A stretch of 64,000 bases of DNA from assembly GCA_946902875.1 (NCBI GenBank), contig OX336337.1, forward strand, positions 4,526,001 to 4,590,000, given 5' to 3'. A program made the translations under genes and the position numbers. The notes beneath the pieces were generated by a model. The model saw only the letters and a list, made by a program, of their open reading frames with translations, was not told the origin of the DNA and searched no databases. Origin of the DNA: Nematopogon swammerdamellus. Its lineage: Eukaryota > Arthropoda > Insecta > Lepidoptera > Adelidae. Shown piece after piece: positions 1 to 64,000 of this stretch (its first letter is position 1; the number at the start of each line of letters is the position of its first letter).

Positions 1-22
1 TGTTGTTGAAGTAAGCCAACCG

Positions 23-93
23 GTACTTAACCTGCGGAACGCCGACCACGCCTCCATTGTCGCTCTAACCAACTCAATTGCTCCGTGGTTGAA
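23..93 (-). repeat. degenerate tRNA-like SINE head (possible)
   Basis: On the minus strand a box-A-like GAGTTGGTTAGAGCG is followed about 45 nt later by GGTTAAGTACC, a weak box B. The spacing suits a tRNA-derived Pol III promoter, but box B is poor and no SINE body is recognised beyond it. It could be chance. Confidence 0.25.
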
Positions 94-347
94 TGAGTTG
101 CAATTTAGCTAAAACTCCATTCATCTAGCAAAAACAATCGAATTATCGAAAAAACGTAAAATAACTAACTGGAAAACTGGATTTAATTTTCTTATCCGTT
201 ATTCCGCGAAGTTTCTGAAGGTCCAATTCGCTAATGCTTTTCCATACTTTTCTTTTCATCTGTAAATTATCTCTTGACTCGATGAATGAATAATTACAAA
301 TGAATTAGCGAAACCTTCTGAACGAGACGCTAGTTACTAGTTTTAAT

Positions 348-371
348 TTATATATATATATATATATATAT
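348..371. repeat. (TA)n microsatellite
   Basis: An uninterrupted TA dinucleotide run. Flanking sequence to about 530 is AT-rich with nothing recognised. Confidence 0.85.
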
Positions 372-529
372 GTTTTAGTTTAGTTTTATGTATTTTATTC
401 ATATTGTAAATTATAAATGTATACGAAGTTACTAGTTATCTAGCTAGAGCATGGGCTGAAACATTGATTTGGTAAATGAGCGTTAATTTTTTTTAAAATT
501 AATATACCCAATAAAGCTCTTATTCGGTT

Positions 530-678
530 TAATGATACGTAAAAATAATTAAATCTATACCTAAAAATAACTAAATTAACTATAAAAATACATCGAACTA
601 TAAATAAAAATAATCGTCCGTAGGGATCATTAGCATGGTCCCCATGACTGAAGCGGCGTTCCCCCTCTGGATCGCCAG
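530..678 (-). pseudogene. 3' end of a retroelement-type gene (LAIQRGNAAS family), truncated
   Basis: The minus strand encodes LAIQRGNAASVMGTM, then IPTDDYFYL and a stop near 598, followed by an AT-rich 3' region. The same C-terminus occurs at 24955-25256 and, diverged, at 46384-46804. I associate the RISLAIQRGNAAS motif with the C-terminal part of reverse-transcriptase-bearing mobile-element proteins; that link is from memory and not checked. The copy stops abruptly at 679, where a Helitron fragment begins. Confidence 0.5.
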
Positions 679-975
679 ACCTTTATTTCGGTGGGCGGAA
701 CAATTCGGTTTGTATGAGAGACAGATCTTAGCATAGATGGAACTGAATTGTATTTAGCCTATCCTGTGTCCCGTATAATCAAATGTGCTTGTACTAAGTT
801 TCATTGAATTCGGATGATAGGTTTAAGAGTTATGAAGAAAAACATACATACATACAGAAAAGATTTAAAAAAAAATCGTAAATTCAGTTTTAGTATTATA
901 CATAGAGTCTACAGACGCAGTATCTCATAAAACAAAGTAACTTACTCCATGACAATCCCTTACAGATTTATTATT
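679..975 (-). mobile_element. Helitron 5' portion (non-autonomous), 3' end missing
   Basis: Shares with the Helitrons at 15392 and 28071 the module GGAACTGAATT...GCCTATCCTGTGTCCC, the ACATACATACATAC stretch, and the end reading (minus) ACTAATAATAAATCTGTAAG. The GCGAGCGAAGCCGCGGGC 3' end is absent because the copy is cut at 679. Confidence 0.6.
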
Positions 976-1004
976 AGTGGATGTCTTCCAAAGTTATGAT
1001 GTCT

Positions 1005-1085
1005 TATTTTTTATGGAAACTGACACGGTTGGCTACTTCACCTACAACATCCGCGACGTCAGCACATAACACTTGGTGATTCATG
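1005..1085 (-). mobile_element. SINE S1, 3' end fragment
   Basis: Minus strand shows the last ~75 bp of S1: TGTTGTAGGTGAAGTAGCC...GTGTCAGTTTCCATAAAA. It is 5'-truncated, as expected from incomplete reverse transcription. Confidence 0.8.
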
Positions 1086-2589
1086 TTTTAAAACATTAGG
1101 GCTCTTAGGGAACCGTCCAGTATACAGTTAAGAAGACAAAGAGAGCAGGCAGAGAGGGGTACAAACATGTCGCTATATTTCACTCAGCCGCGAGAGTTAC
1201 TACGTAACAGCCAGCGAGGAAAGTTAGCGAGCGACTGAGTTGCGTATCTTTTTGCGTTGATTGTGTTATACATGAAATTATATTAAACAAAATTTTTCTT
1301 TCTTTGTCAATAAACAATTTTGTACTGTTACTTTTAATGTTGTTACGTGTTAGTTTTTGCGTTAGTTTTTTTGTTATAATAACTGACATAGTATTGATGT
1401 GACGAAATTATGTATAATTAGGATAATTAGGACTGAGTACCTGAATAAAGAAATATTTTATTTTATTTATTTATATCTTGTAGGTATATTTATTTCATCT
1501 GTGTATATGTTTTTTTTTTAATATTATTATATTAGTTTTAGTGATAACTGTTTTAAAACTATTATTAAATTAAATCTAAAACCAAATTAATCGAACTAAA
1601 GCTACATAAAATTATAATTATCATAAAAGTAAATCCATAAATAACTTCAATACTTAGAATAAAGCTAAGTGCGAGCTGTAGGTATCTATCTAATGAGGTA
1701 TGTAATTTTATTTGCATTGTTTATTGTTTTATTAGTTTTAGTTTTATTTGTAATGTTAATGTTAGCTTACTTTGTATTTTAATTTGATCATGTTGTGTTT
1801 ATCCTTATGTAGGTATATACATTATGTAGTTCAATTCTCGTTACATAAATAAGTTTTGACTGTATAGAATGATTCTGTGTTGATAATTAAAAGAAAAATT
1901 TAAATCAAATAAGTGCCGTAAAGAGTTTAAACTAAATGTTCCAAGTACGTTAGCGCTGGTTCTCCTTTGTTAGTTTGAGAGCGATTTGTGAGGTCTTTAA
2001 AAGATAAATCGCTTGCGCATTTACGGTGCTCATTTTGACTTTTTTATTAACACTGAAAAATGCTGGCTATAAATATTCATATCTACAAATCACTGGTCCA
2101 TCGTGCTTTACGAAGCTCAGATAAAACGCTTCTGATTCGACGCATAGAAAAGAGAGCAAGAATAAAGAAGAAATCCGGTCAGAAAAATGATCCGGTCCGG
2201 TCTAGTAAAGAAAAAAAAAAACTGTCGGATTTCAGCGTATAATTGCTGGCAATTTTCTTCGATTTCGTTAACTTTAGGATTTTCTTAAAAGCCGCCTCGC
2301 CGCCGTCGCCGCCGCCGCCGTCGCCGATAGGGGATTTAGCCGAATCATCCGGTCCTTCTTGTCTGCCTTATGAACATGGATAAGAGAGGTGAGAGGCCTA
2401 AGGAAACTGGGTACGACACCACCAACTGGGGGCATATGTCATCGCAGCGGGCACGGCACTGAGTCAGTCGCGTCCACAAAAAGGTGGCGTCGCAACGCGC
2501 GTGGAGTTAAATAGTGCTTAAATAGAATATAATAGGAAAAAAACATACAGACGAATTGAGAACCTTCTCCTTTTTGGAAGTCGGTTCAT
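1086..2589. other. no gene or repeat recognised
   Basis: Mostly AT-rich. Around 1440-1470 GAATAAAGAAATATTTTATTTTATTT resembles an old LINE tail. At 1983-2016 GCGATTT and AAATCGC form a small inverted repeat. At 2290-2330 there is a GCC/GTC trinucleotide-rich patch. A 60-codon lysine-rich ORF at 2060-2242 has no recognisable domain and is not called. Confidence 0.5.
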
Positions 2590-2957
2590 AAAATAGAATA
2601 GAATAGGATAGAATAGGATAGAGTAGGATAGAGTAGGATAGAGCAGGATAGAGCAGGGTAGAGTGGATAGAGTAGGATAGAGTAGGATAGAGTAAGATAG
2701 AGTGGGATAGAGTAGAATAGAGTACAATATAGTAGAATAGAGTAGAATGGAGTAGAACATAGTTAAATAGAGTAGAAATATTAGAATAGAGTAGAATAGA
2801 ATAAAAATTATTGATTTCACACAAACATATTAACAAACAACGATACGCAAAGAAAACATACAGAAGAAAAATAGAAATATACGATAACTTACAGAGACAC
2901 AAAGGAACGCAAAGCACGCAAAGGGTGCCATATAAATATAAGTGATTTCTTCCAGTC
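2590..2957 (-). repeat. retroelement 3' tail extended into an ATTCTA/CTCTATC minisatellite
   Basis: On the minus strand AT-rich sequence ending GTGAAATCAATAATTTTT (about 2800-2957) runs into ~220 bp of degenerate 5-6 bp units (ATTCTACTCTATTCTA). Similar tails follow retroelement 3' ends at 20490 and 53095. The open frames across this block (LLYPTLSYSI repeats) are a by-product of the array, not protein. Confidence 0.6.
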
Positions 2958-3028
2958 AAATTTAGGGTGATGGGATTATTCCCATCACCCTAAATTTATT
3001 CTTCTTCACTTATGTGAAGAAGAATAAA
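2958..3028. other. two adjacent perfect hairpins with identical TTAT loops
   Basis: AAATTTAGGGTGATGGGA (2958-2975) pairs with 2980-2997, and TTTATTCTTCTTCAC (2995-3009) pairs with 3014-3028. Both loops read TTAT. The stems are 18 and 15 bp and overlap by 3 nt. This could be a cruciform-forming element or a foldback remnant. Confidence 0.8.
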
Positions 3029-3039
3029 GGCAAGGGTAG

Positions 3040-3182
3040 TTCATGCTCGATTGGTGGACTACGAAATCTGTAGCTGCACGATTTCGCCATCGCTGGAACA
3101 ATCTTCCTCCACCTTTGCGTGAAAAGCGCACTATATACTCTTTTCGAGCCGCCTTGGTTGTTGCAGTGCCAACGTTCTGACC
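3040..3182 (+). pseudogene. LINE reverse transcriptase C-terminal fragment
   Basis: The frame holds ARFRHRWNNLPPPLREKRTI then YSFRAALVV and a stop near 3180. The W-N-x-L-P-x-x-(L/I)-R...SF(R/K)xAL pattern is the usual C-terminus of CR1/Jockey-group LINE RTs. Only about 40 codons remain. It is too short to assign a clade. Confidence 0.5.
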
Positions 3183-3263
3183 TCTTGGGTTGAATCTCAT
3201 TAATAGTAATTAATTTCTTTTTTGTAATAATGTTTGTCTTATATAGTCGGTAGTGTAATTAAT

Positions 3264-3429
3264 GTCCATATCAGGTGAGGAAAGCGAATCGTTCTTTTCC
3301 ATTTCATCATCTTCATCAGAAGATGATTTTTTTAGTGAATCTAGCACCGAATATACTCCGTTAGATGAGAAACTTACTTCTGTCTTCGCTCAACACCCAA
3401 GGAATTTCAACTTTGTGCTTATTGTAACG
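3264..3429 (+). CDS. exon-like ORF with Ser/Asp/Glu-rich N-terminus, unknown function
   Basis: ATG at 3264 opens 55 codons beginning MSISGEESESF with a SSSSSEDDFF acidic-serine run. The ORF reads into AC|GTAAGTAGG, a near-consensus splice donor at 3430, so it could be a first coding exon. No downstream exon was found and no domain is visible. It may be a broken transposon gene. Codon content is plausible but the call is weak. Confidence 0.2.
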
Positions 3430-3649
3430 TAAGTAGGTCTTTTATTTTTGTTGTATTTTATTTATTTCTCACTTAAATGTTGCTGTACCAGTTCTGGTTA
3501 ATTTTCCATATTTATGATAAATTTAGGTTTTTAGTGTTTTTGGTAGGAATTAAAGGTTATCTTTCTTTTTTGTTATTTACTTAACAGATTCTAACAATTG
3601 TTTTTTCTTATCAATGTATGTCTAGCCTGTAAGTAAAATAAATGTATTT

Positions 3650-3805
3650 CACGGCAAAATGGGTTCAACTGAAAATCAGCGCAATACGTTATCTATTGCA
3701 CACGCTGAGTTGAGCCCAATTTGTCGCCAATATTGCTTAATTATTGTGTTGTATTTTTAAATTGTAATCCGAAATGGCGACAAATAAACGTTTCATTTCA
3801 TTTCA
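3650..3805 (+). mobile_element. retroelement 3' end with (TTTCA)n tail
   Basis: Contains GCTGAGTTGAGCCCAATTTG, a repeat-like motif, then GCGACAAATAAACG (AATAAA signal) and TTTCATTTCATTTCATC. The pentamer tail after a polyadenylation-type signal suggests a LINE terminus. The coding part is not present. Confidence 0.4.
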
Positions 3806-3884
3806 TCGTTTTACTAGAAATTGGAGCTAGTAATACCTCCTTTCGCCTCTCTTCTCCAGGCTCATGACTAAACAAACGTGCATA

Positions 3885-4359
3885 GTACTGCAGAGTCAGC
3901 AAGATCATTTGGAAAATGCCTAACGCAAAGAATTCAAAATCACACAAGAGTTATCAACAAGTCGAAAACGTAAATGTACTCGTATAATATGGTGTCACAC
4001 AAAGTCGAGATTACAATAATAACATCTACATATCTCTATCGCACTTGTCTAGTATTATATCTTGTATTTTTGTGTCTCTATAATATTCAATTTGGAATCT
4101 TTAAAGTTGACAGAACGCAGGAGTTTGCTTGCTTGACACACTCTGGAAGATGCAACTGTTCGACATTTAGAGAGCGAACGGACGGAATTACGACCCGGTG
4201 GCGAAATGTATTGTATGTATACTAATGAAGAATCCTGTATCATAGATGACGTTGAGGACGCAGTAAAATGTATGCAGTCTGCAATTGAACGGGAAGATTC
4301 TGATTCTCCCTGTAGTTCCTCTTCAAATAAAATACTTTTGGACGATTCCAAGATGTAAT
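3885..4359 (+). pseudogene. degraded ORF of unknown mobile element (possible)
   Basis: GCAGAGTCAGCAAGATCATT precedes an ATG at 3917 (MPNAKNSKSHKSYQQ...). Further down an open frame 4137-4359 reads HTLEDATVRHLESERTELRP, then an acidic stretch ending LLDDSKM and a stop. The leader GCAGAGTCAGCAAGA recurs at 4579 ahead of another ATG at 4606, so two diverged copies of one 5' region lie here. A gag-like origin is only a guess. Confidence 0.22.
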
Positions 4360-4517
4360 CAGGATCAATATTCAAAGTACATGTTGTAATTATCGTGTCT
4401 CGGCCTAAACTGCAGACAATATTTTTCCAAGCTAAAAGTCACAACAAAAATCCTCGCATTCGAAACATTCGACTGTAAATATTCATATTTGAATAGCATA
4501 GATCGACTCTATTGCAA

Positions 4518-4686
4518 AAGTATAAAATCTCGCGCTGGCTAACTGCCAGTGCACAATTCTACTCTTTTGGCTTCTTTGTGCAGAGTCAGCAAGAACATTC
4601 GGAAAATGGCCACCACAAAAGGTGGTCTCATCGAATCGGGCCGGTCGTTGCCCGGCCTCCCTGTTGGCGATCGTGATTGCGTCTAA
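4518..4686 (+). promoter_or_regulatory. candidate TATA/Inr core promoter with short leader and ATG
   Basis: TATAAAA near 4521 is followed about 28 bp later by CCAGTGCAC, close to the arthropod initiator TCAGT. Downstream is the repeated leader GCAGAGTCAGCAAGA and an ATG at 4606 that opens only 27 codons. The arrangement suits the 5' end of a retroelement. No transcript evidence exists. Confidence 0.25.
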
Positions 4687-4727
4687 ATACATCGATATTT
4701 TTTTCTAGAGTACATATTAGTACCAAC

Positions 4728-4872
4728 CACCTCACTGAATGAAAGGTCGTTCGGCACGACCAAATAGAAGGACTGACATGGTACTTAGCTCACCAAGGTG
4801 TGATGGGATGACATCACTGATGTAGTAGGTGATGTATCCAACTGTATGTGTCAGGTTCCATAAAAATAATTA
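4728..4872 (+). mobile_element. SINE S1, internally deleted
   Basis: Carries the S1 body landmarks ACTGAATGAAAGGTCG, GGACTGACATGG, TGATGTAGTAGGTGATGTA and a terminal CAGGTTCCATAAAAA. The 5' part and a central piece are missing. An S2 copy follows within 20 bp. Confidence 0.7.
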
Positions 4873-4888
4873 TATCACATACAAGAAG

Positions 4889-5395
4889 AAATGGTGCGCT
4901 CTGGCCGAGTGGTCTGGGCGTCGCGTCGTCGGCTTCTCGTGCGAGAGGTCCGAGGTTCGAGTCAGGTCGGCGTGTACCAATGTGTTTTTTCTGGTGGAAA
5001 ATGTACGTACGTACCTACACCTGCTGCTTCACCTTTCGAAACCGGAGTAAAATTGTATGTCCTTGCCCCTTACTAAGGCAGGCTAAAATTGTAGCCGATC
5101 GGGTTGATACCTACCACCGTACTGGATGTAAGATGGCCACATAGCAGCCTCGGCTGTGTTCTCCCCTAGTCCGTATGGCCAGCAATTCAAAGGGTATTTC
5201 TCCGGTACGGCACCTACCTTCTTGGAGGTGATATTGGCTGGTCGGATCATGCTTTTTTTATTTTTATTTATGGAAACTGACACGGTTGACTACATCACCT
5301 ACAACATCCGTGATGTCAGCCCATAACACCTTGGTGAACTAGGTGCCATGTCAGTGATCTGGCCTCTCTGACTCATCAGCCATGAATACCGTATT
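4889..5395 (+). mobile_element. SINE S2, full length, interrupted by S1
   Basis: Opens with a tRNA-Ser/Leu-like head: box A TGGCCGAGTGG (4907) and box B GAGGTTCGAGTCAGG (4951). The body holds the core AGGCAGGCTAAAATTG...GGGTTGATACCTACCACCG and then GCAGCCTCGGCTGTGTTCTC. The tail (GACTCATCAGCC...ATTACATAAA, 5360-5395) lies beyond a nested S1 insertion at 5253-5356. Confidence 0.85.
5253..5356 (-). mobile_element. SINE S1 3' fragment nested in S2
   Basis: Minus-strand S1 terminus (CACTGACATGGCACC...GTCAGTTTCCATAAA plus A/T-rich tail) sits between GATCATGC and CTGGCCTCTCTGACTC of the host S2. In intact S2 those flanks are continuous. Confidence 0.85.
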
Positions 5396-5699
5396 ACATA
5401 AAACTATTCTAGATTCATACGAGATAGTTACTGGCCATTCTATCCAGAGATATCGTGGCGATCCCCCCGGGCGGCGCGCGCGTGGACGGACGCACTTGAG
5501 CGGCGCGCTCTCGACTTCCTAATTGACGTCCGGGGTGTTGTTGCGCGGTAACACGTCGTCACACGACCCCAACCCCCACACGGACACACCCCCTATGATC
5601 AGAATGTCGATGCCACTGCTGCGTCACGTACGGCACCTGTATCCGTCCGTACGCACAGAGCCGTGCGAGTTCGTGCGACAGTATGCGATGTAATACATG
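5396..5699. other. GC-rich unassigned stretch
   Basis: 5455-5660 is CpG-rich (CCCCCGGGCGGCGCGCGCG and similar) without an ORF or recognised repeat. Nothing else is seen. Confidence 0.4.
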
Positions 5700-5946
5700 T
5701 AAAACCCTTCTTACCTTACTAGGTGGTAGGGTTTATCCCGCCCGGGTTGGTATCACCGGACTGAATGAAACGTCGTCGGTCGAAACGGCTATGTAAATAA
5801 TTCGTGTTTTCCATCCAGTTCAGTGTAGCCGACATGAAATGAAGAGAAGCACTGACATGGCATCTAGTTCACCCGGTGTTATGGGTTGATATCACGGATG
5901 TTGTAGGCGATGTAGCCAACCGTGTCAGTTTCCATAAAAAAAAAAT
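5700..5946 (+). mobile_element. SINE S1, head missing
   Basis: Starts at CCTTCTTACCTTACTAGGTG and runs through the core hairpin (GGTGGTAGG...GGGTTGGTATCACCG), AAACGGCTATG, GTCCAGTTCAGTGTAGCC-like sequence and the tail GTGTCAGTTTCC followed by ATA8+. Confidence 0.88.
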
Positions 5947-6084
5947 CGTGAACCACCGAACAATACAACTTTTTTACGCTTGGCCCGAAACGTCGAGCCA
6001 CATAGCTCGTTAATAACCGTGAGTAAAGCTGTTTTGTTCTAAAAATAATGTCTAACAACCACGGTAATTTAAAAATACGGTAAA

Positions 6085-6124
6085 TAAAAAAAAGTTGTAT
6101 TATATTATAATACAACTTTTTTTT
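6085..6124. other. palindrome in AT-rich sequence
   Basis: AAAAAAAGTTGTATTATA pairs with TATAATACAACTTTTTTT. It abuts the 3' tail of the LA copy, so part of one arm may be the LINE A-tail. Confidence 0.6.
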
Positions 6125-6660
6125 TATAGAAAGCGCGACATATGGCGCCGAGCCCCCCATGATGTGTCTAACGACGCCCATGGACATCCGGTGGTATATC
6201 GAAGTTGCGAATGCCATACCGGCATGACAGGTGCCTATTCACGCCCCTCTTGAAGGACCCGAGACTGTACTTGGAGGGAAATATATGGGCAAGGAGAGCG
6301 TTCCAGAGTTTTAGAGTACTTTCTGCATCGCCATCCAATAAACGACACTGACATCCTCAATCCAGATTCCTTAGTCCACAGCAAAGTGTTCGCCTCGCCT
6401 ATTTGTTGGATAGAGTATTTCCTACTAAATATTTCATCGGCCACTCCTTGCACCTGCGTCCTGCCCGAGGTTTCACTGTGGCGGCAATACGAGAACTTTC
6501 TAATCCAACATTTGTGAAGGAAATCGCAATGAGACGCCTCGCGACTCGCCCCTGAATAATGGATGACGTCTGAGCTGGGTAACGAGTTCAGGGGCCAACT
6601 ATTCCAAGTAATGCACGAACACTTTGATTCAAACTTCGCGAAGTAGAACATGCGAACGTG
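6110..6660 (-). pseudogene. LINE LA: RT C-terminus and 3' end
   Basis: Minus strand 6330 to about 6190 encodes KLWNALLAHIFPSKYSLGSF then KRGVNRHL, the C-terminal RT pattern WNxLPxxxFPxxYxLxxFKxxVxxxL of Jockey/CR1/R1-group LINEs. It continues to a 3' tail GCGCGACATATGG-type ending CTTTCTATAAAAA at 6125. Sequence from 6331 to 6660 is probably the upstream RT region but is too frameshifted to read. The gene is dead and 5'-truncated. Confidence 0.6.
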
Positions 6661-6719
6661 AATTATGTTTGTATGTGTGTCCTAATCTATAACCTAATCT
6701 AACCTATTTAAATATTTTG

Positions 6720-6822
6720 GGAGTGGATGGATGAGAAAAGCGGTAGACCGCGTGTGGTGGCGCGCCTTGGGAGGCCTATGTCCAGCAGTGGACCAATACA
6801 GGCTGATGATGATGATGATGAA
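6720..6822 (+). mobile_element. RTE-type LINE 3' end with (TGA)n tail
   Basis: Reads GATGAGAAAAGCGGTAGACC...GGCCTATGTCCAGCAGTGG...CAGGCTGATGATGATGATG. Related copies are at 10448, 17433 and 33432. A trinucleotide tail instead of poly-A is typical of RTE elements. The encoded tail resembles EAYVQQ(W/R)T. Confidence 0.7.
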
Positions 6823-6899
6823 ATATTACACTTTACTTATGCGGTGGAATTATTACGGGATGCAATTTATTGAAGTCAAACTTACATAATTTACGTACC

Positions 6900-7080
6900 T
6901 ACACAGCAACGTATAAGATTTCTGTAGAGCGTAAACTCTGGGACGCTCTATATTTTCTCCCAAATACAGTCTTGGGTCCTTCATTAACAAGTGGCGTAAA
7001 TATGCATCTGTCAGGTGGGTATGGCATTCGCAACCGCTGCAAACTGAATGTCCATTGCCCGTGGCTCTTCCGTAATTCTT
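6900..7080 (+). pseudogene. LINE LA 3' fragment, diverged
   Basis: Encodes KLWDALYFLPNTVLGPSLTS then GVNMHLSGGYGIRN, clearly a relative of the LA C-terminus at 6190-6330. It has no usable start or upstream RT motifs. Confidence 0.55.
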
Positions 7081-7194
7081 TTGTTTGTATGTAACAGGTC
7101 GTCACATAGAGCGCCTAGTTGAAAAAATCCTTTCGGTGTTTTTCTTCATCGAAGTGACGGATACAAACGTTGTGTTAATAAATTAGACGACGAC

Positions 7195-7322
7195 CTTTTC
7201 GTCCGCTTTGAAGCTGTCATAGCGCCTCTCTGAGCGTGGTTTCGCGAGGAGTGGTGTTATTGGCTGTGCCGGATCTTCTATTGACCTTTTAGACACAGCT
7301 ACAATAGGCGGCTGTCTATAAA
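7195..7322 (+). mobile_element. LINE LB 3' tail, diverged
   Basis: Contains CTCTGAGCGTGGTTTCGCGA, the LB 3'-UTR signature, then ACACAGCTACAATAGG and GTCTATAAAAAAATAAA. Confidence 0.6.
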
Positions 7323-7634
7323 AAAATAAAATACAAATTTTACAAAAATTATAAAAACATTATTGATACGCCTGGGATTAATTAGATCCTTCCGCATGTT
7401 CGTTACGTACGTCGTGCATAGGTTGGAATCGTCTTGCAAGCGAGACGCGGGGGCGGTCGCTCGCAGGTATATTCAGAAAAGCTGATTTTGTTATTGTATA
7501 GCCTCAACAGGTTGGCTACACAGAACCTCTTCTCCACTCGCTAACTCCCTAGTGACAGGGTGTCTCTTGCAGTATCTTAAAAGGACTTGCTTGCCTTTTT
7601 TGTTTTGCATATTTAACACGTTTAAGAAAAATCT
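7323..7634. other. nothing recognised
   Basis: AT-rich at first, then a mixed stretch around 7380-7560 without ORF, repeat or structure that I recognise. Confidence 0.4.
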
Positions 7635-8000
7635 GCTAAGTGCGAGTTTTACTCGCGCACGGAGGTTTCCGTATCTATCCGCTATTATCCGCCTATCTTT
7701 TGTCTTTCAAAAATGCAATATATAAAAGCCTGTGGCGCCATCTATCATTCAATAGTGTGACTAATCGATTTTTCAGACGTTTGTTGTATGGGAGCCCCCC
7801 TGAATTTTTAACATGTTCTTATTTTTTTATTCTTATTTATTGTAATATCCGCCATAGTAAAACATATTCTGTGAAAATTTCAACGGGCTACCTATTACGA
7901 TTCAAGAGATACAGCCCTCGGACAGACGTACGTGCGGACGGACGGACGGCGGAGGCTTAGTAATAGGCTTCCGTACGGGATACGGAAACCTAAAAAAACA
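7635..8000 (+). mobile_element. MINE-type repeat, near full length
   Basis: Starts AAGTGCGAGTTTTACTCGCG, passes GGCGCCATCTA, TTGTATGGGAGCCCCCC, ATCCGCCATAGTAAAACATA and CAACGGGCTACCTATTACG, then a (GGAC)n tract at 7920-7950 and the end TTCCGTACGGGATACGG. The adjoining (GTCY)n array is the feature of lepidopteran MINE repeats (established knowledge). Other copies are at 26918, 27058, 32843, 35108, 37085 and 55318. Confidence 0.8.
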
Positions 8001-8021
8001 TAAGTAGTTCTCTCATAATCT

Positions 8022-8712
8022 CTGTTTCTACTTCTTATAAAATGGAACGTCTGTCTGTATGTATGTTTGAAGTAAACTTCAGAACCATTGAACAGATTTT
8101 GATGCGGTTTGCACCAATGGGAAAAGTAATTCTTGATACTCACTATAGGCTATAGCTATCACGCTAAATAGCCTTAGGGCTGAGCAGTATCAAAGAAAGT
8201 ATGTTATGAACGGGAGAGAGATAATATGAGAGAAGCGATCGTTTATTTGCTATTAAACCGATTTATTGTATATTGTATATTGTTTATTAAGCATTCATTA
8301 GACAGCATGACTGTACTCGAATTTGTTACGATTTGTTCTATACGATTCGATTACACCCACGAAGAAGAACCGGTAAGAAACTTCGCAGGGTTTTTTTTTC
8401 ATAATCATTTTTACAAGCATTTAGTGACTATCCACATAATAACACCGCCTACAGTCGATTGAAAATACAGCTTGAGAGCAAGATCAAAAACATATTTTTG
8501 TTTTGTTTTTGAAGTTCTGACTGCAAGGACTTAATTAAGTGGATCAGGTGTAAACAGCCTTTGTCAAATTTTTGATACGACATTTGTATCAACTCAATAA
8601 TGTTAGTAATAAGTATACATACTACAACGTAGTATTGTCAAATACTACCGTAGTATAGTACCGTATAGTAGTCTACCGCGAGCGAAGCCGCGGACTGAAG
8701 CTAGTATTGGAT
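8022..8712 (+). mobile_element. Helitron-like element(s), non-autonomous
   Basis: 8022-8185 (CTTATAAAATGGAACGTCTG...ACTATAGGCTATAGCTATCA) matches the Helitron at 14378, and the end GCGAGCGAAGCCGCGG with CTAG at about 8701 supplies a Helitron 3' end. The middle differs, so this may be two fragments. 8335-8395 contains a motif (AAGAAGAACCGG...GAAACTTCGCAGGG) that recurs at 44857 and 63515. Confidence 0.55.
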
Positions 8713-9069
8713 AAATGATGAGGAGTATGAATTGCTGGCGTCAATATCTTATTTATGCAAGGGGGCAAAAAGACTTTTAAAATATTTCATTCCGAATCCT
8801 AAAAAGGGCATATTTTCGGACCCATCGTTGTTATGGCCATCCTATAAACCTTCTCGAAGAAAGACCCGAAAGTCCCTTATTCCATGGGAGAACAAGGGTC
8901 CGATACTGCATCCCTAGAAGGGAAGTGGATACGAAAGGCAAAACCTCAAACGGGATTCAAGTCGTTTTACTCGCGCGAACCTCCCAGTCAATCGGTTGGG
9001 ACTGATCTCTCGCTGGTACCAAAATAGAGAAAATCTTTTTGTCGACGTACACCTTCCCTTTCGGCTAAC

Positions 9070-9126
9070 TTACTTCGTTGTTTTTAAATACGAATTTCAC
9101 GCGAGCGAAGCCGCGGGCAAACGCTA
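9070..9126 (+). mobile_element. Helitron 3' end
   Basis: TTTCACGCGAGCGAAGCCGC followed by GGGCAAACGCTAG|T, the terminal signature seen in all Helitron copies here. Its 5' extent is unclear. 8715-9069 may belong to it (a CCTTCTCGAAGAAAG-like motif at 8848) but is otherwise unassigned. Confidence 0.65.
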
Positions 9127-9296
9127 GTTTTTTCAATAAATATTTTTTCACGGAGTGTCTTAACTTAATAAATAAAATGCCCAAATCTCACAATAATGTG
9201 GACACTAAGCGCCGCAAAACTGGGCATTTATCTGCCGTATAAGCGGATAACGCGCGTGCGAGTGTTTATCGACTGCGACCCATAAAACGCCTCCTA

Positions 9297-9937
9297 CGCC
9301 GCCGCCGCCGCGTATTTGGAAAATATACCTTTACCCAACGCTCCATAGTGTTGAGCTCGGGTATACATTCAAGAAGTAGCAAAGCAAGTTTGTCACTTGA
9401 AAATATACCCGAGCGCAACACTTTTTTTGGGTATACTTTCAAGTACCTAACGAAACTCCGCTTGGCTTCCTTTAATGTATACCCGATCCCAACACGATGA
9501 TGCTGTTATTAATATTCCGCATGAGGGAGGGAAAGTGGTATGAGTGATGTTTTGGTGGTTTAAAAAAAAATAACCAGGGTTAACATAAAGAAGATGCGTC
9601 GCTAATTAACCCTAACCTAATGTTGAGGAGGCGCTTAGAGTTTTTGTTTGTCAATTAAATGTTCTTTCCTTTTTCCTTCCTCCGAGAGACCGAAGATCGC
9701 CGTGCCGTCGCGTTGACGTCGGGTATATTTTAAAGTGCCTGCGCGCGCTTTCCTGCATTTGAAAGCATACCCGACTCCAGCGCGTTCAGTGACGTCACAA
9801 ATGTTAGGTGAAGGTACATTTTAAAGGGCTTAATTTTCACTTTCTTTGTTTGAAAATATACCCGATGCTAGCGCGGCTAGTGACGTCACGAGCGTTGGGT
9901 AAAGATATATTTTCCAAATAAGCGCCGCCGCCGCCGG
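9297..9937. repeat. foldback element made of hairpin modules
   Basis: Terminal inverted repeats of ~45 bp (CGTATTTGGAAAATATACC at 9311; its complement near 9902) lie next to GCC trinucleotide runs on both sides. Inside are four hairpins at 9355-9412, 9428-9486, 9718-9774 and 9806-9864, each with arms based on CGGGTATA(T/C)TTT(C/A)AA. CRE-like GTGACGTCAC occurs at 9789 and 9879. 9490-9717 between modules 2 and 3 is unrelated. No ORF. Confidence 0.75.
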
Positions 9938-10322
9938 CCGTATCGCCGAATAAAGTCTCCCGACGGAAGAAAATCCTCGAGAAATTCCTTACTCGCCCTT
10001 ATTAATAGGACGCTATGGTCTCGTTGTTTACGAGGTCCCGGCGCCATCATAATAATATTAATGGGATTGTGAGAAGGGAGGCGCGCGCGGGGAGCAACGA
10101 ATGTGGAAATTATGCAGAGTCGACGTCGAAACAAAACAATATTAGCATAATGTCGCTGGCGCGAATCGGAGCCTGTGCGGAGCGGATGTCGGAGCCTAAC
10201 AAAAGACTTACATCGGAGAAAAAGTCGCTCAATTCCGAATGTTTTGTTAGAAAATTGGCGTTTTCTATCTTCGAACGCTTGGATTTGTGCAATTTCCGTG
10301 TCTTCGAGAGGCCTGCTAGGAA
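9938..10322. other. mixed-GC unassigned stretch
   Basis: Contains overlapping ORFs of 60-107 codons on both strands with no recognisable motif. Read as unique sequence without a supported gene. Confidence 0.4.
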
Positions 10323-10440
10323 TTCCTTTGCCCCTTAATAGGTGGTAGGCTCAAATTGTAGCCGGCTGGGTTGGTACCACCCTACTGGATGTAAGATGGC
10401 CGCAGATGGAGGAGGCAGCCTCAGTTGTGTTCTCCTCTAG
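10323..10440 (+). mobile_element. SINE S2 central fragment
   Basis: CCTTAATAGGTGGTAGGCTC, the core GGGTTGGTACCACCCTACTG, GATGTAAGATGGCCGCAG and GTTGTGTTCTCCTCTAG. An RTE end starts directly after it. Confidence 0.8.
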
Positions 10441-10447
10441 TTTCGTC

Positions 10448-10563
10448 GCAGCGAACCTTTAGTGGATGGATGAGAAGAGCGGAAGACCGCGTATGGAGGC
10501 GTGCCCTGGGAGAGGCCTATGTCCAGCAGCGGACCGATACAGGCTGATGATGATGATGATGAA
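10448..10563 (+). mobile_element. RTE-type LINE 3' end with (TGA)n tail
   Basis: GATGAGAAGAGCGGAAGACC, GGCCTATGTCCAGCAGCGG and CAGGCTGATGATGATGATGA. It translates to RMEDRVW..., as expected of an RTE C-terminus. It separates two S2 pieces of opposite orientation. Confidence 0.75.
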
Positions 10564-10565
10564 GC

Positions 10566-10700
10566 TTTAGTTTCTTTATGTAATCCAGTATGGGTGGCTG
10601 AGTCAGATACGCCAGAGCACATGCTCCGACCAGCTAATATCATATCCGAGAAGGTGGCATACCGCAGACTTCCTTTGGGATTGATGGCTATCGTTACGTA
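10566..10700 (-). mobile_element. SINE S2 3' fragment
   Basis: Plus strand reads TTTCTTTATGTAATCCAGTA, GGTGGCTGAGTCAGATACG, GACCAGCTAATATCATATCC, the reverse of the S2 3' third. Confidence 0.8.
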
Positions 10701-11349
10701 ACGATGTAGTTATTTACTGAAAATACTTAGTAGGTGTTTGCTGTATGCACACGCATTTCATGTTTCTTGTGGTTTTGAGTTCGACTTTACATAAGTACAA
10801 TAGTCTTGAGTAGTCTTGACTCTTTGTCGTCGACGAAATTGTTTGAACAATAAAGTACCGCCGCCGCCGCCGGCGTGTACATTTTCGCGAAGGATTTTCC
10901 ATCAATGTAATTTCTCCCCAACTTAACTACCTAGTTCCTCAAGCTGGCAGCATTGCCGCAGACTGAGAAACTTCGTCGTCTCGTGTCAGGAGCCGTCTCG
11001 TGACTCACTGATTCTGCACTCGTACAATACACGCTGAGTACTCATTTTCGATACATTGGGATTGAAACAGAACTTACTCTTAGCGAAGTAAGTCCAGGCG
11101 TACAAGTAACTAGGCACCTAGCTTTTGACTGGATGGTGCTACTTGACTAGTTTATGACTCAATCAACTAATATAAATTTACTAATCTGTTATTATTACTC
11201 AATGTCAATTTGTAAAACTTTAAGACTTGGGAGGTTCGTTTAGGTTTTCCTGTAAACTATATTGACAATATTTTCAAAAATTTTAGACTTTGTAGTTTCC
11301 GAAAAAATTGGGGGGGGTCGTATATCCTATTACTTTAAGTGAGCTAAAC
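10701..11349. other. no feature recognised
   Basis: A (CCG)n patch at 10858-10875, otherwise low-complexity AT-rich sequence without gene-like or repeat signal. Confidence 0.4.
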
Positions 11350-11593
11350 TTGTATATATATATATACAGTTGGTTTCTCGGAAACGGCTCTAACCATTTG
11401 GATGAAATTTAGTATATAGATAATCACTGTTATTTTTTTACAGTAAGAACTACCTAATAAACATAAAAAAGCTCCTCTAGAGTTCGGCATGTCGAGAATG
11501 TGCCCATAACGCTCGCAGCATTCCCTCTCTGCATTTTTTAAAGTATATCTGTATAGGTGTAGACGCCGAGCGAAGCTCGGTCGCCCAGCTACT
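11350..11593 (+). mobile_element. Helitron-like element with GAGCGAAGCTC hairpin end
   Basis: GAAACGGCTCTAACCATTTG near the 5' side and a 3' end CCGAGCGAAGCTCGGTCGCC plus CAGCTA. The CCGAGC-GAA-GCTCGG hairpin shortly before the end resembles Helitron termini. A second copy of the end lies at 61980-62005. Confidence 0.5.
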
Positions 11594-11859
11594 TTTCTTT
11601 ATTACGAGTATCTTTTAAACTTTAAGATCTTTTGAGTTGCGCCCTATCCAGGCCACTTCGTAATCTGAAATTTCGGAAGAGGTGTTGAAATTCCAACTGA
11701 GTGAATAGGCTCATAAGCTCAAAGCCTTTGGCAAAAGTTACTAGATGATTAAACATTTCTGCACCTCAATCCGCAATAAGCATGACATCAGGATGTGCTA
11801 ATAATAGCGACCTATGCCAACCGCGGAGCAGCAAGCACGAACACGGAAGTTCCGCTCGC

Positions 11860-12980
11860 CGGGGGCTGTGTCGCCGTGTTTAGTGTTGACAGTGCGGCTC
11901 AGCGGGGTTTAACTGGGGGGAGCGGGATTCACACCCTTTGCCAAACGCCGTAAATTTCGATTACGACCGTTATGATGCTTTACTTTTTTTTGTCAAATAT
12001 TTTTGCAAACTTGGAGGTGGCACTTGTATCAGTGACTGAAATGCAGCCAGCTACTGCTGAACTTACAATGATATTCTCACTAGGGGACGCGTTACCGTAT
12101 TTAGTGTTGACAGTGCGGCTCAGAGGGGTTTACTGGGGGGAGCGGGATTCACACCCTTTACCAAACGTCGTAAATTTAGATTACGACCGTTATGGTATTT
12201 TTGTCAAACATCTTTGCAAACTGGTCGGTGATACCTTGTATGACTGAAATGCAGCCAGCTACTGGTTAACTTATAATGAGACTCTCGCGCCAGGGGACGT
12301 GTCATCGTGTTTTGTGTTGACAGGGTGGCTCAGCGGGGTTTACTGCGGAGATTTTTTTTACGTAATCCGGTATGGTTGGCCAATATCACCTCCGAGAAGG
12401 TAGGTGCCATACCGGAGACTTCCCTGGATTGATGGCTATACTGGACTAGAGGAGAACACAGCCGAGGCTGCTATGCGGCCATCTGACATCCAGTACGGTG
12501 GTACCAACCCAGTCGGCTTGAATTTGAGCCTACCACCTAGTAAGGGGTAAGTTAAGGGAGATAAGGATTCACGCGCTTGATTAAACATAGTAAATTTAGA
12601 ATACGACAGTTATGATACTTTTTTTTGTGAAATATCTTTGCGTACTGGTAGATGATACTTGTATCAGTGACTGAAATTGCAGCCAGCTACTGGTTAACTT
12701 ATAATGAGACGCTCGCTAGGGGACGTGACACCGTGTTTAGTGTTGACAGTGCGGCTCAGCGGGGTTTTACTGACAAGGCTAAGGTCGTGCGATGGATACG
12801 TAGCTAGGTACTTCTACTCTTATAATGTTAAGACGCTCGCCAGTGTTTAATGTTGGTAGTGCGGCTCAGCGGGGTGTCTTGAGGGAGCGGTATTCACGCC
12901 CTTGACGTTTTTAAACGTGAAAGATCTTTGGAAACTGTCTCTGATATTGATATGCGGATAGCTAGCGTTGAACTTATAAC
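11860..12980 (+). repeat. tandem array of ~215-bp units
   Basis: GTTGACAGTGCGGCTCAG recurs at 11885, 12106, 12316 (variant), 12742 and 12852 (variant): spacings 221, 210, 426 (containing a ~200-bp S2 insertion) and 110 (a deleted unit). Other shared blocks are GAGCGGGATTCACACCC, TTACGACCGTTATG and ATGCAGCCAGCTACTG. Units have diverged. No protein is encoded consistently. Confidence 0.85.
12352..12550 (-). mobile_element. SINE S2 fragment inserted in the 215-bp array
   Basis: Plus strand begins TTACGTAATCCGGTATGG and runs to GCCTACCACCTAGTAAGGGG. It splits the array between TTTACTGCGGAG and GGGAGATAAGGATTCAC, which are adjacent in the other units. Confidence 0.85.
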
Positions 12981-13630
12981 GTTAAGAAGACAAAGAAGTC
13001 GTGAAAAGGAATCGAAGCAGTGGGAGCACGGTCCTTATCGGTTTTGATGCTGAAAGCTCATCCGGAACTGACGCTATTAACACCATAAGATCAAGTGCAA
13101 GGATACGGCAACATTCGCACTCCCATAACGATACTAAAACGCCAATTACCATGTGAACTGTTAAATATTTGATTAACTTCATGTTTGTTTCAGTCATTAG
13201 CCGATTTTATTCTACCTATGCCTTATACACCGCAGCCATAAAGCTCATTTGCCTTCGTCGGGTGCGACCACAATACTTCCTTCAACTCCCTCGGTGGTTC
13301 ATCCGGATGTAGAGAATCAGTCAGAGCCGAGTTTCATGTTTGAGCTGTGTCGTATGTCGGTCGGTACCAATCAATTCTGCACCGGATGAGGCCGCAGCCT
13401 TCCCATCCCCCGACTCCCAATCTCTCCCTCTTCTGCCCACACCCTCCCTATCTCTCGCGCCCCCTTCCTCCCTCCCTGCACCCTCCATCCGCAGCACCTC
13501 ACCGCGTCACCCTTCGCATGCACCGCTCACCACTCGTGCGGTCAAAGGTCGGCTAAGCCTCATTATAAGTGTACTTGGAGTAAATGCAATGTAGGCATGT
13601 TTGTCGGTGTGGGACTCTCGCAGTATTTAA
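12981..13630. other. no gene; pyrimidine-rich patch
   Basis: 13380-13510 is C/T-rich (CCCTCCCTATCTCTCGCGCC and similar) and gives spurious proline/serine ORFs. The remainder is unassigned. Confidence 0.45.
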
Positions 13631-14027
13631 GACGAGACGGAAGTTAACTTTCTCCTTAAAAAATCGTCTTTCGGCATTTATGTTTTCTAGCCCCCTAAAC
13701 ATTATCCGATTTTTTAATTTTTTTTTCTTGTCTTAAGGACAGTCTAATCTAAGTTCCTGTAATTTTTTTGTTTACATGAAATATACTTACAACACCGGAG
13801 CTAATTGACCGGACCGAAAAAAAATATTTTTTTTATTTTTTTTATGTCATGAAGTTCATTAAGCTTTATTGAGTCATCACTTTAGATATTAAAAAAATTT
13901 AACGTAGTTTCAACTGTCCTTATTACAACAAAAAAATTATTGTAAAAATCGGATAAGGTTTAGGGGGGTAAAAAACATAAATGCCGAAAGACGATTTTGT
14001 ACGGAGAAACTTAACTTCCGTCTTGTC
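13631..14027. mobile_element. TTAA-flanked MITE, copy 1
   Basis: Flanked by TTAA at 13627 and 14028. Long terminal inverted repeats begin GACGAGACGGAAGTTAA and continue through AATCGTCTTTCGGCATTTAT to AACATTATCCGATTTTT, over 80 bp with mismatches. No transposase. TTAA targets are characteristic of piggyBac-type transposition (established), but these TIRs are not a piggyBac type that I know. Confidence 0.75.
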
Positions 14028-14084
14028 TTAACGTAATCGAAGGCTTTTGTAAAATAATGTTTATACTTTATAAATGTTTTTATG

Positions 14085-14335
14085 TTTTCGGGGTGAGCAG
14101 AGTAATCGGTGTTGTGCTTGCAAGGACTCTTGTAAATTGCAGCCCAAACAACGATCACCACGTTTAGCAAAGTTAGTTTACCTATGTTGGTGCTGGAGAT
14201 GTTAGGCAAGTTTGAATTTAGCTAGCAAGCCGGAAGTAATCCACGTAGACTGGTAGGTTCTACACTGCATAACTCGGTGGAAGAACCGTGCCAAGGTGAG
14301 CGGTGAGGTTTTCTGTATGTTCCTCCATAACTCTT
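14085..14335 (-). mobile_element. repeat R3, diverged copy
   Basis: GGGGTGAGCAGAGTAATCGG, TGTTGTGCTTGCAAGGACTC, ACGATCACCACGTTTAGC and CGGTGGAAGAACCGTGCC follow the R3 order, with an unrelated stretch at 14165-14270. Confidence 0.6.
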
Positions 14336-14377
14336 AAACCGGTCAACCGAATTCGATGAAACTTAGTAGGTACAAGC

Positions 14378-14742
14378 CAAGCACATCCTTACCTATAATA
14401 AAATCCAACGTCTGCTTTCTGTCTGAGTGTATGTATGTCTGTCTGTCCGCTTATAACTCGAGAACCACTGAACCGATTTTAATAAAAAAAAAAGCCTCAG
14501 GTGCTCTCCGGGAGTGCCGGCAGAAGTGAAAACAACACCGTAACATTGACGCGAGTTTAACATTTTTTACCCACCTAAAAAAGTGCCAAGCGCCGCTAAA
14601 GAAGTTTTCACTTCAAAAGTTCTACGGATAGCTTGATTCTTCCCATCAACTATAGGCTACTTACTATCACGCTAAATGGCTTATGAGGTTAGCAGTGAAG
14701 TGAAATATGAGAGCGGGCGGAGCCGCGGGCGCAGCTAGTTTA
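14378..14742 (+). mobile_element. Helitron, non-autonomous, with RG insertion
   Basis: 5' side CCTATAATAAAATCCAACG, then ACTCGAGAACCACTGAACC, ACTATAGGCTACTTACTATC and 3' end GCGGAGCCGCGGGCGCAGCTAG|T. Same family as 8022. An RG element occupies 14488-14628. Confidence 0.7.
14488..14628 (+). repeat. RG element, short form
   Basis: From CTCTCCGGGAGTGCCGGCAG through ACACCGTAACATTGACGCG and AAAGTGCCAAGCGCCGC to GAAGTTTTCACTTC. It lacks the middle (including the tRNA-like part) present in the long copy at 54797. Confidence 0.7.
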
Positions 14743-14918
14743 ACTATACGTGACACAGGATAGGCTAAATAAAGTTCTGATTAGGCTAAGATGTGGCTCC
14801 AATAAAAGCCAAATTGTTCCGCGTGCCGAAATGAAGGTACGGTAGCGGGCTTACTTACTTTCTTCTTTTTAAATAAATAGAAATTTCACGCGAGCGAAGC
14901 CGCGGGTGATAACTAGTA
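14743..14918 (+). mobile_element. Helitron 3' half
   Basis: GGATAGGCTAAATAAAGTTC, GAAATGAAGGTACGGTAGCG and ACGCGAGCGAAGCCGCGGG up to ACTAG|T. Matches the second half of the copy at 15392. Its 5' half has been replaced by the Helitron ending at 14742. Confidence 0.75.
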
Positions 14919-15391
14919 AAGAATTACATATATTACTTCCATTACTTCAAACTCAAAGACTTACTTTCAGCATATCTTCATTCTCTCTCCATTTCACGCA
15001 TGCACGGGTCCAAATTTCCGTTTCGACGCAAGACGGAGGAGGCGGCGCGCGGCGGCGTTCTCACGCTGCTGCAGCCAATGAAATTATGAATTCAGAGAAA
15101 TGGCATTACCTAAAGTTTGTATGTGAATCCGGCTTCACTCGCGAGAGCCGAGCGGGATGAATGGCAACAAATTGGCAAATATGGAGCGAGCGGAGGACGA
15201 ACAGAAACGGAGTTTGTATGTAACAGGATTATATTATAGGATCTGGTCCCCAGATGGCCGGCGCTAAGGTCTAATTTCGCGCTGATTCAGTAATAGTTTC
15301 TGTTTGTGGCAAAGACGAAGTGATTGATCACGTACTCGTATGTGACAAATAAGAGCTGGTTTCTCTTGTAAATGAATAGAAATTTGTATTG
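14919..15391. other. no feature recognised
   Basis: Contains a GGAGGCGGCGCGCGGCGGCG patch near 15045. No supported gene. Confidence 0.4.
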
Positions 15392-15779
15392 TCAATACTA
15401 ATAATAAATCTGTAAGGGATTGTCGTGGAGTAAGTTACTTTGTTTTATGCGATACTGCGATTGTACATAGACTCTATGTATGACACTAAAACTAAATTGA
15501 AGATATTTAGAAATATTTTCTGTATGTATGTATGTTACTCCATAACTCTTAAACCGATCATCCGAATTCAATAAAGCTTAGTACAAGGATATTTTACTAC
15601 ACACACAGGGACACGGGATAGGCTAAATAAAATTAAGTTCCGGTTACGCTAAGATGTGGCTCTCATACAAACCCAATTGTTCTGCGCGCCGAAATAAAGG
15701 TACGGTAGGTAGCGGGCTTACTTACTTTCTTCTTTTTAAATAAGAATTTCACGCTAGCGAAGCCGCGGGCAAAAGCTAC
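15392..15779 (+). mobile_element. complete short Helitron
   Basis: Begins TCAATACTAATAATAAATC, then GGGATTGTCGTGGAGTAAG, ACATACATAC-type stretch in reverse order, GACACGGGATAGGCTAAAT and the 3' end GCGAAGCCGCGGGCAAAAGC followed by TAC (expected TAG). 388 bp, no coding. It is the parental architecture of the much larger array-bearing copies at 28071 and 37819. Confidence 0.8.
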
Positions 15780-15784
15780 TATTG

Positions 15785-16439
15785 TATATAATTATTGAAC
15801 TCAATCATGAATATTGGCAAAGGTAACACTTAGTGCCTCTAGGCATTTTCTAAATGAATCCTTTTGGTTTATGATAACAGCTCAGGCGAGTGGCGGAAAG
15901 AAAATATACCTACATATTATGATATGAGACAGGTACAGTGGTACAGAACATAATAGTTACGTACGACATATATATTATAAACAAAATGGGTGACCGTACG
16001 AGTTTTTCCCTAGACACGCTTGACATTCGTTCTTCTGAAATGTATGAAGTTAAAAACTTCAAGGTTTGAGATTCTTTGTGAACAGATGAGAACAATCCTG
16101 AGGTCCCAACTTACATCGTTTACCCGGCCAACACATTCCGGGTAGGAATTTTTGTAACAGTATTTCGCCTGCATTTACTTAGTATTGTGATAAGGAACGA
16201 ATGGGCAGAGTATGTCATATTTATACATTTAAAATCTAGTGAACGACATCGTAAACTATCATTGTCCGAAAGGGGATTGCTCTTGAAAGTAGTCCAGCGG
16301 TGGTAATGTGCGCTAGCAGCGAGCAGGCCCACGGATAACATAGACAGAGAGGAGTTGTTGCTAGCTCTAATTTCTAGTAAAACATGTATAGCCAGTGCGG
16401 GGAGAGGCGCGACTTCATAGTCCACCAATCAAACACCAT
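15785..16439. other. no feature recognised
   Basis: ORFs of 61 and 102 codons on the minus strand (15910-16428) show no motif. Left uncalled. Confidence 0.4.
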
Positions 16440-16715
16440 TTAACTCTACGTACGCTATGTCGGGCGCTACCACACTGCGGATGCGCTTGATGCAATGTCA
16501 TGCCTGCTTCAACGACGTATACCCACAGATCTGCCGACAACTTACTAACGCTTATACTGGGTAACTCAAGCTCGTACTGCACGGACTCCTTCACAGTATA
16601 AATAGCTCGCCTCTGGAATAATCTCCCCGTGCAAGCTCCTCTGCGTCTATGAGTGTATTTAGGAAAATTTTGAAGAATATTTTCCTATCCTTACTAAAGT
16701 AAATAAATACGTTTA
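16440..16715 (+). pseudogene. LINE RT C-terminal remnant
   Basis: Near 16610 the frame reads RLWNNLPVQAPLRL and, after a frameshift, SVFRKILKNIFLSLL and a stop, then AAATAAATACG. This is the WNxLP...FRK..K pattern of LINE C-termini. Upstream sequence is too decayed to align. Confidence 0.5.
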
Positions 16716-16824
16716 TATTGCATACATATTTTAACTCCGCTCTTCTTTCTCTCTTGTCATTCCGTTGATTATGTTGTATACCAGTACCTGTGATTAATGT
16801 GCATAATATGTAAGTCTATTATTA

Positions 16825-17228
16825 TTATTTTTTTATGTAATCCGGTATGGGTGGCTGAGTCGGAGGTGCCAAATCGCATGCTCCGACCAGCCAATATCAC
16901 CTCCGAGAAGGTAGGTGCCATACCGGAGACTTTCCTGGATTGCTGGCTATACTGGACTAGAGGAGAACACAGCCGAGGCTGCTATGCGGCCATCTTACAT
17001 CCAGTACGGTAGTGCCAACCCAGTCGGCTATAATTTGAGCCTACCACCTAGTAATGGGCAAGGGAAGGGACCTGCAGTTTTACACCGGTTCCGAACAGTG
17101 AAATAGCAGGTGTAGGTATGTACGTAAATTTTTTGGTCAGAAAAAACTCATAGGTACACGCCGACCGGATTCGAACCTCGGACCTCTCGCATGAGAGGCC
17201 GATGCCCAAAACACTCGGCCACCCGCCG
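16825..17228 (-). mobile_element. SINE S2, full length
   Basis: 3' end at 16825 (ATTACATAAAAAAA on the minus strand) and tRNA-like head at 17150-17226 with box A TGGCCGAGTG and box B GAGGTTCGAATCCGG. The body contains both core arms, GGTGGTAGG near 17048 and GGGTTGGCACTACCG near 17020. About 404 bp. Best copy together with 53885. Confidence 0.92.
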
Positions 17229-17324
17229 CTTATGTACAAGGTGTATGAAAGTTGTATATTCACTGTAGTTTATCATATTTATTTACAGTTTAATACAATG
17301 TCACAAATTATTCTTGATCGCCTG

Positions 17325-17432
17325 CATGTACCTTACCTCCCACATCCCAAAGTTAGTTAGAATAGAATGCCTCGCGGCATTAAGCTCGCCTGTTGTACCT
17401 AATGTCTATAAATTGGTGTTCAATAAATAATC
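17325..17432 (+). mobile_element. LINE 3' end (GCCTCGCGGCATTAAG type)
   Basis: CCCACATCCCAAAGTTAGTT, AATGCCTCGCGGCATTAAGC and GTGTTCAATAAATAATC. A reverse copy is at 49895. The CGCGGCATTAAG motif with a close AATAAA is familiar from lepidopteran RTE-like 3' ends (from memory). Confidence 0.55.
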
Positions 17433-17556
17433 TCATCATCAGCCTGTATCGGTCCACTGCTGGACATAGGCCTCTCCCAAAGCACGCCACCACACGCGGT
17501 CTTCCGTTCTTCTCATCCATCCACTCCCGGCTACCTACAGGCTGATGATGATGATG
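17433..17556 (-). mobile_element. RTE 3' end with (TCA)n, plus a second (TGA)n scrap
   Basis: CATCATCAGCCTGTATCGG, TGCTGGACATAGGCCTCTCC, CGGTCTTCCGTTCTTCTCA on plus, so minus-oriented. Right after it ACAGGCTGATGATGATGATG is a scrap of the same end in plus orientation. Confidence 0.75.
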
Positions 17557-17645
17557 AAATAATCTATAATATGTACATACACACTATTGGTGGCAACGTA
17601 CCCAGATTGCTTAGACTCTCGCTACTCGCTTCTCCGTGAGCAGCA

Positions 17646-17781
17646 GCGGGAGCACAAATGCGTCGATAAGCCTGTATCGATCGATAAACATCTATTCGTC
17701 TTCTTCTATTCTACTTCGTCGAACGAAACAAATAGATGTTTATCGATCGATATAGGCTTATCGACGCATTTGTGCTCCCGC
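17646..17781. repeat. 136-bp near-perfect hairpin
   Basis: A 51-bp left arm starting GCGGGAGCACAAATGCGTCG pairs with the right arm ending at 17781 with one mismatch seen. The loop is ~34 nt. It includes ATCGATCGAT. It could be a foldback MITE or a hairpin RNA source. No flanking duplication is evident. Confidence 0.88.
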
Positions 17782-17805
17782 CGCAGGCCCGAATGCAGAT
17801 GTTAA

Positions 17806-18567
17806 GACGAGACGGAAGTTAACTTTCTCCATACAAAATCGTCTTTCGGCATTTATGTTTTCTAGCCCCCTAAACCTTATTCGATTTTTTATAATTTTTT
17901 TCTTATCTTAAGGACAGTACAATCTACGTTCCTGTAATGTTTTGTTTAGATGAAATATACCAATAACACCGGAGCTAAAAATGTGTATTTCGACAGAAAA
18001 TATTGGAATTTTTTATTTTTTGATGTCATAAAGTTCATTAAGCTTTATTGAACTTTAGATATTCAAAAAATTTAAAAATAAAGGTTCGTGGATTCGACTG
18101 TCCTTATTACAATAAAAAAAATTGTAAAAATCGGATAAGGTTTAGGGGTGGGGCCCGCAAAAACCGTGTGGGGCCGGTACTTTAAAAGAATAGCCCCACT
18201 GCATCTCTCCCCGTGTATGTCGTAAAAGGCGACTAAGGGATATGACTCCCTTCTTATATTACTAGGTGGTAGGGTTCAACCCGCCCGGGTTGGTACCACC
18301 GCACTGAATGAAAGGTCGGTCGAAACGGCTATGTAAATAGTTTGTGTTTTCGGTCCAGTTCAGTGTAGCCGGCACGACCGAAGGGAATCACTGACGTGGC
18401 ACCAAGTTCATCCGGTGTTATGGGCTGACATCACGGATGTTGTAGGTGATGAAGCCAACCGTGTCAGCATCAATAAAAAATAAAAAAATAAATAAATAAA
18501 AAGGGGGGTAAAAAACATAAATACCGAAAGGCGATTTTGTACGGAGAAACTTAACTTCCGTCTCGTC
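17806..18567. mobile_element. TTAA-flanked MITE, copy 2, split by S1
   Basis: TTAA at 17802; the right flank is TCAA (one change). TIRs and interior match copy 1 at 13631. An S1 element at 18153-18502 interrupts the run that reads TTTAGGGGGGTAAAAAAC in copy 1. Confidence 0.8.
18153..18502 (+). mobile_element. SINE S1 with GTGTGGGG head, full length
   Basis: Head ACCGTGTGGGGCCGGTACTT near 18162, then GTCGTAAAAGGCGACTAAGG, core hairpin, AAACGGCTATGTAAATAG, GATGTTGTAGGTGATG and an A/T tail (AATAAATAAATAAAAA). G-runs on both sides look like a target duplication. Confidence 0.88.
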
Positions 18568-19104
18568 TCAAATGGTGCAGCTCCATCAAATCAGGAAGAG
18601 TCTAATGAACCACGTAGGCGGCAGGACGCTTCAGCAGTGCCGGCCGAATGAGTCAGCCGTCGGCCGTCGTCCCATTGCATTCAATTCTACTATTTGTGTT
18701 AATTTCCGGCGACAAACGTTGCACACGCGGAGTATGAAACTGAGCATAAAACGCTTTTATCGCGACAAGCGTCCGAGGCTCGCCGTTACCGCAGCGGCGT
18801 AAAAGTGTTCCCCTTTTTACGACGGCGTCAGACGTAAAGTGAAAATAAAGTCGAGCGTCTGCGTCAATTAATCATTTTTAGTGGCCCTCCACTCGAAAGC
18901 CGACACGGAGAGAAAAAATAATATCTTCGCAATAAGCAGAGCTTCCTCCGCGCTTCCCGCCCGCAGAAGGCTAACTCTGAGACGCTCTGAGGAGATCCCT
19001 CATGCCCCGTCGCGAACTCTTCCCCAGTCGCTTTTGACCAGCTCCAGACATGGGGCATCTGTCCATATAGCGCGATATAATATTGTCGTTTTTTTAAACT
19101 TTTT
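18568..19104. other. unassigned, GC-moderate
   Basis: ORFs of 64-94 codons occur on both strands, none with a recognisable motif. Appears single-copy within the window. Confidence 0.4.
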
Positions 19105-19370
19105 GTTTATGGAAACTGACATGGTTGGCTACATCACCTACAACATCAGTGATGTCAGCCCATAACGCCGGGTGAACTAGGTGCCATGCCAGTGCTTCCC
19201 TTTGGTCGTGTCGGCTACACTGAACTGGACGGAAAACACAAATATTTACATAGCCGTTTCGACCGACGTTTCATTCAGTGCGGTGGTATCAACCCGGGCG
19301 GGATAAACCCTACCACCTAGTAAGGTAAGAAGGAAAGGGACCTACAAGTTTTACGTGGAATGCGATCCCA
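19105..19370 (-). mobile_element. SINE S1, head lost
   Basis: Minus strand runs from CTTACCTTACTAGGTGGTAG to GTTTCCATAAACAAA. Complete body and core hairpin. Confidence 0.88.
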
Positions 19371-20439
19371 TGGTCACCACGGTCGTAAGGGTTATTGCAT
19401 AATATTTGAGTGCGCTACACAGTGCACTTGAAATATTGTTGAAATAAATTACAGTGGCTGTAAACACGAACAAAAAACGAAAAAAAAAAGAAATAGTAAT
19501 GAAATGAATGACAGTGCGATGCGTGATAAAGCGACGCAACGATGACGTCAACAGGTGAAAATATTGCTCGTAGTGGATAGAGACCCTAATTCGCAAAAAT
19601 ATCTCGCCTAGTGGATAGATACCCTTTTCGCAGTCTAGAGCGCTCTGTAATTACTTACGAAGATTGGCCGAAGCTCTATAAGAACTAATTTTACAGTCTA
19701 CAATTACCTCAATGATCAATCAAATATTATCCTTTGTTGAAGATTAATCAATCGATAAAAATATGCTTTATTATTTAAATATGCTTTATACCATTTTACT
19801 CTTTTCACGTTTATTCCACAAAGAGAGAAAAAATTCAAAAATGATCTCAATCCTTACGTCTTTTCCTATTACTTATCCTTTATCCCCCCAATATATATAT
19901 ATATATATATTTTTGTAAATATCTTAAATGCTCAGACACGCCCATTTTACAATGAATATGTATTGATTAAACTAGAACCGAAAAAAAAGTAAAAAATATA
20001 TAATTTTCGGATGACACTGTTTAGTACTATGTCGCTGGGTCGGATTTGGTGGCCGAAGTAGGTATACATACTCGAAATTAACATTCCAAATTCGGATGCA
20101 CCAATCAATGCCGCGCAATTTATTCCCTCCGTTTTTGTGCTCAGCTAATCTATTTAATGAAACGGAACAAATGCTGTTATATTAGTAAGCTATTAGCTAA
20201 TTTATTACTCTACTACATCGTATTACTAAATAATATGAAATTAAAGAAAAGTCCGAAAAAATTAAATTCACTCAGTGTAGGTAGAGAGCCCACTTTTGCA
20301 ACTTTTTACGCAAACTCCTCGTGGCTATTTAACTTTAATGTACACTATAATATTACTGCCCCGCACGAAATTTAAATTGAGGTTAGAAACTGTAAGAAAT
20401 ATCTGCTAGTGATAAGTCCGCCTTTGCACGTCATGTAAA
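19371..20439. other. AT-rich, no gene recognised
   Basis: Includes (AT)n at 19892-19911. ORFs of 60-80 codons are low-complexity and unsupported. Confidence 0.5.
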
Positions 20440-20512
20440 TGTTCTAATGTGCTTGTTACTATTGAATGTTTCTTGGAGCAATAAAACATTTTCTATTCTA
20501 TTCTATACTCTG
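20440..20512 (+). mobile_element. retroelement 3' end with (TTCTA)n
   Basis: TTGGAGCAATAAAACATTTT then CTATTCTATTCTATACTC. AATAAA followed by a pentamer tail, as at 2590 and 53095. Confidence 0.45.
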
Positions 20513-21712
20513 CTTACCCCCATTGTCGGGATAAAGCAGCGTGATGATCATATTATAAGTATGCATTTATCTATGTATTTCTGCCAAGTCAACAGTGCCA
20601 TTTTTCGCAACTGGGCCATATTCTCCAGATCTCGCCCCGATCGCTCCAGAAAGTCTAGCTGTGTACAACACAAACGGGTCTAGCTAGCCAACCTGACAGA
20701 CGATCCCTCCCGGGACTTATCTCGCCTGATAGCGGGTGTTCCCGACAGCAGCACGTCCCCGGGGACGGGCACCACCGCATCATGATAAACACCACTCACA
20801 GGGAACCACTAATAAAGTCTCTCAGGCTATCTATTACAACTCGCCTAATGCAAGAACCGTGCGGTCCCTATCACCGCACCCTGTAAGCGGCCGCGCGTGA
20901 AAGGGCACGCCTTCTAGTAATAGATGCGCTCTAGAACTGTGGTGATAGATGAAAGTCGACGGTCGGAAGCGAGAACATTTATGAGATTATATTAAGTAAG
21001 TTTGATGTTTGGTTTGATTAAATAGTGACTTTTGGTCACTTAGTGTGTCTTCAGTCTGAAGTCATCCTTCTTCGGTAATTAAAAAGTCGTTTAAACAATG
21101 CCAACTGCGCATTAGTACAACATACGGGTACGAATTGTGAGCCTCCTGAGTGAAATGTTTTTTAGATATATGATTGTAGGTAGAAGCGAAGAATCAATGA
21201 CATAAATAACTTTAGAGATTTTTGAGAAAACATACTCGTACTCATAAATATTTACGTTTATACGTATATAGAAATATTTTTTATTCGGATACAAAGCTGG
21301 AAAACAAGTCTCAAAATTAGACTAAACCAAAATACTTTCGAGGACATCTAACGAAATTCTATTTTCAAAACAACATTACAACAATCACGCAAACGTCTTA
21401 GTAAGCCTGGATAATGAAATGAAAGTGAATTTTAGGGGTTCTCCGTAAAAAAACAAATAAACAAAAAACATAGGATTCGCGGAAAGCCGCGCCATATTTT
21501 GGGTGTATTTTCCGGCCGCCGCGGCTCGCCGGATTCGGGACCGTATCCGATTAGATAAGGACGATAAATCCTGCATGCTGAGTCGAAGACTTTGCTGAGT
21601 AAATCATGCTGACAAGCTGTCGGTCCAACGATAGAACTGAGTGTTTACGTATATTTAGATCTCCAAGTCTTGTGGAAACTTTTCAAAATTCTGGATTTAT
21701 TTGACCAATTAC
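20513..21712. other. unassigned; possibly LTR-like 20690-21090
   Basis: 20690-21090 has an AATAAAGTCTCTC motif and GC-rich blocks (CCCCGGGGACGGGCACC), which might be LTR sequence, but no paired LTR, primer-binding site or coding region is seen. Confidence 0.25.
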
Positions 21713-21750
21713 CAGATACCTACAGTGAATCCCTTCACTGTAGGTATCTG
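21713..21750. other. perfect 17-bp hairpin
   Basis: CAGATACCTACAGTGAA, loop TCCC, then TTCACTGTAGGTATCTG. Isolated; no associated gene. Confidence 0.8.
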
Positions 21751-21854
21751 TGGCTTCTTTCACCGTTGACCTTGACACAATATTTTATAGTAAATTGGAT
21801 TTACGGAATACGGATTTTTTGTCATACTGCGATAACTTTTACCCAAAACATTAT

Positions 21855-22118
21855 GTGTGTGTGTTCTATCGTCTAGTTCACGGAGAGTGTTCGGAGAACG
21901 CGATTCCGCCGTCCCCATTCCACCTGCGCACAAAGCGTACTGGGCAGGGTATGCGCCCTTATACAGTCGAACTACCGACCGGTTCCGTATGTCATTTATT
22001 CACAGAAACGGGAAAATGTGGAACGCAATCCCTGCCTACCTATTTCCTCGCAAGTACAGCCGGGGGGTTTTCAAAAGGGGCGTGAAAAGGCTCCTTTCAT
22101 ACTTTTCACAGATAAAAC
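21855..22118 (+). pseudogene. LINE LA: RT C-terminal fragment
   Basis: One frame reads VHGECSENAIPPSPFHLRTK, another continues KMWNAIPAYLFPRKYSRGVF then KRGVKRLLSYF. The parent LA pattern is HGECSE...NAIP.SPFHLRT...TGKLWNxLPAxxFP. At least one frameshift separates the halves. No 3' tail is kept. Confidence 0.7.
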
Positions 22119-22164
22119 ATTATAATCTAAAATGAAATACTGACAATTCGGGTGATAGTCCATT

Positions 22165-22295
22165 TCAACAGCAAGAACCTATTATGGCAAAAGATATGTA
22201 TTGCTCGAGGGCGTTAATATTTACAATAATCTCCCCAATAATATAAAACATTTAGAATCAAATACTATGCTCAAAACGGCTGCCAGAACTTTCTG
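22165..22295 (+). pseudogene. LINE RT C-terminus, second type
   Basis: RTYYGKRYVLLEGVNIYNNL then PNNIKHLESNTMLKTAARTF and a stop. The pattern (Y/W)NxLPxxI...LK.. is that of CR1/L2-like LINE ends. 42 codons remain in one frame. Unrelated to LA and LB. Confidence 0.55.
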
Positions 22296-22365
22296 AATAA
22301 TTGGAACTTGTCAATATGTTAGAATTATTTACCTACTTGTCTTCAGTACCATTCCCTAAGAGGGA

Positions 22366-22470
22366 GGGAGGGAGAGAGAGAGAGGTGAGGAGAGAGAGAG
22401 AGAGAGAGAGAGGAGCGAGAGAGAGAGAAAGAGAGAGAGGAGAGAGAGAGAGGAGAGAGAGAGAGAATGA
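22366..22470 (+). repeat. (GA)n-rich microsatellite
   Basis: GGGAGGGAGGGAGAGAGAG followed by GA/GGA runs. Source of a spurious Arg/Glu-rich ORF. Confidence 0.9.
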
Positions 22471-22830
22471 ATATATTGCGTTGACTGAAATTAATCACAA
22501 CCTACAATGCCGCGAGCGAAGCCTCGGCCAAATTAAATATGTTTTGAATATTTTGCCGCGAAGCTATGCCGCGAAAACAGCTGATGATTAAAATATCTCG
22601 GGCGTAGTAGCTCCTGTACGGCAATGACGGAACTTTATGAATGAAGCCTAGACATATAAATTCTGTGCCTGCGTAAAAATTAATCACGTATGTTTTATTT
22701 TCAGACCGATTATGTAGGAAGTGCTGACGCGAACACAAATTAACGCTACGAGTTAACGGCGATATGCCTTCTGATGATGGAGTCGCCGCCGGTGAGTTAA
22801 AGAGTTTAATGTCTCGATTAACGACCTCCA

Positions 22831-22875
22831 GGCCGTAAAGTGTGGACGTTTTTTTATAGTTCGCACTTTACGGCC
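22831..22875. other. 14-bp hairpin
   Basis: GGCCGTAAAGTGTG and CGCACTTTACGGCC flank a 17-nt T-rich loop. 22471-22984 otherwise holds no recognised feature. Confidence 0.6.
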
Positions 22876-22984
22876 GATTAGTCGCTTGTAAAAACTTCGA
22901 TGTAGCTACTTGCTCAATCGACTTTTGATGGAGACTGCTACCGACATCGTGAATTATGTGATGCCCGTGACAGACGGTTCCAAC

Positions 22985-23172
22985 AATTGCTTCTATTGAG
23001 TTTATTACGTCGTCTTCAAACGTCGTATCAACGGGCTAGACAGCCTAGCAACAGTCCGCAAATATGCTGGAATGGCGCCTCACTGGTTTCGCGAGGAGAG
23101 GGGTTTTGGCTCTGTCGACTGTACCATTGGTCTCTCGACACAGCCACCCATGTAGGTTTACATAAAAAAAAA
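22985..23172 (+). mobile_element. LINE LB 3' end
   Basis: Coding remnant RRLQTSYQRARQPSN-type in one frame and KRRINGLDSLATVRKYAG in another, then GGTTTCGCGAGGAGAGG, GGCTCTGTCGACTGTACC and a tail ending GTAGGTTTACATAAAAAA. Confidence 0.8.
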
Positions 23173-23177
23173 CATAT

Positions 23178-23440
23178 CGCACGCTGTATCCCGACAATAG
23201 GTCTAAGCAGAGTAGTCGGTGCTGTGATGCAAGCACAAAGTATTCGGACAAGATAACTGTCAACCTGCTGCATGACTCGTTGGAAGGAAGGACCGTGCCA
23301 AGGCGAGAGGTGGCCATCCTGTCGCCCTTATGCACGGCATCTTGTCCTTATCCCTTAGTCGCCTTTTAGGACATGCACGGGGAGAGATGCAGTGTGGCTA
23401 TTCTTTTTAAGTACCGGCCACACACGGTTTCTATTGAGTT
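23178..23440 (-). mobile_element. repeat R3
   Basis: Plus strand reads GCACGCTGTATCCCGACAAT, AGTATTCGGACAAGATAACT, GGACCGTGCCAAGGCGAGAG, CTTAGTCGCCTTTTAGGAC, ATTCTTTTTAAGTACCGGCC: the full order of R3 in reverse. Confidence 0.8.
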
Positions 23441-23523
23441 TCTTTATCTTGAGAAACAAACACAACAACAACACAGCATGTGTATACCAATTATTTTTTT
23501 TTATTTGAAAAAATATTAGGTTT

Positions 23524-23795
23524 TATTATGGAAACTGGCACGGTTGGCTACATCACCTACAACATCCGTGATGTCAACCCATAACACTGGGTGAACTAGG
23601 TGCTATGTCAGTGCTTCCCTTCATTTCATGTCCTCATGTGTTTCATGAAAACCATCCAAGTACTGACCGCCCTCAGGGTTACTTAACAACAGTCTTCTAT
23701 ACTTCGGATCTCAAGTACTGACCGCGCCCGGGCGTGCTTATGACAACGACCGACAGTCGACTGACCGCACAACTACGCTACCGGACCTGACGTCA
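23524..23795 (-). mobile_element. SINE S1 with body deletion and two 5S-like heads
   Basis: 3' part at 23524-23640 is standard S1. The core is deleted. Then AAGTACTGACCGCC...TTACTTAACAACAG and again AAGTACTGACCGCGCCCGG...TGACAACGACCG appear, i.e. two adjacent copies of the 5S-rRNA-like motif (minus strand CGGTCAGTACTTGG). Confidence 0.7.
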
Positions 23796-24954
23796 TGTAG
23801 TACCAACCGCTTCTACAAACCGATTTTTGAAATTTTCGTAGTAATAGCTCAATACGATTAATCATTCATAGTCGTAGCAGAACTATACGAATACATACTT
23901 CATACAAGCTTCTGTTACTATATTCATAGTAACTGAAGCTGAAACTTCAAAATTTAGCGAAACGAAAAGCTAGCACAGCTGCGGTACAAGCGATTTAACA
24001 TTGGCTGAAAGGGCGTAACACGGACGGTTAAATACGAATGCAGGGTATTCTTTGCGGGCAGCGTTGTGCAGTCGGCTTGCCTAACCAGAGTGCAGTAGAA
24101 AAGGTGCACCTTGTATAAATGTACAGGGTGCGCTGACGCTAGGGGCCCGAGGTACAGGATGCCATTTCCGGTTTTGTCTTCCGCGAGTTGTCTGGCGCAC
24201 CCACACCCTTTCTCGCTCGCCACCCTACCCGCCTTACGACATCGGAGGTCACAGATCAGAGCAGTAATGGCTGGATGTGCCACCAAGAGCGCTCTGTATG
24301 TAAACAATGTGTCACCGAGATTTCTACCAATAGAATAGGATATTGCTTATTTACTCAATAAGGTTACAACATAGAAGAAGGGACCCGGCTCAGCTAATGT
24401 GCTACAGCTCGCGATGAGTGCGCTGCAGCGCTGGTCTTCCACTGGTCCTAACCTAACACACGTAAGCATATAACAAAATAAAAAAAATAATATCAGCTAA
24501 ATATCACCATTTATAGCCACACGCACATATGGCACAGAAACAAGAAAAGTATACTTTTTCTCATTAAAAAAATAAGAAAAACACGTATTTGCGGACGAGT
24601 GGAGACAAACATGTATGCAATTATCTACAAATTATCGCCTAGTGATCAAACCGTATTATGTGTTCTAAGGTCAGTTTTGACCATGAAGGGGGCGACAGGC
24701 GTCACGCGTGCTGGCACATCTAGCCAATATTTCTCTGATCTGTGGTGGAGACATACTTTATGTAGCTATTATTTATACGCAGGTATAAGTGTATGTGGGT
24801 GTGCACTTACAGCTTACCCCGTGTCCGCGATCCCGGTCCCTTGAAAGTAGGACTTATGGCCAATGTTACTCGAATATTATAGCGGTCAGATTCATATGTA
24901 TTCACCTTTATGCTATAAAATATAATAATGTCAATGTTCCATAGTACTAAATTT
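23796..24954. other. unassigned; 117-codon minus ORF not supported
   Basis: An ORF at 23954-24307 (minus) and another at 24111-24338 (plus) overlap. Neither has a recognisable motif. 24440-24600 is AT-rich. No repeat family from this window is present. Confidence 0.35.
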
Positions 24955-25256
24955 GATGTACATTTATTGAACACACAACATTAACAAAAATAATTAAATC
25001 TAAACCTAAAAATAACTAAATTAACTATAAAAATAAATCTAACTATAAATAAAAATAGTCGTCCATAGGGACTATAAACATGGTCACCATGACTGAAGCG
25101 GCGTTCCCCCTATGGATCGCCAGGCTGATCCGCTGGTTGAAATGCGCCAGCGCACGGCGGAGGTCCCCAGACGCGTCAATGAGTAGTTTTCCCAATTTCT
25201 TGGAAAAACTGATCGCGTCCGGGCTCCATGCCCCAAGAGTGTAATAATGGATTTTG
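24955..25256 (-). pseudogene. C-terminus of a retroelement-type protein (LAIHRGNAAS family)
   Basis: Minus strand reads TLGAWSPDAISFSKKLGKLL, then IDASGDLRRALAHFNQRISL, then AIHRGNAASVMVTM and a stop after PMDDYFYL, with a 3' AATAAA at 24967. It matches 530-678 and, over a longer span, the pseudogene at 46384-46866. It is the best-preserved frame of the three but truncated upstream at about 25256. Confidence 0.6.
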
Positions 25257-25860
25257 TAAGTATATAAAAGCTATTCTTGTGTAAATATAAAAAAATATAA
25301 TAATGTTCTGAATAACAGATGGGTAGAAGAATAGAATGGGTAAATTGTTTATAAGTAAGTACTAACAAAATATTGTGACTAGCAAAGTTCTGTTTTTGTC
25401 AGTTCTTTGTATTGAAATAGAACTAGCGGAATTTTCAACGTATCCAAGAGTATGCCATTAGAAGAGAAATTATGCAGCATGTTTCAGAATAGGCTTGAGA
25501 AACTTCAGGAATAGAAAGTAATCATTATAAGCAGAAAAAAATCCTTATCACTAAATCGAAATTCCGTATTTTTTTTTTATTACAAAAATTGAAAATTTTA
25601 ATTAAAACTCGATGAACAGTCAGTCTGGGGAGATTTGACAACAGTGCGGTGTAGGTCTAGGCATTGCAATGACCTATTCCAGTCCCCTCTTTCTTTTGAT
25701 GTCATTTAAATGTAAGGTTTGGAATTCACCTACATGCAGTTCAGTTCTACTAGAATGTGTAAGAATTTAGTAAAGGCGGACGTTAACCGTCCACCAAATC
25801 TCGATGAAACGATTTTCGACAAAAAGTAGTATAACATGACATGAATACGGGAACAAGTTT
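25257..25860. other. AT-rich, nothing recognised
   Basis: No ORF over 60 codons beyond antisense shadows and no repeat recognised. Confidence 0.4.
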
Positions 25861-26188
25861 TTTTTTTTTATGGAAACTGACATGGTTGGCTACATCACCT
25901 ACAACATCCGTGAAGTCAGCCCATAACACCGGGTTGACTTGGTGCCACGTCAGTGCTTCCCTTCGGTCGTGCCGGCTACACTGAACTGGACGGAAAACAC
26001 AAACTATTTACATAGCCGTTTCGACCGACCTTTCATTCAGTGCGGTGGTACCAACCCGGGCGGGTTAAACCCTACCACCTAGTAATATAAGAAGGGAGTC
26101 ATATCCCTTAGTCGTCTTTTACGACATATGTACACGGGGAGAGATGCAGTGGAGCTATTCTTTTAAAGTACCGGCCCCACACGGTACA
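25861..26188 (-). mobile_element. SINE S1 with GTGTGGGG head, full length
   Basis: 3' poly-A at 25861; head end GTACCGTGTGGGGCCGG at about 26185 on the minus strand. Core hairpin and GACTAAGGGATATGACTCCC junction intact. One of the best copies. Confidence 0.9.
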
Positions 26189-26397
26189 AAAGTTTCAGTT
26201 TCAGTGCTTTTCGTTTTAAAATATGGAACCCTTTTGAACCCTGAAGTTACGAAACGCTATCCTGTAACATCCTGTATAATCAAATAAACTTTCCTTAGTT
26301 TTTGGTAGCCGGGTTCTTCCATCTATACTGTGTCGTATCGTAATGTCGTCAGGCAGGACTTTATTGTACAAATAAACAGTAAACAATTCGTTTATAG

Positions 26398-26535
26398 TAG
26401 CGTGTGGGGCCGGTACTTAAAAATAATAACTCTAATGCATCTCTCCCTGTGCATAATATGCACATAACTATATTATAGTAAAAGGCAACTAAGGGTTAAG
26501 GACAAGGAGCCATGCTAAAAGCGACAGACGAGCCA
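26398..26535 (+). mobile_element. repeat R3, 5' part
   Basis: GCGTGTGGGGCCGGTACTTA, ATGCATCTCTCCCTGTGCA, AAAAGGCAACTAAGGGTTAA, GGAGCCATGCTAAAAGCGAC. It has the R3 continuation rather than the S1 core. Confidence 0.65.
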
Positions 26536-26817
26536 CCTCATAGAAAAGAAATATGTTTAGATGTTAATTAGCACGAAAAAATAAATTTATAAGTTTTACT
26601 CAAATTTCTATTTTCTTGTCGCTTTACTTATTGACTTAATTATAAAGTATTTATCCAACATATACAGTTATTAGACGTTTTTCTGCTTTGTTGGTTGTTC
26701 ATTAAACTAGACCAATTATAATTTAATGACGAAAAACAATTGTAGTAATTTGTTTGTTTGTTTCATGTTTAATGGGCGTACTTTTCAATTTCACTGCAAG
26801 TACACACATTGATTATG

Positions 26818-26905
26818 TATTATTACGGCGTATTCCGACAACAAGGGTAAGTAGAGTAATCACTGTTGTGCTGCAGATACTCACGAAAATTGCTGCCCAG
26901 GACCG
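26818..26905 (-). mobile_element. repeat R3, 3' part
   Basis: CGGCGTATTCCGACAACAAG, GGTAAGTAGAGTAATCACTG and TTGTGCTGCAGATACTC: reverse of the R3 3' end. Confidence 0.6.
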
Positions 26906-26917
26906 ACGACTACTATT

Positions 26918-27057
26918 TTAGGTTTACGTACGGATGTTTATTACTAAGCCTAGGCCGCCTGTCCGTCTGTCTGTCGTACCTCTAAAGGGCTGCATCTTTT
27001 GAACCCTAATAGACAGAGTTGAAATTTTCACAGAATTTGTGTTATTATGGCGGATGT
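26918..27057 (-). mobile_element. MINE fragment
   Basis: Reads GTTTACGTACGGATG, GCCTGTCCGTCTGTCTGTC, AATTTTCACAGAATTTGTG and ATGGCGGATGTG. A minus-strand end piece fused head-to-head with the next MINE. Confidence 0.7.
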
Positions 27058-27690
27058 GCTAACAAATAATAAAAACCAGCCAAGTGGAGTCGGACTCGCG
27101 CACCGAGGTTTCCGCACCACAAAAAAAAAACATTGAAAAAAAAAACACGTTTCTTGTATGGGAATCTCCTTAATTTTTTACTTTTTCTATTATATATTAT
27201 TTGTTGTTATATCCGCCATAATAACACATATTCTGTGAAAATTTCAACGGGCTACCTGTTACGGTTTAAGAGATACAGCCCTCGGACAGACGGACGGACG
27301 GACGGACAGACAGACAGGACTGACGGCGTAGACTTAGTATAGGCTGTGGTACCGTGTGGTGCCGGTACTTTAAAAGAATAGCCCCACTGCATCTCTCCCC
27401 GTGTATCTCGTAAAAGGCGACTAAGGGATATGACTCCCTTCTTATATTACTAGGTGGTAGGGTTTAACCCGCCCGGGTTGGTACCACCGCACTGAATGAA
27501 AGGTCGGTCGAAACGGCTATGTAAATAGTTTGTGTTTTCCGTCCAGTTCAGTGTAGCCGGCACGACCGAAGGGAAGGCTGACGTGGCACCAAGATCACCC
27601 GGTGTTATGGGCTGACATCACGGGAGTTGTAGGAGATGTAGCCAACCGTGTCAGTTTAAAAAAAAAAAAAAGGCTTCCGTACGGGATACG
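27058..27690 (+). mobile_element. MINE copy interrupted by S1
   Basis: AGTGGAGTCGGACTCGCG, TTTCTTGTATGGGAATCTCC, CAACGGGCTACCTGTTACGG, (GGAC)n at 27287-27315, AGACTTAGTATAGGCT; after S1, GGCTTCCGTACGGGATACGG. GGCT borders the insertion on both sides. Confidence 0.8.
27346..27670 (+). mobile_element. SINE S1 with GTGTGG head, nested in MINE
   Basis: TACCGTGTGGTGCCGGTACT to GTGTCAGTTT plus A14. Complete head, core and tail. Confidence 0.88.
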
Positions 27691-27895
27691 GAAACTTAAA
27701 AACTACAAAAAGTACGAAATGAAGGGTGGACCCCATACAAGTAACGTGCTAAGAATAGATTTGTACATATTCACGCTAATAAATAATATACGGCGCCACA
27801 GGTGCTTTGAATCGCAGACAGGCAAAATATATACTGATATAGTTATTAACCGGTATGGTATAGCGAATCTACGGAACCCTCCGTGCGTACCTTGC
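27691..27895 (-). mobile_element. MINE fragment
   Basis: GGTGGACCCCATACAAGTAA, TACGGCGCCACAGGTGC and CTACGGAACCCTCCGTGCG, in reversed order to a plus MINE. Confidence 0.55.
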
Positions 27896-27904
27896 TTCAG
27901 TAGT

Positions 27905-27972
27905 TAGTCGACTGTCGACTGTACCATTGGTCGCTCGACACAGCCACCCATGTTGGTTTACATAAAAAAAAA
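27905..27972 (+). mobile_element. LINE LB 3' tail
   Basis: GTCGACTGTACCATTGGTCG and a tail ending GTTGGTTTACATAAAAAAA. Confidence 0.8.
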
Positions 27973-28039
27973 GGCGGGAGGCTCTCTGATTGTGGTCTCT
28001 AGGCTCAGTGGCCGGCGTGTACGACCACATAACTGGCGA

Positions 28040-28070
28040 CTGGGTTGATACCACCGTACTTTATGTAAGA
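28040..28070 (+). mobile_element. SINE S2, left piece
   Basis: GCGACTGGGTTGATACCACC then GTACTTTATGTAAGA. Continues at 30252 as TGGTCGCATAGCAGCC; joined, it follows the S2 consensus, so the Helitron between is an insertion. Confidence 0.75.
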
Positions 28071-29100
28071 CTAGCTTTTGCCCGCGGCTTCGCTCGCGTG
28101 AAATTCGTATTGCAAAGAAAGCAAGTAAGTAACTAAGGGATCTGCGTTAAGTAAGGTAAACGATAAACCTTCTCAACTAAAGTAAGTAACTAACGGCGAG
28201 GCTTCAGGCTGAGCTGCATTCTGGAAGACAATAAACCTTCTCGAAGAAAGTAAGTAACTAAGGGCGAGGCCGAAGGCCGAGCTGCGTTCAGGAAGACGAT
28301 AAACCCACTCAAAGAAAGTAAGTATTGAGGGCGAGGCCGAAGGCCGAGCTGCGTTCAGGAAGGCCATAAACCTTCTCGAAGAACGTAAGTAACTAAGGGC
28401 GAGGCCGAAGGCCGAGCTGCATTCAGGAAAACGATAACCTTTTCGAAGAAAGTAAGTAACAGAGGGCGAGGCCGAAGGCCGAGCTGCGTTCAGGAAAACC
28501 ATAAACCTTCTCGAAGAAAGTAAGTAACTAAGAGCGAGGCCGAAGGCCGAGCTGCGTTCAGGAAGATCATAAACCTTCTCGTAGAAATTAATTAATTGAG
28601 GGCGAGGCCGAAGGCCGAGCTTCGTTCAGGAAGACTATAAACCGTCTTGAAGAAAGTAAGTAACTATCGCCCATAGTTACTTACTGTCATCAAGAAGGTT
28701 TAGTGTCTTCCAGAATACAGCTTGGCCTTCGGCCACGCCTTTAGTTACTTACTTTCTTCGAGAAGGATTATAGTCTTCATGAACGCAGCTCGACCTTAGG
28801 CCTCGCCCTTAGTTACTACTTTCTTCGAGAACTTGTTCGAGAAGGTTGAAGGTCTTCCTGAACGCAGCTCGGCCTTCGGCCTCGCCCTTTGTAGCTTATT
28901 TTCTTCGAATAGGTTTAACCTCTTCCTGAACGCAGCTCGGCCTTCGGCCTCGCCTTTAGTATGTTACTTACTTTCTTTGAGAATGTTTATTGTTTTTATC
29001 TCAATCCAGTTCGCCCTCCGCTCCGGTCCCGGCCTAAGTTACTTAGTTTCTTCTTTTGAAATACGAATTTCACGCGAGCGAATCCGCGGGAAAAAGCTAT
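28071..29100. repeat. palindromic array of ~66-bp units inside Helitron copy 1
   Basis: Left arm (28071 to about 28672) has about seven units containing GGCGAGGCCGAAGGCCGAGC, TGCGTTCAGGAAGA and CCTTCTCGAAGAAAGTAAG. The orientation flips at AGTAAGTAACTAT/ATAGTTACTTACT near 28672, and the right arm (~430 bp) carries about four to five units in reverse. Both outer ends are Helitron 3' ends pointing outward (right one mutated to CTAT). Proline/alanine-rich ORFs here are array by-products. Confidence 0.88.
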
Positions 29101-30251
29101 CGATATTAAAATAAGAAAATTCAATTAAAATAAATCAAATACTTTAGATACCTACCTAAGTAAAATACTCCACATATTAGCATAACCGGAACTGAATTTT
29201 ATTTAGCCTATCCTGTGCCTCGTATAGCTAAATGTGCGTGTACTAATTTTAATCGAATTTAGATGATCGGGTTAAATTTTATGGAGGAAATTCATACAAA
29301 CATATTCGCCTCGCCCCGCTGCCCCCCGCTGAGAGAAGCGCAGCGCTTCTCTCAAGACTTTCTCATCGTCGTAACTTTTTAAACTATTTGTCCAAATTAC
29401 TTAGTGTAACAGCCAAAGTTTATCTACTTTAAATACCAGAAGCGATAAAAGTATGTATTTTGATAAGAATTAATTCAAAACTGTAAAATGTGCATTGTAA
29501 ATACAGTATCCAATTTAAGTGTATTTTTGGTTCACTATTTTGGCTATAGTGGCTTCCACATAAAATGTAGATATATGCTGTCGCGGACTTTTTTTTAGAA
29601 CTATTTTAGAGAAACAACCTCACTATAGACTATCTTCGTGTAACTCTAAAGGTTTATGCAGCGCACGCCGAGATAGCTCTCAGAAGGCAGGATTTTTTCC
29701 GACTTACTTGACATTTATCGATATTTGGGCAAATTTACACAATATAAATTATAGCCTTTTTGATGTATAAGCTATAGTACTGTAAAGGCTCATCAAAATC
29801 TGTTCAGTAGTTTTTGCGTGAAAGAGGAATATAGTGCGGCTGTTCGGTTCGCTGTTGAGTTTATAGGCCGCGCCTCCCCCGCGCCGCCGCACCGTGCCGC
29901 CACGCCGCCGCCAACTGCCGCCGCTCGCTCGGTAAATACCTATGTATAGTACTAAGGCGCGCGGATTGAACATATCGGTTTGTATGGAAGCCACATCTTA
30001 GCGTAACCGGAACTGAATTTTACGTAGCCTATCCTGTGTCCCATATAGTTAAATGTGCTTGTACAAAGTTTCATCGAATTCGGATGATCGGTTTAAGAGT
30101 TATGGCGGAACATACATACATACAGACAGAAAAGATTTCTAAAAATCGTCAATTTAGCTTTAGTATCATACATAGAGGCTACAAACTCAATATTTCCTAA
30201 AACAAAGTAACTTACTCCATGACATACAGATTTATTATTAGTATTGATTGA
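28071..30251 (-). mobile_element. large non-autonomous Helitron, copy 1 (2,181 bp)
   Basis: Minus strand begins TCAATCAATACTAATAA at 30251 and ends AAAAGCTAG at 28071, between A and T of an interrupted S2. TC 5', CTAG 3', A^T target and no target duplication are Helitron hallmarks. The 5' ~1.15 kb contains two direct copies of the GGAACTGAATTTT...CTATCCTGTG module (29170, 30003), a GCCGCC-rich patch (29870-29930) and a TGAGAGAAGCGC hairpin (29330). The 3' kilobase is an inverted tandem array. No Rep/helicase coding. Confidence 0.82.
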
Positions 30252-30412
30252 TGGTCGCATAGCAGCCTCGGTTGTGCTCTCCTCTAGTCCAGTATAGCCA
30301 GCAATCTAGGGAAGTCTCCGGTATGGCACCTACCTTCTCAGAGGTGATATTGGCTGGTCGGAGCATGCGCTTTGGCCCCTCCGACTCAGCCACCTATACC
30401 GGATTACATAAT
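30252..30412 (+). mobile_element. SINE S2, right piece
   Basis: TGGTCGCATAGCAGCCTCGG to GCCCCTCCGACTCAGCCACC, then a tail ending GGATTACATAATAAAA. Second half of the S2 copy split by the Helitron. Confidence 0.88.
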
Positions 30413-30860
30413 AAAACAAATAAAAACATAACCGTTTCAATAAATATTTGAAAACAAACAAATTTATCTCGTGTCGCTCAACAGATGCTGTCGAATTACC
30501 AACACACAGACCCAGCCTTTGACAGAATGTGTAAACAGACACGAACAAATGACGCGTGGTAGGGGCCCACGGCCCACGGCACGAGAGGCAGCGACCCTGG
30601 GTCTCTTGCCCCGTGTCCTGTGTGGCTCGTCAATAAATAATGTTGTTTACTTGAAGGGCTGCACTATCAATTACCTCCTTAGGACGAGAGGAGTCAGGTC
30701 GCACCCGACTACGTCTTATCTACGGGGCGATATTTCACTTACAAAATTCAATTTAAGAATGTGGACAAACTTGCGTCGACTTCGGCGTGGCATGCGGAAT
30801 AAATAGGTAAGTGTAGAATGCGCGAAGTTGAAAATATGCAAGATTTTTATACTACTAAAT
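30413..30860. other. unassigned
   Basis: ORF 30471-30806 (111 codons, plus) lacks any recognisable motif and overlaps an antisense ORF. Nothing else seen. Confidence 0.35.
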
Positions 30861-32185
30861 ACGTGATGATTCGTGACGTAGCACACTTTACGTGAAATGA
30901 TTCGCGACGTAGCACACGCTACGTGGAATGATTCGCGACGTAGCAGACGCTACGTGGATTGATTCGCGACGTAGCACTTGCTACATGAAACTGTTGGTGG
31001 CGTACATTGAGAAATAAATACGTCTATGGTGGCGTAGCAAGATCTATTTGGAGTGTAGCGCTTGCTACACTAAATTAGTGGGGTCGCAGCACCTGCTACG
31101 CGAAACTATTTGTGGCGTAGCAAGATCTATTTGTAGTGTAGCACTTGCTACACTAAATAAGTGGGGTCGCAGCATCTGCTACGCGAAACTATTTGTGGCG
31201 TAGCAAGATCTATTTGTAGTGTAGCACTTGCTACACTAAATAAGTGGGGTCGCAGCATCTGCTACGCGAAACTATTAGTGGCGTAGCAAGATCTATTTGT
31301 AGTGTAGCACTTGCTACACTAAATAAGTGGGGTCGCAGCATCTGCTACGCGAAACTATTTGTGGCGTAGAAAGATCTATTTGTAGTGTAGCACTTGCTAC
31401 ACTAAATAAGTGGGGTCGCAGCATCTGCTACGCGAAACTATTTGTGGCGTAGCAAGATCTATTTGTAGTGTAGCACTTGCTACACTAAATTAGTGGCGTC
31501 ACAGCACCTGCTACGCGAAACTATTTGTGGCGTAGCACTCGCTATGCGGATTGAGCCGCTAGCGCTTGGCTTGCTTGTTGCTTGCGCTTGTCGCAACATT
31601 CGCTACGCGAAATACTTGTGGGATAGCACTTGCTTCACGAAATTATTGGTGACGTAACATTCGCTACGCGAAATGATTTGTGGCGCAGCAATCGCTACGC
31701 AATTATTATTTTTTTATTTGTATTTTTTTATGTAAACCAACATGAGTGGCTGTGCCGAGGGACCAATAATGGTGCAGTCGACAGAGCCAAAAACACCTCT
31801 TCTCGCGAAACCACGCTCAGAGAGGCACCATGCCAGCAGATTTGCGGACTGTTGCTAGGCTGTCCAGTCTGTTAATACGACGTTTGAAGGCACGCAGTTT
31901 AAAGTATTCGGGAAAAACACTCGCCGGAAGACAGTTCCACACACTAGCGGCGCGACAAAGAAAATGGTGCTCATAAGCCCAATGTCCACAACAAAAGGAT
32001 GTTCAGTTTCCCTGCGGCGTATTCTGTGAAGATAGATTGGATGGCAAGGAATAAAGCACGCATGTTTTATTTGTAGCGTAGCACTTGATACACAAAATTA
32101 TTGATGTCGCAACACTCGCGAAATGATTTTTACCGTAGAGTTCGTACGCGGAATAATTTGCCGAATACCAGTTGCTATGCAAACA
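30861..32185 (+). repeat. satellite of palindromic GTAGC/GCTAC modules, 83-bp higher-order unit
   Basis: GGCGTAGCAAGATCTATTT recurs at 31031, 31113, 31197, 31280, 31363, 31446 and (variant) 31529: six units of 82-84 bp, the middle ones nearly identical. Each unit holds inverted modules such as GTAGCACTTGCTAC. Flanks (30861-31030, 31530-31720, 32066-32185) are shorter diverged modules like GATTCGCGACGTAGCACACG. An LB insertion splits the array at 31722. Confidence 0.92.
31722..32065 (-). pseudogene. LINE LB: RT C-terminus and 3' end, inserted in satellite
   Basis: Minus strand encodes RRRETEHPFVVDIG, then after frameshifts SVWNCLPASVFPEYFKLRAF and KRRINRLDSLATVRKSAGM, then the UTR GAGCGTGGTTTCGCGAG and a tail ending GTTGGTTTACATAAAAAA. 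This is the longest LB copy. The W-N-x-L-P-A-S-V-F-P motif places it in the Jockey/CR1/R1 group. Satellite modules continue on both sides. Confidence 0.8.
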
Positions 32186-32721
32186 TTTTATTTTAAGATA
32201 ATTTAAAGATAGATATTTCCTTTGTAATAATATTTGCTCCGCCGAGGGGTAAACAATCTGAGTGTTGCCACAATTTCAACCGGTTCCGGAAGTTGAGGGG
32301 AAAAGGTTTATTTGTGTGGCACTTTTCCCGTTATTCAAACTTGACATAAAATCTACGAACAATGCTTTTCCCGGGTTATAATTCTCTTACATTTTCGCTT
32401 CAGAAATAATACGAAATTTTATTCTATTTCAAATGTTTTTATATTTTTTATTTGTATTTTTTTTAACCAATGTGAGTGGTTGTGTGTAAATTATTTATTG
32501 AACTACAAATGTGAGTATAATAGAAAGAGAAAGAAAAGGTACAGTATTTAAGGATATTATTAAAAGTCATGTTATGCGCGAACGTTGTTCAGACACAGAG
32601 GGTTCCGTAGCCACTTCCTTCGCCACAGATAGCACGCACTCGCAGCGATCCACAGTAGTCGCACCGTGCCTCCGTCCGGCCCACGGCCGGCGCCGCACTG
32701 CAGTTCACTAAAATGATATTT
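32186..32721. other. AT-rich, unassigned
   Basis: No gene or repeat recognised. A GC-rich patch lies at 32630-32700. Confidence 0.4.
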
Positions 32722-32802
32722 TTTGACATCACGGATGTTGTAGATGCTGACATCACGGATGTTGTAGGTGATGTAGCCAACCGTGTCCATTTCCATAAAA
32801 AA
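32722..32802 (+). mobile_element. SINE S1 3' fragment with internal duplication
   Basis: GACATCACGGATGTTGTAG occurs twice, then GTGATGTAGCCAACCGTGTC and a CATTTCCATAAAAAAAA tail. Confidence 0.8.
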
Positions 32803-32842
32803 AAAGATGTAGAGATATATTTTTTACATTTATTGAGCTTTC

Positions 32843-33155
32843 ATTTTTAGGTTTCCGTATCCCGTACGGAAGCCTATTACTAAGCCTCCCCGTCCGTCCG
32901 TCTGTCCGAGGGCTGTATCTCTTGAACCGTAATAGGTAGCCCGTTAAAATTTTCACAGAATATGTGTCAGATTAGGTTAATATCAGCAAATAATAAAAAA
33001 AAAAAAGAAAATGTTAAAAATTAAGGGGGGCTCCCATACAACAAACGTACCAAAAAACTGAATAATAGATGGCGCCACAGGCTTTTATACATTGCATTGC
33101 TGAAAGACAAAAGATAGGCGATAGATACGGAAACCTCCGTGCGCGAGAGATTTTT
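32843..33155 (-). mobile_element. MINE copy
   Basis: TTTCCGTATCCCGTACGGAA, (GTCC)n at 32890-32910, AATAGGTAGCCCGTTAAAAT, GGGGGGCTCCCATACAACA, GATGGCGCCACAGGC, CGGAAACCTCCGTGCGCG. Confidence 0.85.
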
Positions 33156-33290
33156 GAATAATCAAATTGGACAGCGTGTGCGACAGACAGATGAAACGAC
33201 GCGACGGACAGATACGTGACCGATTCTATAAGGCTCCCTGCGGACGTGGCTGACTACGAAACCCTGAAAAGAACGCACAGTTTAGTTGAC

Positions 33291-33431
33291 AAATAATGCG
33301 TATCGAGCTTTAGAAAGAGACAAATCCGGTTGTAGAGCGTCGTCCCTGTCGCACGCACTGGCAAGTCTCTGCGACAGGGACGACGCTCTACAACCGGATT
33401 GTCTCTTTCTAAAGCTCGAAACGCATTATTT
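33291..33431. repeat. 141-bp hairpin element
   Basis: Arms of ~62 bp: left starts AAATAATGCGTATCGAGC and contains GAGCGTCGTCCCTGTCGCA; right (33370-33431) is its complement with two to three differences. The central spacer is ~17 nt. Looks like a foldback MITE. Confidence 0.88.
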
Positions 33432-33475
33432 CGCGGTCTTCCGCTCTTCTCATCCATCCACTCCCGGAAAAATTA
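33432..33475 (-). mobile_element. RTE 3' end scrap
   Basis: CGCGGTCTTCCGCTCTTCTC then ATCCATCCACTCCCGG: reverse of the RTE end, directly against the hairpin element. Confidence 0.6.
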
Positions 33476-33489
33476 TTAATTAATATTAA

Positions 33490-33860
33490 AAAAAAATATG
33501 CAAAGCGCGACATGTGGCATCTTTTCACCTACGAGTAGGTGACTTACGATGCCCATGGACATTCTGTGATGCACGGGGATTGCGAATTCCATGCCGACCT
33601 GACAGAAGCCTTTTCACGCCCCCTTTGAAAAACCCCAGGCTGTACTTGGGAGGAAATAGATGAGCAGGGAGTGCGTTCCACAATTTCCCGGTTCTGTGAA
33701 TAAAAGGCCTACAGAACCGGTTGGTGCCCATCCTCGGTAGGTCGATTGTTTAAGGGTGCATCCCCTGCCCAGTACGCTAGTCCGGAGGTGGAATGGGGAC
33801 GATGGAATCGCGTTAAACAGCTCCTCCGAACATTCCCCGTGAAATAAACGATAGACGATT
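33490..33860 (-). pseudogene. LINE LA: RT C-terminus and 3' end
   Basis: Minus frame NRFCRPFIHRTGKLWNALPA then HLFPPKYSLGFFKGGVKRLL, with HGECSEELFNAI and SSPFHLRTSVLG upstream in another frame near 33800-33840. The 3' tail is GCCACATGTCGCGCTTTGC. Frameshifts break the RT. Best LA reference in the window. Confidence 0.75.
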
Positions 33861-34294
33861 CTCCCATGTAAATCGGCACAATGGTGCTTGAAACTGAGTC
33901 GGCACTTTCGCTCGCTGGATATAATGATTGGGAATTATTTGTGATTAGAAGATGTGGCTAGATTATTAGTGTAGTGGCTACAAACAGTGTTAAATTTCAT
34001 GTATATAAAAAAATATGTTGTCGTTTGTACCTATATGTAATAAAATATACCTTGTTATTTCAAGAGACTTCGTTGAAGTCAGAATAACAGATTGAAGTTA
34101 AACAAAAAAAAGTTATTTGTAATTCGATACAAAATCCAATACTCTATTTTGCAGAAGCGTATTTCAATATAAGCTAAATATTTCTCATAATAAAAACAAT
34201 TCAGCACCTACGCCAAAGAAAAATAAAATTATGTAGAGCTTACAGGTCAACAATTCAAAGCGACGCCTATTAATTCTGAGCGTAAAATAATAAT
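33861..34294. other. AT-rich, nothing recognised
   Basis: No ORF, repeat or structured element seen. Confidence 0.4.
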
Positions 34295-34435
34295 AAAAAA
34301 TTGTGATTTTTCAGGTGCTTCGTGCCTTACTTGCTGCTTTTGATAGGTTATAATTTGTCCAAATACTTTGCGAAACGTGTTGGTCGGTGTTGTGCTCCGA
34401 TTGTCCGGATACAGTGTGTGGTATGTATGTATGTG
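34295..34435 (+). mobile_element. repeat R3, 3' part
   Basis: TTCGTGCCTTACTTGCTGCT, AATACTTTGCGAAACGTGTT, GATTGTCCGGATACAGTGTG, GGTATGTATGTATG. Confidence 0.7.
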
Positions 34436-34526
34436 ATTTCAAGTACATGTATCAAAAATATCCTTAAACAGCTCACGGTTTAAATTCGATTTGATATTAT
34501 TGTTTAAATGTTTCATTCACTGTATC

Positions 34527-34828
34527 AAACACAGTACTTGGATGGGTGAACGTTCGAACGTTGGCGGCTGACCGTGGCTCGGATTCCACGTTAAACTGTA
34601 GGTCCCTTCCCTTCTTACCTTACTAGGCGGCAGGTTTTATCCCGACCGGGTTGATACCACCGCACTGAGCGAAACGTCGGTCGAAACGGCTATGTAAATA
34701 GTCCGTGTTTTCCGTCCAGTTCAGTGAAGCCGTCGCGAAATGAAGAGAAGCATTGACATGGCACCTAGTTCACCCGGTGTTATGGGCTGGTGATGATGGG
34801 TAGGTGATGTACCCAACCGTGTCAGTGC
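34527..34828 (+). mobile_element. SINE S1 with tRNA/5S-like head, 5'-truncated
   Basis: Starts within the 5S-like part (CAGTACTTGGATGGGTGAAC), then a T-arm-like CGTGGCTCGGATTCCACG, core hairpin (GGCGGCAGG...GGGTTGATACCACCG) and a diverged 3' end. No poly-A. Confidence 0.8.
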
Positions 34829-35107
34829 GTATGCGTGTACGCGCTTTAGAAGTATACTTCTCCCCCCTCATCATCTCTATCCCTCTTCCCCCTCTCCGCC
34901 TATCTCGCCCCCTCCCCTTTCCACCTACTTGTATAATGTACCCGGTACACAGGTTGACTCGCCTGCGGCAGACATTTTGAAATGATTTCGGACCCGGGGG
35001 GTTTGCCACCTCGTACGAGACACATGACATGAATTTCATTTGACAAGAATTTGCATACTATATGTGTGCGAGCATATTCAAGAAGCGTATGCGTGCACAA
35101 ATAAGTA

Positions 35108-35494
35108 CTTTTTTATGGTTCCGTATCCGGTACGGGACCCTAATTACTAAGCCTACGCCGCCGTCTGTCTGTCTGTCTGTCAGAGGTATCTCTTGAACCG
35201 TAATAGGTAGCCCGTTGAAATTTTCACAGAATATGTGTTATTATGGCCGATATAATAACAAGTAATAAAAATAAGAAAAAGTAAAAAAATCACGGGGCTC
35301 CCCATACAAGAAACTAAAAAGTGTATGCGCGCCATCTACCGAAACGAGTATGAAGCATTTTAACTAATCATGAATTTTAACTAATATGAAGCATTTCATA
35401 AACACGCCATAGATGGCGTGAGTGGCGCTGACCATGACATGGCGATACGGAACCCTCGGTGCACGAGTTCGACTTGCGCACTTGGCCGGTTTTT
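35108..35494 (-). mobile_element. MINE copy, full length
   Basis: From GGTTCCGTATCCGGTACGGG through (GTCT)n at 35163-35180, AATAGGTAGCCCGTTGAAAT and GGGGCTCCCCATACAAGAA to GCACTTGGCCGG. It contains a tandem-like ATGAAGCATTTTAACTAAT duplication around 35350-35400. Confidence 0.85.
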
Positions 35495-35712
35495 TTATTA
35501 CACCCGAACTGTGTGGCTATGCTCCAGATCGGAGTCTAAGGCAAAGCCAATTTCACCACCGAGGAGGTGGCAGTCCAGCTTGTGGGCGGACTAAAGTCGG
35601 TTTAGGAAATGCTATTAATCAGCGATTTGAAGATCTGTTGATTGTAGGAGTAGACGAAGATATTATTCCTCGGAAACCTATTCCACACCTTTGCAGTGCG
35701 ACACAAAAACGA
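35495..35712 (-). pseudogene. LINE RT C-terminus with S2-like 3' tail
   Basis: Minus strand reads CRTAKVWNRFPRNNIFVYSY then NQQIFKSLINSIS and a stop near 35612. The following UTR contains TGCCACCTCCTCGGTGGTGA, AATTGGCTT and TAGCCACACAGTTCGGG ending TGTAATAAAAA. S2 has the closely similar GGCACCTACCTTCTCGGAGG, TGATATTGGCT and CAGCCACCCATACCGG. It is a candidate partner LINE for S2. Confidence 0.55.
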
Positions 35713-36092
35713 TTTTTTATGGACCCTGACACGGTTGGCTACATCACCTACAACATCCGTGATTAAAGCCCATAACACCAGGTGAACTAGGTGCCACGTC
35801 AGTGCTTCCCTTCATTTCATGTCGGCTACACTGAACTGGATGGAAAACACGAACTATTTACATAGCCGCTTCGACCGACGCGACGTTTCATTTAGTGCGG
35901 TGGTACCAACCCGGGCGGGATAAACCCTACCACCTAGTAAGGTAAGTAGCGAAGGGATCTACAGTGTTACGTGGAACCGAACCACGGTCAGCCTCCAACG
36001 GTCGAGCGGTCACCCATCCAAGTACTGACCGCGCTCGGGGTTGCTTAACAACAGTCGACCGACCGCACCACTGAGCTACTGAGGCTGACATT
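35713..36092 (-). mobile_element. SINE S1 with tRNA/5S-like head, full length
   Basis: Minus strand from 36090: arm GTCAGCCTC, box A TAGCTCAGTGG, 5S-like AAGCAACCCCGAGCGCGG then TCAGTACTTGGATGGGTGAC, complementary arm GAGGCTGAC (35988), and a T-arm-like GTGGTTCGGTTCCAC (35971). Core hairpin and tail follow to the poly-A at 35713. 380 bp; the reference copy for this head type. Confidence 0.92.
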
Positions 36093-36299
36093 ATTTTCGG
36101 AGATGTATTTATTTCTTCTGTTGACTACAAAGTATGGTGCAAGAGATGGCGGGGTTTGGCTAATGTGACCAGGAGGAGGGATAAGGGAAGCGATTTCCTC
36201 AGAACAGCGGCCATAGCAGTACCGGTAAAACCGGCTTAATGATCCAACTAGGATCCAACGATGCGTCTGTGCTTCAGTGGTATTTGTTTTTGTTTAATT

Positions 36300-36560
36300 T
36301 AATTTGTATTTTTTGTACATACATACATGCATAGCGTCACGTCTTTTTCCGAGTGGGCTAGGCAGAGACAACGGATCACCACGTGCCACGATCCTGATAC
36401 ACCTATGCCGCCACTTCCACTCCCATAATGTTCTTCATGCATATGCTCCTCGGTTACGGGTACTATGTGCTTGATCCTTTTTGAGCATATGCCCGATCTG
36501 GTCCAGGTACGTGCGTCTAGGGCGAACCTTCCCGACTCTTCGTTATAGCCTAAAACCATC
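36300..36560 (-). repeat. dispersed lepidopteran-type repeat (GTAGGCAGAG family) and Helitron-like piece
   Basis: CATACATACATGCATAGCGT, GGGCTAGGCAGAGACAACGG, CCACGATCCTGATACACC and GGGCGAACCTTCCCGACTC resemble a common lepidopteran repeat that I know by eye. 36548-36660 (TAAAACCATCTTGAGAAGTC, TATTGACGTACGTTACACGG) matches 56018-56150. Confidence 0.45.
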
Positions 36561-36660
36561 TTGAGAAGTCACAGAACGTATCAGTAAAAACCGTATGTAA
36601 ATCGATAAAGTAGTTCTCGAGTTATAGGTATATTCATATATTGACGTACGTTACACGGTC

Positions 36661-37000
36661 TCACTTAGAAACTTCGCTTTATTTATACGAACTTCGTTTT
36701 ATGGATACGAACCATAGATCAATAATCCGCTTTCATGACTGAAATTCACTTAGCAAACTCAAAATGTGAAGTATAGTGATGCACGAAAAAGGGTTTCGAA
36801 CTCATCCCCTCCCGCAAACAAAGTTCTACTTGTTTACCTTCACTGGTGAGAGTAGATCGTATTTCCTGTTCGCTTTGGCGTATTTTTTCAGCGCTACATG
36901 GGCCCGCGGGAATGTTAATGTTAGTATGCAATTCCATTCCTCCTCCAATTTCCGATTCTCTTCTCTATTGTCACTACTATGCTCTATTTTTAGGGTTAAT
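36661..37000. other. no feature recognised
   Basis: Overlapping short ORFs on both strands without motifs. Confidence 0.4.
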
Positions 37001-37043
37001 GTATAATGGTACCCACCAGCGACGCTGGTGGGTACCATTATAC
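37001..37043. other. perfect 43-bp palindrome
   Basis: GTATAATGGTACCCACCAGC plus G pairs with the 21 nt that follow a single A at 37022. No mismatch. It stands alone before a MINE copy. Confidence 0.9.
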
Positions 37044-37084
37044 AATTGATCAGGTGTCTGTCCGTCTGTCCGTGGTAATAATTA

Positions 37085-37464
37085 AAGCCGGCTAAGTGCG
37101 AGTCAGACATGCGCACCGAGGTTTCCGCACCACAAAAAAAAGCATGTTTCTTGTATGGGGACCCCCCTTGAATTTTTCACTTTTTCAAGTTTTTACTATT
37201 TGTTATTATATCCGCCAAAATAACACATATTCTGTGAACATTTCAACCGCCTAGCTATTCAGATAGACGTTGTAGGTTTAGGCCCACTTGCACCAACACG
37301 AATTTAACTATAAACCAGTTTAACTCGTTAAACTAGCACCCGTTGTATGTGGGAACCGCGTTTGAACCGCGTTTAAATCCATAACTCGCTATTTAACTCT
37401 AAACTCGTGTTGGTGCAAGTGGGCATTAGTCATAGGCTTCCGTACGGGGTACGGTAACCTAAAA
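37085..37464 (+). mobile_element. MINE copy with PIF-type MITE inside
   Basis: CGGCTAAGTGCGAGTCAGAC, TTGTATGGGGACCCCCCTTG, TAACACATATTCTGTGAACA; interrupted at 37281-37425; ends CTTCCGTACGGGGTACGG. Confidence 0.8.
37281..37425. mobile_element. PIF/Harbinger-type MITE, TTA target site
   Basis: TIR GGCCCACTTGCACCAACAC, flanked by TTA on both sides. Interior TTTAACTCGTTAAACTAGC and AACCGCGTTTAAATCC. About 145 bp, no coding. Copies at 39685 and 44124. Confidence 0.88.
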
Positions 37465-37514
37465 TGACTCTTATGAGAATGATTATGTATGTAGGTTTCA
37501 TAATAATATAATAT

Positions 37515-37725
37515 ATAGCTTTTGCCCGCGGCAAAAGAAAGCGAGCTTAAAAAGAAGAATGTAAGTAAGCCCGCTACCGTACCTTTATTTCGGCGCGCGG
37601 AAAAAATGTAAATTTAGTTTTAGTATCATACATAGAGCCTACAAACGTAGTATCTCATAAAACAAAGTAACTTACTCCATGACTATCCCTTACAGATTTA
37701 TTATGAGTATTGATTGATTGATTAA
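37515..37725 (-). mobile_element. Helitron, internally deleted
   Basis: GCTTTTGCCCGCGGC near 37518, CCCGCTACCGTACCTTTATT, then a jump to TAGTATCATACATAGAGCC and the 5' end TCAATCAATCAATACTCA (minus). Confidence 0.75.
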
Positions 37726-37818
37726 CGTATGTTAGACGCGTGTGATACAGGAAGATACTATAACATTTCATCTTAGGGCATCGTAAGATAAAATAAAATA
37801 TAATATCTTTATAGTGTA

Positions 37819-39382
37819 CTAGCTTTTGCCCGCGGCTTCGCTCGCGTGAAATTCGTATTTCAAAGAAAGCAAGTAAGTAACTAAGGGATCTGCGTTAAGT
37901 AAGGTAAACGATAAACCTTCTCAACTAAATTAAGTAACTAACGGCGAGGCTTCAGGCTGAGCTGCATTCTGGAAGACAATAAACCTTCTCGAAAAAAGTA
38001 AGTAACTAAGGGCGAGGCCGAAGGCCGAGCTGCGTTCAGGAACACGATAAACCCACTCAAAGAAAGTAAGTAATTGAGGGCGAGGTCGAAGGCCGAGCTG
38101 CGTACAGCAAGACGATAACCTTTTCGAAGAAGTAACAGAGGGCGAGGCCGAAGGCCGAGCTGCGTTCAGGAAGACGATAACCTTTTCGAAGAAGTAAGTA
38201 ACAGAGGGCGAGGCCGAAGGCCGAGCTGCGTTCAGGAAGACCATAAACCTTCTCGAAGAAAGTAAGTAACTAAGGGCGAGGCCGAAGGCCGAGCTGCGTT
38301 CAGGAAGACTATAAACCTTCTCGAGGAAATTAAGTAATTGAGGGCGAGGCGGAAGGCCGAGCTGCGTTCAGGAAGACGATAAACCTACTCAAAGAAAGTA
38401 AGTAATTGAGGGCGAGGCCGAAGGCCGAGCTGCGTACAGCAAGACTATAAACCTTCTTAAAGAAAGTAAGTCACTGAGGGCGAGGCCGAAGGCCGAGCTG
38501 CGTTCAGAAAGACGATAACCTTTTCGAAGAAGTAAGTAGCAGAGGGCGAGGCCGAAGGCCGAGCTGCGTTCAGGAAGACTATAAACCTTCTCGAATAAAT
38601 TAAGTAATCGTGGCCAAGGCCGAAGGCCGAGCTGCGTTCAGGAAGACTATAAACCTTCTTGATGAAAGTAAGTACCTAACTCAGGGCGAGGCAGAAGGCC
38701 GAGCTGCGTTCAGGAAGACGATAACCTTTTCGAAGAAAGTAAGTAACAGAGGGCGAGGCCGAAGGCCGAGCTGCGTTCAGGAAGACCATAAACCTTCTCG
38801 AAGAAAGTAAGTAACTAAGAGCGAGGCCGAAGGCCGAGCTGCGTTCAGGAAGATCATAAACCTTCTCGAAGAAATTAATTAATTGAGGGCGAGGCCGAAG
38901 GCCGAGCTTCGTTCAGGAAGACTATAAACCGTCTTGAAGAAAGTAAGTAACTATCGCCCATAGTTACTTACTGTCATCAAGAAGGTTTAGTGTCTTCCAG
39001 AATACAGCTTGGTCTTCGGCCACGCCCTTAGTTACTTACTTTCTTCGAGAAGGATTATAGTCTTCCTGAATGCAGCTCGAACTTAGGCCTCGCCCTCAGT
39101 TACTACTTTCTTCGAGAACTTGTTCGAGAAGGTTGAAGGTCTTCCTGAACGCAGCTCGGCCTTCGGCCTCGCCCTTTGTTGCTTATTTTCTTCGAATAGG
39201 TTTAACCTCTTCCTGAACGCAGCTCGGCCTTCGGTCTCGCCTTTAGTATGTTACTTACTTTCTTTGAGAATGTTTATTATTTTTATCTGAATCCAGTTCG
39301 CCCTCCGGTCCCGGCCTAAGTTACTTAGTTTCTTCTTTTGAAATACGAATTTCACGCGAGCGAATCCGCGGGAAAAAGCTAT
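37819..39382. repeat. palindromic ~66-bp-unit array inside Helitron copy 2
   Basis: Left arm 37819 to about 38960 has about 15 units of the GGCGAGGCCGAAGGCCGAGC type; the centre ATAGTTACTTACT is near 38960; the right arm ~420 bp. Compared with copy 1 the left arm has roughly doubled while the right arm length is unchanged. Confidence 0.88.
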
Positions 39383-39684
39383 CGATACTAAAATAAGAAA
39401 ATTCAATTAAAATAAATCAAATACTTTAGATACCTACCTAACTAAGTAAAATACTCCACATATTAGCATAACCGGAACTGAATTTTATTTAGCCTATCCT
39501 GTGTCTCGTATAGCTAAATGTGCGTGTAGTAATTTTAATCGAATTTAGATGGATTAATTTTATGGAGGAAATTCATACAAACATATTCGCCTCGCCCCGC
39601 TGCCCCCCGATGAGAGAAGCGCAGCGCTTCTTTCACGACATTCTCATCGTCGTAACTTTTTAAACTATTTGTCCAAATTACTTA

Positions 39685-39819
39685 GCGCGTCTTGCACCAA
39701 CACGAGTTCAGAGTTAAATAGCGAGTTATGGATTTAAACGCGGTTCACACATACAACGGGTGCTAGTTTAACGAGTTGAACTAGTTTATATATTGAACTT
39801 GTGTTGGTGCAAGTGGGCC
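39685..39819. mobile_element. PIF/Harbinger-type MITE inside Helitron copy 2
   Basis: Left TIR is mutated (GCGCGTCTTGCACCAACAC); right end GTGTTGGTGCAAGTGGGCC. TTA on both sides. Helitron copy 1 has the empty site CAAATTACTTAGTGTAAC near 29396. Confidence 0.9.
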
Positions 39820-40683
39820 TTAGTGTAACAGCCAAAGTGTATCTACTTTAAATACCAGAAGCGATAAAAGTATGTATTTTGATAAGAATTAATTCAAAAC
39901 TATAAAATGTGCATTGTAAATACAGTATCCAATTTAAGTGTATTTTTGGTTCACTATTTTGGCTATAGTGGCTTCCACATAAAAGGTAGATATATGCTGT
40001 CGCGGACTTTTTTTTAGAACTATTTTAGAGAAACAACCTCACTATACACTATCTTCGTGTAACTCTAAAGGTTTATGCAGCGCACGCCGAGATAGCTCTC
40101 AGAAGGCAGGATTTTTTCCGACTTACTTGACATTTATCGATATTTGGGCAAATTTTCACAATGTCTTTATAAATTATAGCCTTTTTGATGTATAAGCTAT
40201 AGTACTGTAAAGGCTCATCAAAATCTGTTCAGTAGTTTTAACGTGAAAGATGAATATAGTGCGGCTGTTTGGTTCGCTGTTGAGTTTATAGGCCGCGCCT
40301 CCCCCGCGCCGCCGCACCGTGCCGCCACGCCGCCAACTGCCGCCGCTCGCTCGGTAAATACCTATGTATAGTACTAAGGCGCGCGGATTGAACATATCGG
40401 TTTGTATGGGAGCCACATCTTAGCGTAACCGGAACTGAATTTTATGTAGCCTATCCTGTGTCCCATATAGTTAAATGTGCTTGTACAAAGTTTCATCGAA
40501 TTCGGATGAACGGTTTAAGAGTTATTGCGGAACATACATACATACATACATACATACAGAAAAGATTTCTAAAAATCGTCAATTTAGCTTTAGTATCATA
40601 CATAGAGGCTACAAACTCAATATTTCCTAAAACAAAGTAACTTACTCCATGACCACCCCTTACAGATTTATTATTAGTATTGA

Positions 40684-41408
40684 TGTGACTCGCTTCTGGC
40701 TGCATTCCAACTCAACCAGCATACATCTTTGTACTTTACTGTATAATTTCAAAACGTGCAAGGTCGATCGCAAGAGCTTTTGAAACTTAGCTCCGTGAAG
40801 TTAGCTACGCGCCAGCCCTTCCCGATTGGACCCCAAATTGGTCTACAGCGAGGCTTTTAGGGTTATTTCAGAGCGACAAAGTAAGCCTGCGCTGGATGTA
40901 TGCAGCTAACAAAGATTTACGAGCCTTGCTCGCTTGTTGGACACATTGTAAGTGGAAATTATGACGGACGAAAAGTAGTGTTCTGAGGGGAAAATTCCCT
41001 GCGGATATTTCTCTGTTTAAAATACGCAGGAAATGGCTAGAGAGGAGTTAATCAAAGCAAACTGAGGATGTGCTCAACAACTGAGGATGACTGAGGGCAT
41101 ACTTTAAGGTGATGTGAGACTGCGTCTGACTCGAATTTCAAGAAGTGTACCGCCAATATTACTTACCTGACAGATTCAGTTTTAATATATGTAAAACTTC
41201 ATCTATCAGCGCAGATCGATAGCTTTTTGAAAACACGATTTGATTAACTTCGCTTAAAACAATTTCGTCAGTACACTTGTGCATACGCATAAGTGTACTC
41301 TTATACCCGCAGTATCAGTTTTTTTTTAAATAAAAATACTTAAAAGTGTATCCGTCAATCCATCGATTTTGTATCCCATGTTCCTAATATTCTTGCATGC
41401 ATTATACA
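40684..41408. other. no feature recognised
   Basis: Mixed sequence, no ORF over 60 codons or repeat that I recognise. Confidence 0.4.
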
Positions 41409-41798
41409 TTTTTTTTTATGGAAACTGACACGGTTGGCTACATCACCTACAACGTCCGTGATGTCAGCCCATAACACCGGGTGAACTAGGTGCCATGTCA
41501 GTGCTTCCCCCTTTGATCGTGCCGGCTACACTGAACTGGTCGGAAAACACAAACTATTTACATAGCCGTTTTGACCGACGTTTCATTCAGTACGGTGGTA
41601 CCAACCAGGGCGGGTTAAACCCTACCACCAAGTAAGATTAGGAGGGAAGGGACCTACAGTTTTACGAGGAATCCGAACCTCGGTCAGCCTCCAACGGTCA
41701 GCGGTCACCCATCCAAGAACTGACCGCACCCAGCATTGCTTAACATTCAATAGCGACAGTTGACTGTCTGCATCACTGAGCTATCGAGGCTGACAAAT
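41409..41798 (-). mobile_element. SINE S1 with tRNA/5S-like head, full length
   Basis: Poly-A at 41409; head near 41790: GTCAGCCTCGATAGCTCAGT, then a diverged 5S-like part and GGTTCGGATTCC box B. Core hairpin present. Confidence 0.9.
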
Positions 41799-43435
41799 TG
41801 ATTTTTGTAGTAATATATTTATAACAAATAGGTAGGTTTTTGTTTTTTGTGTAGAGTACAAATACATTTTGTTTTTTCATTTTTATTTATTTTGGGGAAA
41901 CATTGTGCTTCTTATAAACCAGTAAAGTTTCTACAATTAGGCTAAAAATAAGAGAGAAAAGAAAAATAGAAAAATATATATGTATATAAAAAATTTATAA
42001 TTTATTTTGAACACACAGTAAGCATTTAAGCATAAGTATCAGTAAGTATGTATATGATTTGCTCAAGAAGCCAGTCTTCGTTTGTACCTGTACGTGCGAT
42101 GGGCTCTGCCTATAATCGTGTTATGCGAACGCACAGAGGGATTGCGACGATCTTCCCCCCACATCTCTACCGGCTGAGTGGTCGGATATAGGCCAAATCC
42201 AGAAAGCAGTGTTTCTCAAAGGGACCGGATAAGTCCGGATCTATGCTCTTGTTGGAACCGGTTCTATTTTTGTTTATATTTGTATAAATTTTATATGCGA
42301 ATAAGTCGAATTTATTAGAAACGATCTAACGGACTACTTTGTCCTTAGAGTTTGAGGGACATACTTGACGATGTCACTTTATACTTGAATGTATTCTTTT
42401 TGACGTGATGATGTCAAGTCTTATAAATTGATGAACACCGGCTGCACGCACGAAGAAGTGTAACGTTCCATCTAAACCTGTGTGTGCAAGCGAGAGCGCG
42501 ATAGAGACCTGTGTGTGCAAGCGAGACCGCGATAGAGAGGCATATACAATAGTAGGAAATACAAAACATATTTCTCCGTCTTTTGCGAGCCTCGAACCCG
42601 CGGTCCCTGCCACCATCACTGACCAGACGTTTTATCCAAGCGGGCTATCGACCGTCTACTTATCGCTGCAAATTTTCTCAACAGTATGTGAATTTCATGG
42701 AGCGACATCTAGAGTCTTCATCTAGCGTCAATATTAAATTAAATACTTCAGCCAGCGGTATACTTGATTTAGCAGTTAGGTAATTGTTTCAACGTTGAAC
42801 ATGTAGATGGCGTTATGTAGGTTTTTTAAATATAAATTTAAAAAAAAATTAATAGTCGTTATTTTCTCATATTTTTATTAGTTATTATCACATCTTTATC
42901 ATGTACTTAAATTAATTTTACATGGTAAATATCCGCCGGAACTGATTTACTTTATGACATCATCACGTAAAACTATCGTCCGTAAACCAACTTTACAGAC
43001 AACCAATTTTTTTATTCCTACTTGACTCGAAACAAGGATGTATTGTTTAATTATTCCCATCTGACTTTGATCAGCCCCTATTTACGAGGTCGTTATGTTG
43101 TCATAACTAATTAAGCGCAAAATATGTAACGACATATAAGTGGTCCTCGATTCTATGTTCGATTAAAACTAGAGCACCAATCCATAAATTCATGTGGGAC
43201 TTATAAAAATAAAAAAACCGTTCAGCTGTTCTAGAGTTGTTATAAGCGAATAACATGCAGACGGCAGACGTTGAATTAATGAATAAACTCTAAACAATGA
43301 GGAATATATACATTAAAGAATGAAAGATCATTCTCGTTTTACCAATCTATTGTATTATAATACACTTTATGCCACTTAACGCGTGGCAAGGGCGGGCTTA
43401 TTGCCTTAGGCAATTTCCTCCAGTCAACCCGGTAG
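41799..43435. other. mostly unassigned
   Basis: 42476-42537 has a 32-bp direct duplication (CCTGTGTGTGCAAGCGAG). 42583-42655 minus is tRNA-like (GATAGCCCGCTTGGATAAAA, then GCGGGTTCGAGGCTCGC). The remainder is AT-rich without features. Confidence 0.4.
42583..42655 (-). repeat. tRNA-like SINE head
   Basis: Box-A-like TAGCCCGCTTGGATAAAAC, then CGCGGGTTCGAGGCTCG as box B 40 nt later. No functional tRNA fold with a 3' acceptor is apparent, so SINE origin is more likely than a tRNA gene. Confidence 0.4.
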
Positions 43436-43439
43436 ACCT

Positions 43440-43592
43440 ATATTTTTACATGGAATCCGAACCATGGAGCAGTGGGTGAAGGTGTGCAAATTTTTTTTTC
43501 AACTCTCTAAAAAACTAAATTTTTTTCATTAAAACTGATTGGAGGATTCGAACCTCGTATCTCTCAGACGACTCGGCCACCCGCCCCGCCTA
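43440..43592 (-). mobile_element. tRNA-headed SINE, diverged (S2-like)
   Basis: Minus strand: GGGCGGGTGGCCGAGTCGTC (box A), GAGATACGAGGTTCGAATCC (box B), an A-rich stretch, then TTTGCACACCTTCACCCACT. The head is close to S2; the body is not kept. Confidence 0.6.
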
Positions 43593-44123
43593 TTCTTTAG
43601 TTATTCGAAACTGTATTATTTTTATTATCTTGCCTCGAGGAAAAGATCTGTTTCGTAAATGGCCGATACTTTAACCCTCAAACGCGTCAAAAGACGGATC
43701 GTTTTCAACAATGAATAGGCGTCTGGTTAGTGAGTAATGGTCTCTCATCAATCGGATCACTGAGGCGCGTCTATACGTCACTACTGCCAAGACTGATCAC
43801 TCCACCTATTCTTGCACAGAGCTATAAGATTTGACACATCTAGACCTTAAATCGGAAGAATTGAAAAATATAGAAACGTTGCTATCATGCAAAACATATT
43901 CTCATTTAAATTTTTATTTCGCCTTATTGAAATGGTTTTAAATGTTAAATAATATTAGTTTTTAGTCCCGCACCGTCACTCATATTAACTTAATAAATCG
44001 GCTTACCGGTCCGGGTCCCATAGAGGACTCGAAACGTCGAGCTGCAGCGATGCGCTCGCCATCATTGCACCGGTATTTATGTAATTTAAATTTATTTTTA
44101 TTTTATTTATTGCGGTAAACTTA
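43593..44123. other. no feature recognised
   Basis: AT-rich with a short GC patch at 44005-44060. Confidence 0.4.
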
Positions 44124-44268
44124 GGCCCACTTGCACCAACACAAATTTAATATATAAACCAGTTTAACTCGCTAAACCAGTTTAAGCTAGCACCCTTTGA
44201 CTGTGGGAACCGCGTTTAAATCCATAACTCGCTACTTAACTTTAAACTCGTGTTAGTGCAAGTGGGCC
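44124..44268. mobile_element. PIF/Harbinger-type MITE, TTA target site
   Basis: TIRs GGCCCACTTGCACCAACAC and GTGTTAGTGCAAGTGGGCC, TTA at 44121 and 44269. 145 bp, same family as 37281. Confidence 0.9.
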
Positions 44269-44950
44269 TTACAGTGTAAGGACTTAAATATAAACATACA
44301 AATATAATTCACAGGACACCAATTACAAGTTTACGTATTTATGTATAGTTATAGTAGATAAGTAAGGCAACGAAAAAAGTACGAAAAAATAACACAAATA
44401 ATGAAAACAAAATACATAGTTACACAAAAACATTACTTACACAAATTATTACTTAAAAACTAAAATAATCCTAAAACATTCTACTGCATCGCGAAAGCAC
44501 TTCTAAATTTATTCTTAAGTACAGTAGGGCTCGTGCAAAACAAATGATATAATTATTATAACGTTCAAATTTAACTAAACTAAATAATTAAACTTTAGAT
44601 TAAATATTACTTAACTAAACTTAGATTATATAAAAATCTACAATAAATCTTTAAATATTTTAATTTCAGTAGCCTACCGACTGCAAGTAAAATATTTCAT
44701 CCAACTCAGCCGACTCCGCCACAGTGCCCAATTAAATTTATAATTTAACTATATGATATTACGATTTTAATTATTAGACTGTAAGCGGTGTCATTTTGTG
44801 GCTAGTCACTAAATTACTTGTAAAAATATGTATAAAAAATAAAATACCCTGCGAAGTTTCTTCCCGGTTCTTCTTCGTGGGTGTAATCGAACCGGGTAGA
44901 ACAAATTGTCACAAGTTCGAGCGCAGTCTAACTGCCTTATGAATGATCAA
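44269..44950. other. AT-rich, unassigned
   Basis: 44857-44905 repeats the motif CGAAGTTTCTTCCCGGTTCT seen reversed at 8360 and 63515. Otherwise nothing. Confidence 0.4.
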
Positions 44951-45705
44951 TCTATACATATAATAAAATCGTAGAGGTAAGAAAGTCTGTACATTGAATG
45001 TATTCGGAAAAAAACTAACCAGGGTGGCTTAAAATGAGATAGTAAACATGTTAGAACAGTTTTTAAAATTTTTGTTTGTTTGTTTGTTTGTCTGTACGCG
45101 CATCACGCAAAAACCACTGAACGGAATTAGACGAAACTTTGTATAGTGGCAGTTTATATGCCGGGTTAACATAATACGTAAAAAAAATAACAAAAATAAA
45201 AAAAAATAACAATTATAAACATTATTGCGCGTTTAAAATCACGTAGTCCAAAGTACATAATTATATCTTGAGAACTGGCAGCAAATACAATTTGAATAAA
45301 ATATTCATTCGAAATTTAAAAATAAGTAGATACAACGAAAATGACAGTTCTTCTTTTTTATAACTTGAACACAATAGTCTATACATATCTATTCTTTCTA
45401 TAAATATCATAAAAACGTAAATGCAAAAATGTCTATTTGTACGCGCATCTCGCAAAAACCACTGAACGGAATTTGACGAAACTTTTTATAGTGACAGTGT
45501 ATATCCCGGATTAACGTAATAATTAAAAAATATAATAAAAATCACGTAATCCAAAGTAAAGATAAAAAACAATTTTAAATGTCATGTTGACAACGGAGAA
45601 CTGTCATCTCGACGTGAGCTGGCCGGTGACAAATTGTTTGATAAATAAAAATAATAATTGAAAGTCGAAGTTATGTCGCTGTCATTGGTGCAATAAAATT
45701 TATAT

Positions 45706-47243
45706 ATCTGTTGCCCGCGGCTTCGCTCGCGTGAAATTCGTATTTTAAAAAAAGACAGTAAGTACTAAAGGCGGGCCCGAAGTCGGATCTGCGCTCACGT
45801 AAACGATATTCTTTCTCGATGAAAGTAACTAAGGGCGAGGCGGAAGGCGGAGCTGAGTTCAGGAAGAAGAAAAACATTTTTGAGGAAAGTAAGTAACTAA
45901 GGGCGAGGCCGAAGGCCGAGCTCTATTCTGGAAGACCATAAACCTTCTCGAAGAAAGTAAGTAACTATGGGCGAGGCCGCAGGCTGAGCTGCGTTCAGGA
46001 AGAAGCTAAACCATCTTGAAGAAAGTAAGTAATTAAGGAGAGGCCGAAGGCCGAGCTACGTTCGGATAATTGAAAAACCATCTCGAAGAAAGCAAGTAAT
46101 TAAGGGCGAGGCTGAAGGCCGAGCTGCGTTCAGGAAGAAGCTAAACCATCTTGAAGAAAGTAAGCAACTAAGGCGAGGCCGAAGGCCGAGCTACGTTCTG
46201 ACAAATGATAAACCATCTCGAAGAAAGCAAGTAACTAAGGGCGAGGCCGAAGGCCGAGCTGCGTTCAGGAAGAAGCTAAACCATCTCGAATAAAGTTAAT
46301 TAATATTAAGATTGAGTTAATTTAATTTAAATTTTATTATAACGTCCACGCTTCTAACGGCAAATATACCGTGCATCCTAGAACCTCGCGGTTATTCCCG
46401 GCTGGATGGCAAGAGGCCCGATGCTATCACCTTAGTGCCATGGACTAAGGGTAGTTCTTTGATGTGGGACGCCACTTTTGTTCTCACATTGGCTCCAAGT
46501 CACGTTAGGACATCTTCAAGAGCGGCTGGCGCGGCCGAGGCTGGGGCGGAGAGCCTCAAACGCAGCAAATTATAGAAATATAATTCAAGATTTCGAATTT
46601 GTTGCGTTTGCGGTTGAAACCCTCGGTCCGTGGAGCAGTGAAGCCAAAAGAGGCTTGAGCTGGTTGACGCAACTGGTGTCCCGCCATCAAGGGCTTATGT
46701 ACTTCATTCAAAGAGTAAGCCTTGCCATCCAGCGGGGTAATGCCGCAAGTGCTCTAAGAACATTTGAAAATGCCCGTTTTGATAGTTATTTTAATGTTTG
46801 TTAGGTAGGTTTAATTCTTTAGTTATTAATATTACTTTTTTATTTTTATGAAATAAATCGATTGAGTAAACGATATTATATACTATCGAAGAAAGGAAGT
46901 CTTTAAGGGCGAAGCCCGAAGGCGGAAGAGGGTTTTTGGTTTACCTGAACACAGCTCGGCCTTCGGCCTCGCACTTAGTTCCTTCCTTTCTTCCAGAAGG
47001 TTTATCGTCTTCCTGAATGCAGCTCGGCCTTCGGCCTCGCCCTTAATTACTTCCTTTATTTGAGAAAGGTTTATCGTTTACCTGAAAGCAGCTCGGCCTT
47101 TGGCCTCGCCCTTAGTTAGTTACTTTCTTTAAGAAGGTTTATCGATTACCTGAACGCAGCTCGGCCTTCGGCCTCGCCCTTAGTTACTTACATTCTTCTT
47201 TGGAATACGAATTTCACGCGAGCGGAGCCGCGGGCTCAGCTAG
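45706..47243. repeat. inverted array with a 570-bp central insert
   Basis: Left arm 45706-46305 with GGCGAGGCCGAAGGCCGAGC units; right arm 46868-47243 with GCTCGGCCTTCGGCCTCGCC units; outer ends GCCCGCGGCTTCGCTCGCG and its complement. Confidence 0.85.
46384..46866 (+). pseudogene. captured 3' end of a retroelement-type gene
   Basis: The first frame reads RPDAITLVPWTKGSSLMWDA then TFVLTLAPSH; a shift near 46560 leads to FVAFAVETLGPWSSEAKRGL, FIQRVSLAIQRGNAASAL and a stop at 46804, followed by a 3' UTR with GAAATAAATCG. I associate the RPD...VPW...WDAT...ETLGPW...RISLAIQRGNAAS order with a C-terminal region in invertebrate reverse-transcriptase proteins, possibly nuclease-like (from memory, unverified). 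It is frameshifted, so not functional. Its position exactly between two array arms suggests capture. Confidence 0.6.
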
Positions 47244-48285
47244 TAAACAATACAATACAATATAATATACCAGCAGATTTGCGAGTTGAAAGAAATCAAT
47301 TTTCTGAGATTGAGATTGTATCATACTGCGTCTAAATAAAATAAACATACAATTGAATTCGTTCCTAACAATAATAGTCTTAGGAGTAACGGTTTAAAGT
47401 CTTACAGTCTTCATAAATCCCTTTTAAAAGCGATTTCATCTAAGACAGTTGCAAATTGAGAGTACCTCTACGTATAAGTTTTTAAACGCAGATCTGGCAG
47501 GTTATAGTCTTTGGACCGATTCAAAAGCTCTGAGAGAGGATTACCAGAGCGGATCTCGCCTGGGACAGTATGCGCGGCGACTGGAGAGTAACTCCACGCG
47601 TAGTGTAGTGGAAAGCAGCCCTCTATTCCAATTTGTGCACGACGAAACACATTAATCAACGCGTATAAGCAACAATTCATTGGGAGGGAAGTCTTTTCTA
47701 TAAGGACACACATGGGGCAGGAGCCATTGGTCCCCGGCTGGGTGAGGGTCCCAAAGTGCCGACGTCTGTTACACCGAAAAAGAGGAGCTCCGCGTATTTA
47801 TTTTATTATAAATTGCCGTTAAAATGTCTAAACTTAAAATAAATCGGAAAACCTATGAAATGTCTAAATGTGAATGAACAAAATGAATAACAATGAACAA
47901 CATTTTAAATCTAAAAATATTTCAGAAAAATACATAGTGTACAATTTCTTAATTAATTCTATAAATATTTCTTAAAAATTACTTTAATAGCTAACTTTAA
48001 AATATTCACGACACTAAATAAAAGTGCATACTGATGTTTTCAGTTAGATTTTTTTACTTTTTAAAAGGGTCCCAAATCTGCCCAAGTGCCCCCCTGCATG
48101 GTTTAGGACGGCTCTGTTCATTGATATGTGTGACGCGCTGTGCTTTTCAAGGCCGCAACTCGGCCTGATTGGCCGACCTCGGTAACGATACGTTATAAAT
48201 TTCGTCTCGCGGCTGGGCGGGCAAATCCAGGACGACTTTACACATGCGCTGTGTACTGCCACTATCGTTGCATACAGGCACATCA
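47244..48285. other. unassigned
   Basis: ORFs at 47449-47655 (plus) and 47468-47713 (minus) overlap and show no motif. 47810-48010 is AT-rich. Confidence 0.35.
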
Positions 48286-48545
48286 GTGCAGTTTACTTAT
48301 AAAGCGCTCCCGTTTACATAGTTCAGTTGCGTGTCGTGTCTACTAGTGTCAAACTTGGAATCGACCAGGAGTTGGGAAACTATCTGGGCAGCGGTGCGTG
48401 CGTCGGGAGCGAGGCGTGACTAGAAAACGTCATCCGACCTAACCCCTGTCCCGCCATGCCGCTTCGTCACGTCCGCCGAGGACAAAAGCAAGGAAAAATC
48501 GCCTAATCTGCCGAAGGAAAGTTCGGAAACTTACAGGCGAAGAGG
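48286..48545 (+). promoter_or_regulatory. candidate Pol II promoter and non-coding first exon
   Basis: TTATAAAG at 48298 is followed 24-26 bp later by TTCAGTTGCG, a good arthropod initiator (TCAGTT), in sequence of higher GC than its surroundings. The downstream ~215 bp lacks stops-free coding, and GAAGAG|GTGTGTAG at about 48543 is a passable splice donor. No repeat family covers 48290-48640. It could be a host gene start whose exons lie outside, a lncRNA, or chance. Confidence 0.3.
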
Positions 48546-48824
48546 TGTGTAGTGAATCTACATAGTTAAATAGGTTCCCATTCTGGTAGTGATTTATTTC
48601 AGCCTGTTGAACTAACCGTGCCAGTTCGTTTTCGGAATTCGAATTTCATAAACGAATTCCGTAAAGTTGCGTTTCAGAATTCAATTTTGGAACGGGGCGT
48701 TCGAAAAGCACGTGTCTGGTATTAGTTTGAAAAAGGAATTCGGAAAATGGCATTCGCTGATCTTTCAAATTTACTCTACTAATCATTTCTTACGTTTACT
48801 ACTACACATATACCACACGCACGC

Positions 48825-49137
48825 TCTGTATCCCGACAATCGGGGTAAGCAGAGTAGTCGGTTGTTGCTGTGCTGCAGTACTCTTCTAAATTACAGCTCA
48901 ACACTGACCACCACGTTTAGCAAAATATTCGGGCAAGATAACTATCAAGTAGCAAGTAAGGCACGAAGACCCACCTGCTACATGACACGGTGGAAGGACC
49001 GTGCCAAGGTGGCTAGCCTGTCCTGTCGCTCTTATGCACGGCATCTTGTCCATTATCACTTAGTCGCCTTTTACGGCGTACACGGGAAGAGATGCAGTGG
49101 GGCTATTCTTTTATGTACCGACCCCACACGGTACTTA
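48825..49137 (-). mobile_element. repeat R3, full length
   Basis: From ACGCTCTGTATCCCGACAAT to TGTACCGACCCCACACGGTA. It contains GAAGACCCACCTGCTACATG and GGAAGGACCGTGCCAAGG. ~313 bp, no A-tail. A 160-codon plus ORF across it is spurious. Confidence 0.88.
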
Positions 49138-49189
49138 CGTTTAATATAGCTCTCATTCAAAATACGAGTAATTACTACATATATATTTA

Positions 49190-49585
49190 TTTTTATGTGA
49201 ACAGATGAACAGATACGGTTGGCTGCATCACTTACAACATCCGCGATGTCAGCCCATAACACCTTGGTGAACTGGATGCCATGTTAGTGCTTCCCTTTGG
49301 TCGTGACGAATGCCGACTACGCGAACTGGACGGAAACACTAACTGACACGGTTGGCTACATCACTACAACATTCGTGATGTCAGCCCATAACACCGGGTG
49401 AACTAGGTGCCATGTCAGTGCTTCCCTTCATTTCATGTCGGCTACACTGAACTGGACGGAAAACACGAACTATTTACACAGCAGTTCCAATCGACCTCTC
49501 ATTCAGTGCGGCGGTACCAACCCTAGGATTAAACCCTACCACCTAGTAAGGTAGGAAGGAAAAGGACCTACAGATGTTTTACTTA
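49190..49585 (-). mobile_element. two tandem SINE S1 copies
   Basis: First S1 terminus 49195-49335 (diverged), second 49340-49585 with core GGGTTTAATCCTAGGGTTGG (loop shortened). Both are minus. Confidence 0.85.
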
Positions 49586-49894
49586 CTTAAGTAAAAAAAA
49601 AATGACATCTAGTTTTACCGTTCATAAGAAAAACCGAAATAAGTTCTCTCTTCGAGTATATTTCGTGACCTTCAATAAATGTAGTCGCATAAAAGATATA
49701 AAGAAAGTGATACATAATAACGAGCTGAACACATAACAACTGTGACGATCACTTGTGCGATATATTTCCCGCAAATGGGATATAACGTCGCAATTGTGGT
49801 TTCTCTTGAGGGGACTACGCAGCATTGTCTTCTGCTATTAAAGTGTTAAGGTGCCTTATGCATCTGTTCACTCTATATATGTATTTATATATTC

Positions 49895-50010
49895 TTTATT
49901 GAACACGAATTTATACAAATTAGGCACAACAGGTGAGCTTAATGCCGCGAGGCATTCTAACTAACCTTTGGGATGTGGGAGAAGTACATGCAGGCGAACA
50001 AGAGGTTTCG
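49895..50010 (-). mobile_element. LINE 3' end (GCCTCGCGGCATTAAG type)
   Basis: TTATTGAACACGAATTTATA, AATGCCGCGAGGCATTC and CTTTGGGATGTGGGAGAAGT: reverse of 17325. Confidence 0.55.
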
Positions 50011-50125
50011 GTAAAATATCAGGCAATATATCAGAAATAAAAAGCATTTTGCTCTAAAAACTTTGCGACTTTTAATTTCAAATTAAACAATTTAACTGCG
50101 AACTGGTCTTTTCATTTCCTTCACA

Positions 50126-50283
50126 TACTACGCGATTCAAATCACAGATAAATAAAATAAAAAAATGGTGCGGGACAAACTGTCAAACTAACTTAACTTC
50201 AGTAAGATCTTACTGAAGTGAAGTTAGTTTGACGTTATGCTGTCAGTTTTGTCCTGTCCTATTGTTATTTGAATCGCGTAGTA
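50126..50283. mobile_element. palindromic MITE, 158 bp
   Basis: Terminal TACTACGCGATTCAAAT and its complement; central perfect 52-bp palindrome 50182-50233 starting GTCAAACTAACTTAACTTCA around AGATCT. Most of the element pairs with itself. Confidence 0.85.
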
Positions 50284-51584
50284 CGTCAAACTCAAATCTA
50301 ACCTCCAACGCCCAGACCAACGCATTTTACTGAGCACCTGTCAAGAACCGCAACTTAAACGCGCCATTTTGAAATGTCAATTCTGTTCTCAGTTTGTCTT
50401 CAGTGAATGAGTGAGAATGACAACTCCGAACGCGCCTCTAGCGCCAACGCTGGGTGCCTTGTAAAGTATGTCGGTCCGTACAGTACTTAATTATTGCGAA
50501 CTGCATTTCAGTCTAATGTAAATAGATAACAGTTGTGGAACCGAACGATTGGCTATAAATTGTTCTTGTTGAATCTAGGCACCGTGCCAATGCTTCCCTT
50601 TGATCGTGCCGCTTACACTAAGCTGAGTTTGTTTTTCTTCAGTAGAACGACGGATATGTTATGTTTCAACCTTCTGGATAAAATTCAAGTAGAATGGCCT
50701 ATAATGACCTTAAGGAGCGGGAGATATCGTTGACCTGCTGTTTTCCAGACAACTTCGATTGGGGCGATAAAAAGTTTGTTTAACGTTCGCGGTCGGACGC
50801 CTAGCACCCCCTCTCCCCCCCTCCCTATCCCACCTCTTCCTTCCGTTTCCCTTCCGTCCCCTGCTTTGCCCTGTTCCGTGAAAAGTGAATAAGCTTAATT
50901 TCAAACTCGGAACTCTTAATAAAAAATGCAAGGTTTACTTTTGAAGCCGGAAAAGTTTCCGAGGACTTTAAGTAAAAATATTCAAGACATTTTTTAAAGA
51001 CGCTAAAAACGTTCGACGTTCAAAAGCGCTGATTTCTTTGAAAGAACGTACGGCCCACGCGGAAGATTAATTACAAAAACATAAAACTATCATATTATGT
51101 GGATTACAACTACATTATAAATGATTGAATCTATTTAAAAAAAAAAACTTATAAAATTCACTTAAAATAAACATTATTCTATTCTTTAATTAAACAATCG
51201 AAAGCAACAATCATTACATATCAAAAAGTTTCCCAGAAGAAGGAAAGCTAGAAATTTAAATGAACACAGCAGCAACTCATCACGATATCCCGGAAATGAA
51301 AAGCATGCTAAAACTACGAACCGACGACCGTGTTTTCTTTATTGCAGGTAAAAACAAAAACAATTTGCGAAGAGCTGTGGTAATTAAACATTTTCGCACG
51401 TGGATAAATTTACATAACAAAGGAGCCACGCGGACTCGCCAAATGTGTCCTATGTAAAATGCTCGCAATTAAAGCTTCACACGACCACAGAATACATTAA
51501 TACCACTAACGTACAGAAGTATCACTCTACAAAGACACATAAATTCTTCCATCGGTTCTTAAAATAGTTTCTCTGGCGCACCGC
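50284..51584. other. mostly unassigned
   Basis: 50570-50630 is an S1 scrap (minus; GCACCGTGCCAATGCTTCCC). 50795-50880 is C/T-rich. 51100-51260 is AT-rich. ORF 51260-51457 has no motif. Confidence 0.4.
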
Positions 51585-51813
51585 TAGGATGTAGAACTGA
51601 CTTCCGGCGAGTGTTTTTTCCGAATCCTTTAACCTGGGTGTCTTCAAATGGTAGTCGTACCAACGGGCTAGACAGCCCAGCAACAGTCCGCAAATCTGCT
51701 GGCATGGCGCCTCACTGAGCGTGGTTTCGCGAGGAGAGGTGTTTTTGGCACTGTCGACTGTACCATTGGTCCCTCAACACAGCCACCCATGTTGGTTTAC
51801 ATTAAAAAAAAAT
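51585..51813 (+). mobile_element. LINE LB 3' end
   Basis: CTTCCGGCGAGTGTTTTTTC (LPASVF), GCTAGACAGCCCAGCAACAG, GAGCGTGGTTTCGCGAGGAG, CATTGGTCCCTCAACACAGC and a tail GTTGGTTTACATTAAAAAA. Confidence 0.85.
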
Positions 51814-52014
51814 AGCTACTCTTGCTGCGACGTGATAAAGTGCGATTCAGCTCGCACAGCGCTGCTTGCCTAAAATCATATGCACCTACAACACGCTTCT
51901 CTTTCTATCGCGTAACCCTATCTCTTCTGACGCGGCACGTTTCATTGAATTGGCCCGCCAAGCCGGGCCAGCCGTTGTGCTTGTAGCTTTATACCTAAAG
52001 TGTACCGTGTACCT

Positions 52015-52338
52015 TGTACCGTGTGGGGCCGGTACTTTAAAAGAATAGCCCCACTGCATCTTTTCCCGTGTATGTCGTAAAAGGCGACTAAGGGATATGA
52101 CTCCCTTCTTATATTACTAGGTGGTAGGGTTTAACGCGCCCGGGTTGTTCCCACAGCACTGAATGAAAGGTCGGTCGAAACGGCTATGCAAATAGTTTGT
52201 GTTTTCCGTCCAGTTCAGTGTAGCCGGCACGACCGAAGGGAAGCACTGACGTGCACCAAGTTCACCTGGTGTTATGGGCTCACATCACAGATGTTGTAGA
52301 TGATGTAGCCAACTGTGTCAGTTTCCATAAAAAAAAAG
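52015..52338 (+). mobile_element. SINE S1 with GTGTGGGG head, full length
   Basis: TACCGTGTGGGGCCGGTACT to GTGTCAGTTTCCATAAAAAA. Core slightly mutated (GGTTTAACGCGCCCGGGTTG). Confidence 0.9.
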
Positions 52339-53044
52339 TGCGGAGTGCGCCTTGCGTGACTCTTTTAACCTACATAGATACGAAAGGGGGCGGGAAAAAT
52401 GGGCTATGGACGTGGGATCACGCGTAGCACCTGTCGACAATTTAATGGTCAAAACTGGCCATAATCGAGTGGATTTCGACAGCTTTGTTGCGTTCTCATT
52501 GGCTGTAGATGGTATAAAATCGGATAGCTGTCTGGCAGACCGTCCGTCACACGCTCTGAGGGGATTACTCCGGAACGCAAAGCTCAATATGTAAAAAAAA
52601 TATATAACGATGTAGTTTCTTTAGTACTTACGGCCTGAAAATTATGTTGAAGCTTAAAGGGTTATTGAGAAAATATCATTCTATAGTAATCGCAATAGAT
52701 CGGGGAGTCGGAGTTAATGAACAGTACTTCGCAAGATCGGGTGAGGTGCATAGGATGCGGCGTGAATCCATCACGGTCGGCAGTAATTGTTTGCGGGGGA
52801 TGGGGTGACGTTCGAGCTGACTTTGCAGTCAAGTTTGTACTGCTACGAAAAGAAAATGCCACTTGTTTCATAAAAATTACGTTACATGGTTGCCTTATCG
52901 TTTTCCGGCTATATTCTTGCGATCTGTCACAGTGCAATCCCGTGATCGCTAAGTGCGCGGAATATCAGCGCCACAGCGCTGTCATCGCGAGGGAGCCGCA
53001 GCACATAAGCTGAGCTGCTCCCTTTTCCTCCTGGCCCATGATCA
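52339..53044. other. unassigned, overlapping ORFs
   Basis: Sense and antisense ORFs of 80-98 codons at 52318-52594 and 52662-53013 with no recognisable motif. No repeat recognised; could be unique DNA. Confidence 0.35.
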
Positions 53045-53245
53045 TAGATTTTGATGTTTATTATGTACTGTATTACTGATGTGAATGAGGAAATAAACGC
53101 TATTCTATTATATTCCGTTCTGTTCCGTTCCGTTCCGTTCCATTCCGTTCCGTTCCGTTCCGTTCCATTTCGTTCCGTTCCGTTCCGTTCCGTTGTGTTG
53201 TGTTGTGTTCTGTTCTGTTCTATTCTATTCTATTATATTCTATGC
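53045..53245 (+). repeat. retroelement 3' tail followed by (TTCCG)n
   Basis: GAATGAGGAAATAAACGCTA with AATAAA-like signal, then ATTCTATTATATTCCG turning into ~100 bp of GTTCC units and back to TTCTA. A tail-seeded microsatellite. Confidence 0.75.
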
Positions 53246-53880
53246 GTCCAAGATGGAAAATGGCTACGTAACCCTTTGCGTGTGTACAACGTAGCAAGCT
53301 TTACTTTTCTCATCTGTAGGTGCGGAGAAGCAAGGGAAGGGACGAAGGAAAGGGAAGGGAAAAGAGAGAGAGAAAGAGGAAAGGGAAAGGGTGGAAAGAC
53401 AGGGGAGGGAGAAGGTTGTACGTGCGCAGGGTCTGGGGGACTGAATTTACATCTTTCATTTTATATTAACTGAATTTTCATAGTTCGCAAGTTAATTTCG
53501 TCGTTTTGCAAAAGTGGTCCCGGGTGGGCGCTACCTACCCGCATAGATCACATAGATTACACTCTAAATAGCCCCAAGAGCCGACTGTAGAGCTTTTACT
53601 GAAATAAACATGCGACATACGATATGTTACTAAAATTTCATTGTCATAATATCGATTCCCTAACGTAAAAGTGAGAAATGTGGCAGATCCCTTTTAATAT
53701 CAATCATAGTGAAGAACAGTTTTTTTTATAACCCTAACATCTTGTAAGGTAAAGGAAAGTGACAGTATTTAGTAATCATAAAAAATTCTGGGGGTAAGAG
53801 TCACTAGGCACTCCTGTCATCACCGTGGCACGTGGAGAATGCATGTATGCAAAATCGTCTAACTTTGATGAGTCACTGTG
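53246..53880. other. purine-rich patch then unassigned
   Basis: 53330-53420 is G/A-rich (GGGAAAGGG units). The remainder has no gene or repeat signal. Confidence 0.4.
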
Positions 53881-53884
53881 CCTT

Positions 53885-54290
53885 TTTTTTTATGTAATCC
53901 GGTATGGGTGGCTGAGTCGGAGGGGCCAAAGCGCATGCTCCGACCAGCCAATATCACCTCCGAGAAGGTAGGTGCCATACCGGAGACTTCCCTGGATTGC
54001 TGGCTATGCTGGACTAGAGGAGAACACAACCGAAGCTGCTATGCGGCCATCTTACATCCAGTACGGTGGTACCAACCCAGTCGGCTACAATTTGAGCCTA
54101 CCACCTAGTAAGGGGCAAGGGAAGGGACCTACAGTTTTACACCGGTTCCGAACGGTGAAGCAGCAGGTGTAGGTATGCACGTAAATTTTTTCGTCAGAAA
54201 AAAGTCATTGGTACACGCCGACGGGATTCGAACCGCGGACCTCTCGCATGAGAAGCCGATGCCCAAGCCACTCGGCCACCCGCCGCCTGA
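53885..54290 (-). mobile_element. SINE S2, full length, best copy
   Basis: Minus strand: tRNA-like head GGCGGGTGGCCGAGTGGCTT with box B CGCGGTTCGAATCCCGTCGG (54222-54289), GTGTACCAATGAC, a TTTTTTCTGACG stretch, ACACCTGCTGCTTCACC, core with GGTGGTAGG and GGGTTGGTACCACCG, CAGCTTCGGTTGTGTTCTC, and a tail ending CGGATTACATAAAAAAAA. The head resembles a Ser/Leu-type tRNA 5' half and T-arm, without a full cloverleaf. Confidence 0.93.
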
Positions 54291-54796
54291 AAATAATAAT
54301 AATACTACATATTTTTAATTATTATTGTATTTGTGCCACTTCCTCATTTTGCTTATATATGTGTTTTGTACATAAAAACTCAGCATTGACCATTTTCCCG
54401 GTACATGTTTCGTGTCGGTGACGTGATATTTTAGCTTACATGCATCTCACCTTGTACCATATGAGGAAGACGTGATTCCACGTCAAAATGGTTTGTGTCT
54501 CGCGATCCCACTTCTTTATCTGGTGGGTTTGTTGCCCAGCTAGTCGGCGGGCGGTACAACCAAAAATGAAAGGTTTTAGTTGCGAAATTGAATATTAATT
54601 TTCTCATATTATTTTCATAAATTCATGTTCTCCTTAAAGTTACTAAACTAAACAATAATATCTGAGCTTCTCTAAAATGCGATAACTCGCACAACTGATT
54701 ACTCTTAACTTACTTACTACTTTCCAACAATTACTTTTATCCCTTTATTTTTATTAAAAAACATTGCTAATTGTTACATCTAAAATGGTTAAAAAA
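54291..54796. other. AT-rich, nothing recognised
   Basis: No ORF over 60 codons and no repeat. Confidence 0.4.
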
Positions 54797-55260
54797 AAGC
54801 CCCAGTTGCACTCCGGAAGTGCCGGCAGAAGTGAAAGCTATTTGTATTTCCGAAAATAATTCTTAGGTGGTTATAAAAAAACTAAACACCCTAAAAAAAT
54901 TTAAACACCGTAACATTGCTTAAAAATGAAAAAAAAAAACAAAAAAAATTTGAGGGATTCGAACCCATGGTCAAAAAATACAAATCCTACACTCTTACCA
55001 TTGAGCCACGAAATCACATAAACGACCAAACAAATATCGGATTCCCTTGATTCGCTTTCGGCTTTACTGTCACTAATAGACGAACAGAATTGATCCCGAA
55101 CCACTCGTAACTTAACCCTTAATGCAATGACTTAAGGTTACATTTTAAATAATAAAAATAAATCTGACGCTTTTCGAGATCTGACGCGAGTTTAACATTT
55201 TTTACCCACCTAAAAAAGTGCCAAGCGCCGCTAAAGAAGTTTTCACTTTAAAAATCTTTA
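54797..55260 (+). repeat. RG element, long form with internal tRNA-like segment
   Basis: TTGCACTCCGGAAGTGCCGG to AAGCGCCGCTAAAGAAG and TTTTCACTTT. Between them at 54953-55018 (minus) lies GTGGCTCAATGGTAAGAGTG ... ATGGGTTCGAATCCCTC, good box A and box B, and AACCCTTAATGCAATGACTT shared with 63785. If the tRNA-like part is its promoter, RG is a SINE running on the minus strand. Confidence 0.65.
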
Positions 55261-55317
55261 AAAGGTTTCTTTGACACCAAAATGTGAACTTATCATGTAA
55301 ACAAATGATTAGAAAAA

Positions 55318-55668
55318 AAACCGGCCAAGTGCGAGTCGAACTCGCGCACCGTGGGTTCTGTATCGCCATGTCATGGTCAGCACCACTCACGCCATCTATG
55401 TATTATTTAAAATGCTTCATAATCTTTTCGGTAGTTGGTGCGCATACACTTTTTAGTTTCTTATATGGGGACCCCGTGAATTTTTTACTTTTTCTTATTT
55501 TCATTATTTGTTGTTATATCGGCCATAATAAATAAATATATTCTGTGAAATTTCCAACGGGCTACCTATTACGGTTCAAGAGATACAGCCCTCGGACAAG
55601 ACGGACAGACAGACAGACGGCGTAGGCTTAGTAATATGGTCCCGTACGACGGATACGGAACCCTAAAA
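55318..55668 (+). mobile_element. MINE copy, full length
   Basis: CCGGCCAAGTGCGAGTCGAA, CACGCCATCTATG, TTCTTATATGGGGACCCCGT, AACGGGCTACCTATTACGG, (GACA)n 55600-55620, GATACGGAACCCTAAAAA. Confidence 0.88.
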
Positions 55669-55934
55669 ATGATCCCTTTGTCAACCCTACTTCTTATTTT
55701 CGTACTTCCCCGCGGACGCGACGCCGCCGGCGCGCGGCGTCGCGACGAGACGCCGAGATTGATAGCGTCGCGGCGCCGCTGGACCACAGCGTCGGCGACC
55801 CCGTCATATAATGCTAATAGCGCGGCGGCACCACTTTGTTATTAATGATCACGTCGAAGAAGACTCGAAGGACCTCGAACTTGATAGCTGGCTTCACTTT
55901 AGATATGAAATGAAAATATGAAAATATTATTCCT
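55669..55934. other. CpG-rich patch
   Basis: 55705-55810 is rich in CGCGACG/CGGCG words with partial self-complementarity (GACGCCGCCGGCGCGCGGCG). No supported ORF. Confidence 0.4.
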
Positions 55935-56155
55935 ATATGCTTTTACCGGCGGCTTCGCTACGCGTGACTTTTTGCTCACAGCTCAAACCGCCGATGACGT
56001 AGCGTTACGATTTATTGCCTAAAACCATATTGAGAAGTGACAGAATGTAATAGTCAAGACCGATGAAGTGGTTCGAGAACTCGAGTTATAACGAGTAACA
56101 CGAGAGTTATAAGGATATTAATATATTGACGTACGTTACACGGTCGCAGCCGGTC
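55935..56155 (-). mobile_element. Helitron-like element
   Basis: TGCTTTTACCGGCGGCTTCG at the left, then TAAAACCATATTGAGAAGTG and TATTGACGTACGTTACACGG, the latter shared with 36548-36660. Confidence 0.5.
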
Positions 56156-56194
56156 GCTCGTCTGTAGAATCTTTATTTATTAATATACATACCT

Positions 56195-56502
56195 ACATAG
56201 GTACCACACGCTGAATCCCGACAGTCGGGGTGAGCAGAGTAATCGATGTTGTGTTGCAAGGACTCTGGTAAATTACAGCACAACACCGCCTAATACGTTT
56301 CGCAAAGTATTCGGACAAGACAACTATCAAGCAGCTAGTAAGGAATAAAGACCCACCTGCTGCTGCATGACTCGGTGGAAGGACCGTGCCAAGGTGAGAG
56401 GTGGCTATCCTGTCGCCCTTTAGCACGGCTTCTTGTCCTTATCACTTATTCGCCTTTTACTATATGCACACGGAGAGATGCAGTGGGCCTATTCTTTTTA
56501 AG
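56195..56502 (-). mobile_element. repeat R3, full length
   Basis: CCACACGCTGAATCCCGACA, AGTATTCGGACAAGACAACT, GAAGGACCGTGCCAAGGTGA, TTATTCGCCTTTTACTATA, GCAGTGGGCCTATTC. Confidence 0.85.
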
Positions 56503-56684
56503 TTTCCCGAATCCTTAAACCTGGCTGTCTTCAAACGTATCAATAGTCCAGCAACAGTCCGCAAATTGCTGTCAAGGCGCCTCTCTCTCTGAGTGTGGTT
56601 CCGCGAGGAGAGGTGTCTTTGGCTCTGTCGACTGTACCATTGGTCCCTCGGCACAGCCACCCATGTTGATTTACATAAAAAAGG
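56503..56684 (+). mobile_element. LINE LB 3' end
   Basis: CTTAAACCTGGCTGTCTTCA, CAGCAACAGTCCGCAAATTG, GTGTGGTTCCGCGAGGAGAG, CGACTGTACCATTGGTCCCT, tail GTTGATTTACATAAAAAA. Confidence 0.85.
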
Positions 56685-57302
56685 AAGATAGAGCATTGGA
56701 TAAAATCCGTAATCCGAAATACGACAAAGAACTACGATACACGACATTGATATGAATATTAGCAAGCCGAAGTGGCAATGGGCTGGGCGCATCTGTGACA
56801 GACCCGATAACCACTGGGGCAAAGGTCAAACCCTTGAACATGCCAGAGTGGTGGTATATCCTATGGGTATAATAAATATACATTATTCGACAGCATACCC
56901 ATAAATTCACAAACAATACGAATATTCATATAATATTAAATATTACTAACGGTTGCAAGTCTACGTACCCGAATTTCTGCAAAAGTTATGCGTGCGTTCC
57001 AAAGTTTCGACGAACTTAGCCTTCCAAAATGTCGTAAAGTTAGTTTATTCCTCAGTGACTTAATATGTAAACCCAGGCTAAATACTGAACTAACTTTTAG
57101 CCCGAAGATGCAGTCAGCTCGCGTTGGCCAAAATTCAGTGCATAATTAGTAGTTTATCTTCCACATGAATGATTGGATGGAATCCGAATGTGAACTTCTG
57201 ACTCACACTTTACAAATTTGATCGTCTGGTTAGTTCGAAGAACTTAAAATTATAGAAACTTGCCTATCAACAGGTAACTAAAGGAGAATATAATAAACTA
57301 AA
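56685..57302. other. no feature recognised
   Basis: Short minus ORFs near 56460-56916 are partly in LB and show no motif. Confidence 0.4.
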
Positions 57303-57545
57303 GGAGGTACCGTGTGGGGCTGGTATTTAAATAAAAGAATATCCCCACTGCATCTACAGGCAGCCACCTCTCACCTTGGCACGGTCCTTCCACCGATTCC
57401 TTACTTACTGCTTGATAGTTATCTTATCCGAATACTTTGCTGAATGTGGTGGTTGTGCTGTAATTTACAAGAGTATTTGCAGCACAACTCCGATTACTTT
57501 GCTTGCCCCGATTGTCCGGATACAGCGTGTGGTATGTATGTATAT
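57303..57545 (+). mobile_element. repeat R3 with small internal deletion
   Basis: TACCGTGTGGGGCTGGTATT, CCACTGCATCTACAGG (GTCGTAAAAGG part missing), CTTGGCACGGTCCTTCCACC, GGATACAGCGTGTGGTATGT. Confidence 0.85.
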
Positions 57546-58856
57546 ATTTAGGAACAATAATATATTTTCCATCTATACCTATCTGCCATTAATTATTATA
57601 TTATAATGTTCCTAAAATGATGGTAGATATGATAACTCGTTGAAAATTTAAATATTGTAAAATATATAAGTTAAAGTAAGTAACTAGGTATATTCAATCC
57701 ACGATTCTCTAAGTAGGTACTCAAATATGTTACGAGATTGTTAGATGGAATTTTGCGGTTTCGTTCCGAAATACCGACGACACGGTCTCGTGTCAGTTAT
57801 GATTTAACACAAAGCAATTAGGTATTATATTAATTAACACACGCATTTAATTAGTGCTAATGTTTATTACGATTGCGGCAAATTAGTTAGGTGATAATAT
57901 GTCGTATACATTTCGTGTTAAGCTCATACGTAAGTAAATATGCACCCAACTACTGTATAACTGTTTAAATAACTGCCTATATTAATAACTTTATAAATAA
58001 CTGATATATGTATAGTACTAGACGAGTCTTTCTCATACATCACTCCCAAAAAAACATGTCACAGTCCAAATCAGCTTATAAGCTGAGTTCACATTTACTG
58101 ATGCTTGTGTTGTAATTTTACACGTAATTTAACACATATAAAATATATTTGTATATTATATGTAATTTATATATAAATATAAAATGTACATATTTTATGT
58201 ATGTATCTATATACATGTTTACGTAAATTTATTTAATATTTTTTATGCTTGCCGCTTTACCTTCTACTGCATTTTCCGCCCCTTGCGCTTCTCCACATTC
58301 CAAAGGTTAGTTTGTCCAGAATAGCATTACATTAATCTCGGCTTGTGTGGTCCATGTTTTATGGTGTACAATGAAGTCTATTTGATTTGTTTGGCTCACC
58401 TGCGGGTCTACCGGGATGTTAACTCACTCGCTAACTCACACAAATACTCGCATATTCCAACCAATAGCCGGGGCGAGTGCCTTACCGAACGTTTTTTGAT
58501 TGGTTGAAATCGATCACTTTATCATACTCACATCGGCGAGTTTGTAACGTGTCGGTACAGAAACTGATCGTCTTATGTCCGCAAATACGCGAGTGAGGAG
58601 CGATACCGCATTCATAGCATGAGATGGTTTTAATGCGATCCTTCGAATGTAATAGTGATACCAATTACACGTGAAGGCACGCACACTTGTTTATCGAGAG
58701 GTAACATGTTTCACCACGCATTGCCTCTTCTACATATATTTTCGAAAATATCTGGGCATCATAAAAAAGGAACGTATCCGCCATAGAAACTGCACTTAAT
58801 GTGATATTGCCTCTCTGACATGAGACCTCCGAATGTACTATACGAATATTAGGTAA
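57546..58856. other. AT-rich, no gene
   Basis: 58130-58260 is extremely AT-rich. 58290-58330 (CATTCCAAAGGTTAGTTTG) resembles the LINE 3' end at 17325 weakly. Confidence 0.45.
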
Positions 58857-58960
58857 GAACTGACATGGGAGTTCACCAAGGTGTTATGGGCTGACACCAC
58901 GGATGTTATGGGTGATGTAGCCAACCGTGTCAGTTTCCATAAAAAAAAAATAAAAAAAGG
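58857..58960 (+). mobile_element. SINE S1 3' fragment
   Basis: GAACTGACATGGGAGTTCAC, CACCACGGATGTTATGGGTG and GTGTCAGTTTCC followed by ATA10. Shares GGGAGTTCACCAAGG with 59280, so the two have a close common source. Confidence 0.85.
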
Positions 58961-59095
58961 TATAATCCGCTCCAAATCGGGAGGCACCAGTACCTTGTCA
59001 GTGGTCACATATAATTGTCCACTTTCAGTCTACAGCAACAATATTATGTTTGTTTCTATTTGGAAAAAAAATTATGCTAGAGAATGTACTGTGCA

Positions 59096-59368
59096 AAACC
59101 TTAGGTCCCTTCTCTTCTTACCTTTCTAGGTGTGGTAGGGTTTAACCCGCCTGGGTGGATACCACCGCACTGTATGAAAGGTCGGTTGAAGCGGCGATGT
59201 GAATAGTTCGTGTTTTCCGTCCAGTTCAATGTACCTGGCAAGACCAAAGGCACTAGTGTCTCATCTGTGCCAAAGGGAAGAACTGACATGGGAGTTCACC
59301 AAGGTGTTATGGGCTGACACCACGGATGTTGTGGGTGATGTAGCCAACCGTGTCAGTTTCCATAAAAC
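59096..59368 (+). mobile_element. SINE S1, head lost
   Basis: TAGGTCCCTTCTCTTCTTAC, core GTGGTAGGGTTTAACCCGCC and GGTGGATACCACCG, a 25-bp partial duplication CCAAAGGCACTAGTG...GCCAAAGGG, and the tail. 59388-59420 is an LA 3' tail scrap (GAAAGCGCGATATGTGGCG). Confidence 0.85.
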
Positions 59369-59420
59369 AAATATTGAAAGCGTGACTTTTTTTATAGAAA
59401 GCGCGATATGTGGCGTTTTT

Positions 59421-60344
59421 TTTTTCATTTCATTTTTGTTCATGTTCAATTTCATTTTTACTATGAAATATGTCAGTGGAGGTCATGAACCATTCATCAG
59501 TGGAGATAATTTTCACTAATAAATAATATAAGCCCCTTTAGAGGTAAACGTAGCCGTCAAGTGTGCCCACGCGTACCCCTTTTCTTGAGCCTGCGTAGTG
59601 CGTACCCCTGGGGGTACCAGTACCACTAATTGGGAACAGCTGAAATAAAGTTATCGCTTTCGTGAGTACCGGCGTGATGAGCAAACTACATTCGAATTGT
59701 TACTAATCGCTCCTGAAACTGCTCGTGGTGAAGTCACGCGCGAACTGTCATCGCCTTCTGATTTGCCGCAGATAATACTTTTAGTACCAGCGTCTTTAAA
59801 GATAAGCTTCGCTTCGTGAGGAAAATGGGAGAATGAAAAAGGGATGCAAACACTATTTCCCCGTTCGTCTCCACGATTCCCCGGGGATTTGCGCGCCTGT
59901 TGTACGGTGTTTTACCAAAACACGTAAAAACTTTTCAGAGGACCGTAATACGTACGGGGTCCGTAATAAAGGCTGGAACCTGGGTTGAAAGCTAATCTTT
60001 TTGAGCGGCGTTTCCTGGCGTGATAAACTCTGGAGGGCGTACCGGACAGGACTTAATTAATGTTATTTCAGTATTCGTTGAAGGGACAAAAAGGGACCAA
60101 AGCATCAAAACTGTTATGAATAGTAACTTAATTTTATGAAAAAAAAAAAATGTATTCGAACAATTTAAAATTATTTGTGAGCAAAAAGCATATGAATATG
60201 ATGGCAATACATAACTATTGCATACGTCAAAATATAAATATATACCTGTGTATTTTAATTGTCATTTTAAACATATTATATTTATTTTATTCTAATATGA
60301 ATTTAAACATTTTGAAAACTTAATTAAGTAAGTATTATTAAATC
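59421..60344. other. unassigned
   Basis: 59612-59628 GTACCCCTGGGGGTAC is palindromic. No gene recognised; 60120-60340 is AT-rich. Confidence 0.4.
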
Positions 60345-60358
60345 TGAACGAAACGTCG
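60345..60358 (+). mobile_element. SINE S1, left scrap of a split copy
   Basis: CTGAACGAAACGTCG, which continues at 62113 as CGTCGGTCGAAACGG. S1 copies elsewhere read CTGAATGAAACGTCGGTCG, so the 1.75 kb between is an insertion with CGTCG duplicated. Confidence 0.7.
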
Positions 60359-60626
60359 CACATAGGAGTACGTCTATGAAGAAAACCGGACATTAGTCGA
60401 AAACGTAAACTTTCGCAAAACGTCTCGCACTCGCCATTTTATAATAGCTATATAACTACTACGTCACACACACGCCATCTTTGGTCTCTCCCACCACCTC
60501 TCTTAGCGTGCTGTCAGTCCAAACGCAGACATCGTTTGAACCGCGCTTGTTTGTTCTAATAGACTATTTAAATACTGCCGTATTGTCGTGCTTGGTGCGA
60601 GTGTAAAGAGAAGTTTGGAGACAATC

Positions 60627-60680
60627 ATGATGGAAATCGAGGAAGATGAGGATAAGTACTTTATAATGCAGTATTCATAA
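60627..60680 (+). other. short acidic ORF inside the Transib-like element
   Basis: MMEIEEDEDKYFIMQYS and a stop. Could be the remnant of a transposase start. Very weak on its own. Confidence 0.15.
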
Positions 60681-60950
60681 ATTTTTCATTGACTTGTATT
60701 AATAACATTTCACGTTACTTTCTAAGGAGGTGTTAAAAATGGGCGAATTTATATTAAGTATTTTAAATAAAAGTGTTTTAAGTACGAGTGTCGGGCCTTG
60801 TCGGGCAATCATTTTTATGAAACCATTAAAAGGAGCTATTCTATTTACTGATTCAAAAGAAAAAAGTCACCCCCGCACCCCTTTTTTTTGGCATATTTTT
60901 AAATATTACTCTAATTTCCATGGTCTTAGTGTGTAGACATACATACATAA

Positions 60951-60990
60951 GGGAGCGTTCATAAACCACTTGTCGGTTTTACGGGGGTGT

Positions 60991-61029
<39 letters not shown>

Positions 61030-61768
61030 CGGCTCTAGGTTACGTCCGGTCACGAGGGCAGGGGGGGGGGGGGGGGGGGGAGTACCGACCCGTGTCACGT
61101 GACGGATCGCACCCAATATTATTTTCACTTAAATAATTATAAAAATTAATATGATAGCTTTCTTCTTATAACGTATTGTTTGTGTGTCTGGCCTTGTCGG
61201 GCTATAACTTATACATAAACGTAAACATCAGTCTTTTGACAATTATACACCACCGTTAAATCATCCGCCTACATCCGCCATTTTGTTTTTTATTACTTCA
61301 AAGTCAATGAGTGAAAAGGTTGAATTATTCGAAGTTACATATATACCACACGCTGTGTCCCGACAATTTGGGTAAGCAGGGTAATGGGTGTTGTGCAGCA
61401 ATCACTTTGGTACAACGCTGACCAAGTATTTGGACAATCAAGCAGCAATTAAGGCACGAAAACCCACCTGCCGTATGACTTGATGGAAGGATTGAAGGAA
61501 GGTGGTTCACAAACTACGTGACGGATTTTAGACAAATTTTGGACCCCCCCCTAGTGACTTGAAGTGACAAAATACGAACCCCCCCCCCCCCCCACTCCTC
61601 CCCAAAGTAACGTGACATTTATGAAATATTGTTTTCTGCAATGCTTTAAATTAAATATATCCATTTCCCGACACCCCCGCCCCCCTAGGTGACGGGAGGT
61701 GATTAAAAGCTGGACCCCTCCCCCCCCCCCCCCCCGATAAAACTGTCACGTGGTTTATGAACGCTCCC
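60951..61768. mobile_element. MITE with G/C-tract interior, TAA target site
   Basis: TIRs GGGAGCGTTCATAAACCAC and its complement, TAA on both sides, consistent with a PIF/Harbinger-type 3-bp TWA duplication. Inside: long poly-G (60991-61028, 61061-61080) and poly-C (61581-61593, 61719-61735) tracts arranged as an inverted pair, and an R3 fragment. Confidence 0.75.
61338..61508 (-). mobile_element. repeat R3 fragment nested in the MITE
   Basis: CCACACGCTGTGTCCCGACA, GTATTTGGACAATCAAGCAG and GAAAACCCACCTGCCGTATG. Confidence 0.75.
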
Positions 61769-61796
61769 TAAGCCATTTTCGCAAGAGGCAGTCAGC

Positions 61797-61904
61797 ATGA
61801 TGATCGCAAGCAATCCGCCTGTAACTCATGAAGAAGATGAAGACGAAGAAACTGAAGCGATGATGCTGGAGACGAAGAGTTACAGTACCATTAAAAATAG
61901 TTGA
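61797..61904 (+). other. 35-codon acidic ORF inside the Transib-like element
   Basis: MMIASNPPVTHEEDEDEETE then AMMLETKSYSTIKNS and a stop. Its coding-like composition and the upstream TTTTCGCAAG|AGG (possible acceptor) suggest a terminal exon remnant. No homologue known to me. Confidence 0.2.
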
Positions 61905-62112
61905 AACATCTGGACTCTGTGTATATTTAAAATCCTCTTATTTTAAACAAGCTCTAAGTTTATCCAGTTAGGTGTCGACTCCGCGCGAAGCTCGGTCGCC
62001 CAGGTACTATACACACTTAATTATGATCAAACATTGTATTTGAATTCAATTCATAGCAAAAAAACGAATAAAATATTTTTGTCCGGTTTTATTAAGCAAA
62101 TACTCCTATGTG

Positions 62113-62188
62113 CGTCGGTCGAAACGGATATGCGGACATCGCGGATGTTGTAGGTGATGTAGACAACCATGTCAGTTTCTATAAAAAC
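62113..62188 (+). mobile_element. SINE S1, right part of the split copy
   Basis: CGTCGGTCGAAACGGATATG, an internal deletion, then GACATCGCGGATGTTGTAGG and GTCAGTTTCTATAAAA. Confidence 0.8.
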
Positions 62189-62554
62189 AAAAATTAAAGA
62201 TTAATTTCCTTCTTACATTTTATTTTCGATTTTATTTATTATTTTTATTTCTTTATTTTTTATTTAAGGATTTTTTTTAAATTTTATTGTTAGGTTTTAC
62301 CATTTAAGTTTTTTTTAACGGCGCGTCGGCCACCCGACCATTGCGCCGTTGTCGATTCTATATATTCATAAGTTGAAAACTACTCAATCAGTTCAGATGG
62401 GGTTTTTTGGCACATCCATGGAAGCCGAAGTCACGGAAACCGATTTCAATTTGTGGGCTCTATCTAGCTAGCTACCTACTCGTAGATCACAGAGTTCTAT
62501 GTCTGTAATCTTAATAATTAGATTGCCTGTTGCCGTGAATTGTCAATAGAAATA
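62189..62554. other. AT-rich; one hairpin
   Basis: 62319-62352: AACGGCGCGTCGG pairs with CCGAC..GCGCCGTT; on the minus strand it includes TGGTCGGGTGGCC, tRNA-box-A-like. Nothing else. Confidence 0.4.
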
Positions 62555-62840
62555 TTTTAATAGCCCCACTGAATCTCTCCCCGTGCATGTCGTAAAAGAC
62601 GACTAAGGGACTAAGGGAGATGCCATGCTAAAGGGCGACAGAATAGCCACCTCTCACCTTGGCACGGTCCTTCCACCGAGTCAGGCAGTAGGTGCTTGAG
62701 AATTATCTTGTCCTTATATTTTGATATACGCGGTGTTTGGTATTGTACTGTAATTTACCAGAGTTCTTGCAGCACAACACCAATTACTCTGCATAGCCCG
62801 TTTGTCGGGATACAGCGTGTGGTATGTGTGTATGCATGTC
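62555..62840 (+). mobile_element. repeat R3, near full length
   Basis: TAATAGCCCCACTGAATCTC, GTCGTAAAAGACGACTAAGG, ACCTTGGCACGGTCCTTCC, TTGCAGCACAACACCAATTA, GGATACAGCGTGTGGTATGT. Confidence 0.88.
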
Positions 62841-62852
62841 AATATTTTTATA

Positions 62853-63055
62853 ATAGACCAGCTCTTGCCCCGCGGCTTCGCTCGCATAGGCTATGTCCAT
62901 CCTGAACTGAAGGTCCATTCTAAATATTGGTCAAGAATTTTTGATTAGGGGGTAAGAATTTTTAAAATTAGATGAGTATTTTCGGATATTAAAACGCTTA
63001 CATCCAAACTGACAAACTTACAAAACCTTACCTTTTTATAATATTATAGTGTGGA
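62853..63055 (-). mobile_element. short Helitron
   Basis: Minus strand TCCACACTATAATATTATAA to GCGAGCGAAGCCGCGGGGC and AAGAGCTGG (CTRR end). About 200 bp, no coding. Confidence 0.65.
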
Positions 63056-63437
63056 TGAACTCTGTGAAGTATAAGCCTGAATAGAACTCCGTTTTCTATT
63101 CAATACGGCCAAAAACCCCAACGTTTGCTATTCACACAAGCAATTTCACTTTATGAATTGCCTTGATTTATAGTAATTTTCGCATTTGACGTATCGATGT
63201 GAAAACGCTCTTTGTAAAAATTTTATAAAACGCTAAATTAAGCGTTGCGTCGTCGCGACGCCCTCGTCGACGGGTCTCGGCGACGCCGACGCGCCGGAGG
63301 CGGCGGGGGCGCCGCCGCTTGAGTGCAAACACCTACAACGTGCAAGTAAGTTATATGTACTTTTGAGAGGCAGAGCAAGATTGCGCTCTATATGACTTAG
63401 GAATTCAATTTCAAATGCCTCAGTGTTTGCGTCGTTA
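63056..63437. other. CpG-rich patch
   Basis: 63236-63322 is dense in CGACG/GCGCC words (GTCGTCGCGACGCCCTCGTC). No ORF. The rest is unassigned. Confidence 0.4.
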
Positions 63438-63480
63438 AGTTTTGTTTTATGTAAACTAACATGGGTGGCTGTGCCGACTT
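63438..63480 (-). mobile_element. LINE LB 3' terminus scrap
   Basis: TTTTATGTAAACTAACATGG then GTGGCTGTGCCGAC. 63515-63550 carries the AAGAAGC...CTTCGCAGGGC motif also at 8360 and 44857; 63600-63625 is a poly-C run. Confidence 0.7.
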
Positions 63481-63737
63481 GTCACAATTTGCTCTTGTTG
63501 TTTGTTCGATCAAACCCACGAAGAAGCTGCGGCAAGAAGCTTCGCAGGGCATTTTTTGACGAGAACTCGAAGAACGTCTTACGCTTCGCAACAAGGCTGC
63601 CGCCCCCCCCCCCCCCTCCCCGCCCCTATTGCGAATGCCAAACTATGCAACCTACAAACGTGAACACTAGCACCCCTTACAGACCCATCCGGCGACTACA
63701 CAAAGCCGTAACTTTGATACTTAATTTGTAGTTTAGG

Positions 63738-63868
63738 GATTTTTTTGAAGTGAAAACTTCTTCGTCAGCGTCATTTTTAAAATGAAACCTTAAGTCATTG
63801 CATTAAGGGTTAAGTTAGGGTGGCACGGGATCTGCCGGCACTCCCGGAGTGCAACTGTTAAGTAGGGT
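63738..63868 (-). repeat. RG element, short form
   Basis: Minus strand TTGCACTCCGGGAGTGCCGG, then AACCCTTAATGCAATGACTT and GAAGTTTTCACTTCA. Confidence 0.7.
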
Positions 63869-64000
63869 TCGGTAACACGTTTATGTCTGTCCATTCTACT
63901 AAGTTCTGCAAAATGAATGTAGGGTTCCGTAACAAATGCATGTCTGTCCGTTCTACTAAATTTAACATTTATTTCAAAATGAATGTAGGGTTCCGTAACA
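63862..64000 (+). repeat. ~57-65 bp tandem repeat running off the window
   Basis: GTAGGGTTC(G/C)GTAACA at 63862, 63919 and 63984 with ATGTCTGTCC(A/G)TTCTACTAA between. The array is cut by the window edge. Confidence 0.75.

What the first reader, a model, noticed from the sequence alone, without database searches (positions are those of the whole stretch)
28071..47243. Three Helitrons whose 3' kilobase is a giant palindromic tandem array
28071-29100, 37819-39382 and 45706-47243 each consist of ~66-bp units in one orientation, a turn-round, and units in the other orientation, bounded on both outer edges by outward-facing Helitron 3' ends (GCGAGCGAAGCCGCGGGC). The array sits at the 3' side of an element with TC 5' and CTAG 3' termini. 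Copy 1 is inserted exactly between A and T of an S2 SINE; copies 1 and 2 have unrelated flanks, so the whole hairpin-bearing unit moved. I know of no described Helitron class with this design. A possible origin is rolling-circle read-through into an inverted second 3' end, followed by unequal expansion.
Basis: partly seen in the sequence, partly recalled or inferred. Interest (0 to 1): 0.87.

Follow-up and report, generated by a model that had tools for sequence, protein, structure and literature searches.

The report
Jumping genes with palindromic satellite tails
Three rolling-circle jumping elements (Helitrons) in what is probably a moth or butterfly genome end in head-to-head arrays of a 68-base repeat capped by two opposite Helitron 3' ends, so each likely moved as a single unit carrying a second, inverted 3' end as a passenger.

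Summary
The elements are 28071-30251 (minus), 37819-40683 (minus) and 44951-47243 (plus), each starting TC and ending CTAG. In each, the last 1.0-1.6 kb is an array of ~68-bp units in one orientation, a turn, then units in the other, with a Helitron 3' end on both outer edges. Copy 1 splits a SINE exactly between A and T with no target duplication; copy 3 has a weaker empty site; copy 2 has none in the window. Copies 1 and 2 share body, inverted arm and turn at about 98% identity and have different flanks, so the whole unit moved. The inward-facing 3' end lacks CTAG in all three; the outer one keeps it. The arms are 77-83% alike; tests for a mirror match across the turn are mixed. On balance I read it as a composite non-autonomous Helitron with an inverted second 3' end inside it; an old fold-back duplication is the main rival. 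It is a new variant of a known kind. Paper searches listed no such design. Whether it is a class stays open: the genome server did not complete.

The parts
28071..30251 (-). Copy 1, whole element: 5' TC at 30251, 3' CTAG at 28071; 2181 bp
   Evidence: Flanks rejoin into an uninterrupted SINE; related SINE copies read straight through
28071..28666 (-). Copy 1 outer (3'-terminal) arm: 7 full units plus partial units, intact CTAG end
28667..29099 (+). Copy 1 inner arm: 4 full units plus partial units, inverted; 3' end without the final G of CTAG
29100..30251 (-). Copy 1 body, with an internal direct duplication of 5'-region sequence (134 columns, 83.6%)
37819..40683 (-). Copy 2, whole element: same ends and body as copy 1, unrelated flanks
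37819..38953 (-). Copy 2 outer arm: 15 full units
38954..39381 (+). Copy 2 inner arm, unit-for-unit counterpart of copy 1's
   Evidence: 419 of 429 aligned positions alike
44951..47243 (+). Copy 3, whole element with another body: A|TC at 44951, CTAG|T at 47243
   Evidence: related repeat at 8292-8456 as empty site, moderate evidence
45704..46927 (-). Copy 3 inner arm: inverted 3' end at 45713-45730, 7 full units and a partial one, broken by a foreign piece at about 46297-46861
46942..47243 (+). Copy 3 outer arm: 3 full units and a shorter one, CTAG end
15392..15778 (+). Array-less small relative of copies 1 and 2: same 5' region and 3' end (itself without the final G), no array

Best explanation
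Each of the three is a non-autonomous Helitron (5' TC, 3' CTAG, placed between A and T) whose array-bearing 3' end carries a second array-bearing Helitron 3' end in inverted orientation, probably left by an oppositely oriented Helitron that lost its 5' half, and the composite likely then moved as one rolling-circle unit. Shown: the ends, the exact insertion of copy 1, the two opposed arrays, the shared palindrome in copies 1 and 2 with different flanks, and the missing inner CTAG. Inferred: a Helitron transposase supplied in trans copies from TC. The inner 3' end lies on the wrong strand, so it is ignored, and copying ends at the outer hairpin and CTAG. The inner arm is a passenger. The outer array changes length by duplication of blocks of units. 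Untested: whether the long single-strand hairpin has any role in termination or second-strand synthesis.
For: Empty sites for copy 1 with exact A^T and, more weakly, for copy 3. Body, inner arm and the outer arm's two ends differ about equally between copies 1 and 2 (98.1, 97.7, 98.8 and 98.8% alike in aligned positions), so they travelled together. Inner 3' ends lack CTAG in 3 of 3, outer ends keep it in 3 of 3. In copies 1 and 2 both edges of the inner arm read as a Helitron in an A^T site, A|TC...CTA(G)|T (sequence). Arms are 77-83% alike. The turn falls in different parts of the unit in the two lineages (sequence). Bat Helitrons are reported that took over the 3' end of a neighbouring 5'-truncated Helitron (PMC4778049, passages).
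Against: A mirror match across the turn, as a fold-back would leave, is not excluded. In copy 2 the in-register pairing scores best of 13 offsets, 348 against 321. The third and fourth inner units share 2 and 3 unusual states with their mirror partners in copy 2; the four together share 6, which ties for the highest of 12 registers and is reached by 9.6% of random assignments. In the unit tree the third inner unit falls, weakly, in a group that holds its mirror partners. Copy 1 shows no such preference. The inner arm of copies 1 and 2 starts inside an array unit, without a Helitron 5' region, so a 5' deletion must be assumed. Copy 3's turn shows no A^T signature. A single-ended array-less relative also lacks the final G of CTAG, so that loss alone does not prove disuse. 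No copy lacking only the inner arm was found. The window has no open frame over 165 aa, so no transposase source is seen.
Confidence: 0.55

Rival explanations
1. Fold-back origin: during copying the strand switched to its complement inside an array unit, making an inverted duplicate of one 3' end and its array; the arms then diverged.
For: The turn in copies 1 and 2 is a tight palindrome, GTAAGTAACTAT CGCCC ATAGTTACTTAC. In copy 2 the register at the turn scores best of 13 offsets, and the third and fourth inner units share unusual states with their mirror partners, among them a 4-base insertion at one place. The third inner unit falls weakly with its mirror partners in the tree.
Against: In copy 1 another register scores better, 360 against 342, and shared states show no preference (3; 56% of assignments as high). 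In copy 2 two other registers tie with the mirror one. The first two inner units show no special tie to their mirror partners. The last 100 bases of the two ends are only 87% (copy 1) and 83% (copy 3) alike in aligned positions. It does not by itself explain the TC body beyond the inverted end.
Confidence: 0.28
2. A foldback-type terminal-inverted-repeat transposon: the two-ended module is itself the mobile element, inserted in Helitrons.
For: Long inverted termini built of tandem repeats, as in Tetris (PMC4079207, passages).
Against: Copy 1 has no target duplication, and its empty site needs the whole TC...CTAG element removed. Both edges are Helitron 3' ends that occur singly elsewhere in the window. 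Copies 1 and 2 share the body and the outer boundary.
Confidence: 0.05
3. An accident without any class: one composite Helitron (copies 1 and 2) plus an unrelated neighbour (copy 3), in a region where Helitrons pile up.
For: Only three copies, in one 64-kb window; many other Helitron 3' ends nearby.
Against: Copy 3 repeats the layout with another body and another turn, and has its own, weaker, empty site.
Confidence: 0.1

Closest known systems
Canonical Helitrons of Lepidoptera (Hel-2/BmHel-2; PMC4344730, passages)
   Same: TC and CTAG ends, A/T flanks, 3' hairpin, small non-coding copies
   Different: The passages describe a 5' inverted repeat, subterminal inverted repeats and internal microsatellite or tandem arrays, not an inverted second 3' end with a palindromic array
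HINE/DINE-1 Helentrons with satellite-like arrays (PMC4067079, passages and one section; PMC7492417, passages)
   Same: Non-autonomous rolling-circle elements that carry satellite-like arrays
   Different: Drosophila DINE-1 prefers T-T targets; in the oyster, arrays lie in one orientation 'without exception'. Here the target is A-T and the arrays lie in both orientations
Tetris and other foldback transposons (PMC4079207, passages)
   Same: Opposed tandem arrays; array units share a stretch with the element's own end
   Different: Terminal inverted repeats with 8-10 bp target duplications; here a TC 5' end, a CTAG 3' end and no duplication
Bat Helitrons with de novo 3' ends (PMC4778049, passages)
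   Same: Adoption of a neighbouring truncated Helitron's 3' end
   Different: No inverted array-bearing partner in the passages read

Membership tests
Canonical Helitron | 5' TC terminus | tested here: met
   3 of 3 elements
Canonical Helitron | 3' CTRR (CTAG) terminus | tested here: met
   Outer ends 3 of 3; inner ends 0 of 3
Canonical Helitron | Insertion between A and T, no target duplication | tested here: met
   Copy 1 by two SINE copies, copy 3 by one weaker site. Copy 2's flanking letters agree, but its flanks have no related copy in the window
[quoted passage not shown]
   Stem CGCG-A-GC/GC-CGCG predicted for copy 1, but the five ends folded are no better than shuffles (z 0.04 to -1.17)
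Canonical Helitron | Rep/helicase gene (autonomous members) | tested here: not met
   No open frame over 165 aa in the window; no such Pfam match in 10 of its 21 frames of 110 aa or more. So at most non-autonomous
HINE/DINE-1 Helentron | T-T target (Drosophila DINE-1) | tested here: not met
   A^T at copy 1
HINE/DINE-1 Helentron | Array in one fixed orientation (oyster HINEs) | tested here: not met
   Both orientations in 3 of 3
Foldback TIR transposon | Target-site duplication | tested here: not met
   None at copy 1
Foldback TIR transposon | Inverted repeats at both termini of the element | tested here: not met
   In copies 1 and 2 the 5' terminus is a TC body; only the 3' module is inverted

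The most novel reading that the evidence does not exclude
Palindromic-satellite Helitrons are a recurrent class: opposed arrays were assembled at least twice, and the hairpin of several hundred bases that forms when the strand is displaced is part of how these elements stop or prime second-strand synthesis, making them rolling-circle counterparts of foldback transposons and seeds of inverted satellite DNA.
Probability: 0.15. Interest if true: 0.78.

Novelty: new variant of a known kind. Interest (0 to 1): 0.5.

Why it matters
If the layout is common, Helitrons can carry kilobase palindromes made of satellite units to new sites. That would link rolling-circle transposition to the spread of inverted satellite arrays and fragile palindromes. 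It also gives a natural test of whether the strand position of the 3' terminator matters: here an inverted terminator sits inside elements that evidently still moved.

Tried and rejected
Genome-wide census: the window's own assembly was asked for the 3' motif 14 times with the same request and never answered. Pattern scans found nothing in viral contigs or prokaryote contigs; these collections may leave out records near the window's genome. A protein search with an array-derived open frame found no relative among 24 candidates. The idea that each array unit is a copy of the 3' terminator hairpin got no support (p 0.92 on one strand, 0.20 on the other); the unit does share 17 exact bases with the subterminal AGTTACTTACTTTCTTC (0 of 500 shuffles). 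An invertible cassette, where either end could serve as terminator, was set aside because the inner CTAG is missing in 3 of 3. Mirror colinearity of the arms: mixed. Copy 2's flanks have no related copy in the window beyond chance-length matches of 14-24 bases.

Paper searches: ten answered. Eight were aimed at the design (one search found no paper) and two at relatives (36, 54). No listing showed a palindromic-array Helitron. I saw passages of six papers, five from the listings and one fetched by DOI (PMC4778049), and one whole section of PMC4067079.

The third does, weakly. I therefore ran and moved the odds (nested origin 0.60 to 0.55, fold-back 0.22 to 0.28, the two others down slightly).

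Full report
What is there. The window (GC 41%) holds three places with arrays of ~68-bp units in two opposed orientations. A profile of one unit found 40 full units, all inside the three places: outer and inner arm 7 and 4 in copy 1, 15 and 4 in copy 2, 3 and 7 in copy 3. Arm against reversed arm scores 372, 371 and 305; no shuffle of 100 each passed 30. Copy 1's arrays fold as single-stranded DNA at -311.8 kcal/mol against a mean of -122.5 for 20 shuffles; the centre of copy 2 at -308.9 against -123.4. One arm alone folds no better than shuffles (96 of 100 as good). The same two arms put head to tail fold at only -93.6, against -305.3 for the natural order.

The elements. Copies 1 and 2 lie on the minus strand at 28071-30251 and 37819-40683; copy 3 lies on the plus strand at 44951-47243. 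All three start TC and end CTAG, with A before and T after. Copy 1's flanks join into an uninterrupted SINE, and other SINE copies in the window read straight through the join (four aligned, two scored); there is no target duplication. Copy 3's left flank is a repeat whose other copy, at 8292-8456, continues with letters like those to the right of copy 3. The gain from the true right flank was reached by 1 of 1761 control stretches, and by 1 of 214 in the AT-rich subset; I did not check where that one control lay. The right-hand match is short and AT-rich, and the right flank alone finds no BLAST match there, so I rate this as moderate evidence. A second TC-like start at 45397 was considered; it is preceded by T, not A. 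Copy 2's flanks have no related copy in the window.

Copies 1 and 2 moved as wholes. In aligned positions their bodies are 98.1% alike (1117 of 1139), their inner arms 97.7% (419 of 429), and the outer arm next to the turn and at the 3' end 98.8% each, while their flanks are unrelated. The turn is the same in both: GTAAGTAACTA TCGCCCA TAGTTACTTAC. The inner arms correspond unit for unit. The outer arms differ, 7 against 15 full units, with blocks of units repeated inside copy 2 (338-bp period). Length change since the split is therefore seen only in the outer arm.

The inner ends. The outward 3' end inside the element reads ...GCTA then T in copies 1 and 2, and ...GATA then T in copy 3; the outer end reads CTAG in all three. 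In copies 1 and 2 the inner end also has a changed hairpin base. This suggests that the inner end is not used, which speaks against an invertible terminator. A caution: the array-less relative at 15392, which has a single end, also lacks the final G.

Origin. In copies 1 and 2 the inner arm could be an inverted Helitron in an A^T site: its left edge is A|TC and its right edge is CTA(G)|T. The two arms are 77-83% alike. Whether they mirror each other is unsettled. In copy 2 the mirror register scores best of 13 offsets (348, next 321); in copy 1 another register is better (360 against 342). Counted by shared unusual states, copy 2's mirror register reaches 6, tied with two other registers of 12 and reached by 9.6% of random assignments; copy 1's reaches 3, as do 56% of assignments. 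Most of copy 2's signal comes from its third and fourth inner units. In a tree of the 40 units (66 columns, mostly weak forks) the inner-arm units of copies 1 and 2 pair with each other; the first falls with a copy-3 unit, the third weakly in a group that holds its mirror partners, and the second and fourth with none. Copy 3 has another body, of which only short pieces match copies 1 and 2, at 71-82%, and its turn lies after the TTCAGG part of the unit instead of after GTAACTA (sequence). So either the layout formed twice, or one old module was reshaped. On balance I favour an inverted, 5'-truncated Helitron beside or inside an array-bearing Helitron, followed by movement of the composite, at 0.55 against 0.28 for a fold-back. 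Reported bat Helitrons that took over the 3' end of a neighbouring truncated Helitron show that such composites can arise (PMC4778049, passages). The same paper reports that the 3' hairpin acts as terminator and can be bypassed.

Where the unit comes from. The unit shares 17 exact bases with the sequence just inside the 3' end (0 of 500 shuffles as good) but not detectably with the terminator. A small array-less relative at 15392-15778 has the same 5' region and 3' end, so the array may be an addition to this family.

Known kinds. By ends and target these are canonical Helitrons, non-autonomous: the window has no open frame over 165 aa, and 10 of its 21 frames of 110 aa or more, the ones scanned, gave no Rep/helicase match (one weak zinc-ribbon match below its cut-off elsewhere). 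They fail the tests for Drosophila DINE-1 (T-T target; PMC4067079, passages), for oyster HINEs (arrays in one orientation without exception; PMC7492417, passages) and for foldback transposons (target duplication; PMC4079207, passages). The opposed-array layout resembles a foldback element but is carried by a rolling-circle element. The listings of ten paper searches, eight of them aimed at this design, showed no such element; the library is open-access only.

Host. Nineteen of the 40 proteins related to the foreign piece in copy 3 are named as Pararge aegeria gene models, which agrees with a lepidopteran host but does not name it.

Limits. Everything rests on three copies in 64 kb. The assembly could not be searched, so frequency, age and recurrence are open.

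Noticed in passing
46297-46861: Foreign piece inside copy 3's inner arm with an open frame at 46463-46804; no Pfam family, 40 related proteins, 19 of them named as Pararge aegeria gene models. Possibly the 3' part of a retroelement (recalled resemblance, not tested).
   Followed up: partly
39691-39827: MITE-like insert in copy 2's body, absent from copy 1; related copies at 37280-37419 and 44116-44262.
   Followed up: no
31029-31537: About six tandem 83-bp units 97% alike, beside a 31-bp array at 30866-30984, about 0.8 kb from copy 1's 5' end.
   Followed up: no
8678-8693, 9101-9118, 14890-14907, 22512-22527, 62870-62885(-): Further Helitron 3' ends, or near matches to them, without arrays; the region is dense in Helitrons.
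   Followed up: partly
37517-37717: Very short degenerate member of the copy 1/2 family (5' region at its right end, 3' end at its left), about 100 bp from copy 2's 3' end.
   Followed up: no
33291-33431; 17643-17784; 13627-14031: Self-complementary stretches (142 columns 92%, 144 columns 85%, 423 columns 75%), away from the arrays.
   Followed up: no
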